Both the position numbers and the translations under genes were made by a program. A stretch of 39,005 bases of DNA from Candidatus Nitrosopumilus sp. (GTDB lineage Archaea; Thermoproteota; Nitrososphaeria; Nitrososphaerales; Nitrosopumilaceae). The stretch is from the NCBI GenBank assembly GCA_018263505.1, contig JAANXA010000051.1:1-39005 (forward strand), given 5' to 3'. This document shows positions 1-39,005 of this stretch, in pieces; the stretch's first letter is position 1, and every line of letters starts with the position of its first letter. Under the pieces are notes generated by a model. It did not search any database. It was not told the origin of the DNA and saw nothing but the letters and a program-made list of their open reading frames with translations.

Positions 1-497
1 GACATGGAATATGCAGAAGAACCCATAGGAGTAGATACAATTACACCATCACCATTATCGTGCCACACTTCTTCACCATTTACGCGAAGCGTATGCTCCA
101 TGAGAATTGCACTTTTAGAGGAGAAAACTGCAACATCATTTAGAACAGGATATACATTTCGTCCATCAATTTTTACACCAAGACGAGGAACTTTTTCAAC
201 AGTGTACTTTTGTTTTTTCAAGACATCAACAAAAGAAGAGAATTCTTTTAGATCAATTTGAGCCAAAAATCCACTTGATTCACCCTCACTAATTCCCAAG
301 ATAGGAATTGTTGCATCAAATGTTCTATGGAAATAATTTCTAACACCTTTATCACCACCTAGAACAATCACACAGTCAATTTGTTTTCCTTTTGACTTTG
401 TAACTGGAAATGATTCAATATCAAAATTATCAAGAATTTTCTTCAGAGTTTTTGCAGTTAAAGCAGTAGATTGAGAATTGTAAATGCCTATTTGCAC
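1..497 (-). CDS. Divergent NAD kinase (ATP-NAD kinase family), 3' part outside window
   Basis: Minus-strand frame starting at a GTG (495-497) and running off the window edge after 165 codons. The family phosphorylates NAD(H) to NADP(H) in the cytoplasm. The visible part has the order expected for the family: an N-terminal Rossmann-like half ending in VIVLGGDKG (345-359), then PILGISEGESSGFLAQI, LNDVAVF, and the NADK signature DGVIVSTPMGSSAYSMS near the window edge. Two usually invariant sites differ: GGDGT reads GGDKG, and the following GIN-x-G segment reads GISEG. The substrate chemistry is therefore less certain than the fold. A T/A-rich box about 26-30 nt upstream (521-531, minus) would fit a leaderless GTG start. 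It could be a diverged NADK or a NADK-fold lipid kinase relative; the STPxGSxAY motif favours NADK. Confidence 0.8.
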   Translation of the reverse strand, partial: MQIGIYNSQSTALTAKTLKKILDNFDIESFPVTKSKGKQIDCVIVLGGDKGVRNYFHRTFDATIPILGISEGESSGFLAQIDLKEFSSFVDVLKKQKYTVEKVPRLGVKIDGRNVYPVLNDVAVFSSKSAILMEHTLRVNGEEVWHDNGDGVIVSTPMGSSAYSM

Positions 498-620
498 AAA
501 TGAAACAAGTAAATTGGTTCAATAAAAAGAGTTTTTTCAAAAAAATAACATCAAGATCATATAGATGACAAAAAAATCAGACCAAATCAAATAAAATAGT
601 AGAGAAATTATTCAGATTTT

Positions 621-1016
621 TCAAGATTTTGCAAATTGATTGACAATATCAGTAGAAGTGATTATTCCAACAATAGTTCCATTATTAGATACTGCAAGTT
701 TTCTTATTTTTTTACTACTCATTATTTCTGCAGCTGCAGATACTGACTCTGTATGATTAATCGTGACAAGTGGAGAAGACATTGTTTTTTCAACTGGCGT
801 ATCAAATGGAAGATTATTTGCAGCAACTTTGGTTGCAAAATCCCTATCAGTGATAATTCCAACATGTTCATTATTTTCTTTTACGAGAATTGCACCAATT
901 CCGCCTTGCTCCATCATTTTTGCAATTTGAAATATGGTAGTTGTGGGAATTACAGAAATGAGGGTTTTACTCATAATATCTTCTACAGTTGAGGATTTCA
1001 AATTCTCATTACTCAT
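621..1016 (-). CDS. CBS-domain pair protein
   Basis: A 131-residue soluble protein made almost only of two CBS domains, at about residues 9-66 and 73-130. The hallmarks are visible: 'GIGAILVKENNEHVGIITDRDF' in the first repeat and 'KIRKLAVSNNGTIVGIITSTDIV' in the second. Stand-alone CBS pairs usually bind adenine nucleotides (AMP, ATP, SAM) and act as energy or ligand sensors that regulate a partner; the partner cannot be read from the sequence. An AT-rich TATA-like stretch lies about 24 nt upstream of the ATG. It sits 47 nt downstream of the pfkB gene on the same strand, so co-transcription is possible. Sure of the domain, not of the role. Confidence 0.85.
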   Translation of the reverse strand: MSNENLKSSTVEDIMSKTLISVIPTTTIFQIAKMMEQGGIGAILVKENNEHVGIITDRDFATKVAANNLPFDTPVEKTMSSPLVTINHTESVSAAAEIMSSKKIRKLAVSNNGTIVGIITSTDIVNQFAKS

Positions 1017-1063
1017 TACTACACTGAAATATCATATTATTTAAGAAATTCAAAAAAATAGAT

Positions 1064-1933
1064 TTACAAGTCTCGAAATTTTACTAGATTGTAAAAATAA
1101 GAAGCATTATTTTGGATAGTTCCTTTTTTTGGAATTTTTTGCAGTCCAATGTTTTTAGAATCAAGTGCAGCTTGTGCAGCACCGCCTGCAAAACATAGAG
1201 CCCACAAAAAGTCTTTTTCTTTTAACATGGTACAACAAAATGCCGAACAAAAAATATCACCAATTCCAGTGGTGTCATGAATTTGTTTGTTGGGTAATGT
1301 GATGGAATAAATTTTGTCTTTTACTAAAAGAGATACTTTAGTTTTGTTTGTCAAGATAACATATTCCACTCCTTTTTTCTGTAATGCAACCATCATTTCA
1401 TCATGAGTGCCTGTAACAATTTTTTCTGCTTCTTCAGGATTTACTTTGATTGCATTTACATCAGATAAATCAAGATCTGTATTTTCTAAAAATACATTAT
1501 TTTGAGAGTCTTTCTGTCTTAAGAAACCTTGAGGATCAATGAATAAAAAATTTGAATCTTTTTTTATATTTTTTAGAGTTTCAGAATCAATTTCATGGAA
1601 AATAGGACTAACAAGATGGCCATCAGCGTTAACATCTGAATAATCTATAGGATCACATTCATTTTCAAGTTTTAGAGTTCTATTAGAACCAGTTATGGAT
1701 ATAGCAAATTTTGTAGTGTCTTTTTGAGATTCAGAATTTATGAAATTTATTTTATTTTCTATAAAGTATTGTTTTGGAAAGTTTGGGCCAAATTTTGTAA
1801 ATAAATCAACATCAAACTTGAACTGCCTGGCAGTAATTCCACAATAACATGCAGAACCACCAATTTGTTCATAGTTTGTATCATTAATGGTAATGGTATC
1901 AACTGCACAATGAGCCGCTATTGCTAATTTCAT
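1064..1933 (-). CDS. PfkB/ribokinase-family carbohydrate or nucleoside kinase
   Basis: A 289-residue protein of the PfkB superfamily, normal length for the family. It shows the N-terminal 'IGGSACYCGITARQF' substrate-lid region (about residues 24-38), the 'NPEEAE' segment (165-170) found before the ATP site in many members, and the C-terminal PfkB signature D220-TTGIGD-225, where the final Asp is the catalytic base. These enzymes phosphorylate sugars, nucleosides or related alcohols with ATP. Archaeal members include nucleoside kinases and ADP-ribose-like sugar kinases, and the sequence alone does not settle the substrate. The ATG at 1933 is preceded by an AT-rich 'ctattatattt' stretch. Neighbours (CBS protein, zinc mini-protein) do not indicate a pathway. 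Confidence 0.82.
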   Translation of the reverse strand: MKLAIAAHCAVDTITINDTNYEQIGGSACYCGITARQFKFDVDLFTKFGPNFPKQYFIENKINFINSESQKDTTKFAISITGSNRTLKLENECDPIDYSDVNADGHLVSPIFHEIDSETLKNIKKDSNFLFIDPQGFLRQKDSQNNVFLENTDLDLSDVNAIKVNPEEAEKIVTGTHDEMMVALQKKGVEYVILTNKTKVSLLVKDKIYSITLPNKQIHDTTGIGDIFCSAFCCTMLKEKDFLWALCFAGGAAQAALDSKNIGLQKIPKKGTIQNNASYFYNLVKFRDL

Positions 1934-1959
1934 TTCTATTAATTCAAAATATAATAGAT

Positions 1960-2064
1960 TTAGTCATTTGCTTTTTTCTCCATACAAGATTTACAAACAA
2001 TATTGCCTTTAGAGGGATAGACCTCAACTCCTGAAGAGAAACAAATATGGCATAAACCACGCAT
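1960..2064 (-). CDS. 34-residue zinc-ribbon-like mini-protein
   Basis: A short minus-strand frame with an ATG at 2064 and a TAA at 1960-1962. The protein starts MRGLCHICFSSGVEVYPSKG and has C5-x2-C8 and C24-x2-C27, the spacing of a minimal zinc ribbon or treble clef. The four cysteines in a 34-residue frame, with Gly/Pro in the turn between the pairs, make chance unlikely. It lies 26 nt upstream of the pfkB start on the same strand, so it may be the first gene of the pfkB/CBS transcript. Function unknown; archaeal zinc micro-proteins have been linked to regulation and stress, but nothing here proves that. Confidence 0.6.
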   Translation of the reverse strand: MRGLCHICFSSGVEVYPSKGNIVCKSCMEKKAND

Positions 2065-2178
2065 AGTTAATCACTTAAAATTAGACGATCTAGAATTAAA
2101 AGATGTGTAAATTTTTAAGAAAAATTAGGCACGAATGTAAGGGTTATTTGTAAGAATGTAGTTCAAGAAACTATCTAG

Positions 2179-2191
2179 TGATAAATTATCA
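2179..2191. repeat. Short 6-1-6 inverted repeat downstream of tfb
   Basis: TGATAA-A-TTATCA is a perfect 6-base inverted repeat around one central base, lying between the tfb stop and the zinc mini-protein start. It could be an operator half-site pair or chance in AT-rich DNA. No T-run follows that would make it a clear terminator. Confidence 0.25.
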
Positions 2192-2233
2192 ATAACAAAC
2201 CATCAAAGGTTCCACTCCACGTTCATTTTGAAA

Positions 2234-3130
2234 CTAAATATGTCTCCTGAGAGGTTTAGACCTGTTTCTGATAGTCACAGGAGTAACATTTGCAGCTTTT
2301 GCCATATCATCTTGAGAGATCATTTCATTATTTTTAATACATGATAGGTATAATGCTGCAGCAGCTAATCCCATTGGTTCTTTTCCAGATAATTCGTGTT
2401 CTTTTTCAGCTTTTTTTAGAATTTTTGCTGCATGTCGTTTAGTTTTTTCAGATACATCAACATTGCTTGCAATTTTTGAAATACAAGATACAATATCTAT
2501 TACAGGCATTTTTAATTCCAATTCTCTAAAGATTAATCTGTAACTTGCAGAGATTTCTTTTCTTTTTACCCCGGTACATTCTGCAACTTCTTTTAGGGTT
2601 CTTGGAGTTTCAGATTCTCTACATGCAGCATAAAGGGATGAGGCCATTAATGCAGAAATGGAGCGTCCTCTAATTAGTCCTTTTTCCAAAGCTTTTCTGT
2701 AAATGTATGCAGCTTTTTCAGATACTGCTTCAGGTAATGCTAATTTTTCTTTAATCTTTAGTAATTCTGATAATGCTTGTTGTAAATTTCTGTCATTGTT
2801 ATTTTTGATACGACTTCTACTATCGTGTTTTCTTAATCGACTAAGAGTGGATTTCATAGATATTGATATTGGATTTCCAGCAGAGTCTTTGTTGATTGGA
2901 CTAATCATAGTGCTAAGACCATGATCATGACGTGTTAACGAAGTTTTATCACCTGTACGGGATTTGTTCGGGTTAGAATCAGAAAATATTCTTTCAGGAC
3001 TAGCATCTGAAATTTTTTCAGGTATTACAAATCCACATTTTGAACAAAATATTTCTCCAGAGTCTACATCTGTTACTAGAGACTTTTTTCCACATCTAAT
3101 ACATTTTAAATTATTTTGTTGTAAACTCAT
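2234..3130 (-). CDS. tfb: Transcription initiation factor B (TFB)
   Basis: A 298-residue archaeal TFIIB homologue. The N-terminal zinc ribbon is CIRCG...FCSKCGFVIPEK (about residues 10-40), followed by the B-reader/linker region and two cyclin-like repeats (about residues 105-200 and 205-298, with 'GRSISALMASSLYAACRESETPRTLKEVA' and 'GLAAAALYLSCIKNNEMISQDDMAKAANVTPVTIRNR'). It binds TBP-TATA complexes and the BRE element and recruits RNA polymerase to promoters. Archaea of this phylum usually carry several TFB paralogues, so this may be one of a set with its own promoter preference. The ATG start is clear; a T/A-rich box lies about 20 nt upstream. It is followed 170 nt downstream by the zinc mini-protein gene, with a small inverted repeat in between. 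Confidence 0.95.
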   Translation of the reverse strand: MSLQQNNLKCIRCGKKSLVTDVDSGEIFCSKCGFVIPEKISDASPERIFSDSNPNKSRTGDKTSLTRHDHGLSTMISPINKDSAGNPISISMKSTLSRLRKHDSRSRIKNNNDRNLQQALSELLKIKEKLALPEAVSEKAAYIYRKALEKGLIRGRSISALMASSLYAACRESETPRTLKEVAECTGVKRKEISASYRLIFRELELKMPVIDIVSCISKIASNVDVSEKTKRHAAKILKKAEKEHELSGKEPMGLAAAALYLSCIKNNEMISQDDMAKAANVTPVTIRNRSKPLRRHI

Positions 3131-3146
3131 TGTATCAATAAAAATA

Positions 3147-4028
3147 TTATTTCAAATTATTTGCAACATGGTTTCCCATGATCTTAGACATTGTAATTAG
3201 TTGAGGTTCAAGTTTCTTTGGACTTGCAACATAAAAGTCAGCATAAAAATGTCCATCATCTTCATATTTTTTTGTGTCAATACCTTTACTGTCTAACAGA
3301 GAAAGGGTTTGATGATACTCACCATCATCTGAGAATTGTCTTTGAGGGATCGGTTCAATATCACTATTAATCAAAGAATAACCATAGCAATCAAAAGTTT
3401 TTTTGATTTCTTCCATATCAAACATTCTCAAAACAGAAAATGCAAAGATAGGGGTAATGTTTTGGGGTTCAGAAATAGACGAATATGCCTTTTGATTTTT
3501 AATTACTTCAAAAAGATTTGAAAATGCCTTGTATCCGATATACCCAATACATCCAGTAGCTATTATCAGATCTACATCAGGTAATTCTTTTGCAAGTTTA
3601 GAATTATCGGTTTCAAGATTTATACATATTCCTTTTTCACACAAACCAGAATTTTCTGAGAATACAAGAGCTGGGTTTGAAATATCTATTTGATAAAAGT
3701 TCAGATGATCGTTTTGTGATTGTTTCTCAAAGAATTGTTTTGTTTGTGTAATGGATGGTTCGTCTTTTGCTAAAAAGAAATCATCAAGTTCTGACATTAC
3801 TAAATCATGTTTCATTAATGCAGAATTAATTCCATAAGAACTTCCAATATCTAAAACATTAATTGGTCTTTGCAGTTTTTCATAAAGTTGTTCTGCAAGA
3901 GATAGATACAATGGTTTTGTATGATCTGCAATTCTATATTGTAAAATTTGCATTTCTTTCAAATACGAATATGGAGTTTTTTGTGTGTAGATGTTTGTAA
4001 AATCTTTTTTCACTTTTAATTCATCCAT
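3147..4028 (-). CDS. Class I SAM-dependent methyltransferase-like protein
   Basis: A 293-residue protein with a recognisable SAM-binding motif I, VLDIGSSYGINSAL, at about residues 58-71, followed by an acidic strand end. 'PDVDLIIATGCIGYIG' in the middle looks like motif IV. The N-terminal 50 residues are helical and Tyr-rich; the C-terminal part ('RQFSDDGEYHQTLSLLDSKG...HFYADFYVASPK') resembles the accessory strands of small-molecule methyltransferases. Substrate unknown. The gene is monocistronic in appearance, with a TATA box (4056-4061) about 30 nt upstream of the ATG, and ends 16 nt before the tfb start on the same strand. It could instead be a SAM-binding protein without methylation activity. 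Confidence 0.7.
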   Translation of the reverse strand: MDELKVKKDFTNIYTQKTPYSYLKEMQILQYRIADHTKPLYLSLAEQLYEKLQRPINVLDIGSSYGINSALMKHDLVMSELDDFFLAKDEPSITQTKQFFEKQSQNDHLNFYQIDISNPALVFSENSGLCEKGICINLETDNSKLAKELPDVDLIIATGCIGYIGYKAFSNLFEVIKNQKAYSSISEPQNITPIFAFSVLRMFDMEEIKKTFDCYGYSLINSDIEPIPQRQFSDDGEYHQTLSLLDSKGIDTKKYEDDGHFYADFYVASPKKLEPQLITMSKIMGNHVANNLK

Positions 4029-4053
4029 GTTGGAGTAAAGTTCTCATACCACC

Positions 4054-4062
4054 TCTTATAAG
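4054..4062 (-). promoter_or_regulatory. TATA box of the methyltransferase gene
   Basis: The minus strand reads cTTATAAgag; the box centre is about 30 nt upstream of the ATG at 4028, consistent with a leaderless or nearly leaderless transcript. Confidence 0.5.
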
Positions 4063-4436
4063 ACTTTGATTAATAATTTGGGCATAATAATGACACTTGA
4101 TGTTATAAACAAACTTTGTAAGAGTAATGTAATTGATTCAGTGCAGATGAAGATGAGTATGAATTTATCGCTCTTTGTTGCTAATCATTTTATGTTTTAA
4201 TTTAGGACTCTTGACTCACAGACCAATAGCCATTTTGCAAGTATTGGTTTGAATCGTAAGAGGTTTGAACCGTGTTTGGAAATAATGTGTGATTCAAAAT
4301 AAGAAATTCAGTAATTTTTTTTAGAACAATTTTTGTTGAAAATAATCATAGATCAGCATAATCACACCTAAACTTTGTATATGTAGTGGTTCCCAAAGTC
4401 CACCAAGAATATAAGTAGGTAGGAGAGGGTACTTTC
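4063..4436. other. Gene-poor stretch with a hairpin and an interrupted short frame
   Basis: The longest stretch here without a confident gene. Two things are visible. On the plus strand a frame opens with an ATG at 4090, runs 36 codons to a TAA near 4200 and continues in the same frame for 33 codons to a second stop just past 4300; this could be a dead gene or chance. Within it, CAGACCAATA (4219-4228) pairs with TATTGGTTTG (4242-4251) as a 10-base-pair stem (one G-U) with a 13-base loop. An AT-rich 'gattaataattt' at 4067-4078 could be a promoter for a small RNA. No tRNA: the 'ggtttgaatc' near 4246 lacks the invariant C of a T-loop and there is no acceptor stem. Confidence 0.3.
4408..4415 (+). 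promoter_or_regulatory. TATA box of eS26
   Basis: AATATAAG is centred 25.5 nt upstream of the ATG at 4437, ideal for a leaderless ribosomal protein mRNA. A second TATA-like 'tttgtatatg' at about 4374-4383 could be an upstream promoter. Confidence 0.6.
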
Positions 4437-4724
4437 ATGCCACTTAAACGTGCAAGTAGAGGTCGTACAAAAGGAGGAAAAGGGTCTTCAGGTGTTGTAC
4501 AATGTACAAACTGTGGACAAACAGTTCCTAAAGACAAGGCAAAAAAAGTCACATCCAAATTAAATTTGGTTGAGCACACTTTGGCAAAAGAATTGCGTGC
4601 ACAAGGTGCATACATTGCATCACCAACAGTTCTAAAACATTACTGTATTTCATGTGCAATCCATTTCAAAATTCTTAAAATCAGATCAGCAGATAACAGA
4701 AGAAAACGTGGAAAACTTCGTTAG
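4437..4724 (+). CDS. rps26e: 30S ribosomal protein eS26
   Basis: A 95-residue basic protein of the eS26 family, a small-subunit protein of eukaryotes and some archaea located near the mRNA exit region. The diagnostic N-terminus (PLKRASRGRTKGGKGSSG), the zinc site C23-TN-C26 ... C70-IS-C73, and the Arg/Lys-rich tail are all present. Length is normal. The ATG at 4437 is supported by a TATA box 25.5 nt upstream. It is convergent with the downstream phosphatidyltransferase gene; their stop codons overlap within the four bases TTAG (4721-4724). Identification is secure. Confidence 0.95.
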   Translation: MPLKRASRGRTKGGKGSSGVVQCTNCGQTVPKDKAKKVTSKLNLVEHTLAKELRAQGAYIASPTVLKHYCISCAIHFKILKIRSADNRRKRGKLR

Positions 4725-5296
4725 TCTTCTTTGATATTTTTTGTAGTTACAATCATTCTTTGAATAAGTGTAATTCCTGCAATTATCACAACTATGATTA
4801 CTGCATAGTCCATAAATCCAATTATTCCAATTATTGCAATTACCAATAGTCGTTCTGCACGTTCTCCAATTCCAATTCCTTGTAATTTCACATTGATGAT
4901 GTCAGATTTTGCTCTTGCATAACTTACCAGTAATGATAAAGTGATTGCAAGAAATACCAAATAAGGGTCAGCATATCCACCAATTAAAATTCCTAAAAAT
5001 ATTGCAACTTCAGCAATTTTGTCAAACATTGAATCAAGGTAAGAACCCTTTTTGGAAGTTTTCCCAGTGACACGTGCAACTTGACCGTCTACCATATCAA
5101 AAAAACCTGAAACCAATAGGAGTATACCACCAATAATTAATCCAAATTCAATACCCAAACCATAGATAATTGCAGACAGCAATGCAAATCCAAGACCCAC
5201 CGATGTCCAAAAGTTTGGAGACAATCCAGTTGCAGCAAAACCTTTGCCCATTTTTTCAAGAGCAGGCTTTAAGGTATCTCGGAGATTATTAAGCAC
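4721..5296 (-). CDS. CDP-alcohol phosphatidyltransferase family membrane enzyme
   Basis: A 191-residue integral membrane enzyme with a perfect family motif: D67-x2-D70-G71-x2-A74-R75-x8-G84-x3-D88-x3-D92, the Mg-binding catalytic centre. About five to six hydrophobic helices follow the family topology. It transfers a polar head group alcohol onto a CDP-activated lipid. In archaea the likely product class is an archaetidyl-polyol such as archaetidylinositol phosphate; the exact alcohol is not readable. The start is a GTG (5294-5296) followed by an amphipathic N-terminus. No lipid-synthesis genes adjoin it. The stop overlaps that of eS26 by four bases tail-to-tail. Confidence 0.88.
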   Translation of the reverse strand: MLNNLRDTLKPALEKMGKGFAATGLSPNFWTSVGLGFALLSAIIYGLGIEFGLIIGGILLLVSGFFDMVDGQVARVTGKTSKKGSYLDSMFDKIAEVAIFLGILIGGYADPYLVFLAITLSLLVSYARAKSDIINVKLQGIGIGERAERLLVIAIIGIIGFMDYAVIIVVIIAGITLIQRMIVTTKNIKED

Positions 5297-5459
5297 AAGA
5301 TATTTTTCAAATTACTACTAATAAAGTGAACAGATAGAATTACATCATAAATTCAGAAAAAGGTAAAAAATTAGAATTCAACAAAGAGAAACTTCAATAT
5401 CTTTAAGTTCAAATTTTTAAAAAAACTTCATGTATGACACCAGATAGGAAATGTAAAAA

Positions 5460-5932
5460 GTGACTAAGGATAATTCAATTAGAAATATTCTAGTCCCATA
5501 TGATGATTCAAAATTTGCAAAAAAAGCATTAGCATATGCAAAAGGGATTGCAAAAGAAGAAGACACAAAAATATTTTTGCTCAATGTAGTAGATGAGCAT
5601 AATATCTTCATGGAGCAATTTTAGCAGAATTGGAAGATGATTACAAAGTAAGGGATACAATTCACAGATTTATCAAATCAGAAGTAATGAATGAAAAGAA
5701 AAAACTAGTAAAAGTGGCACATGTCAATGAAAGTAAAAAAAATAAAATTCATCATCATGTGATTAAAGGAAATCCAATTGAGGCAATTTTAGAGTATTCC
5801 AGAGCAAAGAAAATTGATTTGATAATTATTGGGAGTCAGGGATTAAAAGGAATTGAAAAACTCAAAGTATTAGGAAGTACAAGTAGAAGAGTTTCAGAGT
5901 TGGCAAAATGTCCAGTAATGATAGCTCATTGA
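5460..5932 (+). pseudogene. Universal stress protein (UspA family), interrupted by one frameshift
   Basis: Two frames together make one complete UspA domain. The first starts at a GTG (5460) and reads NILVPYDDSKFAKKALAYAK...FLLNVVDEHNIF, then hits a TAG at 5622-5624. The second frame is open from about 5609 and continues HGAILAELEDDYKVRDTIHRF to the ATP-binding signature GSQGLKGIEKLKVLGS and ...VMIAH, ending 5930-5932. One extra base at about 5606-5610 would restore a single chain of normal USP length (about 157 residues). Everything else is intact, including the ATP loop, so this is either a very recent mutation or a sequencing error; no obvious slippery heptamer is present for programmed frameshifting. 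Family members bind ATP and help with stress survival. Confidence 0.85.
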
Positions 5933-5952
5933 AAAATATGAAAATATTTAAT

Positions 5953-6825
5953 TTAGTTTTGAGATAGATTCATGGCAATTAAAGTAGACATAATTTTTGC
6001 AGCAAGTGACGCAGTTGCACCATTATCATGATATGGGTTTAATTCAACAATATCAACTCCCGTTACTTTAGTTTCATTTAATGACGAAATCATATCAAAT
6101 AACTCACGAGAAGTAATACCTACTGCCTCAGGATTTCCCACACCAGGTGCAAATGCAGGATCTAATACATCAAGATCAAAACTAGAGTATATCGAATCAA
6201 AAGAAGAGACATGCTCACGTAGTAGTTTAGGACCATCACCATCACGAATTTCTTTGTCAGTGATTGTTTTGATGTTATGTTCTTGTAAAAATTCTAATTC
6301 TTCTGCAACAAATGCACGTGCTCCAACATGTAAAATATTATCAGAACCACGTTCTTCAACAATTCTTCTCAGATACGACGCATGGCTGAGTTTAATGTCA
6401 GCAAATTCATCTCTCAAGTCATAATGAGCATCAAACACAACATAGCCTGTTTCTTTTGGAAAGCTAAGATATGTTCCATAGGTAATGGAATGCTCACCGC
6501 CTAAAATGAAAAGTTGTTTTTGTTTTGCAACCAATTCAGTTGTAATTTTTTTCACCATATCAATCATTTCAGAGGCAACAACGGTATGACGAGTGTTTCC
6601 CAAATCTTCAATATTTGCAGTTTCTAAATCCACTTTGAGTTGAGGGTGAAAAACCTCAATATTGTTAAATGAATCACGAATGGCATCAGCCCCAAATCTA
6701 CATCCTGGTTTGTAAGAGTGTGTTGCATCAAAAGGGATGCCAAATACGGTGGCAACAGGATCTGAACCATCATCTGATGAAGTGATTAAGGGATTTTTGT
6801 TCATGTAAAGATCAAGAAAACTCAT
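5953..6825 (-). CDS. speB: Agmatinase / arginase-family ureohydrolase
   Basis: A 290-residue ureohydrolase with all six Mn ligands visible: H112 in GGEH, D132, H134 and D136 in FDAHYD, D217 and D219 in SFDLDVLDPAFAPG. The family releases urea from agmatine, arginine or related guanidino compounds; archaeal members close to this length are usually agmatinases making putrescine or acting on aminopropyl-agmatine. The GVGNPE segment after the last motif matches agmatinase rather than arginase. It lies 4 nt downstream of thrS on the same strand, so probably shares its transcript. A deoxyhypusine synthase-like gene lies 3 kb away. Family certain, substrate probable. Confidence 0.9.
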   Translation of the reverse strand: MSFLDLYMNKNPLITSSDDGSDPVATVFGIPFDATHSYKPGCRFGADAIRDSFNNIEVFHPQLKVDLETANIEDLGNTRHTVVASEMIDMVKKITTELVAKQKQLFILGGEHSITYGTYLSFPKETGYVVFDAHYDLRDEFADIKLSHASYLRRIVEERGSDNILHVGARAFVAEELEFLQEHNIKTITDKEIRDGDGPKLLREHVSSFDSIYSSFDLDVLDPAFAPGVGNPEAVGITSRELFDMISSLNETKVTGVDIVELNPYHDNGATASLAAKIMSTLIAMNLSQN

Positions 6826-6829
6826 AAGA

Positions 6830-8692
6830 TTACACCATAAGTTGTGGTCTTTTAGATAAGTGTCTAGGCATATTCAAACCAGTGAAGGGTTTTCCTTTTG
6901 TTTGATTACTAATTTCAGTCAAGAAATCATCAAAGGATATATCTTTAACATTTCCTGTTTGTCTGTCTCGAACACTTAGATTCTCAGAATTTGTTTCTTT
7001 TTCACCAATTACCAAAATATACTGAATCCATTCTTTTTCTGCTTCACGAATTCTTTTGCCAATACTTTCATTTCGGTCATCAATGTCTACACGGATATTG
7101 TTTGCAGATAATTTATCAGTTAATTTTTCACAAAAGTCATAAAATTCCTCATTTAGTGGAATAATTCTGATTTGTGTTGGTGCAAGCCATAATGGAAGTT
7201 GTGCTTTTCGTCCTTCTTTGGAGTCTTTAGCAGCTTTTTCTAATAATGCATACATTATTCTTTCAATTGCACCACTAGGAGAATTGTGTAGAATAATCGG
7301 ATGTTGTGCATTATTATTTTCATCAATAAATTCAATTCCATATCTATTGCCATTTTCAACATCAATTTGATCAGTAGATAATGCAGAAGCCTTACCCAAA
7401 TTATCGATAAAATTAAACTCCCATTTCAAAACAAAATAGAAAAACTTTTCCTTCCACATCTCAACAAGAACAGGTCTTCCATGTTTTTTTACTAATTCTT
7501 CAATAGATGATTTATTTTCATTGTAAAAGTCCTCGGTAAATCTAATTGCCATTTCATAATCAGATTCTTTGATTCCTAATTCACGTAATACATTTTGAGA
7601 CAAATCAAATCTAACTTTGATTTCATCTACAGCCTGAGGAATATCTTTACAAAATGCATGACAGTCTGGCATAGTAAATGCTCTAAGACGACGTAACCCT
7701 ACTAATTCACCAGATTGTTCTCTACGAAAACTATACCTTGTTAGTTCATAGAGTTTGTAAGGTAAGTTTTTGTAAGATAGTTGGAAATGATTTGCCATTA
7801 AAAATTGTCCAAAACAAGCTGCAAATCGCAAAAATAATTTCTTTCCTTCTGAATCAATATTGTATTGTCTTGCAGGAAATCGATTAAAGTAACTAACCAT
7901 ACTTGGATGTTCTGAATCATACATGATTGGAGTTTCAACTTCATATCCACCATAGTCTTTTACTCTATCAGTTACATATCGCTCAATCAAAGATTTGATG
8001 AGTCTACCATTTGGGAAAAATCTCATGTTGCCTGAATCTGATGCAGGTTCATAATCTGCAATTCCCAATTTTTTCATCAATGCTACATGTGGTGGGGGTT
8101 GATCAACTGCACGACTTTTAGCAGATTCATATTTTGCTAAAATTTCTAATTTTTTATTATTTGTAAAATCAAAATCACCAATGTTAGTCAAAGTTCCATC
8201 AGGAGACAATATTTTCCAGTAAGAGCGAATTGTAGACTCACCTTTTAGAGCATCAGAAGTAATTTCTGAATCACTTGATTCAGAGTCTTTTGTAACAACT
8301 TTTGAGCTCTCTGCTAATGGGTGACCTTTTACTTGAAGTTTGTAAGATTTAGTCCAACCAAATGGAGAATGAGATACTTCAAGTTCTGATGCTCCAGATT
8401 CCATTTCTTTTAGTAAAGATATGGCAGTAGATGGTTTTGCCAAATTTGAACTAAGGTGAGCATATGGGTATAGTAGTAATTTTTTACATCCAATTTTTTC
8501 CATCGAGTTTTTTATTTGAGAAATGGCATTTTGTGCAACAGATGAATCATCACCATCTTCAATGGCAACAAAAACAACTACAAGTTCTTCAAGTCTTTGA
8601 GTTTGCGGATTTTCAATATCTTCAGCAGACTTGATCTCTTTTTTTGTCGGAGTGTATTCAATACTATCACAATGTAGTTGGAGTATTCGCAT
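6830..8692 (-). CDS. thrS: Threonyl-tRNA synthetase, archaeal type
   Basis: About 620 residues. It charges tRNA-Thr. The N-terminal 140 residues form the archaeal D-aminoacyl-tRNA-deacylase-like editing domain (starts MRILQLHCDSIEY; 'KKLLLYPYAHLSSNLAKPS'). The class II core follows, with motif 2 around YSFRREQSGELVGLRRLRAFTMPDCHAF and motif 3 in NSPSGAIERIMYALLE. The C-terminal anticodon-binding domain ends at about residue 610. I choose the ATG at 8692, not one 15 nt upstream: MRILQLH is the usual archaeal N-terminus and a TATA-like box sits about 25 nt before it. Part of a likely two-gene transcript with agmatinase (4 nt gap). Confidence 0.96.
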   Translation of the reverse strand: MRILQLHCDSIEYTPTKKEIKSAEDIENPQTQRLEELVVVFVAIEDGDDSSVAQNAISQIKNSMEKIGCKKLLLYPYAHLSSNLAKPSTAISLLKEMESGASELEVSHSPFGWTKSYKLQVKGHPLAESSKVVTKDSESSDSEITSDALKGESTIRSYWKILSPDGTLTNIGDFDFTNNKKLEILAKYESAKSRAVDQPPPHVALMKKLGIADYEPASDSGNMRFFPNGRLIKSLIERYVTDRVKDYGGYEVETPIMYDSEHPSMVSYFNRFPARQYNIDSEGKKLFLRFAACFGQFLMANHFQLSYKNLPYKLYELTRYSFRREQSGELVGLRRLRAFTMPDCHAFCKDIPQAVDEIKVRFDLSQNVLRELGIKESDYEMAIRFTEDFYNENKSSIEELVKKHGRPVLVEMWKEKFFYFVLKWEFNFIDNLGKASALSTDQIDVENGNRYGIEFIDENNNAQHPIILHNSPSGAIERIMYALLEKAAKDSKEGRKAQLPLWLAPTQIRIIPLNEEFYDFCEKLTDKLSANNIRVDIDDRNESIGKRIREAEKEWIQYILVIGEKETNSENLSVRDRQTGNVKDISFDDFLTEISNQTKGKPFTGLNMPRHLSKRPQLMV

Positions 8693-8713
8693 ATGTACAC
8701 GCCACATAGTTTT

Positions 8714-8721
8714 ACTTATGA
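8714..8721 (-). promoter_or_regulatory. TATA-like box of thrS
   Basis: The minus strand reads TCATAAGTAAAA, centred about 25-26 nt upstream of the ATG at 8692. It supports that start over the upstream in-frame ATG at 8707. Confidence 0.45.
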
Positions 8722-8797
8722 ACTATTAGTTTAGAATTATTGTGAGAAAATAACTAGTCTGAAAAGCCTTAAGTTAAGAAATTAATTACAAATTTTA

Positions 8798-9241
8798 ATG
8801 AATAAAAATACACTTCTGGGAATAGTGATTATTAGTTGTATAGGAGTAGTTTTTGCAATAGTTGCAAATAATGATTCAGAAACAACTGAAAATGGAATAT
8901 CAGAAGAGAACGAGGAATTCAAGTCAGACAAAATGATAATGGATGGATTACAATTACAATATGATGAAATTATAAAATATTCATGTATGGAGGCAAAGCC
9001 TCAATCTTATTTTGAAGTGAAATTAGATGAAAAAATTCTTGAGGTCGAACACAGATTGAGATATTTATCTGAACAACAAGTAGAGATTGAAAATATTAAA
9101 AATCAAGTAGTAATGTTAAATGAAAAGTATTTTGATTCTGAAAATCAGGAATTTTCATTATTTGAATGGGAATGTGTAAATCAAAAATTTTGGATTGATG
9201 AATATCCACATTTACAAGATATTTTAGAAAATAAAAAATAA
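8798..9241 (+). CDS. Small membrane-anchored or secreted protein, function unknown
   Basis: A 147-residue protein with one N-terminal hydrophobic segment (about residues 4-23, LLGIVIISCIGVVFAIVANN) after two lysine/asparagine-rich residues, typical of a signal anchor or Sec signal. The rest is acidic and predicted helical ('LEVEHRLRYLSEQQVEIENIKNQVVMLNEKYF' looks like a coiled coil), facing outside the cell. Two cysteines (in 'YSCMEAKP' and 'FEWECVNQKF') could form a disulphide. It stands alone, divergent from thrS. I do not recognise the family. Confidence 0.65.
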   Translation: MNKNTLLGIVIISCIGVVFAIVANNDSETTENGISEENEEFKSDKMIMDGLQLQYDEIIKYSCMEAKPQSYFEVKLDEKILEVEHRLRYLSEQQVEIENIKNQVVMLNEKYFDSENQEFSLFEWECVNQKFWIDEYPHLQDILENKK

Positions 9242-9264
9242 CAATATCAAAAAATAAAAAAAAT

Positions 9265-9597
9265 CTATTTTGCTCCACGTAATGAAATAACTGAACGTAA
9301 AATCAAACCAGAAATTCCAAGATTAGACATTAGAAATGCCGCAGTTCGACTAAGAGAGTTTTCACCGCGAAATCCCTCATCATAAATCATTTCAACATTT
9401 CCTTTATCAGTTTTAACAAAAGAAGTTATCAAAGAATAATCACCTAATTTTTTATCGGTTCTTTCATGATAGTGTCGAAGCTCTACATGAAATATTTTAA
9501 ACTCATCTTGTACAAATGAACCTGAAGAAAATAAAATTTTGACATCGTCAGGAGTTCGATTTACTCGTTGTGGATCATGTAAATCAATAATATCCAT
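9265..9597 (-). CDS. Conserved-looking small protein, function unknown
   Basis: A 110-residue soluble protein beginning MDIIDLHDPQRVNRTPDDVK. A longer form from an ATG at 9618 (seven extra residues) is possible, but a TATA-like TAATTAAA (9622-9629) is about 28 nt upstream of 9597 and would lie almost on top of 9618. The middle, 'EFKIFHVELRHYHERTDKKLGDYSLITSFVK', has alternating hydrophobic strands like a small beta domain, and the C-terminus 'SRTAAFLMSNLGISGLILRSVISLRGAK' is hydrophobic. It is divergent from the deoxyhypusine synthase-like gene. No family recognised. Confidence 0.65.
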   Translation of the reverse strand: MDIIDLHDPQRVNRTPDDVKILFSSGSFVQDEFKIFHVELRHYHERTDKKLGDYSLITSFVKTDKGNVEMIYDEGFRGENSLSRTAAFLMSNLGISGLILRSVISLRGAK

Positions 9598-9666
9598 ATG
9601 ATATCGAATTTGTATCATTCCTAATTAAAGAATATTTTATTTTACATGATCAAATTAGTACGCAAG

Positions 9667-9674
9667 TATTATTT
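9667..9674 (+). promoter_or_regulatory. TATA box of the deoxyhypusine synthase-like gene
   Basis: TATTATTT is centred 26.5 nt upstream of a GTG at 9697, supporting that start rather than the ATG at 9646, which would place this box inside the coding sequence. Confidence 0.45.
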
Positions 9675-9696
9675 ACGACAAAAAATTATTTTTTGT

Positions 9697-10791
9697 GTGG
9701 ACCCGCACAAGTTTCATGGTAAAGATATTCCACACATAAAATTAGACGAAAATATGACTATTGAAGAATTAGTCAATGTATTTGCAAGTACAGGGTTTAA
9801 TGGTAGACAATTAGGCGAAGCTGCAAAATTATATGCAAATATGATTGAAGAGAATGCAACAATTTGTCTTACAGTTTCAGGAGCTTTAACACCAGTTGGG
9901 TTTGGGGGAATTATCAAGACATTGATTGAGAGGGGTTTTGTTGATTGGATTATTACTACGGGGGCAAACGTGTATCATGAAGATCATTTTGCGTGGGGAT
10001 TACCGGTGAAACAAGGAAGTTTCAATGTAGATGATATGAAACTATATGAAAATGAAATTGTGAGAATTAGAGACATTTACATTAAATTTTACGAAACATT
10101 AGAAGCAGAAGATCAAGTGATTCAGAAAATGTTCGGAGAAGATTTTCCAAATACATCATTTACGACAGCAGAGTTTTGTAATGTAATGGGTAAAATGAGT
10201 AAAGAGCATTCAAAGTATCCAGAAAAAAGTTTTATTACTACGGCATATGATTTTGATGTTCCAGTATATGTGTCGACAATAAAAGATTCATCACTTGCAC
10301 TAAACTTGGCAGTTCATAGATTGGCAGGGAAGACATACAATTTAGATTTTGTAAGAGAAATAATAGAACAAGCTGCAATTCTTTATGGTTCTGAAAAATC
10401 AGGAATTTTAGAATTGGGAGGAGGAGTACCAAAAAATACAGCTCAGCAGACAGGGCCATTATTGGATCAAATTTTAAGAAGAAATGATGGGGGACAAGAC
10501 TATGTTATACAGATAACAGATGCAAGGCCAGATACAGGAGGATTATCAGGTGCAACACTTCAAGAAGGAAAGAGTTGGGGTAAAGTTCAAGATGCACATC
10601 ACGGAATGGTCACAGTCTATGCCGATGCAACTATTGCATTTCCAATCCTTGCACTATACGTTCTAAGTAATCAAAAAACAAGAAAACCTAAAAGACTGTA
10701 CAAAAAACTTGGAAAATTATATGATGATCTTAAAGAAGATTATTTTAAAAATCCGGCAAACAAAATTAAAAAATCAAAAATGAAGAACTAA
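9697..10791 (+). CDS. dys: Deoxyhypusine synthase-like protein
   Basis: A 364-residue member of the deoxyhypusine synthase family, which uses NAD and a polyamine to modify a lysine of initiation factor 5A. The fold signatures are clear: 'ICLTVSGALTPVGFGGIIKTLIERGFVDWIITTGANVYHED', then 'LELGGGVPKNTAQQ', 'DARPDTGGLSGATLQEGKSWGKV' and 'VYADATIAFPIL'. The SWGK lysine corresponds to the covalent-intermediate lysine (Lys329 in human). The histidine that acts as base in the human enzyme (GGGVVKHH) is Asn here (GGGVPKN). The substrate could therefore be spermidine, agmatine or another amine. I start at GTG 9697 because of a TATA box 26.5 nt upstream; an ATG at 9646 is the alternative. Its stop overlaps the convergent zinc protein by four bases. 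Confidence 0.85.
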   Translation: MDPHKFHGKDIPHIKLDENMTIEELVNVFASTGFNGRQLGEAAKLYANMIEENATICLTVSGALTPVGFGGIIKTLIERGFVDWIITTGANVYHEDHFAWGLPVKQGSFNVDDMKLYENEIVRIRDIYIKFYETLEAEDQVIQKMFGEDFPNTSFTTAEFCNVMGKMSKEHSKYPEKSFITTAYDFDVPVYVSTIKDSSLALNLAVHRLAGKTYNLDFVREIIEQAAILYGSEKSGILELGGGVPKNTAQQTGPLLDQILRRNDGGQDYVIQITDARPDTGGLSGATLQEGKSWGKVQDAHHGMVTVYADATIAFPILALYVLSNQKTRKPKRLYKKLGKLYDDLKEDYFKNPANKIKKSKMKN

Positions 10792-11000
10792 AACTTGTCA
10801 AATCTGGCACGTTCAAGGTCTCGATCATCTTTTGATTCCTTTTTGTATTCTTTGTAATGTTCTTTGCATAGAACAGATTTTTTTCCAGTTGCAGAAACTC
10901 TCAGACCTGCATTTTCAACTTTTGAGGTGTTTAATGAACGTGCACCATCTTGATCACAGTTCTCAACATTGCATTTTGCACCTTTTGAAATTATTCCCAT
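10788..11000 (-). CDS. 70-residue zinc-site protein, function unknown
   Basis: A small basic protein starting MGIISKGAKCNVENCDQDGA. Potential zinc ligands are C10, C15, C45 and H48 (CNVENC ... LCKEHY), a treble-clef-like spacing. The tail 'KEYKKESKDDRDLERARFDKF' is highly charged. A TATA box (11024-11031) is centred 27.5 nt upstream of the ATG, so it is expressed from its own leaderless promoter, divergent from eS25. The last four bases are shared with the stop of the deoxyhypusine synthase-like gene. Probably nucleic-acid or ribosome associated, but that is inference. Confidence 0.75.
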   Translation of the reverse strand: MGIISKGAKCNVENCDQDGARSLNTSKVENAGLRVSATGKKSVLCKEHYKEYKKESKDDRDLERARFDKF

Positions 11001-11023
11001 AAAGATAAGAAATCAAGATGTTA

Positions 11024-11031
11024 TTTATATT
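11024..11031 (-). promoter_or_regulatory. TATA box of the 70-residue zinc-site protein
   Basis: The minus strand reads AATATAAATAA; the centre is 27.5 nt upstream of the ATG at 11000. Confidence 0.5.
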
Positions 11032-11083
11032 TGAAAAAATTTGAGTCGTCAAATTCAAAACATAGAAAAATATAGGTTCATCG

Positions 11084-11091
11084 TTTATAAG
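11084..11091 (+). promoter_or_regulatory. TATA box of eS25
   Basis: TTTATAAG is centred 26.5 nt upstream of the ATG at 11114, the spacing of a leaderless archaeal transcript. Confidence 0.6.
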
Positions 11092-11113
11092 AGGAATATT
11101 TTTTTCTCAATTC

Positions 11114-11407
11114 ATGGCTGGAGCAAAATCAACTACAAACAAATCACCAAAAGATTCGAAAAAAAGCAAGAAAGACAAAGGTGAAGGCGGTCCAAGAAAA
11201 GCTGAGATCACAGTTAAAGTAGATGAGAAACAAGCAATGAGAATTATTGAGAACTCCAAAGTCATCACAGTACAAGATATGGCAAGACAAACAGGTGTCA
11301 AAATTTCAGCAGCTAATGCATTTCTTATAGAATCAATGAAGAAAGGAGTGGTTAAGAGAGTGGGCGGATATTCAGGACATCATTTGTATCAATCAACTTC
11401 TTCATAG
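11114..11407 (+). CDS. rps25e: 30S ribosomal protein eS25
   Basis: A 97-residue protein with the eS25 layout: a disordered Lys/Ser-rich N-terminus (residues 1-35, 'KSPKDSKKSKKDKGEGGPRK') and a winged-helix core ('SKVITVQDMARQTGVKISAANAFLIESMKKGVVKRVGGYSGHHLYQ'). It binds the small ribosomal subunit near the head. The start is fixed by a TATA box 26.5 nt upstream. Its last 19 bases overlap the tail of the convergent cyclophilin-like gene. Confidence 0.93.
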   Translation: MAGAKSTTNKSPKDSKKSKKDKGEGGPRKAEITVKVDEKQAMRIIENSKVITVQDMARQTGVKISAANAFLIESMKKGVVKRVGGYSGHHLYQSTSS

Positions 11408-11775
11408 AGACATAAAACATCTCCAGATTTAATATCCTTTAATGCATCAATGTTGTTTCCCAATTTTCCAATTGGAGTCATAGGTTTACCAAAAACAGCA
11501 TCTTGAATAAAAAAACAGATGCTACCAGTAGATGACAAAAATGCAACATCACCTTTTTTAAATTCAGTTCTGGCACGTTCAATTCCAGAATCAACACTTG
11601 TTTCAAAATAAACAATACTCTTTCCCAATAGATGAGCATGTCCTTCCAAAGGAATAGATCTCATGATAGTTCCAACAGTTCTTGGAGAAAGATGACGTTT
11701 AAGATCACAAGGAATTTTTGCTTTTTCTCGAATTTCTAAAACTAATTGCTTTTTTGATACAGAAAACGTGCTCAA
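11389..11775 (-). CDS. Cyclophilin-like small protein (TM1367/DUF369-type)
   Basis: A 128-residue all-beta protein beginning, after a TTG start (11773-11775), MSTFSVSKKQLVLEIREKAK. The pattern 'HLSPRTVGTIMRSIPLEGHAHLLGKSIVYFETSV', then 'KKGDVAFLSSTGSICFFIQDAVFGKPMTPIGKLGNNIDALKDIKSGDVLCLY', matches the cyclophilin-like family seen in TM1367 and many archaea. Those members generally lack proline isomerase activity, and their role is unknown. The start is supported by a TATA box exactly 26.5 nt upstream, the same palindromic box that serves rpo6 on the other strand. The gene overlaps the eS25 3' end by 19 bases. Confidence 0.7.
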   Translation of the reverse strand: MSTFSVSKKQLVLEIREKAKIPCDLKRHLSPRTVGTIMRSIPLEGHAHLLGKSIVYFETSVDSGIERARTEFKKGDVAFLSSTGSICFFIQDAVFGKPMTPIGKLGNNIDALKDIKSGDVLCLYEEVD

Positions 11776-11797
11776 TTTGTTATTTAAAATGATTAGA

Positions 11798-11805
11798 TTA
11801 TATAA
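11798..11805. promoter_or_regulatory. Palindromic TATA box shared by two divergent genes
   Basis: TTATATAA is its own reverse complement. Its centre lies 26.5 nt from the TTG of the cyclophilin-like gene on the minus strand (11775) and 26.5 nt from an in-frame TTG of rpo6 on the plus strand (11828). Both distances equal those of the eS25 and dys boxes. It can therefore act as one bidirectional leaderless promoter core. If rpo6 started at the upstream ATG (11789) the box would be inside its coding region. Confidence 0.55.
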
Positions 11806-11827
11806 CGTTTTAAGAGAAATTCGGTAC

Positions 11828-12307
11828 TTGTCTGATGCAAATGAAACTGAACAAATTGAAGTGCCAGTAGAATCAGAAGTTGAAGAGAATTTAGGATTAA
11901 CTAAAGCATTGGATACTTATCGAAAATTAATTGATAGAAAAGATTTGCCAGAACCATTAACTGAAAAAGAACAAGGTAAACTTGAGGAAAAAATCAAAGA
12001 GATTGAAGAAAGAGAAGTAGTTGAAAGAATGGAAGAGCATGATCCAATAGAGATTCCATGTGAGAAAAATAAAATTACAATTGGTCCTCCAACATTAACA
12101 AGATTTGAAAAAGCAAGAATCATGGGTGCAAGAGCTTTACAATTATCTTTAGGAGCACCACCATTTATTCCAATTCCAAAAAGTGCAAGAATTTCATTGG
12201 ATATTTCAATGGAAGAATTAGAACAAAGGGTGATCCCTATTACAATTAGAAGAGTTCTCCCAAATGGAGATTATCAAAATATACCAATTGATTATTTTGA
12301 AAAATGA
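11828..12307 (+). CDS. rpo6: RNA polymerase subunit Rpo6 (RpoK) with long acidic N-terminus
   Basis: The C-terminal 85 residues are the RpoK/RPB6/omega fold: 'GPPTLTRFEKARIMGARALQLSLGAPPFIPIP', then 'DISMEELEQRVIPITIRRVLPNGDYQNIPIDYF'. This subunit helps assemble and stabilise RNA polymerase. The N-terminal half is rich in Glu and Lys ('EKEQGKLEEKIKEIEEREVVERMEEHDPIEIP'), a probable coiled coil resembling the acidic tail of eukaryotic RPB6 rather than short archaeal RpoK. Start choice: TTG 11828 fits a TATA box 26.5 nt upstream. ATG 11789 or GTG 11768 would extend it by 13 or 20 residues and, for the latter, overlap the divergent neighbour's start. Confidence 0.88.
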   Translation: MSDANETEQIEVPVESEVEENLGLTKALDTYRKLIDRKDLPEPLTEKEQGKLEEKIKEIEEREVVERMEEHDPIEIPCEKNKITIGPPTLTRFEKARIMGARALQLSLGAPPFIPIPKSARISLDISMEELEQRVIPITIRRVLPNGDYQNIPIDYFEK

Positions 12308-12358
12308 ATCAATGGTCGATAAAACTTAAAAGAACTAAAAATTTCTAATTGATGAATA

Positions 12359-12673
12359 ATGCTCATGGAAGAGGTTAATGAACCGCATGGTCAAGAGCAG
12401 ACCGAAAAGTCTGATGAAGCCATCATAAATATTGGAAATGACCCAGTAATGCAATCAGCTATAGAAGTTTTACCAATTCTTGGGAACAAAAACAAAGTGA
12501 TACTCAAAGCAAGAGGACATGCAATTCCAAATGCAGTTGCAGTTGCAAATATAATTACTGAAAAAATGATGAGTGGAAATTCAAAAGTTCAAAAAATCAA
12601 TTTAGATACTGAATCAGCTGCAGGAATAGGTAGAATGACTTCAACAATTGAAATAATTTTAAACAAAATCTAA
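12359..12673 (+). CDS. albA: Alba-family DNA/RNA-binding chromatin protein
   Basis: About 104 residues: an acidic 23-residue leader, then the Alba fold, 'NIGNDPVMQSAIEVLPILGNKNKVILKARGHAIPNAVAVANIITEKM' and the beta-hairpin/C-terminal strand 'AAGIGRMTSTIEIILNKI'. KARGHAI matches the conserved KARG-x-AI nucleic-acid-binding segment of Alba. It compacts chromosomal DNA or binds RNA as a dimer. An ATG at 12365 (two codons in) is an alternative start. Two AT boxes (12325-12332 and 12336-12343) are candidate TATA elements. It lies 51 nt after rpo6 and shares its last four bases with the convergent HTH gene. Confidence 0.9.
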   Translation: MLMEEVNEPHGQEQTEKSDEAIINIGNDPVMQSAIEVLPILGNKNKVILKARGHAIPNAVAVANIITEKMMSGNSKVQKINLDTESAAGIGRMTSTIEIILNKI

Positions 12674-13086
12674 TAAACGCTTCCAGGACCTTTAAGAAGC
12701 ATATTTTCACATTCTTTGCATACTTGTTCATCAATGTTTGATTCAAGATTATGATGAATGTCACAAATCAATAAACTAGATTTGATATAGTTACACAATC
12801 CAATAAATTTTGAAAGGCTTGAAGGAGTGTAGGCCATATCAGATGACAAATTATCGCATAATTCATCAACCATTATTGCAACTTGTTCTTCAGACAGGAG
12901 TTTTGCAATCAATGAAGGATCACCTCTAGTCCCACGAATGTAGTTACTTACAGCAGCCTGAGTCACACCGAGCATTTTAGAAATTTCATCTTCTCGAACA
13001 TCATGATCCTCTGCAAGTTTTTTTGCAAGAATTGCTCTTAATGCAGGGATCAAAGTTTTAGATTCAATTTCTGCAGGAAGTAACAT
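12670..13086 (-). CDS. HTH transcriptional regulator with C-terminal Cys/His cluster
   Basis: A 138-residue protein. Residues about 10-60 form an XRE/CRO-like helix-turn-helix ('VREDEISKMLGVTQAAVSNYIRGTRGDP', the recognition helix being TQAAVSNYIRG). The C-terminus carries 'CDIHHNLESNIDEQVCKECENML', with one Cys, two His and a C-x2-C pair: a likely zinc or redox-sensitive site. It probably binds operator DNA near promoters; the divergent asparagine-synthetase-like gene, 97 nt away, is a natural candidate target besides itself. A TATA box (13112-13117) is centred 28.5 nt upstream of the ATG. Ligand unknown. Confidence 0.8.
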   Translation of the reverse strand: MLLPAEIESKTLIPALRAILAKKLAEDHDVREDEISKMLGVTQAAVSNYIRGTRGDPSLIAKLLSEEQVAIMVDELCDNLSSDMAYTPSSLSKFIGLCNYIKSSLLICDIHHNLESNIDEQVCKECENMLLKGPGSVY

Positions 13087-13111
13087 CGATTCTCAAGTGA
13101 TTCATAAAGAA

Positions 13112-13117
13112 TTTAAA
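13112..13117 (-). promoter_or_regulatory. TATA box of the HTH regulator
   Basis: The minus strand reads CTTTAAATTC, centred 28.5 nt upstream of the ATG at 13086. Confidence 0.45.
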
Positions 13118-13183
13118 GTTTGCAATAAGAAAAATATATTTTAAAAAATTAGGCATACCTATTTTAATTTCAAATTAATGTAA

Positions 13184-14134
13184 ATGATATTGGATGACAT
13201 TTCCAAGAACACATACAGTGCTTTAGAAAAAGCATGTAATTCATGTGAATCAAATTTAATTTCACTTTCAGGTGGATTAGATAGTACAATAATTGCATAT
13301 TTTCTTAAAAAAAGAAAACCAAAAGCTGTCACAGTTATTGCAGAAGATTTTGTTTCAACTGATCTTACTTATTGTCAAATGGTATCAAAACAGATGCAAT
13401 TACCATTATCAATTTACAATGTAAAAACATCAGTAATTTTAGAAGCAATTGAAGAGACAATTAAGATTTTGAAAAATTTTAACGATATTGAGATTAGAAA
13501 TAATGTAGTCATGTATTTAGCAATTAAATGGGCAAAAGAAAATGGAGAAAAATCAATCATCACAGGAGATGGAGCAGATGAATTGTTTGCAGGGTATAAT
13601 TTTCTAATAAATAAACCTGAAGAAGAATTAGAAGATGAAATTAAAAGAGTTTGTAATGTAATGCATTTCCCAACACAAAAAATTGGTAAAGCATTAGGGG
13701 TTATCATTGAATCGCCCTTTTTAGAGGACAAAATAATAGAATTATCAAAATCCATTCCTGCAAATATGAAAGTAAGAAATGAACAAGGGAAAAGACGGGG
13801 AAAATGGATTATTAGGAAAACTTTTGAAAAATTAATTCCTCAACAAATTGTTTGGAGAAACAAGTCGCCAATGCAAGAAGGTTCAGGAACTGCAGGTCTA
13901 ACAAATTTGTTTGATTCAATAATAAGAGAAGAACAATTTGTTGAAAAAAAACTGACAGTTGAGAAAGAAAAAGGAGTAGTGATTAGAAGTAGAGAATCGA
14001 TGTACTATTTTGAAATTTTTAATAAATTATTTGGTACACCAGTAGACAAAAATGCAGAAAGTGTATGTCCATATTGCAAACACGAAGTTAAAGATTCTAA
14101 GTTTTGTAGAATGTGTGGGGCTTTTCCAATCTAA
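13184..14134 (+). CDS. Asparagine-synthetase-like ATP pyrophosphatase with C-terminal zinc ribbon
   Basis: A 316-residue enzyme built on the asparagine synthetase C-domain. The PP-loop is S29-GGLDS-34 and the second signature is GDGADELFAGYNF (128-140), typical of the AsnB/beta-lactam synthetase group that activates a carboxylate with ATP. The N-terminal glutamine amidotransferase domain of AsnB is absent: the chain starts with 25 residues before the PP-loop, so ammonia or another amine donor is needed. The last 22 residues add a zinc ribbon, C295-x2-C298 ... C308-x2-C311, which suggests binding of RNA, protein or a carrier. Free ammonia use would suit an ammonia oxidiser, but that is inference. 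The stop overlaps the convergent YHS gene by four bases. Confidence 0.8.
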   Translation: MILDDISKNTYSALEKACNSCESNLISLSGGLDSTIIAYFLKKRKPKAVTVIAEDFVSTDLTYCQMVSKQMQLPLSIYNVKTSVILEAIEETIKILKNFNDIEIRNNVVMYLAIKWAKENGEKSIITGDGADELFAGYNFLINKPEEELEDEIKRVCNVMHFPTQKIGKALGVIIESPFLEDKIIELSKSIPANMKVRNEQGKRRGKWIIRKTFEKLIPQQIVWRNKSPMQEGSGTAGLTNLFDSIIREEQFVEKKLTVEKEKGVVIRSRESMYYFEIFNKLFGTPVDKNAESVCPYCKHEVKDSKFCRMCGAFPI

Positions 14135-14277
14135 GAGTTGTTTTTGTATTTATTGGGTTTTTTGATGAAAATTTTTCTGCATCCATTACAACAAAAATAG
14201 AAATTTTTTCCTTTATGATCATGGATTAGAGATAATGATTCATCAAGTTCAATTCCACAAACAGGATCCACTGGCAC
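14131..14277 (-). CDS. 48-residue YHS/TRASH-type metal-binding mini-protein
   Basis: A minus-strand frame from a GTG at 14277 to a TAG at 14131-14133. It reads VPVDPVCGIELDESLSLIHD, then HKGKNFYFCCNGCRKIFIKK and PNKY near the end: a full YHS domain with DPVCG and FCC-x-GC. YHS domains bind copper or other soft metals, often in metallochaperones and transporters. TATTTATA (14299-14306; TATAAATA on the minus strand) is centred 25.5 nt upstream of this GTG; a second GTG at 14271 is less well placed. Copper is central to energy metabolism in these archaea, so copper handling is a reasonable guess. Confidence 0.75.
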   Translation of the reverse strand: MPVDPVCGIELDESLSLIHDHKGKNFYFCCNGCRKIFIKKPNKYKNNS

Positions 14278-14298
14278 AGATTTTTCACAGATAAATTC

Positions 14299-14306
14299 TA
14301 TTTATA
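14299..14306 (-). promoter_or_regulatory. TATA box of the YHS mini-protein
   Basis: TATAAATA on the minus strand, centred 25.5 nt before the GTG at 14277. It fixes the start of a gene that is otherwise easy to miss. Confidence 0.55.
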
Positions 14307-14322
14307 GATTGAGAGTTAAAAT

Positions 14323-14688
14323 TTAAGAATTAATGATTTCCAGAATTTTTTTTGGAAGTATTCCATAATCAGTATCGGGTTCAGATGCAATATACAAAAT
14401 GTCCTCACCCAATGGTACACTTATTGCAAGTGCACGTTCACGCGATGCCATTGCAAAATTGACAGTTCCAAGTTGTTTATCAAATTCTTTTCTCATTTTA
14501 ACACGTAATGCAAGTTCCATGAAAATCATTTCATCATCTTTTTCACTTTCTAGTGGTTCAACATTTTCTCTCATTCCACCTGCAACTAACCTGCCTCGTT
14601 CATTTATTACGCCTGCAAATCTAATTTTAGAATCTATATTCATAATAGATTTACAGATTTTAGAATAATCAAATATTTTATCAGGCAT
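14323..14688 (-). CDS. Small conserved-looking archaeal protein, roadblock-like appearance, function unknown
   Basis: A 121-residue soluble protein. 'SIMNIDSKIRFAGVINERGRLVAGGMRENVEPL' followed by 'LALRVKMRKEFDKQLGTVNFAMASRERALAISVPLGEDILYIASEPDTDYG' alternates strands and helices in a way that recalls roadblock/LC7 or profilin-like sensory folds, where a strand pair 'FAGVINERGRLVAGG' is common. This is a pattern impression, not a motif match. No transmembrane segment or cysteines. It is monocistronic, 61 nt downstream of the aldo/keto reductase stop on the same strand. Confidence 0.65.
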   Translation of the reverse strand: MPDKIFDYSKICKSIMNIDSKIRFAGVINERGRLVAGGMRENVEPLESEKDDEMIFMELALRVKMRKEFDKQLGTVNFAMASRERALAISVPLGEDILYIASEPDTDYGILPKKILEIINS

Positions 14689-14748
14689 TCTGATTCTGCA
14701 ATGATAGGCACATTTAATCTTTTTAGAAATTACAAAGTTAGAAAGATT

Positions 14749-15849
14749 TCAGGCAGTTAATTTTTTTACCAATTTTAAGAACTCATCATCAGATAAAGGA
14801 GGAATGTTCAATATTTCTAAATTTTCAGATACATGTTCTGAAGATTTTTGACCTATCAAAGGGGCCAAAACACCAGGAGAAGAGCGAATAAACTGTAAAG
14901 CTCGTAATGAAGGTTTTAGGTCATTAAACTCAGGCATTACTCCAGAAGACAATAGTCTTCCTTGCATAAATGGGACACTAGTAAAAACACCTATCCCTAG
15001 ATTTACAGCAGATTCTAAAATAGAAACAGATTCATTTGAAAATGTTTGATTTTTTGTAAGTAGTGCTTGATCATAGTACAAATTAAAAGGTAATTGGATA
15101 AATCTAAACCCATGGTTGTCACCACCAACCTTTTTTGCCATGTTGATAGTTTCTTCAAGAGATAGAAACTGGGGATCATCATTTGATACTCTAAAACATT
15201 CCCAAGTTGCCATGCCATAAAATTGAATTTTTCCTTCGTCACGTTTTTGCTCATAAAGTTCAAAAACAGATTTTAAATTATTTAAAAAGTCTTCACGAGA
15301 AACATCTTTGATTTGTCCTTCAATAGCATTATGCAAATACATTAAATCAATACAATCAACATTTAGATTTTTTAAACTACGATCTAATTGATCAGAAAGA
15401 TAAGAAGGAGTCATGCAATGATAACCAGAAGTAATGTCACCTTCATTTACAATACCTTTCTGAGTATACTCTTGTTTGACATATTCCCAAAACCCCAATT
15501 GAATATCAGCATCATTTGTAACATATCCATTTTTACTACTCAAAAAGACTTGATCGCGTGAAATTTCTGCATCAGCAATCAATTCAGAAATTGCTTTTCC
15601 AACAGAACGTTCTGCCTTTTGTGAACGATAATTAATTGCAGTATCTATAACGTTAACACCAGAGCGAATTGATTGTTTAACTGCATTTGTAACTTTAATG
15701 TCAGTTGCAGAATCAGGTTCACCAAGATACGTTCCAATCCCAACATTGGAAAGAGTTAGGTTTTGAAAAGTGTTGAAATTCTCAAGATTTACGCCTGAAT
15801 TTTGAGCAAATTTTGAAGTTCCACTGTTTGATGCTTTACCTGGAATCAT
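14749..15849 (-). CDS. Aldo/keto reductase
   Basis: A 366-residue member of the aldo/keto reductase superfamily, slightly long because of about 25 extra N-terminal residues and an insertion. Visible landmarks: 'NVIDTAINYRSQKAERSVGKAI' (catalytic Asp and Tyr region), 'VFLSSKNGYV' (catalytic Lys), 'HCMTPSYLSDQLDRSLKNLNVDCIDLMYLHN' (the His strand and D-x-h-hh-H), and 'RSSPGVLAPLIGQKSSEHVSENLEIL', the NADP-binding end. It reduces an aldehyde or ketone with NAD(P)H; substrate unknown. A TATA box lies 25.5 nt before the ATG. Not obviously in an operon with the UbiA gene 68 nt upstream. Confidence 0.9.
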   Translation of the reverse strand: MIPGKASNSGTSKFAQNSGVNLENFNTFQNLTLSNVGIGTYLGEPDSATDIKVTNAVKQSIRSGVNVIDTAINYRSQKAERSVGKAISELIADAEISRDQVFLSSKNGYVTNDADIQLGFWEYVKQEYTQKGIVNEGDITSGYHCMTPSYLSDQLDRSLKNLNVDCIDLMYLHNAIEGQIKDVSREDFLNNLKSVFELYEQKRDEGKIQFYGMATWECFRVSNDDPQFLSLEETINMAKKVGGDNHGFRFIQLPFNLYYDQALLTKNQTFSNESVSILESAVNLGIGVFTSVPFMQGRLLSSGVMPEFNDLKPSLRALQFIRSSPGVLAPLIGQKSSEHVSENLEILNIPPLSDDEFLKLVKKLTA

Positions 15850-15870
15850 ACAATCATCACATAATTACTA

Positions 15871-15878
15871 AATTTATG
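15871..15878 (-). promoter_or_regulatory. TATA box of the aldo/keto reductase gene
   Basis: The minus strand reads CATAAATT, centred 25.5 nt upstream of the ATG at 15849. Confidence 0.5.
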
Positions 15879-15917
15879 TCAAAAGAAATTTTGGAAGAGT
15901 GATGGGGCAGATAGAAA

Positions 15918-16814
15918 TTAAGATTTTGAAAATAAAGGAATCAAAAAACTAATCATAAATAATACACCAGTAATCCTACTGAACATCAAAGTTGAAGACA
16001 TGAATGGAACCAATCTATCTACAGAATCATAATTTTTTTGTAGACCAAATCCAGATTTTATCATCAAAGGGATACTAAGTAAACTGATCAATGACAAGTA
16101 TGGAAAAATATTCAGAGATACACCAAATAGTATCACACTAAATGAAATAAAAGGAAATAACCAAAAAAGTTTTGAAGCTTTTTGTTTTCCAACTGAAATC
16201 ACCAAAGTTTTTCTTCCCTTAGACTTGTCAGCATCATAATCAGGGAATGAAGCTATAAACAAAACCATAGAAGATAATGTACCAATTACAATTCCTGCAA
16301 AAATAGATTCCAAAGTAATTTGTCCAAATTGAATGTAAAATGTACCAATTACAATCATGGATCCTTTCACTGCAACAAAAAATTCGCCTAACCCAGAATC
16401 AACAATTTTTGTAGAGTAAAAATAAATAGACAAAATTGCAAATCCCAAAATTATTGCAACAATTATTCCATCAGTAATTACAAAATAACTTCCAATTAAT
16501 GAACCAAGTATTAAAAATGCAATGCCTACTCGATAAACAGTTGATGGTTTAAGTAAACCTTCAGGCAAGACACCCGTTCCACCACTCATCTTAGTTCGTT
16601 TAGTTACAGTGTCAATTCCACGTTTGAAATCCCAATAATCATTTAAGAGATCCACACTTGCATGAAGCGCCATCACTCCTGCAAATGTCAAAATTGCATC
16701 AAGGATGTCAATTGATGAATTTAGCCACCAATTCATAGATAATGCAGTTGAAACTGCAATTACAGATGCAAGTAAGAAACGAACTCGAATAACTCTAAAC
16801 CATACAGATAACAT
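15918..16814 (-). CDS. UbiA-family prenyltransferase, MenA-like
   Basis: A 298-residue membrane protein with 8-9 hydrophobic helices. The two Asp-rich motifs of UbiA enzymes are present: NDYWDFKRGIDT (about residues 58-69) and FPDYDADKSKGRKT (about 192-205). They bind Mg and the prenyl diphosphate. Both resemble MenA, which prenylates 1,4-dihydroxy-2-naphthoate for menaquinone; archaeal digeranylgeranylglyceryl phosphate synthases are the main alternative. Ammonia-oxidising archaea use quinones, so a quinone role is plausible. I start at the ATG 16814; the preceding codon is a TTG, and the TATA box lies 26.5 nt before the ATG. Confidence 0.87.
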   Translation of the reverse strand: MLSVWFRVIRVRFLLASVIAVSTALSMNWWLNSSIDILDAILTFAGVMALHASVDLLNDYWDFKRGIDTVTKRTKMSGGTGVLPEGLLKPSTVYRVGIAFLILGSLIGSYFVITDGIIVAIILGFAILSIYFYSTKIVDSGLGEFFVAVKGSMIVIGTFYIQFGQITLESIFAGIVIGTLSSMVLFIASFPDYDADKSKGRKTLVISVGKQKASKLFWLFPFISFSVILFGVSLNIFPYLSLISLLSIPLMIKSGFGLQKNYDSVDRLVPFMSSTLMFSRITGVLFMISFLIPLFSKS

Positions 16815-16836
16815 CAATTAAGAAAATACTGTTCGA

Positions 16837-16844
16837 TATAATAT
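16837..16844 (-). promoter_or_regulatory. TATA box of the UbiA gene
   Basis: ATATTATA on the minus strand, centred 26.5 nt upstream of the ATG at 16814. Confidence 0.5.
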
Positions 16845-16869
16845 TCATGAGTTTTTTTCGTAGATGTTT

Positions 16870-16877
16870 TTTATATT
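16870..16877 (+). promoter_or_regulatory. TATA box of the 67-residue zinc-site protein
   Basis: TTTATATT is centred 24.5 nt upstream of the ATG at 16898 and rules out an in-frame start at 16847, which lies upstream of the box. Confidence 0.5.
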
Positions 16878-16897
16878 TAGACACAATCAAAAAATCT

Positions 16898-17101
16898 ATG
16901 ATAATAGGGAGAATCCTAGAGGGTGAAAAAAAGATAAAATTTAATGAAAAAATCAATTGTACAAATTGTAAAAAACTAGTTCCAGGAGGAATGCAAACAG
17001 GAGAATCATATCATAAAACAAAATTATTTGAAAAAGATTTGGAAAATTTTAAAAAATCATATCTTTGTGGAATGTGTAGAGATAAAAAAAGACGAAAATA
17101 G
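16898..17101 (+). CDS. 67-residue zinc-site protein, function unknown
   Basis: A small basic protein, MIIGRILEGEKKIKFNEKIN, followed by CTNCKKLVPGG and a C-terminal CGMCRDKKRRK. The two C-x2-C pairs, about 34 residues apart, form a probable zinc ribbon; the Lys/Arg tail suggests nucleic-acid binding. The start is chosen by a TATA box 24.5 nt upstream. The gene ends 1 nt before the convergent DUF2203-like gene. The family is not recognised. Confidence 0.65.
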   Translation: MIIGRILEGEKKIKFNEKINCTNCKKLVPGGMQTGESYHKTKLFEKDLENFKKSYLCGMCRDKKRRK

Positions 17102-17102
17102 A

Positions 17103-17504
17103 TCAAACCAGAGATTCATCATTAACTTCAATAGGTTTTCTTCCCATAAATCCAGAATCTTTGTCATGCCAAAATTTGATTTCAGTCTCTCCATATTTCC
17201 AACAAAGCCAAACTTCTTCATCAAATCTCTTTGAAGGAAAATCAAGCAGTCCTTGTTCTATGCTTTTAACTACAACTCCTGTATTCTCAAGAATTTCCAC
17301 AGATTCATAGAATTTTGTAATTGCAGTGTTTAGACTTTGTTTCAGTGTGATATAGTCCTTAAAAGAATTAGTAGTAGATACAGACAATTGTAATTCTTGT
17401 TCTATTTTTCTTACTTCGTTATTTTTGGATAAAGCAAATTCAAATTTTTTGATTACATCAGGAAGTGCATCATTCGCTTCATTTGTAGTGAAATATGCAA
17501 ACAT
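17103..17504 (-). CDS. DUF2203-like protein
   Basis: 133 residues from the ATG at 17504. MFAYFTTNEANDALPDVIKK opens a helical region, and the C-terminus 'GVVVKSIEQGLLDFPSKRFDEEVWLCWKYGETEIKFWHDKDSGFMGRKPI' carries the W-LCW-x-x-GE and WH-D-x-x-GF-GR motifs typical of the DUF2203 family. The role of this family is unknown. An upstream in-frame extension of 26 residues is hydrophobic and unlike the family, and the TATA box at 17528-17535 (27.5 nt before 17504) supports the shorter form. Confidence 0.82.
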   Translation of the reverse strand: MFAYFTTNEANDALPDVIKKFEFALSKNNEVRKIEQELQLSVSTTNSFKDYITLKQSLNTAITKFYESVEILENTGVVVKSIEQGLLDFPSKRFDEEVWLCWKYGETEIKFWHDKDSGFMGRKPIEVNDESLV

Positions 17505-17527
17505 GAATTTAAACAAAGTGCAATGGA

Positions 17528-17535
17528 TTAAAAAT
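17528..17535 (-). promoter_or_regulatory. TATA box of the DUF2203-like gene
   Basis: ATTTTTAA on the minus strand, centred 27.5 nt upstream of the ATG at 17504. Confidence 0.4.
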
Positions 17536-17652
17536 CTTAGGGAAATTACAAAAAGAATTTTGTTTGAAGTTATTGTGTACAATCAAATTCTAGCAAATTA
17601 AAACATGCACAGAGAGTGTTTTAGAATAAATTAGATATAGAGAATTTACGCA

Positions 17653-17660
17653 AATATATT
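17653..17660 (+). promoter_or_regulatory. TATA box upstream of the 92-residue protein gene
   Basis: AATATATT is centred 27.5 nt upstream of the ATG at 17684 and probably drives the two-gene unit 17684-18357. Confidence 0.5.
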
Positions 17661-17683
17661 AAGAAAACTTTCCAATCCTTAAC

Positions 17684-17962
17684 ATGAGTGAAGAACAATT
17701 AGAAGCAATAATCCTACAAACCATTAATGGTGCAGTAGCAACAATTCCAGCATATCTTGAAGAGATTAAAGAAAATAAAGAAACATTACAAGTTGAAGAC
17801 CCAAAAGAATTTGTGTATGGAATTGTGATGGGTATGGCACTTGGCATGAGTGGAGCAATTCTTAGTGCCCAAAAAGAGGCACCAACAGCTGAAGACCAAA
17901 TTAAAGTTAGAGACATCATATACAAACACATTCCAGAAATAAGAGAACGAATTTTCAATTGA
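17684..17962 (+). CDS. 92-residue protein, function unknown, coupled to a flavin-binding-like protein
   Basis: An acidic, helical protein starting MSEEQLEAIILQTINGAVAT. The segment 'EFVYGIVMGMALGMSGAILSAQ' is Gly/Met-rich and hydrophobic enough to be a helical hairpin rather than a clear membrane span. No metal site. Its TGA overlaps the TTG start of the next gene (TTGA, 17959-17962), so the two are translationally coupled and probably work together. A TATA box is 27.5 nt upstream. I do not recognise the family. Confidence 0.7.
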   Translation: MSEEQLEAIILQTINGAVATIPAYLEEIKENKETLQVEDPKEFVYGIVMGMALGMSGAILSAQKEAPTAEDQIKVRDIIYKHIPEIRERIFN

Positions 17963-18357
17963 TTGAATTTAATCAAAAAGAGATTGAATTTTTAGAGACA
18001 TTAGAAGAAGCACGAATTGCAACAGCACATAGAGATATACCACACGTAAAACCAGTTTCATTTGTATTTAATAAAAAATACATCATCGTAGCAACAGATT
18101 ATGACACTAGAGCATTTAAGAATATTAAAAAAAATCATAATGTAGGAATTGTAATAGATATTTACAAATCAAAACACCACAAGGCCGTGTGTATTCAAGG
18201 TAAAACAGAGATCATAGAACAAGGAAATGAATTTCAAGAATTATATGATATATTTTTTAAAAAATTTGAATGGGTCAGACGAGAACCATGGAAAGAAAAC
18301 GAAGCACCATTTTTGAAAATTATTCCCGTAAACAAAGTTAGTTGGGGATTAGATTGA
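17959..18357 (+). CDS. Pyridoxamine-5'-phosphate-oxidase-fold (split-barrel flavin/F420-binding) protein
   Basis: A 132-residue split beta-barrel. 'IEFLETLEEARIATAHRDIPHVKPVSFVFNKKYIIVATDYDTRAFKNIKKNHNVGIVID' is the standard start of this fold ('aRvAT.. dg.PhvvPv.fv.dg..iy..t......k.knl..np.V'), followed by 'AVCIQGKTEIIE' and a C-terminal 'FLKIIPVNKVSWGL'. Members bind FMN, F420 or haem and reduce or oxidise small molecules; the cofactor cannot be read here. Ammonia-oxidising archaea make F420, so an F420-dependent reductase is one option. The start is TTG, overlapping the preceding stop by four bases. Confidence 0.8.
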   Translation: MIEFNQKEIEFLETLEEARIATAHRDIPHVKPVSFVFNKKYIIVATDYDTRAFKNIKKNHNVGIVIDIYKSKHHKAVCIQGKTEIIEQGNEFQELYDIFFKKFEWVRREPWKENEAPFLKIIPVNKVSWGLD

Positions 18358-18419
18358 AAATTTAATTTTATATTACTTCAATCCCAACAAATAAAGAGTC
18401 CATGTAAAAAGACTAAGCA

Positions 18420-18695
18420 TTGTCAAATAAAATAAAGTGTTCACACATACTAGTTCCAAAACAAAGTGATGCAGTAGATATTTTAGAAAAAATAAAAAAC
18501 GGTCAAAAATTTGGAGCAGTAGCCAAAGAAGTATCCACATGTCCAAGTTCAAAAAAAGAAGGAGATTTAGGATATTTTGTGAAAGGACAAATGGTAAAAG
18601 AATTTGAAAATGTGGCATTTAAATTACAAGTAGGAGAGATATCAGAGCCAGTTAAAACCGAATTTGGATACCATATCATCAAAAGATTAGGATAG
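18420..18695 (+). CDS. Single-domain parvulin-type peptidyl-prolyl isomerase
   Basis: 91 residues, starting at TTG 18420: MSNKIKCSHILVPKQSDAVD. The rest matches parvulin: 'GAVAKEVSTCPSSKKEGDLGYFVKGQMVKEFENVAFKLQVGEISEPVKTEFGYHIIKRLG'. It isomerises prolyl peptide bonds and helps protein folding. Stand-alone parvulins of this size have been described structurally in Cenarchaeum and Nitrosopumilus (CsPinA, NmPin), which supports the phylum assignment. A TATA-like 'attttatatta' at about 18365-18375 lies about 50 nt upstream, so this mRNA may have a short leader rather than being leaderless. Confidence 0.94.
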   Translation: MSNKIKCSHILVPKQSDAVDILEKIKNGQKFGAVAKEVSTCPSSKKEGDLGYFVKGQMVKEFENVAFKLQVGEISEPVKTEFGYHIIKRLG

Positions 18696-18743
18696 ATTAT
18701 ACATCAGAAAACATTTTTTGATTATATTAAAATTAATAATTTA

Positions 18744-19016
18744 ATGATGTTAACTGAAAAAACATTAGAAGATATTTTAGAAAATTTAGAGAAATCATTG
18801 AATAGTTTGGCAGAAGATGTATTTGAAAATGTAGAGATCGAAGGAGGATTCGATGAAATAAATAATTTTCTTCACAATCAATTCGATATTAGATTAGAAA
18901 ATTTTTTGAATTTAAAAAAGTCCAGTATACATCACTTAGAAACTGGAATGAAGAAAAAAATCATACAAAAAAAGCAATTGATTTTTCAAAAAATATCTAA
19001 ACAGTACCAAAATTAG
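18744..19016 (+). CDS. 90-residue helical protein, function unknown
   Basis: An acidic N-terminal half ('MMLTEKTLEDILENLEKSLNSLAEDVFENVEIEGG') and a basic C-terminal half ('KKKIIQKKQLIFQKISKQYQN'), mostly predicted helix with heptad-like leucines, so a coiled-coil or dimeric protein is likely. A TATA-like 'gattatatta' lies just upstream (about 18719-18728). The stop shares four bases with the convergent helicase gene. No family recognised. The context offers no clear function. Confidence 0.6.
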   Translation: MMLTEKTLEDILENLEKSLNSLAEDVFENVEIEGGFDEINNFLHNQFDIRLENFLNLKKSSIHHLETGMKKKIIQKKQLIFQKISKQYQN

Positions 19017-20518
19017 AAAAAAGCATCCAATCCGTTTTTTCCAGGAGTATTTTTATTTTTTTCAAGCATTTGAGTCATTTTACTCCCCATAGATTTTGAA
19101 GCAGAAATTTTTCGTTGACCAATCCAATAGTATGTCTCATCAATAGTATTTTTTGCGATTAAAACAACAAGTTTCCCTGTATCTTTTCGTCCAGTTCTAC
19201 CCCTTCTTTGAACAAATCGGATAGAGCTTGGAACATTATCATAAAAAATCACCTGATTAACTTCAGCAATATCTAATCCTTCTTCACCGACACGAGTTGC
19301 GACTAATACCTGAAAAACACCATCACGGAACTTTTGTACAGTTTCAATTTGCTTTTTTTGTTTTAATCCAGTATCGCCAGATTTACCAATTAAAATTCCT
19401 GTGGGAATGCCCAATTTATTTAATTGATTGAAGATTAAATCAACAGAATCTCTAAAACTTGTAAAAATTAATGCCTTCCCAGAAACAGAATCTATAATTT
19501 CTTTAAGTTTTGGGATTTTAGAATGTTCTATTCCATCAGATTGTGCTTTTTTTGCAAGAGAAATTGCCTTTGTGAAATTAGGATCAAGTTCGAAGAGATC
19601 TTTTATTCCAACGCCTTTTTTTGCCTGAGTACGAGTACAGAATTTTAAGAAAGGGGTGATTCCATGAACTTCAAGCATATTCAATGCATAATGAATTCTA
19701 ATTGCTGTGAATAGGGGTTTTGCAGAACGTCTATTTTGAGATAAAACAAATTGTCTAATTCGAAGTAGTGCAGACAAGGATTGTTGAGAATTTAATTTAA
19801 TTCCATTTTCACGCAAAGTGTCATATCTTTGATCAAGAGCAGATTTCAATAGAGATTGAATAATTTTTAATTCATCAGGAAGTTCAACTTTAATCCATTC
19901 AGTATCAGTTTCTTGAGTATAAGATTTTACATCAGAACTATTTTCATTTCGTTCAGCAATACATGAAATTTTTAGACGAGTCATTATTTCACTGGCTTTT
20001 TCTTTTTCACTAGGAAGTGTTGCAGTCATCCCTATAATTCTCGTAGTCGAGTCCTCAAATTTTTCTGCAATTCCAGAATAGGCATAATCGCCAACGGTTC
20101 TATGTACTTCATCAAAAATTACCAAGGTAAATTGATCCGAGGAGATGATTCCACGCGCAAAGTCATTTCTTGCAATTTCAGGGGTGGCACAAATTACACT
20201 GCATTTCCAAAGCTTTGTTCTTTTTTCAATTGTGTCCTCACCAGTTACCAATGAAATATCTTGTACAGTAAGATGTTCTTTAAGAAATTCATAATGTTGA
20301 TTTACTAAAACTCTAGTAGGTGCTAAAAATAAAACGCCTCCAGAACCTTTTGAGAGGTATTCGGCAATTACAGTTAATGCAATAGCAGTCTTCCCTAAAC
20401 CAGTGGGTAAAACAATTATACAATTTTCAGCAATTGCTTGATTTGCAAGAGTTTCTTGATAATCTCTTTTTTCAATTGAGTTTTTTTGTATGTATTTTTT
20501 ATCCAAGTATTGGGTCAT
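19013..20518 (-). CDS. Hef/Mph1-type superfamily 2 DNA helicase, helicase part only
   Basis: 501 residues. Motifs in order: Q-like RDYQETLA (18-25), Walker A LPTGLGKTAIAL (37-48), motif Ia APTRVLVNQ, Walker B IFDEVH (134-139), motif III TATLPS, then the second RecA domain with 'ALIFTSFRDSVDLIFNQL', 'VLVATRVGEEGLDIAEVNQVIFYDNVPSSIRFVQRRGRTGR'. This is the archaeal Hef / FANCM / Mph1 group, which remodels forked and branched DNA at stalled replication forks. Euryarchaeal Hef continues into an XPF-like nuclease; here the chain stops soon after the helicase, so no nuclease is attached. The nuclease partner may be encoded elsewhere. Confidence 0.9.
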   Translation of the reverse strand: MTQYLDKKYIQKNSIEKRDYQETLANQAIAENCIIVLPTGLGKTAIALTVIAEYLSKGSGGVLFLAPTRVLVNQHYEFLKEHLTVQDISLVTGEDTIEKRTKLWKCSVICATPEIARNDFARGIISSDQFTLVIFDEVHRTVGDYAYSGIAEKFEDSTTRIIGMTATLPSEKEKASEIMTRLKISCIAERNENSSDVKSYTQETDTEWIKVELPDELKIIQSLLKSALDQRYDTLRENGIKLNSQQSLSALLRIRQFVLSQNRRSAKPLFTAIRIHYALNMLEVHGITPFLKFCTRTQAKKGVGIKDLFELDPNFTKAISLAKKAQSDGIEHSKIPKLKEIIDSVSGKALIFTSFRDSVDLIFNQLNKLGIPTGILIGKSGDTGLKQKKQIETVQKFRDGVFQVLVATRVGEEGLDIAEVNQVIFYDNVPSSIRFVQRRGRTGRKDTGKLVVLIAKNTIDETYYWIGQRKISASKSMGSKMTQMLEKNKNTPGKNGLDAFF

Positions 20519-20667
20519 AAGATAATAGAAAAATCACAAAGTATGGATTTTATGTTTTCGTGTAGCTAAATATTATGTGATACTCAAGAACATGTTATTT
20601 GATTTAAGAATAAAGTATTAGTTTTCAAAATTAATAGAAGTTTGTCAAAGATACGACTAGCGTGAAC

Positions 20668-20675
20668 CATATATG
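20668..20675 (+). promoter_or_regulatory. TATA box of the dCMP deaminase/polB unit
   Basis: CATATATG, the core of the ten-base palindrome CCATATATGG (20667-20676), is centred 25.5 nt upstream of the ATG at 20697. An in-frame ATG at 20673 lies inside the box and is therefore unlikely to be the start. Confidence 0.6.
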
Positions 20676-20696
20676 GAGTGCTCAAATAGGCATGGT

Positions 20697-21221
20697 ATGA
20701 GTACTTTTGAGAGACCCAATTGGGATGAATATTTTATGTTACAAGCAGAGTTGGCTAAATTACGTTCAAATTGTATTACACGACAGGTAGGAGCAGTAAT
20801 TGTCAGAAATCATAGACAATTAGCTACAGGATATAATGGAACACCACCAGGAATCAAGAATTGTTTTGAGGGAGGATGTAAAAGATGTCAAGACAGAATG
20901 GAAGGAAAGATCAAATCAGGTGCAGCATTAGACAGATGCCTATGTAATCACGCAGAAGCAAATGCCATAATGCATTGTGCAATTTTAGGAATTGAGGCAG
21001 GAATTGAAGGAGCAGTACTATACACCACATTTGTCCCATGTTTAGAATGTACTAAAATGGCAATAACTATAGGAATTAAGAAATTTGTTTGTTTAGACTC
21101 ATATCCAGAAACAGATTATGATTTATTAGAAGAAGCAGGAGTTGAGGTGATCCATTTAGATAAAAATAAAATTTCAAAATGGACTAAAGAGTTAGTAAAC
21201 AAATACGAAAAATCTGAATAA
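20697..21221 (+). CDS. dCMP deaminase (deoxycytidylate deaminase family)
   Basis: 174 residues starting MSTFERPNWDEYFMLQAELA. The zinc catalytic site is H85-A-E87 (HAEANA) plus P114-C115-LE-C118. The extra Cys-rich stretch 'NCFEGGCKRCQDRM...DRCLCNHAE' is the second structural zinc site seen in dCMP deaminases. It converts dCMP to dUMP, the precursor for dTMP. It is separated by only 2 nt from the DNA polymerase gene, so dNTP supply and DNA synthesis are co-transcribed. The start is set by the TATA box 25.5 nt upstream. Confidence 0.9.
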   Translation: MSTFERPNWDEYFMLQAELAKLRSNCITRQVGAVIVRNHRQLATGYNGTPPGIKNCFEGGCKRCQDRMEGKIKSGAALDRCLCNHAEANAIMHCAILGIEAGIEGAVLYTTFVPCLECTKMAITIGIKKFVCLDSYPETDYDLLEEAGVEVIHLDKNKISKWTKELVNKYEKSE

Positions 21222-21223
21222 TA

Positions 21224-23782
21224 ATGCAAGTAAATGTAGCAGAAATTGAAAAAATTGAAAATATGCCACCAGCAATGTTGGTGTCAGCTACATATGATAG
21301 TAATTCAAAATCAGTAGTTTTAAAATTCTATGAACCAAAATCACAGAAATTAATTTTATGGAAAGATCAAACACATCACAAACCATATTGTTATTCAAGA
21401 TTAAATCCAGATGAATTAGATTTTCTTCAAGATAGAGATGATATTTTAGAAATTAAATCAGTCAAACGTCATGATTTAATCAAAGATAAAGAAATTGAAA
21501 TGTCAAAAATTACTGCAGTGGATCCTCTAGCAATCGGAGGAACAACAGGCGATAAAAGCATTAGAAATGTAATTGAAACGTGGGAATCAGATATCAAATA
21601 TTATGAGAATTATTTATACGATAGACGACTAATTGTTGGAAAATATTATGAGATTATCAAAGGAGAAGTAAAACAACATGATTTAGAAATTTCAGATGAA
21701 GTAAAAATTGCGCTGAAAAGTTTGTTGTGGGATAAAGTGGATAGCGAGAGTATGGTAGATGCAGAACAATTTAAAGAATACATTTCAGAATGGGCAGAAT
21801 TACTCAATCAACCAATTCCAAAAATTAAGAGATTGAGTGTGGATATAGAAGTTGAGGCAGAAATAGGAAGAATTCCAGACCCAAAAATTGCTGAAAAAAA
21901 AATTACAGCAATCGGCCTTAAAGGAAGTGATGGGTTTGATCAGATTTTTGTACTTAAAACTGAAGGTACAGATCAAGGAAAAAATGAATTAGATTCTAAA
22001 ATCAAAGTGACATTTTATGATTTAGATAAAGAAAAAAACATGATTCAAGATGCATTTAAAATTATCAAAGACTTTCCATTTGTTGTAACATACAACGGAG
22101 ATGAATTTGATCTACCTTATCTCTATAATAGAGCAGATAGATTAGGAATTAAAAATTCAGAGAATCCGTTTTACATGATGAGGGATTCGGCAACATTACG
22201 ACATGGAGTTCATATTGATTTGTATAGAACATTATCAAATAGATCATTTCAAATTTATGCATTCAGCCAAAAATACACAAGTTTTTCATTAAATGCAGTT
22301 TCAAAAGCATTACTTGGAAAAGAAAAAATTGATTATGGTTTAGAATTTGATGAATTAACGCTTTACCAGACTGCAAATTATTGTTATAATGATGCCTTGT
22401 TAACATATGAGCTTACAAGTTTCAATAATGATTTGTTGATGAATCTGCTTGTGATTATTGCAAGAATTGGCAGAATGCCTGTTGACGATATTGCAAGAAT
22501 GGGAGTGTCCCAATGGATTAGAAGTTTACTATACTATGAACATAGAAAAGAGAATTATCTTATTCCAAAAAGAGTAGAGCTGGAACAGAAATCAGAAGGA
22601 GTAATGTCTGATGCAGTAATAAAAGATAAAAAATACAGAGGAGGTTTAGTTGTAGAACCAAAAGAAGGAATTCATTTTGATGTGGTAGTAATGGACTTTG
22701 CTAGTCTGTATCCTAGTATCATCAAAGTTAGAAATCTATCATATGAAACAGTTAGATGCCCACATGAAGAATGTAAAAAAAATACAATTCCAGGAACGAA
22801 TCACTGGTCATGCACTAAAAAAAATGGAATTACATCATCAATAATTGGTTCTCTGAGAGATTTGAGGGTAAATTACTACAAAAGTCTATCAAAAAAAGAA
22901 ACAATTACAGAGCAACAAAGACAGCAATATACAGTTGTCAGTCAAGCACTCAAAGTTATTCTAAATGCTAGCTATGGGGTAATGGGTGCAGAAATATTTC
23001 CATTGTATTTTCTGCCAGCAGCAGAATCAACTACAGCTATTGGGAGATTCACAATTCTTGAAACAATCAAAAAATGTGAAGGCACAGGAATTGAAGTTCT
23101 TTATGGAGATACAGATTCTTTATTCATTAAAAATCCCACATCAGAACAAATCAAATCAGTAATTGAGCAAGCAAAAAAAGATCATGGGGTAGATTTAGAG
23201 ATTGATAAAACTTACAGATATTGTGTACTAAGTAATAGAAAGAAAAACTACCTAGGAGTTACAAAGGATGGAAAAGTAGATGTTAAAGGATTAACTGGAA
23301 AAAAATCACATACACCAGGATTCATTAAAAATTTATTTTATGAATTGATTGACGTATTGTCAAAAGTTCAAACAATGGAAGATTTTGCAAATGCAAAAAA
23401 AGAAATTTCAGATAAAATTGCATCATGTGGTAAAAAAGTAGAAGCAAAAGAAATCCCACTAGAAGAATTATCATTCAACGTCATGCTCAGCAAAGCCCCA
23501 TCAGAATATGTAAAAACAATTCCACAACACATCAGAGCTGCAAAACAGCTTGAATCAATCAGAGAAATTAAAAAAGGGGACAGGATATCATTTATTAAAA
23601 TTTTAAACAAGCCAGGTGTAAAACCAGTTGAACTTGCAAAAAAAGAAGAAATAGATTCCAAAAAATACATGGAATTTTTAGAATCTACACTAGAGCAAAT
23701 TACATCATCAATGGATTTAGATTTTGATACAATTTTAGGAAAACCAAAACAAACAGGATTAGATGAATTTTTCTGGAGTTAA
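21224..23782 (+). CDS. polB: Family B DNA polymerase
   Basis: 852 residues with both activities visible. The 3'-5' exonuclease has Exo I at D207-I-E209 (SVDIEVE), Exo II in 'FVVTYNGDEFDLPYLYNRADRLG', and Exo III in 'YCYNDALLTYELT'. The polymerase has motif A at D491 (DFASLYPSII), motif B in 'VSQALKVILNASYGVMGAE', and motif C Y-G-D629-T-D631. The C-terminus ends with a possible PIP-box-like 'KQTGLDEFFWS', where Q-x-x-L-x-x-FF would bind the PCNA clamp. It is the main or repair replicase; archaeal family B enzymes characteristically stall at template uracil. It follows the dCMP deaminase by 2 nt and precedes the SemiSWEET gene by 1 nt. Confidence 0.97.
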   Translation: MQVNVAEIEKIENMPPAMLVSATYDSNSKSVVLKFYEPKSQKLILWKDQTHHKPYCYSRLNPDELDFLQDRDDILEIKSVKRHDLIKDKEIEMSKITAVDPLAIGGTTGDKSIRNVIETWESDIKYYENYLYDRRLIVGKYYEIIKGEVKQHDLEISDEVKIALKSLLWDKVDSESMVDAEQFKEYISEWAELLNQPIPKIKRLSVDIEVEAEIGRIPDPKIAEKKITAIGLKGSDGFDQIFVLKTEGTDQGKNELDSKIKVTFYDLDKEKNMIQDAFKIIKDFPFVVTYNGDEFDLPYLYNRADRLGIKNSENPFYMMRDSATLRHGVHIDLYRTLSNRSFQIYAFSQKYTSFSLNAVSKALLGKEKIDYGLEFDELTLYQTANYCYNDALLTYELTSFNNDLLMNLLVIIARIGRMPVDDIARMGVSQWIRSLLYYEHRKENYLIPKRVELEQKSEGVMSDAVIKDKKYRGGLVVEPKEGIHFDVVVMDFASLYPSIIKVRNLSYETVRCPHEECKKNTIPGTNHWSCTKKNGITSSIIGSLRDLRVNYYKSLSKKETITEQQRQQYTVVSQALKVILNASYGVMGAEIFPLYFLPAAESTTAIGRFTILETIKKCEGTGIEVLYGDTDSLFIKNPTSEQIKSVIEQAKKDHGVDLEIDKTYRYCVLSNRKKNYLGVTKDGKVDVKGLTGKKSHTPGFIKNLFYELIDVLSKVQTMEDFANAKKEISDKIASCGKKVEAKEIPLEELSFNVMLSKAPSEYVKTIPQHIRAAKQLESIREIKKGDRISFIKILNKPGVKPVELAKKEEIDSKKYMEFLESTLEQITSSMDLDFDTILGKPKQTGLDEFFWS

Positions 23783-23783
23783 A

Positions 23784-24071
23784 ATGGAAATAGATGGTAC
23801 ACTATTAACAATTTTAGGAATATCTGCAGGGATTTTAATTCTCACAGGATGGGTCGAACAAATCTACAAAGGATATAAGACAAAGAGTTTAAGAGATGTC
23901 TCAAAATTTTTGATGATATTTATCGCTGCAGGTTCAATTCTATGGCTAACTTACGGGTTTATTGTGACTGACATTTTCATAATTGGAACAAATGCTGCAG
24001 GATTAACTCTAATGATCATAGTTTCAATTATGAAAAAAGTGTATGATAAACGATTAAAAAATTCTAATTAA
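23784..24071 (+). CDS. SemiSWEET / PQ-loop family membrane protein
   Basis: 95 residues from the ATG at 23784, one base after the polB stop. Three membrane helices: about residues 6-25, 38-58 and 63-85. 'VEQIYKGYKTKSLRDVSKFLMIFIAAGSILWLTYGFIVTDIFIIGTNAAGLTLMIIVSIMKKVYD' matches the triple-helix bundle of SemiSWEET sugar transporters, including K-T-K-S/D-V-S and the N-x-x-G of the third helix. The signature PQ pair reads EQ here. SemiSWEETs work as dimers moving sugars or small solutes. An in-frame ATG 21 nt upstream lies inside polB and is less likely. Co-transcription with polB looks incidental. Confidence 0.8.
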   Translation: MEIDGTLLTILGISAGILILTGWVEQIYKGYKTKSLRDVSKFLMIFIAAGSILWLTYGFIVTDIFIIGTNAAGLTLMIIVSIMKKVYDKRLKNSN

Positions 24072-24105
24072 GAATTAAATACAATGGAGAAATCTTCAAA
24101 AAAAG

Positions 24106-24762
24106 ATGTTTATAATTAATTGTAAAAATTATGAAGAAATTTCAGGAGATAAAATTATCAAATTCGTTAAAACTGCAGAAAAAGTTGCTAAAAAATATAA
24201 AATCAAAATTGCAATTGCACCACCACAACATTTGATAGGAGTTGTATCTAACAGTACAATCCCAATTTTGGCACAACATGTAGATGACTCAAAAGTTGGA
24301 AGTACAACAGGGTTTATGATTCCAGAGTTATTGAAAAAATCTAAAGTTAAAGGTTCTCTAATTAATCACAGCGAACATAGAATTTCAAGTAAAGAAATCC
24401 AAAAGATTGTGTCAAAGTTAAAGGAATTGAAAATGATTTCGATTGTATGTGTTAAAGATGTTGCAGAAGCTAAAAAATATGTAAAATTAAATCCTGATTA
24501 CATTGCAATTGAACCACCAGAGTTAATTGGCTCAGGAAAATCTGTGTCAACAGAAAGACCAGAATTGATTTCAAAAGCAGTGATTTCAGTAAACAATGCA
24601 AAAAATAAAACAAAGTTACTTTGTGGGGCAGGAATTATTTCAGGAAATGATGTTTCAAAAGCATCAGAACTTGGATCAAAAGGGATTCTAGTTGCAAGTG
24701 GAATTATTAAAGCAAAAAACTGGGAAAAAATTATTTCAGAATTTGCCAAGGCATTAGTTTAA
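24106..24762 (+). CDS. tpiA: Triosephosphate isomerase, archaeal short type
   Basis: 218 residues, the compact archaeal form. Catalytic residues are visible: K7 in NCKNY, H88 in NHSEHR, and E136 in YIAIEPPELIGSG, with the phosphate-binding 'LCGAGIISGNDVSKA' and 'GILVASGIIKAKN' near the C-terminus. It interconverts dihydroxyacetone phosphate and glyceraldehyde-3-phosphate, here mainly in the gluconeogenic direction. It lies between the SemiSWEET gene and ppdK (28 nt to the ppdK ATG) on the same strand, so tpiA and ppdK form a plausible gluconeogenic unit. Confidence 0.96.
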   Translation: MFIINCKNYEEISGDKIIKFVKTAEKVAKKYKIKIAIAPPQHLIGVVSNSTIPILAQHVDDSKVGSTTGFMIPELLKKSKVKGSLINHSEHRISSKEIQKIVSKLKELKMISIVCVKDVAEAKKYVKLNPDYIAIEPPELIGSGKSVSTERPELISKAVISVNNAKNKTKLLCGAGIISGNDVSKASELGSKGILVASGIIKAKNWEKIISEFAKALV

Positions 24763-24790
24763 AAAGCCAAAAATATTGATAATTTTTCGT

Positions 24791-27451
24791 ATGGCAAAAC
24801 CAGTTTATGCATTTGAGGAGGCAGACAGTAAAAAAAGAATGCTTCTAGGAGGTAAAGGTGCAGGATTGAGCGAAATGACTCAATTAAAACTCCCAGTGCC
24901 ACCAGGGTTTACCATTACAACTGAAGTTTGTAACAAGTATTATGATAACGGTAGAAAACTTCCAAAGGACGTAATTCCTGCAGTTATGAAAAATATTACA
25001 AAAATGGAGAAAAAAACAGGTAAAAAATGGAATTCAACTGAAAATCCATTATTAGTGTCTGTTCGTTCAGGTGCTGCAATTTCTATGCCTGGAATGATGG
25101 ATACAATTTTGAATTTAGGATTAAATGAAAAAACTGTTGAAGGATTTGCAGAACAAACAAAAAATCCACGTTTTTCATGGGATTCGTACAGACGTTTTAT
25201 TCAATTATTTGGAAAAGTAGTTTTTGGAGTAAATGATGAAAAATTTGATAATGTGTTAGACTCTGCAAAAGAAAAACAAGGCGTTGTAGATGATAGTAAA
25301 TTAAATGTTGAATCACTAAAGATGATCGTAACACAGTATAAAAAAATCTGTGAAGACCATACAAAAAGAAAATTCCCAGATTCACCAAATGAACAATTAG
25401 AATTAGCAATTAAAGCAGTTTTCAAAAGTTGGATGGGGGAGAGAGCAGTAGTTTATCGTGAAAAAAATGGAATTACTAAAGATATTGCAAATGGAACTGC
25501 AGTTAATGTAGTTACAATGGTATTTGGAAATATGGGAGATGACAGTGCAACAGGAGTAGTATTTACAAGAAATGGACATAATGGTAAAAAAGAGATCGAA
25601 GGAGAGTATTTGATTAATGCACAAGGTGAAGATGTTGTTGCAGGTGTAAGAACAGGAAAAAATATAGAAGAATTGAAAAAAGATATGCCAAAATCATATT
25701 CAGAACTTAGTAAAGCATGTACAAAATTAGAAAAACATTACAGAGAACCACAAGATATTGAATTTACAGTAGAACAAGGTAAGTTCTATCTATTACAAAC
25801 GAGAACAGCAAAAATGAGTGCAATGGCACTTGTAAAAACATCAGTAGACATGGTAAAAGAAAGACTAATTGATAAAAATAGAGCACTTACAAGAATTCCA
25901 GCACAACAACTAGAAGCATTACTACATAGAACAATGGATGAATCAAAAATTAAAGAACATAAACAATTAGCAAAAGGGATTGCAGCATCACCAGGTGCAG
26001 CTAGCGGAATTGTAGTGTTTGACGTTAAAAGAACAATTGAGTTGGGTGAAGAAGGAAAGAAAATCATTCTAGTTAGAAAAGAAACTAAACCTGAAGATGT
26101 TCCTGCATTTTTCTCAGCAGAGGGGATTCTTACCAGTTTAGGAGGAAAATCATCTCATGCAGCAATTGTTTCAAGAGGAATGGGCAAGCCATGTATTGTT
26201 GGATGTCCAGAACTAAAAATTGATTATGATAATAATACATGTACTGCAAATGGAATCACAATAAAAGAAGGAGATACAATTTCTATTGATGGAAGTGCAG
26301 GAACAGTATTCCTAGGGGAAGTTCCAACAGTGGAGCCAAAAGTAACAAAAGACTTTGAACAAATCTTAACATGGGCACAAAAAACAAAAACACTTGGAAT
26401 TAGAGCAAATGCAGACACACCAGAAGGTGCAAAACTTGCAAGAAAGTTTGGAGGACAAGGTATTGGATTGTGTAGAACAGAAAGAATGTTCAACGGTACT
26501 GATAGAATTGGATTATTTGTAGATATGATAATGGCAAAAGACATCGAAGAGAGAAGTCAAGTTCTTAAAAAATTAGGCCAATTACAAAAAAGTGACTTTA
26601 TTGAAATTCTAAAAGCAATGGAGGGATACGAAGTTACAATTAGATTATTAGATCCACCACTACATGAATTCTTACCAAATCCAGAAGAATTAGTTGAAAA
26701 AATTCAAAAATTAAAAGCAAATGGCAAAACAAAAGAAATTGAAAAATCAGAAATTGTTTTAAAAAGAGCAAGAGAATTAGCTGAAGTCAATCCAATGATG
26801 GGTCATAGAGGAGTCAGAGTAGGAATCACATATCCAGAAATATATGAAATGCAAATTAGAGCAGTGTTTGAAGCTTTAGTTGTATTAACCAAGAAGAAAG
26901 TTAAAGCACATCCACAAATTATGATTCCTCAAATTAGTAGTATTGCAGAATTAAATCATATCAAAGAAATTTACGACAAAATTAAGAAAGAAGTGGAAAC
27001 AGAAAACAAGTTAAAATTAAAAATTAATTTTGGAACAATGATTGAAGTCGTTAGAGCAGCATTAACTGCAAATGAACTTGCAACTACTGCAGAATTCTTT
27101 AGTTTTGGAACAAATGACTTAACACAAGGAACATTTAGTTTTAGTAGAGAAGATGTAGAAGGAAAATTCCTTCCAGAATACATGGAAAAAGAATTGCTTG
27201 AAAGAAATCCATTCCAATCAATTGATGTAAACGGAGTTGGAAATTTAATAAATATTGGAGTTGTCAGTGGACGAAAAATCAGAAAGAATATGGAAGTTGG
27301 GATTTGTGGAGAGCATGGAGGAGACCCAAGTTCAATCAAATTCTGTCACAAAATTGGTCTTTCGTATGTTAGTGCCTCACCACATCGAATCCCAATTGCT
27401 ATTGTTGCAGCAGCACAAGCAGTAATTGAGAATCCAAAGAAGAGGAAATAA
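24791..27451 (+). CDS. ppdK: Pyruvate, phosphate dikinase
   Basis: 886 residues from MAKPVYAFEEADSKKRMLLG. It converts pyruvate, ATP and phosphate to phosphoenolpyruvate, AMP and PPi. The three domains are in order: N-terminal ATP-grasp ('GGKGAGLSEMTQLKLPVPPGFTI', 'SVRSGAAISMPGMMDTILNLG'), the central phosphohistidine domain with catalytic H456 (GGKSSHAAIVSRGMGKPCIVG), and the C-terminal TIM barrel ('MGHRGVRVGITYPEIYEMQ', 'FGTNDLTQ', catalytic C839 in GICGEHGGDPSS). This is the dikinase (PPDK), not PEP synthase, by its start and length. I start at 24791 since an upstream in-frame ATG (24776) gives a non-family tail. The following HTH-CBS gene may regulate it. Confidence 0.96.
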   Translation: MAKPVYAFEEADSKKRMLLGGKGAGLSEMTQLKLPVPPGFTITTEVCNKYYDNGRKLPKDVIPAVMKNITKMEKKTGKKWNSTENPLLVSVRSGAAISMPGMMDTILNLGLNEKTVEGFAEQTKNPRFSWDSYRRFIQLFGKVVFGVNDEKFDNVLDSAKEKQGVVDDSKLNVESLKMIVTQYKKICEDHTKRKFPDSPNEQLELAIKAVFKSWMGERAVVYREKNGITKDIANGTAVNVVTMVFGNMGDDSATGVVFTRNGHNGKKEIEGEYLINAQGEDVVAGVRTGKNIEELKKDMPKSYSELSKACTKLEKHYREPQDIEFTVEQGKFYLLQTRTAKMSAMALVKTSVDMVKERLIDKNRALTRIPAQQLEALLHRTMDESKIKEHKQLAKGIAASPGAASGIVVFDVKRTIELGEEGKKIILVRKETKPEDVPAFFSAEGILTSLGGKSSHAAIVSRGMGKPCIVGCPELKIDYDNNTCTANGITIKEGDTISIDGSAGTVFLGEVPTVEPKVTKDFEQILTWAQKTKTLGIRANADTPEGAKLARKFGGQGIGLCRTERMFNGTDRIGLFVDMIMAKDIEERSQVLKKLGQLQKSDFIEILKAMEGYEVTIRLLDPPLHEFLPNPEELVEKIQKLKANGKTKEIEKSEIVLKRARELAEVNPMMGHRGVRVGITYPEIYEMQIRAVFEALVVLTKKKVKAHPQIMIPQISSIAELNHIKEIYDKIKKEVETENKLKLKINFGTMIEVVRAALTANELATTAEFFSFGTNDLTQGTFSFSREDVEGKFLPEYMEKELLERNPFQSIDVNGVGNLINIGVVSGRKIRKNMEVGICGEHGGDPSSIKFCHKIGLSYVSASPHRIPIAIVAAAQAVIENPKKRK

Positions 27452-27461
27452 AGTATAATTT
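27452..27461 (+). promoter_or_regulatory. TATA-like box of the HTH-CBS regulator
   Basis: 'agtataattt' just after the ppdK stop, about 30-34 nt upstream of the TTG start at 27491. Its position indicates a promoter separate from the ppdK transcript, with a short leader. Confidence 0.4.
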
Positions 27462-27469
27462 AATACATG

Positions 27470-27484
27470 TTAAGAATTACTTAA
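27470..27484. promoter_or_regulatory. Candidate operator TTAAG-N5-CTTAA
   Basis: A perfect 5-5-5 inverted repeat lies between the TATA-like box and the TTG start of the HTH-CBS regulator, where a repressor would block transcription. Autoregulation is inferred from position only. Confidence 0.35.
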
Positions 27485-27490
27485 TCAGTA

Positions 27491-28045
27491 TTGCTTCCAC
27501 GTATAGATTCAATAAAACAACAACGTCAAAAATTAGGAATTACTCAAAAAAAATTAGCATCGCTAACAGATGTCAGTACATCAATGATTAATCAGATTGA
27601 GTCAGGAAGAAGTCAACCAAGTTATGAAACTGCAAAAAAGATATTTGAGAATTTATCAAATTTGGAAGGAAAATCATCATCACATACTGCAGGAGATTTT
27701 TGTAGTAAAGAAATTGTAAAATCAAAACCATCAGATACATTACATGATGCAATTAAAAAAATGCATCAATTATCAATCAGTCAAATTCCAGTTTTTGAAG
27801 GAAAAGATATTGTAGGAGTAATTACAGAAGATGGAATTGTCAAACATTTAGCATCAGGTGAATTAGAACTCAAAAATGCAAAACTTGCAGATACAATGGA
27901 TTCAGTACCACCCATTGTAGATTGGGATACACCAGCTAATGTATTGGTGCCATTAATCAGGTATTCAAAATGTATCCTTGTAACAAAAAAATCAAAAATA
28001 GTAGGGATCATTACAGCTTCAGATACTTTGAAAATGATGGAATAA
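27491..28045 (+). CDS. HTH transcriptional regulator with two CBS domains
   Basis: 184 residues. Residues about 8-62 are an XRE-type helix-turn-helix ('IKQQRQKLGITQKKLASLTDVSTSMINQIESGRSQPSYETAKKIFENL'). Residues about 72-128 and 133-184 are a CBS pair ('SISQIPVFEGKDIVGVITEDGIV', 'SKCILVTKKSKIVGIITASDTL'). CBS pairs bind adenine nucleotides, so this is likely a regulator that reads cellular energy state. It is next to ppdK, whose reaction depends on ATP, AMP and PPi, so regulation of ppdK by energy charge is an attractive but unproven idea. The start is TTG; an inverted repeat before it may be its operator. Confidence 0.85.
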   Translation: MLPRIDSIKQQRQKLGITQKKLASLTDVSTSMINQIESGRSQPSYETAKKIFENLSNLEGKSSSHTAGDFCSKEIVKSKPSDTLHDAIKKMHQLSISQIPVFEGKDIVGVITEDGIVKHLASGELELKNAKLADTMDSVPPIVDWDTPANVLVPLIRYSKCILVTKKSKIVGIITASDTLKMME

Positions 28046-28103
28046 AAAATCAAAAAATATTTTAAATTTTTAGATCAATTTCAAATATAACAAAATTACC
28101 TTC

Positions 28104-28111
28104 GGATAAAA
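28104..28111 (+). promoter_or_regulatory. TATA-like box of the 154-residue protein gene
   Basis: GGATAAAA is centred 28.5 nt upstream of the ATG at 28136. Confidence 0.4.
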
Positions 28112-28135
28112 TAGTAAAATTAATGAATTTGTGTA

Positions 28136-28600
28136 ATGGGGATTCAAGATCTTGAAAAATTGTTTCACATATATCAACAAGTAAAAGAAATTGACGATAA
28201 AAAACATTTTAAATTTGCAATAGATTCAGATACCAAAGAAGGTAAAACTAGAATAATAATTAATGAGTTTGGAAAATGGCAAAAAGCGCCAATATTAACT
28301 CAAAAACAAGCCGAAGAATTCAGGAGAAAAGGATTTAGACAATTTGTTCCAGATTTAATAGATTTTAAAAACAAAATCATTATAGAATTCCAAGAAGAAT
28401 CAGAAGGTAGGCACGGAATTTTACGAAGGCGAGGTAAAATTAACAAAAAAGGACATGATGAATTTAGCGATGAAGATAAAGATGTTTTTTATGAACTTGC
28501 AAAATTCAATCAATTAAAAATTTGGGAAAATACACACCCAAAAATCCAAAAAGAAGAGTTAAGAATATTTTTAAAAACATTTTCTAAAAATATGATTTAA
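28136..28600 (+). CDS. Uncharacterised protein, possible PD-(D/E)XK/Vsr-like nuclease fold
   Basis: 154 residues, MGIQDLEKLFHIYQQVKEID at the start. I do not recognise the family. The central 'RQFVPDLIDFKNKIIIEFQEE' has P72-D73 followed eleven residues later by E84-x-Q86 at the end of a hydrophobic strand, and the C-terminal 'DEDKDVFYELAKFNQLKIWENTHPKIQKEELRIFLKTF' resembles the 'D..R...L...G..vlrfw...i' tail of Vsr/DUF559 endonucleases. The usual Lys is Gln, so activity is doubtful. 'GRHGILRRRGKINKKGH' between them is very basic and may bind nucleic acid. It has its own TATA-like box and stands alone. It could equally be an unrelated small protein. Confidence 0.6.
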   Translation: MGIQDLEKLFHIYQQVKEIDDKKHFKFAIDSDTKEGKTRIIINEFGKWQKAPILTQKQAEEFRRKGFRQFVPDLIDFKNKIIIEFQEESEGRHGILRRRGKINKKGHDEFSDEDKDVFYELAKFNQLKIWENTHPKIQKEELRIFLKTFSKNMI

Positions 28601-28632
28601 AAATTTCAAGCATCAAAATTATTTTTTAGAAC

Positions 28633-28650
28633 AAAATCTATTCAGATTTT
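28633..28650 (+). terminator. Weak hairpin after the 154-residue protein gene
   Basis: AAAATCT-attc-AGATTTT is a 7-base-pair stem with a 4-base loop, 33 nt beyond the stop at 28600, followed by T-rich DNA. Archaeal terminators rely mainly on T-runs, so the hairpin may be incidental. Confidence 0.3.
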
Positions 28651-28678
28651 ATTCAGTTTTGAACTATTTCATAAAATA

Positions 28679-28777
28679 TTATGGAAGAGGTTCGTGTCCG
28701 CGTTTGTAACCACTCCATTTTCTGTATTCATAATCAGTTAATGGGGTATCACAACCACATTTGCAATTTGTTTTCAT
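28679..28777 (-). CDS. 32-residue Cys-rich mini-protein
   Basis: Minus-strand frame from an ATG (28777) to a TAA (28679-28681), MKTNCKCGCDTPLTDYEYRK then WSGYKRGHEPLP. C5-x-C7-x-C9 and H28 could bind one metal ion. It lies in the gap between two convergent genes and has only a weak AT-rich upstream box ('atacaaaaat'). The Cys spacing, the Tyr/Trp-rich conserved-looking body and the stop-free frame support a real micro-protein, but it could be chance. Function unknown. Confidence 0.5.
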   Translation of the reverse strand: MKTNCKCGCDTPLTDYEYRKWSGYKRGHEPLP

Positions 28778-28872
28778 AAACTAATTTGTAATGATAGTGT
28801 ATTTTTGTATTAAGTTTAAAACGTGTTAACTGTTTGTCAGTGATTTTTTTATAAAATTGATCGGAATATACT

Positions 28873-29268
28873 TTATTGAGGATGAGAACAAAGTTCTGCC
28901 AAAACACCATGTAATGATTTTGGATGAATGAAAGTTACTTTAGTTCCAGCAGATCCAGGTCGAATTTGACCCAAAAATTGAATACCACATCCTTCCATTC
29001 GTTTAACTTCTCCTTCAATGTCACCAGTATCTAAAGCCAAATGATGTAATCCTTGACCTTTTTTATCTAAGAATTTCTTTATTGGACTTGAATCATTTGT
29101 GGGTTGCATTAATTCTATTCGACCATTTTCCAAATGAATGATTGCCACTTTAACACCTTCAGATTCAACAGTCTCAAATTCAACAGAATCAACCCCTAAT
29201 GCTTGTTGATATGTTTTAGCTGATTCTTCAACATCATTTACTGCAATTGCAATATGATCAATTTTCAA
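28873..29268 (-). CDS. mce: Methylmalonyl-CoA epimerase
   Basis: 131 residues of the glyoxalase/VOC fold. It interconverts (S)- and (R)-methylmalonyl-CoA. Metal ligands are the His of MKIDHIAIAVND (residue 5), the His pair region GLHHLALDTGD, and the Glu of VLAELCSHP near the C-terminus. 'ELMQPTNDSSPIKKFLDKKGQGLHHLAL' and 'FIHPKSLHGVLAEL' are diagnostic for the epimerase. The ATG directly follows the mutase stop with no gap, so the two are translated from one mRNA. In this phylum the step belongs to the 3-hydroxypropionate/4-hydroxybutyrate carbon-fixation cycle. Confidence 0.95.
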   Translation of the reverse strand: MKIDHIAIAVNDVEESAKTYQQALGVDSVEFETVESEGVKVAIIHLENGRIELMQPTNDSSPIKKFLDKKGQGLHHLALDTGDIEGEVKRMEGCGIQFLGQIRPGSAGTKVTFIHPKSLHGVLAELCSHPQ

Positions 29269-30861
29269 TTAAAAGACCTCTTTTGGACGATATTCGCCAA
29301 AGACTTCTCTGAATGTATTGCTAATCTCACCTGTTGTGGCAAATGCTTTGGCCGAATCAATAATGTAAGGCATTAAATTCTCACTAGTATCAGCTGCACT
29401 CTTCATTGCAGATAATGCTTTTTCTAATTTTTTGTTATCACGGGATGCACGTAATTTTTTGATTGCTTTGTTTTGTTGAATCTCAATTCTCCCATCAACT
29501 CGAAGTAATTCTGGTTGTTCTTCGTCTTCAGCATACTTGTTAACTCCAACAATTACACGCTCACCTGAATCTGCTTCTTTTTTGAGACGATATGCGTTTG
29601 CTCTAATTTCTGATTGGAAAAATCCCTTCTCAATTGCTTTAACTGAACCACCCATTTTCTGAATTTTTTTCAAATATTTCCAGACATCTGCCTCTATTTG
29701 ATCACATAAATCTTCTAAATAGTAAGAACCTGCAAGTGGATCTGCAGTCTTTGTGATTCCACTTTCATGAGCTACGATTTGTTGTGTTCGTAATGCAATC
29801 TTTGCTGATTCCTGGGTAGGTAATGCTAATGCCTCATCTCGAGAATTGGTATGTAGTGATTGCGTGCCACCAGCAACAGCTGCCATTGTTTGAATTGCAA
29901 CACGAATGATATTATTATCAGGTTGTTGCGCAGTTAGAGATTCACCACTAGTTTGAGTATGGAATTTTAATTGTAAAGAACGTGGATTTTTTGCATGAAA
30001 TATTTCTTTGAGAATTTTAGCATAAACTTTACGTGCAACTCTAAACTTTGCAACTTCTTCAAAGAATTCTATAGTACAACAAAAGAAAAACGACAAACGT
30101 GGTGCAAAATCATCAATTTTTAATCCAGCATCAATACATGTTTGAATATATGCAATGGCATTGGCCAAAGTAAATGCAATCTCTTGAGTTGCAGTACAAC
30201 CAGCTTCTCTCATATGATATCCTGAAATTGATACAGGATACCAAGAAGGAACTTTTTGTGCACAGTATTCAATCATGTCTCCAATTAATCTCATTGATGG
30301 TTGAGGAGGATAGATGTAGGTATTTCTTGCAATATACTCTTTGAGGATATCGTTTTGAGTAGTTCCACGAAGTTCATGGCTTTTGAATCCCTGAGATTCT
30401 CCAACTGCAATATAATATGCAAGTAGAGTTGATGCTGAGGAGTTAATCGTCATTGAAGAACTGACTTTACCTAAAGGAATACCATCAAAGGCAGTCATCA
30501 TGTCTTTTATGGATGTAATTGAGACACCGACTTTTCCTACTTCACCTTCAGCTTGTGGAGAATCAGAATCATATCCAATTTGAGTTGGTAAATCAAAAGC
30601 CATAGAAAGTCCTGTCTGTCCTTTTTCAAGCATGAATTTGAATCGCTCATTAGTTAATTTTGCATCTCCAAATCCAGAATATTGTCGCATAGTCCAAAAT
30701 CGCTCACGGTACATTCCAGGATGAATTCCTCGAGTGAATGGATATTTTCCTGCATCCTCATTTGGTCTTTTTTTAGTAGATTTTTGATAAATTCGTTTTA
30801 CTGGAAAATTAGAATCAGTGAAAATTTTCTTTTCAGGGGTTTTTGATTTTTTAGCAGCCAT
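29269..30861 (-). CDS. Methylmalonyl-CoA mutase, large (catalytic) subunit
   Basis: 530 residues, the TIM-barrel catalytic part only. It carries the family stretches 'TRGIHPGMYRERFWTMRQYSGFGDAKLTNERFKFMLEKGQTGLSMAFDLPTQIGYDSD', 'ARNTYIYPPQPSMRLIGDMIEYCAQ' and 'SISGYHMREAG', plus 'HTQTSGESLTAQQPDNNIIRVAIQTMAAVAGGTQSLHTNSRDEALALPT'. It rearranges (R)-methylmalonyl-CoA to succinyl-CoA with adenosylcobalamin. The cobalamin-binding domain (D-x-H-x-x-G) is not fused here and is not elsewhere in the window, so a separate small subunit is needed, as known for archaea using the 3HP/4HB cycle. It is 4 nt after the MeaB gene. Confidence 0.95.
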   Translation of the reverse strand: MAAKKSKTPEKKIFTDSNFPVKRIYQKSTKKRPNEDAGKYPFTRGIHPGMYRERFWTMRQYSGFGDAKLTNERFKFMLEKGQTGLSMAFDLPTQIGYDSDSPQAEGEVGKVGVSITSIKDMMTAFDGIPLGKVSSSMTINSSASTLLAYYIAVGESQGFKSHELRGTTQNDILKEYIARNTYIYPPQPSMRLIGDMIEYCAQKVPSWYPVSISGYHMREAGCTATQEIAFTLANAIAYIQTCIDAGLKIDDFAPRLSFFFCCTIEFFEEVAKFRVARKVYAKILKEIFHAKNPRSLQLKFHTQTSGESLTAQQPDNNIIRVAIQTMAAVAGGTQSLHTNSRDEALALPTQESAKIALRTQQIVAHESGITKTADPLAGSYYLEDLCDQIEADVWKYLKKIQKMGGSVKAIEKGFFQSEIRANAYRLKKEADSGERVIVGVNKYAEDEEQPELLRVDGRIEIQQNKAIKKLRASRDNKKLEKALSAMKSAADTSENLMPYIIDSAKAFATTGEISNTFREVFGEYRPKEVF

Positions 30862-30865
30862 GATA

Positions 30866-31783
30866 TTATTTTAGTAAAGATTTTGTTATTTTGTCTCCTG
30901 CATTATAAGGGTCAATTTTTTTCGTATTTAATTTTTTAAGATAATTTGAAAAGGTCTTATCAGATTCTAGCATATCATCAATTTTTTCTTTGATGTTATT
31001 TAAAACAATGTCTTTGAGTTCAGACTCTAATCTTTTTTCATCCTTTTCTTTTTTAGATTCTTGTTTTGATTTCATTAATTTTTTAAGAGTTTTTGCAAAT
31101 TCTGCAATTCCCTGATTCTTTTTTACTGAAGTTTTCAGAATTGCAGGATTTCTTTCAGTATCTCCAATAAAATCCCGTACTGCATCAAAAAGTTGATTTG
31201 TCCCACTAAGGTCACTTTTGTTTACAAGATAGATATCACCAATTTCAGTAAGTCCTGCTTTTATGGTTTGAATACTATCTCCAGTGTTTGGATTAAACAC
31301 AACTACTGTAATATCTGCAATATTTGAAATTTCAACTTCAGTCTGTCCAGCCCCAACACTTTCAATAATTATTGGATTAAATCCAGCATATTCTAAAACA
31401 CGAATACTATTTCTCAGTGAACGAGAAACTGCACCTGTTGCGCCGCGTGACGCAATACTTCTGATATAAGTTCCCGAATCAGTAGATTCATTCATTCGAA
31501 CTCTGTCACCTAGAATTGCACCACCAGTAACATGACTGGTAGGATCAATTGCCAAGACTGCAGGTTTTGTGCCTAATTTTTTTAATTCGACTGCAGTTTT
31601 GTTAATCAGAGAACTTTTTCCAGCACCAGCTGGTCCTGTAATTCCTATTATTATGGAATTACCAGTTTCTTTGAATATTTGTTTAAGTAATTTTCTTGCT
31701 TGTTTTTGATCATTTTCAACTAGAGTAATTGCTTTGGCAATTGCACCACGTTTGCCTTTTTTTAAATTATCAAGGGATTCCAA
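30866..31783 (-). CDS. MeaB/ArgK-type G-protein chaperone of methylmalonyl-CoA mutase
   Basis: 305 residues, starting with a TTG (31781-31783). The GTPase has Walker A G-PAGAGKSS (residues 50-58), 'LAIDPTSHVTGGAILGDRVRMNESTDSGTYIRSIASRGATGAVSRS' (switch region typical of MeaB), the Walker B-like 'FNPIIIESVGAGQTEVEISNIAD', and G4 'LVNKSDL'. MeaB uses GTP to gate cofactor loading and protect mutase from inactivation. The operon order MeaB, mutase, epimerase is visible with gaps of 4 and 0 nt. A TATA-like 'gattttattg' (about 31808-31817) is about 29 nt upstream of the TTG. The C-terminus is Lys/Glu-rich. Confidence 0.94.
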   Translation of the reverse strand: MESLDNLKKGKRGAIAKAITLVENDQKQARKLLKQIFKETGNSIIIGITGPAGAGKSSLINKTAVELKKLGTKPAVLAIDPTSHVTGGAILGDRVRMNESTDSGTYIRSIASRGATGAVSRSLRNSIRVLEYAGFNPIIIESVGAGQTEVEISNIADITVVVFNPNTGDSIQTIKAGLTEIGDIYLVNKSDLSGTNQLFDAVRDFIGDTERNPAILKTSVKKNQGIAEFAKTLKKLMKSKQESKKEKDEKRLESELKDIVLNNIKEKIDDMLESDKTFSNYLKKLNTKKIDPYNAGDKITKSLLK

Positions 31784-31828
31784 GATATTTCAAGTATTTT
31801 GAAGGTACAATAAAATCTTGTATCTGAT

Positions 31829-32236
31829 CTAGGGCTGTGAATAAATCACATGTGGAGTTGGTTTGTCAAGTTCATGAATTTCAGTTTTTAATTGGACATG
31901 ACCAAAATCCAAATGATCAATTTCTAATACTATTGGATGAATTTCCCAACCATATTTTGGAGTTTGAGAGAATGGAACCAATTCAATAAACTCTGAACCA
32001 ACATATGATTTTTGAAAGGAATCATCCATTCCAAGAATTTCCATCACAACACCAGTGGTTTTTCCAGATTTATCAAGAAAAGTAATTTCTACATTTCCTG
32101 TAGGATAGTATGTGGCATCAATTTGAAATGTTTGACGAAACTCTTTGTGATCATCAGTTGCACCACCAGTTAGAAAAACTAATGCAAAGATTGTAATGAG
32201 TCCAAGGGAGATTGCTGGAAGAATTTTTTTAGCCAT
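31829..32236 (-). CDS. Secreted or membrane-anchored protein, function unknown
   Basis: 135 residues from ATG 32236, MAKKILPAISLGLITIFALV. Two lysines and a hydrophobic stretch (about residues 5-25) form a Sec signal or membrane anchor. The rest looks like a beta-sandwich ('FRQTFQIDATYYPTGNVEITFLDKSGKTTGVVMEIL...YGWEIHPIVLEIDHLDFGHVQLKTEIHEL'), probably outside the membrane. The start lies within the last 8 bases of the aminopeptidase gene, so the two are translationally coupled. No family recognised. Confidence 0.7.
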   Translation of the reverse strand: MAKKILPAISLGLITIFALVFLTGGATDDHKEFRQTFQIDATYYPTGNVEITFLDKSGKTTGVVMEILGMDDSFQKSYVGSEFIELVPFSQTPKYGWEIHPIVLEIDHLDFGHVQLKTEIHELDKPTPHVIYSQP

Positions 32237-34730
32237 TTTGGGCAAAGTCTTTTTTCATTTTTCTTAAGAGTTTAGAGTAAATTCTAATTTTTTCCAAAGT
32301 TTGAGTTTGTGTTCTTTCAGTTCCAGGAGTAGGGTTTTTCTTGAAAAATGCCTTAATGTCAGACTCCATCGAATCATCAGCCACCAAAGTAATACTTGCA
32401 ACAATTCTATTAAAAAGTGGATTTCCATATCCAACTTTTTTACTCATCTTTGTCCAATTCTTTTTCATCCATGGCCACAAGATTTTCTTGCCATATGGAT
32501 TTGCAGCAATTCTCATAATTGGTAATTGCATATTTTGAGAGCGGACTTCAGGTGTTTGAGAGAATTGTAATGTTTTTAGTAATAATTTCTCATCACGGAA
32601 GCTACACATTGCACCCAAGAAGCGTAATTTTTCTTCCATAGTTTTTGCTTTTTTATACAATTTAACAAAAAGAGAATGTGTTTTTACATTTCCATTCCAT
32701 GCAACTAAAGAAAAAATAGATTCTCTAACATCAGGATGCAAAGTAGAAGGATTTTTCAAAAATGCTTTGAATTTAATTTCTGCTTGTTCAATAATTGATT
32801 CATCACCAAGTTTACCTAGAACAAAAATAGAAAATCCTCTCAGAAATGCATCAGTATGTTTGTCTGATTTTTTTGGAATCCAACCAAGATTTGACAAAAT
32901 TTTTCTAAAGTAGTTAATAGTGTATTCGCGAATCTCATCTCCAAAGTCTTCAAAGAAAGTCAAAGAGGACAAAAAGTTTAGATTATTTGCAACATTTGTT
33001 TGTGCAAGATACGAGTCCTCATCAAAATATGCATCAGTAAAATCCAAATAATTTGAAACTTCTTCTTTTCCTGCAACACATAAAGCAAATAGATCATTTT
33101 GAATTGCCCATCTATCAACATGAGGGATTTGTTTTTGATCAACGAGCATTTTTAGATCAAGTAAAATTCCATCATCATATTTTACACGATAAAATCCAGT
33201 TCTTCCAATATTTGCAACAAATCCAGGACTAGATGGAATTTTTAGTTTGGTCGATTTTTTAGTAAGCAATTTTGTTGTAGTTTCATTTCCCAATCCCAAA
33301 GTTATCGGAACATTCCATAGACCTTTCTGAGTTTTTGCAGTAGGCTCCATCAAAAAGCGACTTTGTTTTAATTCAAGAGAGGTGTTATTTTGAGTAATTT
33401 CAATTTGAGGAAAGCCAGGTTGTTTTAACCAAGAATTGACCATTGCAGACACAGGCATTTTTGATGCTTTTCCAATTGCATCCCACAAATCTTGTCCTGC
33501 AGCATTTCCATACTTGAATGAAGAGAGATATTTTTTGAGCCCTGCTCTAAAGTTTGTTTCACCAACATAATTTTCAAGCATTCTCAAAACACAACCACCC
33601 TTATCATATGAAATTGCATCAAAAATTTCTCGAATTTCTGCAGGAGAATTTACAGTGACATCAATCGGATGAGTGGTTTTAAGAGAATCCAGGCCCATTG
33701 CAGTATTCATTGCATCTTCAATGAATTGATCCCACAAATTCCATTCAGGATAAAACTTGTCAACAAACTTTGTTGCCATGAATGTTGCAAATGACTCATT
33801 GAGCCACAAGTCATTCCACCACTTCATAGTAACTAAATTACCAAACCACTGATGTGCGATTTCATGAGAAATTACTTCGGCAATGAATTGTTTAGTTCTA
33901 GTTGAAGAAGTCTTGGGGTCATAAAGTAAAATAGTTTCTCTAAATGTTATGGCACCCCAATTTTCCATAGCACCTGCTGCAAAATCAGGAATTGCAATCA
34001 AATCTAATTTAGGTAAAGGGTATTTTATTCCAAAGTATTTTTCATAAGATGTTAAGAGTTTTTTCCCTAAATCCAAAGAGTATTTTCCTTTGGATTTATT
34101 TCCCTTGGTAGTAACTACACGAATTTGGACTTTACCTGTTTTTCCTGCAAGATATTCAAATTCACCTACTCCAAGATAAATCAAATATGTAGACATAACA
34201 GGTGTTTTATCAAATTTGTATAGTGTTTTGTTTTTGATTTTTTTCTTTGAGATTACAGGCATGTTAGAAATTGCAGAAAATTTCTTATCAGCAATAATTG
34301 AGATTTCAAATGTTGCTTTTGCCTCAGGTTCATCCCAACATGGAAATGCACGTCTAGCATCTGCTGCTTCAAATTGAGTGGTAGCCAAGTATTTGGTTTT
34401 TCCATTTTGCTTGTATTGACTACGATAAAATCCCAATAATCGGTCATTTAGAATTCCTTGAAATTCCAAGGAGATGATTGCATCACCTTTAATTTTTTGA
34501 GATAATTTTATGGTTAGTTCTTCTTTTTTCTCATCAGTTTTTGGAACAGATGAAATTGTTTTATTTCCATATTGTACAGTACAGGATTTAATTTTTAGTT
34601 CAGCACAATGCATGGTTATTTTATTTGTAGATTTTTTACAAGAAACTGTAATTTGTTCAGTTCCAAAAAATGTGAATTTTTTTAGATCAGGTTCAAAAGT
34701 TAATGTATAGTTTATTGGTACAGTTTCCAC
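32229..34730 (-). CDS. M1-family zinc aminopeptidase
   Basis: 833 residues, starting at GTG 34730 (METVPINYTLTFEPDLKKFT). The zinc site is H289-EIA-H293-QWFGNL...WLNE312-S, with the GAMEN exopeptidase motif (GAMENWGAITF) about 35 residues earlier. N-terminal saddle domain, catalytic domain and a long helical C-terminal domain fit the archaeal tricorn-interacting-factor / PepN group. It removes N-terminal amino acids from peptides in the cytoplasm, finishing proteasome products. The small secreted-protein gene overlaps its 3' end. The upstream region to argS contains two palindromes and a weak TATA-like element about 26 nt before the GTG. Confidence 0.96.
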   Translation of the reverse strand: METVPINYTLTFEPDLKKFTFFGTEQITVSCKKSTNKITMHCAELKIKSCTVQYGNKTISSVPKTDEKKEELTIKLSQKIKGDAIISLEFQGILNDRLLGFYRSQYKQNGKTKYLATTQFEAADARRAFPCWDEPEAKATFEISIIADKKFSAISNMPVISKKKIKNKTLYKFDKTPVMSTYLIYLGVGEFEYLAGKTGKVQIRVVTTKGNKSKGKYSLDLGKKLLTSYEKYFGIKYPLPKLDLIAIPDFAAGAMENWGAITFRETILLYDPKTSSTRTKQFIAEVISHEIAHQWFGNLVTMKWWNDLWLNESFATFMATKFVDKFYPEWNLWDQFIEDAMNTAMGLDSLKTTHPIDVTVNSPAEIREIFDAISYDKGGCVLRMLENYVGETNFRAGLKKYLSSFKYGNAAGQDLWDAIGKASKMPVSAMVNSWLKQPGFPQIEITQNNTSLELKQSRFLMEPTAKTQKGLWNVPITLGLGNETTTKLLTKKSTKLKIPSSPGFVANIGRTGFYRVKYDDGILLDLKMLVDQKQIPHVDRWAIQNDLFALCVAGKEEVSNYLDFTDAYFDEDSYLAQTNVANNLNFLSSLTFFEDFGDEIREYTINYFRKILSNLGWIPKKSDKHTDAFLRGFSIFVLGKLGDESIIEQAEIKFKAFLKNPSTLHPDVRESIFSLVAWNGNVKTHSLFVKLYKKAKTMEEKLRFLGAMCSFRDEKLLLKTLQFSQTPEVRSQNMQLPIMRIAANPYGKKILWPWMKKNWTKMSKKVGYGNPLFNRIVASITLVADDSMESDIKAFFKKNPTPGTERTQTQTLEKIRIYSKLLRKMKKDFAQNG

Positions 34731-34808
34731 ATTTTTGATAATTTTGATACGCTTTAAGTAGTTTTTATTAAAGCAAGAATTTCAAATGTTCATTGGTTTG
34801 CACGCCAT

Positions 34809-34841
34809 GATATCAATTGAGTTTAAACTCAATTAGATATC
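34809..34841. repeat. Long palindrome between argS and the M1 aminopeptidase gene
   Basis: The core AATTGAGTTTAAACTCAATT (34815-34834) is a perfect 20-base palindrome. It is flanked by GATATC (34809-34814) and, after one extra A, GATATC (34836-34841), so arms extend to 16 bases with a single bulge. As DNA it is a dimeric-protein binding site candidate; as RNA it could make a long stem. It abuts the next hairpin directly. Confidence 0.6.
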
Positions 34842-34872
34842 CCTGAAGAGATGATAACATTGTCTCTTCAGG
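34842..34872 (-). terminator. 10-base-pair hairpin immediately after argS
   Basis: CCTGAAGAGA (34842-34851) and TCTCTTCAGG (34863-34872) pair perfectly around an 11-base loop. The hairpin starts 3 nt after the argS stop on the minus strand, a transcription-end or mRNA-protecting position. No T-run follows on the minus strand; instead the adjoining palindrome begins. Confidence 0.5.
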
Positions 34873-34875
34873 ACA

Positions 34876-36762
34876 TTACATTTTTTCAGGGGCAGTAATC
34901 CCAATCAAATCAAGGGCACGTTCTATAGTCATCTTAAAAGAATTAACAAGACATAATCTAGAATTCTCCAGATTCTCATCACCAATTCCTAAAACTTTAT
35001 TGTGTTCATAAAAAGAATTGAAAGAAACTGCAAGATCATAACAATAACGTGCAATAACTTTAGGAGATAAATTATTTGCAGAGTCCTTTACTGCAATTCC
35101 AAATAATCCAATTGTTTTAACTAAATCAAGTTCTGATTTTTCAGACAACATAGAATAATTAACATCAATAGAAGGAGTTCGTCCAGATTTTTCTAATATT
35201 CTGGACGCTCTTGCATGAGTATATTGAATATATGGTGCAGTGTCACCTTCCAAGCTTAAGGATTTTGTTAAATCAAAAGTGATTATTTTGTCAAGATCAT
35301 ATTTTATCATTTCATATCGAAGGGTTCCAACTGCAACATTATGTGCAATATCCCCAATTTCTTCAGAATTCATTTCAGGATGTCTCTTAGATGTTTCTTG
35401 AATTGTTTTTTCTTTAAGTAAATCATAAACAGAGTCTGCACTAACGTAGAGGCCTTTTCTTCCAGACATCTGAGTTTGTTTCCCTTCAGTTTCCAATCCC
35501 AAAGTCTTTGCAGTATCAGAACTCAAAGTAACAGATTCATAACCCAAATGGACATACGCATCCTCAACGGATTTGAATTTTGCCATTAAATCAGTAATGA
35601 TTTTTTGTAATCTTGCCTGTCTTGAATCAATTACAGTAATTACTTTTTGACCAGTGAAATCATTCTCAGAAGAATCAGAATCATTCAATGTTGTCTGCCA
35701 TAATTTTTGGTCATTTGGTTGAGATATAGGATATTTTTCATAATGAAACGGATCATCAAGTAAGCCTAACTTCCAGGCAGCATATGGAATATCTTTTGCA
35801 ATGTATGTTGCAGTTCCATTGCTTCTAACAATTACTTTATCCTCTTCTTTTCCATCTCCACGAATCACCCAACAACCAGTATTTTTACCATCATTTTCAA
35901 ATTCTACCAATTTCATCTCTTTTAATTTCTCAAAAATTTCACTCCATAATCCAGAACGAATAATTTGTGATTCAAAATTCAGACAATCATAAGTTACAGA
36001 AAGATTCCAACAAGTTTCAAGTTGATTAGCAAGAACTTTTCTAGTAATTACATCAGCAAATTTTGCAGTTTCAGATGAACCATCTTCTAATTCTTTTAAG
36101 ATGTTTTTACGAATATCTTCTAATGATGGATCTTCTTCATATTTCTGAGTGGTCTTAACATAGACATCATCACCACAATAATGATCAAACTTTTTACCGT
36201 TTGGAGGCTCTTGATCAAAATTAAAATGAGTAAATCCAACTAAAATATCAGCTACCTGTAAACCAGAATCATCAATGTAGTTTAGAACATTTACTTTGTA
36301 ATCGGCTTTTTTTAAAATTCTAGAAATACAATCCCCAATGATTATATTTCTAACATGACCAATATGTAATGCCTTATTTGGATTAACACTGGTGTGTTCA
36401 ACTACAATTGTAGACTGTTTTCCAAGTTCTACAAAACCAAAGGTATCAAGATTAGATTCTGATAAAATTAACTGAGATAGTTGATTCCAGTTTGCAAAAA
36501 AGTTAACGTATCCTGAAGGGTGTGGTTCTGATTTTAAAACCAAAGTATGAATATTTTTATTGTAATTCTCAGAGATGATCTGTGCAATTTGCTGTGGGCT
36601 TTTTTTGAGTTGTTTTGCAAGTAGATATGAAATATTGGAACTGACATCACCAAAACCAGGTTTTGCAGGTTCAACTGAAAAAGATATATCAGAAATAGAT
36701 AATTCAGATAAAACTTTATTCAAATTATTTCTTATTTCATCAAGAATTGATTGAAAAGTCAT
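34876..36762 (-). CDS. argS: Arginyl-tRNA synthetase
   Basis: 628 residues, MTFQSILDEIRNNLNKVLSE start. Order: N-terminal Add-1 tRNA D-loop-binding domain (about 1-110), class I Rossmann core with the HIGH motif HIGH-VRN in 'NPNKALHIGHVRNIIIGDC', the MSGRKG region ('TQMSGRKGLYVSADSVYDLL', standing for KMSKS), and the DALR anticodon-binding domain ('YIQYTHARASRILEKSG...CYDLAVSFNSFYEHNKVLG'). It charges tRNA-Arg. It starts 1 nt after the HAD phosphatase gene on the same strand and ends just before a strong hairpin. Confidence 0.96.
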   Translation of the reverse strand: MTFQSILDEIRNNLNKVLSELSISDISFSVEPAKPGFGDVSSNISYLLAKQLKKSPQQIAQIISENYNKNIHTLVLKSEPHPSGYVNFFANWNQLSQLILSESNLDTFGFVELGKQSTIVVEHTSVNPNKALHIGHVRNIIIGDCISRILKKADYKVNVLNYIDDSGLQVADILVGFTHFNFDQEPPNGKKFDHYCGDDVYVKTTQKYEEDPSLEDIRKNILKELEDGSSETAKFADVITRKVLANQLETCWNLSVTYDCLNFESQIIRSGLWSEIFEKLKEMKLVEFENDGKNTGCWVIRGDGKEEDKVIVRSNGTATYIAKDIPYAAWKLGLLDDPFHYEKYPISQPNDQKLWQTTLNDSDSSENDFTGQKVITVIDSRQARLQKIITDLMAKFKSVEDAYVHLGYESVTLSSDTAKTLGLETEGKQTQMSGRKGLYVSADSVYDLLKEKTIQETSKRHPEMNSEEIGDIAHNVAVGTLRYEMIKYDLDKIITFDLTKSLSLEGDTAPYIQYTHARASRILEKSGRTPSIDVNYSMLSEKSELDLVKTIGLFGIAVKDSANNLSPKVIARYCYDLAVSFNSFYEHNKVLGIGDENLENSRLCLVNSFKMTIERALDLIGITAPEKM

Positions 36763-36763
36763 A

Positions 36764-37459
36764 TTATATCTCAGATAATGTAGGCGCTAATTTATCTAAT
36801 GCCTCAATAACCCCATCTCCTGCATGAGATTTAACAGTCATCGTAGCATGAGACTGTACATTTTCAGAAGCATTTCCAAGAGCAATACTTGTTTTAGCCA
36901 CTTTAAACAGTGGAATGTCAGTAGCACTATCACCTATTGCAATTACATCATCAGATAAAATAGATAGTTTTTCCATAATTTTAGAAAAACCAAATCCTTT
37001 ATCGATTCCTGGAGAATTAATATGAAATGCATATTGACTGTCAGACAATTCAACATCAACATTATTTTCTAACAATAATTTCTCAGCATCATTCAAATCA
37101 AATGTTCTCTCTAAAACAACTTCAGTCATTCTAGGAAAAACAGATTTTAGTTTTACATTATCAATGTTTTTTTGAATTAGATCAAATGCTTTGTTGCATT
37201 CATCTAAATTTCCAAGTAAAGTATGTTCATTTGTTTGAGTTGTAATGCAACCACCATTTTCACCAACAGCAATATGAGTAGTGCCACCAAATATTGCAAG
37301 TAAAAAAGCTTCAACAGAAGATCTACCAGTAACAAAAATTACATCATGACCCATGTTTGTCAAACATCTCAATGCATCAAGTGCTTCAAGATGTATACGA
37401 CCCCCACCATTTTCAGTAATTGTACCATCAATATCTACTGCAAATGTAATCTTTCTCAT
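36764..37459 (-). CDS. HAD-superfamily phosphatase, archaeal phosphoglycolate phosphatase type
   Basis: 231 residues from ATG 37459 (MRKITFAVDIDGTITENGGG). HAD motif I is D9-x-D11-G-T; the cap follows; motif II is 'VIFVTGRSS', motif III Lys is in 'PGIDKGFGFSKIM', and motif IV is 'IAIGDSATDIPLF'. The Cof/SPP-like cap and the length fit the archaeal phosphoglycolate phosphatase / sugar-phosphatase group. It salvages 2-phosphoglycolate or removes phosphate from a sugar-like substrate; which cannot be told. An ATG 9 nt upstream is the alternative start, but a TATA box is 26.5 nt before 37459. It is co-transcribed with argS (1 nt gap). Confidence 0.85.
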   Translation of the reverse strand: MRKITFAVDIDGTITENGGGRIHLEALDALRCLTNMGHDVIFVTGRSSVEAFLLAIFGGTTHIAVGENGGCITTQTNEHTLLGNLDECNKAFDLIQKNIDNVKLKSVFPRMTEVVLERTFDLNDAEKLLLENNVDVELSDSQYAFHINSPGIDKGFGFSKIMEKLSILSDDVIAIGDSATDIPLFKVAKTSIALGNASENVQSHATMTVKSHAGDGVIEALDKLAPTLSEI

Positions 37460-37481
37460 GTAAATCATTTTTTGAGCCGAA

Positions 37482-37489
37482 TAATATTT
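37482..37489 (-). promoter_or_regulatory. TATA box of the HAD phosphatase-argS unit
   Basis: AAATATTA on the minus strand, centred 26.5 nt upstream of the ATG at 37459, supporting that start. Confidence 0.5.
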
Positions 37490-37548
37490 GCTACGTAAGA
37501 AAAGTAATACGGTTTTATTTGAAAAGAATTTGCAACAATTGAATACTA

Positions 37549-38658
37549 TTGGGAATTCCTGAAAAAATTAAAGCAATTCAAGATGAGATGGCAAAAACTC
37601 AGATCAATAAAGCTACTGAGCATCATCTAGGATTACTAAAAGCAAAAATTGCAAAATTGAAAAGAGAGCAAGAAGAAAATGTAGTCAAAAAATCAGGAAT
37701 GAAACAAGATGGGTTTGATGTTAGAAGAAGCGGAGATGCAACAGTAGTTTTCATTGGATTACCAAGTGTTGGAAAATCGACATTACTGAATAAAATGACA
37801 GGGGCAAAATCAACAGTAGGAGCTTTTCAGTTTACCACATTAACAGTAGTTCCAGGAATGATGGAGTATAGAGGAGCCAAAATACAGGTATTAGATCTTC
37901 CAGGAATTATCAAGGGAGCATCAACAGGGAAAGGATTAGGTAAAAGAATTCTATCAGTAGCAAGATCAGCAGATTTAGTATTATTAGTGTTAGACGTATT
38001 TCAGCCATATCATGAAGACGTACTTACAAATGAATTAGGGAATATAGGAATCAGGTTAAATCAATTACCTCCAAACATAACAATTGAAAAAGCAGCAATG
38101 GGAGGAATTGCAATTGCACAACAAGTAAAGCTTACAAAAATTTCAGAAAAACATCTAAAAGATATTTTACATCTTTATGGAATCGTTAGTGCAAGGGTAG
38201 TAGTAAGAGAAGATTTAACATCAGAACAACTATCAGATCATATTGCAGGAAACATTAGTTATTCAAAAGCAATTACAGTTTTAAACAAAATAGATCTTGT
38301 AGATAAAGAATTTTTAGAGGATTTGAAAACGAAAATAAAATCAGACGTAGTGGAAGTATCTGCAAATGCAGATATCAACATTGAAGAGTTAAAAGAAAAA
38401 ATTTACCAAAAATTAAAGTTCATAAGAATTTACATGCGTCCTAAAGGAGGAGAAACAGATTTCAAAGAACCATTAATTGCAAGAGAAGGAGATACAGTGG
38501 AAGATATTTGTAACAAATTGCACAGAAGATTAAGAAGAGAATTCAGATACGGTTTGGTATGGGGTAAAAGTGTAAAATTTGGAGGACAAAGAGTAGGTTT
38601 GAATCACATTTTAATTGATGAAGATGTATTAACAATAATTAAAAAACGTGGAGCATAG
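37549..38658 (+). CDS. DRG-family (Obg-related) GTP-binding protein with TGS domain
   Basis: 369 residues, starting TTG 37549. The G domain begins after a helical N-terminus: G1 GLPSVGKST (70-78), switch II and G3 'VLDLPGIIKGASTGKGLGKRILSVARSADLVLLVLDV', then G4 'NKID'. It carries the DRG-specific S5D2L insertion ('LPPNITIEKAAMGGIAI') and a C-terminal TGS domain ('IRIYMRPKGGETDFKEPLIAREGDTVEDICNKLHRRLRREFRYGLVWGKSVKFGGQRVGLNHIL'). DRG GTPases bind ribosomes and assist translation. An AT-rich 'ggttttattt' at 37511-37520 may be the promoter. A T-run follows the stop codon, a probable terminator. Confidence 0.94.
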   Translation: MGIPEKIKAIQDEMAKTQINKATEHHLGLLKAKIAKLKREQEENVVKKSGMKQDGFDVRRSGDATVVFIGLPSVGKSTLLNKMTGAKSTVGAFQFTTLTVVPGMMEYRGAKIQVLDLPGIIKGASTGKGLGKRILSVARSADLVLLVLDVFQPYHEDVLTNELGNIGIRLNQLPPNITIEKAAMGGIAIAQQVKLTKISEKHLKDILHLYGIVSARVVVREDLTSEQLSDHIAGNISYSKAITVLNKIDLVDKEFLEDLKTKIKSDVVEVSANADINIEELKEKIYQKLKFIRIYMRPKGGETDFKEPLIAREGDTVEDICNKLHRRLRREFRYGLVWGKSVKFGGQRVGLNHILIDEDVLTIIKKRGA

Positions 38659-38672
38659 TTTTTAAAAAAAAT
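38659..38672 (+). terminator. T-run after the DRG GTPase gene
   Basis: The TTTTT run immediately follows the TAG of the GTPase gene, then A-rich DNA. Short T-runs act as terminators for archaeal RNA polymerase. Confidence 0.35.
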
Positions 38673-38813
38673 AAAAATTCAAAAAAATCATTTGAAGAGA
38701 TCTATACGATCAATGGAAAAAAATTCTAAAAAAATTACTTGACAAATAGTAATCAATTTGTGTAAATTTTTTTAGTTTAACCACTGAAAAACAATGAGAA
38801 TGTCGTCTCAATA

Positions 38814-39005
38814 ATGGCTACAAAAAGAAAAGCTGCAGCAAAACGTAGATCAACTACAAAAGCAGCTCCAAAAAGAAAAGCTACAAGAAAGACTGCAACT
38901 AAAAAAGCAGCTCCAAAGAGAAAGGCAGCAGCAAAACGCAAAGCCGCTCCAAAGAGAAAATCTGCAACTAAAAAAGCAGCTCCAAAGAGAAAGGCAGCAG
39001 CAAAA
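38814..39005 (+). CDS. Lys/Ala/Pro-rich histone-H1-like basic protein, 3' part outside window
   Basis: 64 codons from ATG 38814 to the window edge, with no stop. The protein begins MATKRKAAAKRRSTTKAAPK and continues with variants of KAAPKRK, AAAKRK and TATKK. About half of the residues are Lys or Arg and most others Ala, Thr or Pro, as in histone H1 tails and bacterial HctB/AlgP-type proteins. Such proteins coat DNA non-specifically. In archaea that already have Alba, this adds another likely chromatin component. The upstream 150 nt are AT-rich, with several T-rich boxes, and a leader of about 20 nt or more is possible. The total length is unknown, and repeat-driven length variation is likely. 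Confidence 0.75.
   Translation, partial: MATKRKAAAKRRSTTKAAPKRKATRKTATKKAAPKRKAAAKRKAAPKRKSATKKAAPKRKAAAK
38893..39005 (+). repeat. Two perfect 44-base direct repeats, 69-base period
   Basis: Positions 38893-38936 and 38962-39005 are identical over 44 bases, with a 23-codon period inside the basic protein gene. The second copy reaches the window edge, so more copies may follow. The synonymous codons are identical too, which implies recent duplication rather than mere amino-acid bias. Confidence 0.85.

Follow-up and report, generated by a model that had tools for sequence, protein, structure and literature searches.

A conserved candidate small RNA gene behind argS in Nitrosopumilus that probably doubles as an attachment site of integrative elements

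Ammonia-oxidising archaea rank with the ocean's most abundant cells, and we know of few regulatory RNAs or gene-exchange sites that have been defined in them. The locus described here raises the question of what two abutting hairpins are doing between argS, the arginyl-tRNA synthetase gene (34876..36762, − strand, located by the argS search), and a putative M1 aminopeptidase gene (32229..34730, − strand) in a Candidatus Nitrosopumilus genome of 1.37 Mb in 68 contigs. “The window” is used below for the whole stretch of 39,005 nucleotides that was analysed, and coordinates refer to it unless another contig is named. A first-pass annotation, from which the name of the aminopeptidase gene is taken, had considered a terminator or mRNA 3'-end protection for argS, an operator for the aminopeptidase gene, a small RNA, and the remnant of a short palindromic repeat element; had conservation and other copies been lacking, it would have taken the hairpins for chance or a local remnant.

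A three-hairpin element behind argS

The two inverted repeats fill 34809-34872, exactly where the first-pass annotation had put them, and its description of both is accurate. H2 (34809..34841, + strand) contains a perfect 20-base palindrome at 34815-34834, extended by GATATC arms with a 1-nt bulge to 33 bases in all, and reads GATATC-AATTGAGTTTAAACTCAATT-A-GATATC on the + strand. H3 (34842..34872, + strand) has perfect 10-bp arms at 34842-34851 and 34863-34872 around an 11-nt loop and lies 3 nt past the stop codon of argS, which occupies 34876-34878 on the − strand. The two hairpins are far beyond chance. Folded as + strand RNA, the region 34789-34883 has a minimum free energy (MFE) of −35.5 kcal/mol (z −7.1) that none of 200 dinucleotide shuffles equals, and the same region folded as the − strand gives z −5.2.

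These hairpins are two parts of a three-hairpin element, the remaining part of which had been overlooked. A 17-nt box at 34792..34808 (+ strand), ATTGGTTTGCACGCCA(A/T), adjoins the palindrome, is near-invariant in relatives and forms a third small hairpin, H1; the copy in the window has CCAT instead of CCAA. As a separate observation, an alternative fold would pair one arm of H3 with the final codons of argS (34841-34853 with 34879-34891), a complementarity that, judged by eye, is apparently not kept in the argS ends of relatives.

Conservation and distribution

The argS gene was searched in 60 genomes of the genus and matched in 55; 30 of the loci, among them that of the window, were read. 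An element of this kind lies directly behind the argS stop in 21 of these 30, counting the window and requiring an exact 12-nt core of the box. At these loci the stop is abutted by a hairpin (usually TAATGTCC), which is usually followed by another one, and then comes the box TTGGCGTGCAAACCAAT. Hairpin sequences vary among them and the pairing is kept, in an alignment that leaves out the 9 of 30 loci without the exact core. The closest argS, that of G005 with 89% identity, has no element behind it.

The first structure model (model R1) finds matches in 47 of 95 genomes of the genus and one clear copy in the window's own genome, and model R2 finds matches in 89 of 250 genomes of the family. The box with at most one mismatch is present in 105 of 250 family genomes, where a reversed-pattern control matches 1 of 250. 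In a class-wide sample it occurs in 99 of 400 genomes, all of them Nitrosopumilaceae, and in none of 179 genomes from other families of the class. A single-contig, 98%-complete genome (G006) has neither a box nor a match to model R2, and the element is therefore not universal. Scanning genome contigs for an exact 19-mer returned 48 stretches, of which 47 stand under archaeal titles; we judge the 48th, on JAJDDX010000194.1 (titled Phycisphaerae bacterium), to be an archaeal contaminant contig. This contig carries a full Nitrosopumilus-type element, promoter signal and hairpins included. Three exact box matches in viral contigs, none of which showed the promoter signal or hairpins by eye, were judged to be chance and set aside.

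According to what lies upstream of the box in argS orientation, we grouped the elements into class I, class I without the middle hairpin, class II, class g and class III. Class I occurs at argS and in a few other places, class II is 96-98 nt long and nearly gap-free, class g is the form in Nitrosarchaeum and other genera, and class III is weakly structured (mean antisense z −1.9), with many copies that have no promoter signal. Copies of the same structure away from argS include L048, L049, L050 and a Nitrosarchaeum copy beside another gene. The box is common to all classes and the TGTC start is mostly shared in classes I and II; with copies in several classes having these parts in common, we regard the element as an independent unit rather than part of argS.

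Compensatory changes and the folding strand

Covariation was scored in two alignments. The first, A2, consists of 16 class I rows, from which the copies with a longer H2 (L048 and L050) were dropped, as well as class I copies missed by the row selection (L049 among them), and to which L007 was added by hand. The second, A3, consists of 13 class II rows, with L071 dropped. In the + strand orientation A2 has 31 pairs, 94.5% of cells paired and double changes in 12 of the 31 pairs, among them 7 of 14 pairs changed on both sides in H2 and 5 of 12 in H3; its covariation score exceeds all 500 shuffles and all slid versions. A3 has 34 pairs, 99.1% paired, with 33 double-change cells and 0 of 500 shuffles as high, although 2 of 5 shuffle measures are unremarkable (68/500 for pairs with a double change, 308/500 for pair types); in both alignments the sequences are related, and neither cells nor counts stand for independent events. 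The covariance analysis that had been proposed as a check thus supports the hairpins in two sequence classes, I and II, and the possibility of a chance or local remnant is not borne out, the element being conserved with compensatory changes across the genus.

The mismatches within the stems indicate which strand folds. Stem mismatches were scored symmetrically, with 42 distinct sequences from the 44 class I rows. In argS-strand stems the counts of A-C against G-U are 90:17 in class I (n = 42), 40:3 in class II (n = 14), 18:4 in class g (n = 14) and 64:24 in class III, where shuffled sequences have ratios of 1.2, 2.0, 1.1 and 1.4, respectively. Because an A-C on one strand is a G-U on the other, the conserved fold belongs to the + strand of the window, opposite argS. 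The MFE is also lower antisense to argS, in 37 of 42 (class I), 14 of 14 (class II), 12 of 14 (class g) and 37 of 51 (class III) sequences. H3 of class II is mostly C(UUCG)G, a UUCG loop closed by C-G. Model R1 had been built for a 3'-UTR RNA on the argS strand; it found relatives, and the A-C excess then showed that strand to be the wrong one.

A promoter-like signal upstream of the box

When 119 distinct copies are aligned on the box, a BRE/TATA-like peak appears at −40 to −26, and positions −3 to −1 read GTA (G 43%, T 70%, A 75%), about 25 nt from the TATA centre. Such a TATA-to-start spacing is typical of archaeal promoters. A TATA-like word at −34..−22, roughly 30 nt upstream of the box, is found in 31 of 41 class I copies, 13 of 14 class II copies and 35 of 64 others; for the same three groups, control windows contain it in 1, 0 and 0 copies upstream and in 1, 0 and 13 copies downstream. 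The candidate promoter in the window (AAGTAG plus TTTTTATT, 34752..34769, + strand, −40..−23 from the box) is a weaker match than the consensus, and relatives carry AAACCAAACATTTATG or AAAGTAAGGTTTATTG at the aligned position. The putative transcription start region, 34789..34791 on the + strand, is TTC here and GTA in most relatives. At the other end, the predicted 3' tail ACATTACATTTTTT (34873..34886, + strand) runs antisense across the argS stop codon and would contain the 3' end of the RNA; a GACATTA tail follows H3 at argS and likewise at loci away from argS.

From these features we infer transcription and the exact ends, and an RNA is predicted from 34789 to about 34880 on the + strand. 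Its predicted counterpart in genome G061, of about 70 nt, lies at 628064-628132 on the − strand. The conserved structure, the strand bias and the promoter signal make the element a candidate for an RNA gene used as an attachment (att) site, and it is probably a transcribed small RNA gene of ammonia-oxidising archaea. Among the earlier suggestions the small RNA is the one that gained support, albeit on the strand opposite argS and with a longer extent than had been noted. Rfam has no match above threshold in the window (the best sub-threshold match in the window region has E 0.65), none at E up to 1 at nine loci, and at eight loci only two chance-like matches (E 0.34 and 0.42).

The box as a putative attachment site

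Comparison of relatives suggests that the box is an attachment site where mobile islands insert. The ORF of a tyrosine recombinase begins 47-50 nt downstream of the box (argS orientation) in seven genomes; it is long or intact in G118 (441 aa), G053 (398 aa), G066 and G086, and broken or truncated in G074, G022 and G043. N-terminal integrase fragments stand beside the box in G009, G045, G087 and G089. The G118 protein matches PF00589 with E 8.2e-8, above the curated cutoff, and the G053 protein matches only PF13102, below its cutoff. In both intact integrases the tyrosine recombinase motif, with R, HxxR, H and Y residues, can be made out by eye. With 33 and 25 bits, recomb_XerA_Arch, the best NCBIfam model, stays below its cutoff of 220, so that no family was assigned, and a PDB search with the integrase returned nothing below E 0.5. 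Across 250 genomes, each of the five top-scoring integrase relatives has a box next to it.

A second box in the same orientation closes the island in each of the seven islands examined, which measure 5.7 kb (G043), 6.1 kb (G083), 7.9 kb (G022), 10.4 kb (G074), 15.7 kb (G118), 16.7 kb (G072) and 20.5 kb (G053); an integrase match by the box is absent in G083 and G072. The island ends are direct repeats with an identical run through the box of 16 nt in G074, 20 nt in G022 and 21 nt in G118. Those of G053 share the entire box and beyond, and in G043, G083 and G072 one box of the pair carries a single mismatch. One box pair, in G106, is only 0.86 kb apart. The island of G074, at 511-10941 of locus L160, holds many uncharacterised ORFs between its two boxes.

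Empty and occupied versions of the same site can be compared. G020 and G054 have the empty order argS, box and right-flank genes R1 and R2, and in G043, G072, G074 and G083 the order is argS, box, island, box, R1 and R2. A second chromosomal locus is empty at L092, L093, L096 and L169 and occupied at L170. The left arm of the empty site in G020 scores 96% to the attL of G072 versus 40% to its attR, the right arm 84% to attR versus 56% to attL, and the switch falls in the box. The other empty/occupied comparisons (G083, G043 and G074) point in the same direction less sharply than that of G020 with G072, with less clean right arms at 0.59 vs 0.63 for G083 and 0.65 vs 0.68 for G043 against G054.

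In the window itself there is no integrase match beside the box and no second box, every other match needing 5 mismatches, and nothing there matches the right-flank genes R1-R4; its genome has two distant integrase relatives elsewhere. For the window copy we therefore favour an unoccupied site, or else a rearranged one, with one RNA gene; the aminopeptidase gene, from the neighbourhood comparison, would be a neighbour by rearrangement that is incidental to the element.

A small RNA gene as an integration site, and the alternatives

The conserved structure and strand, the promoter-like signal, the island boundaries, the empty and occupied sites and the adjacency of the integrase together favour one reading, which we regard as likely: a small RNA gene is used as att site by elements that carry their own version of the RNA gene. 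The gene would be about 85-95 nt long, on the + strand of the window and convergent with argS, with an archaeal-type promoter, and its RNA would consist of three directly stacked hairpins (H1 in the 5' box, H2 and H3) and a GACAUUA tail that extends over the stop codon of argS. As DNA, the 5' box, with TTGG and CCAA arms and an 8-nt centre, would be the core att site for a clade of tyrosine-recombinase integrative elements that bring their own RNA-gene version next to the integrase gene. Crossover would occur within the box, presumably in the 8-nt centre that these two arms enclose, and would yield one product with the resident hairpins and the element's promoter and another with the element's hairpins and the resident promoter. 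Integration would thereby leave an RNA gene at each island end, much as it does at tRNA genes. That the recombinase is active, that promoters and RNA bodies change partners and that the RNA has a function in the cell are proposals. The RNA may serve the host, since class I keeps its structure and promoter signal without an island, or it may serve the element, and the invariance of the box could be due to its use as a recombination core rather than to RNA function.

A sub-version compatible with this reading is that the RNA gene is selfish, the RNA belonging to the mobile element, where it might for example control integrase expression or maintenance, and the chromosomal copies being remnants of past integrations. 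Class II and III copies at island ends, the use of two chromosomal loci in different genera and the back-to-back arrangement of the RNA promoter signal and the integrase start all fit a selfish RNA, but at island-free sites class I retains its structure and promoter signal across species whose argS genes are 74-83% identical. This points to long-term selection in which the element has no part, and we find this sub-version unlikely. It is unlikely, too, that the H2/H3 RNA or its folded DNA strand is an active part of the recombination system, with the recombinase or its regulation depending on the hairpins. If this were true, the locus would represent an archaeal gene-capture platform with an RNA gene at every site and a swap of promoter and RNA body at each integration, distinct from integrons and from tRNA-gene islands. 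A folded single-stranded DNA recombination site like the attC of integrons, in which the recombinase recognises the hairpins and there is no RNA, would explain why hairpins accompany the box both at the ends of elements and at chromosomal sites, why one strand is favoured, as in attC, and why extra boxes downstream of argS share their orientation. We consider it quite unlikely in the face of a promoter-like signal conserved at the right spacing, many G-U pairs, an RNA-type loop in the C(UUCG)G of class II, a box core that forms only its own small hairpin outside the H2 and H3 stems, and islands that hold several genes instead of one-gene cassettes. A plain DNA att site without an RNA had also been entertained and was rejected on the promoter and wobble evidence. 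CRISPR-, dif- and attC-type sites were weighed as well and not adopted.

The idea of a 3'-untranslated structure or terminator of the argS mRNA, behind which mobile elements insert by happenstance, draws on the fact that the element begins right at the stop of argS in most of the Nitrosopumilus loci read (21 of 30). This idea, and with it the proposed argS terminator or mRNA 3'-end protection, is very improbable given that the best-folding, wobble-tolerant strand is the antisense one, that copies of the same structure exist away from argS, and that the argS strand has no T-run (GATATC follows H3 and ATGGCG follows H2). The first-pass remark that a T-run terminator does not explain the hairpins is correct for that strand; on the + strand a T6 run at 34881-34886 starts 9 nt past the second hairpin. 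The 145-nt gap, with a perfect palindrome able to bind a dimeric regulator, could be imagined to hold an operator or other regulatory site for the M1 aminopeptidase gene. The aminopeptidase gene is beside argS in this genome only, however, and none of the other 29 argS loci read has it in the flank (up to 1.5 kb, some contigs being shorter), while the element stays with argS or the box. An operator, or a chance or local remnant, which has the compensatory changes against it, is hardly conceivable as the explanation.

Relation to known integration systems

RNA genes are well known as integration sites, and in bacteria tmRNA and small-RNA genes serve as att sites as well. Passages of PMC8371274 describe tRNA and other RNA genes as att sites of tyrosine-recombinase elements, with archaeal cases. 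The element resembles the sites in those passages: a short identical core lies within what is probably an RNA gene, the island has a direct repeat on either side and an integrase near one end, and the gene is apparently restored after integration. Unlike at tRNA-gene att sites, the predicted RNA here is not a tRNA and belongs to no Rfam family at threshold, and crossover would fall at the 5' end of the RNA, with promoter and body swapped between resident and element. The integrated elements of Thaumarchaeota treated in passages of PMC6563490 are similar in their thaumarchaeal hosts, tyrosine-recombinase integrases, short att sites and multi-gene islands; the targets named there are tRNA genes, protein genes and intergenic regions. 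The words ‘arginyl’ and ‘tRNA synthetase’ are absent from the main text of PMC6563490, and a case at this site may nevertheless have been published. Among the open-access passages searched, none describes this RNA, nor argS as a thaumarchaeal integration site.

The attC sites of integrons, archaeal ones included (passages of PMC9668308), likewise have hairpins beside a tyrosine recombinase site, one structurally conserved strand and serial sites in the same orientation. Unlike these integrons, the present system has many-gene islands, a core outside the main stems and a promoter-like signal at the site, and an IntI-type integrase is not among the assignments made here. The boxes do not delimit arrays of one-gene cassettes, being spaced 5.7-20.5 kb apart with several to many ORFs between them in the seven islands. 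The locus yields a candidate structured RNA family outside Rfam, with a searchable model and predicted ends and promoter, as well as a hot spot for genomic islands, together with the recombinase and core site that belong to it.

Weakly structured boxes elsewhere

Further copies in the window's own genome, which the first-pass annotation had raised, amount to one good copy and one weak second box. The latter (L116, L172; G000 C38:3680-3696) is a class III box with one mismatch on a 6.2 kb contig and is possibly a displaced island end. Other class III boxes (L117-L122 and L141, at G062 C1:1136230, 1451648, 1459585 and 1472819, G061 C1:1215118 and 1540530, and G002 C15:19397) often have no promoter signal, and several share a CTACCATTTTGGG..AAATGG..GCAGAC-like stretch past the box. 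They adjoin varied genes, one of them biotin synthase-like by eye, and may be the ends of another mobile element.
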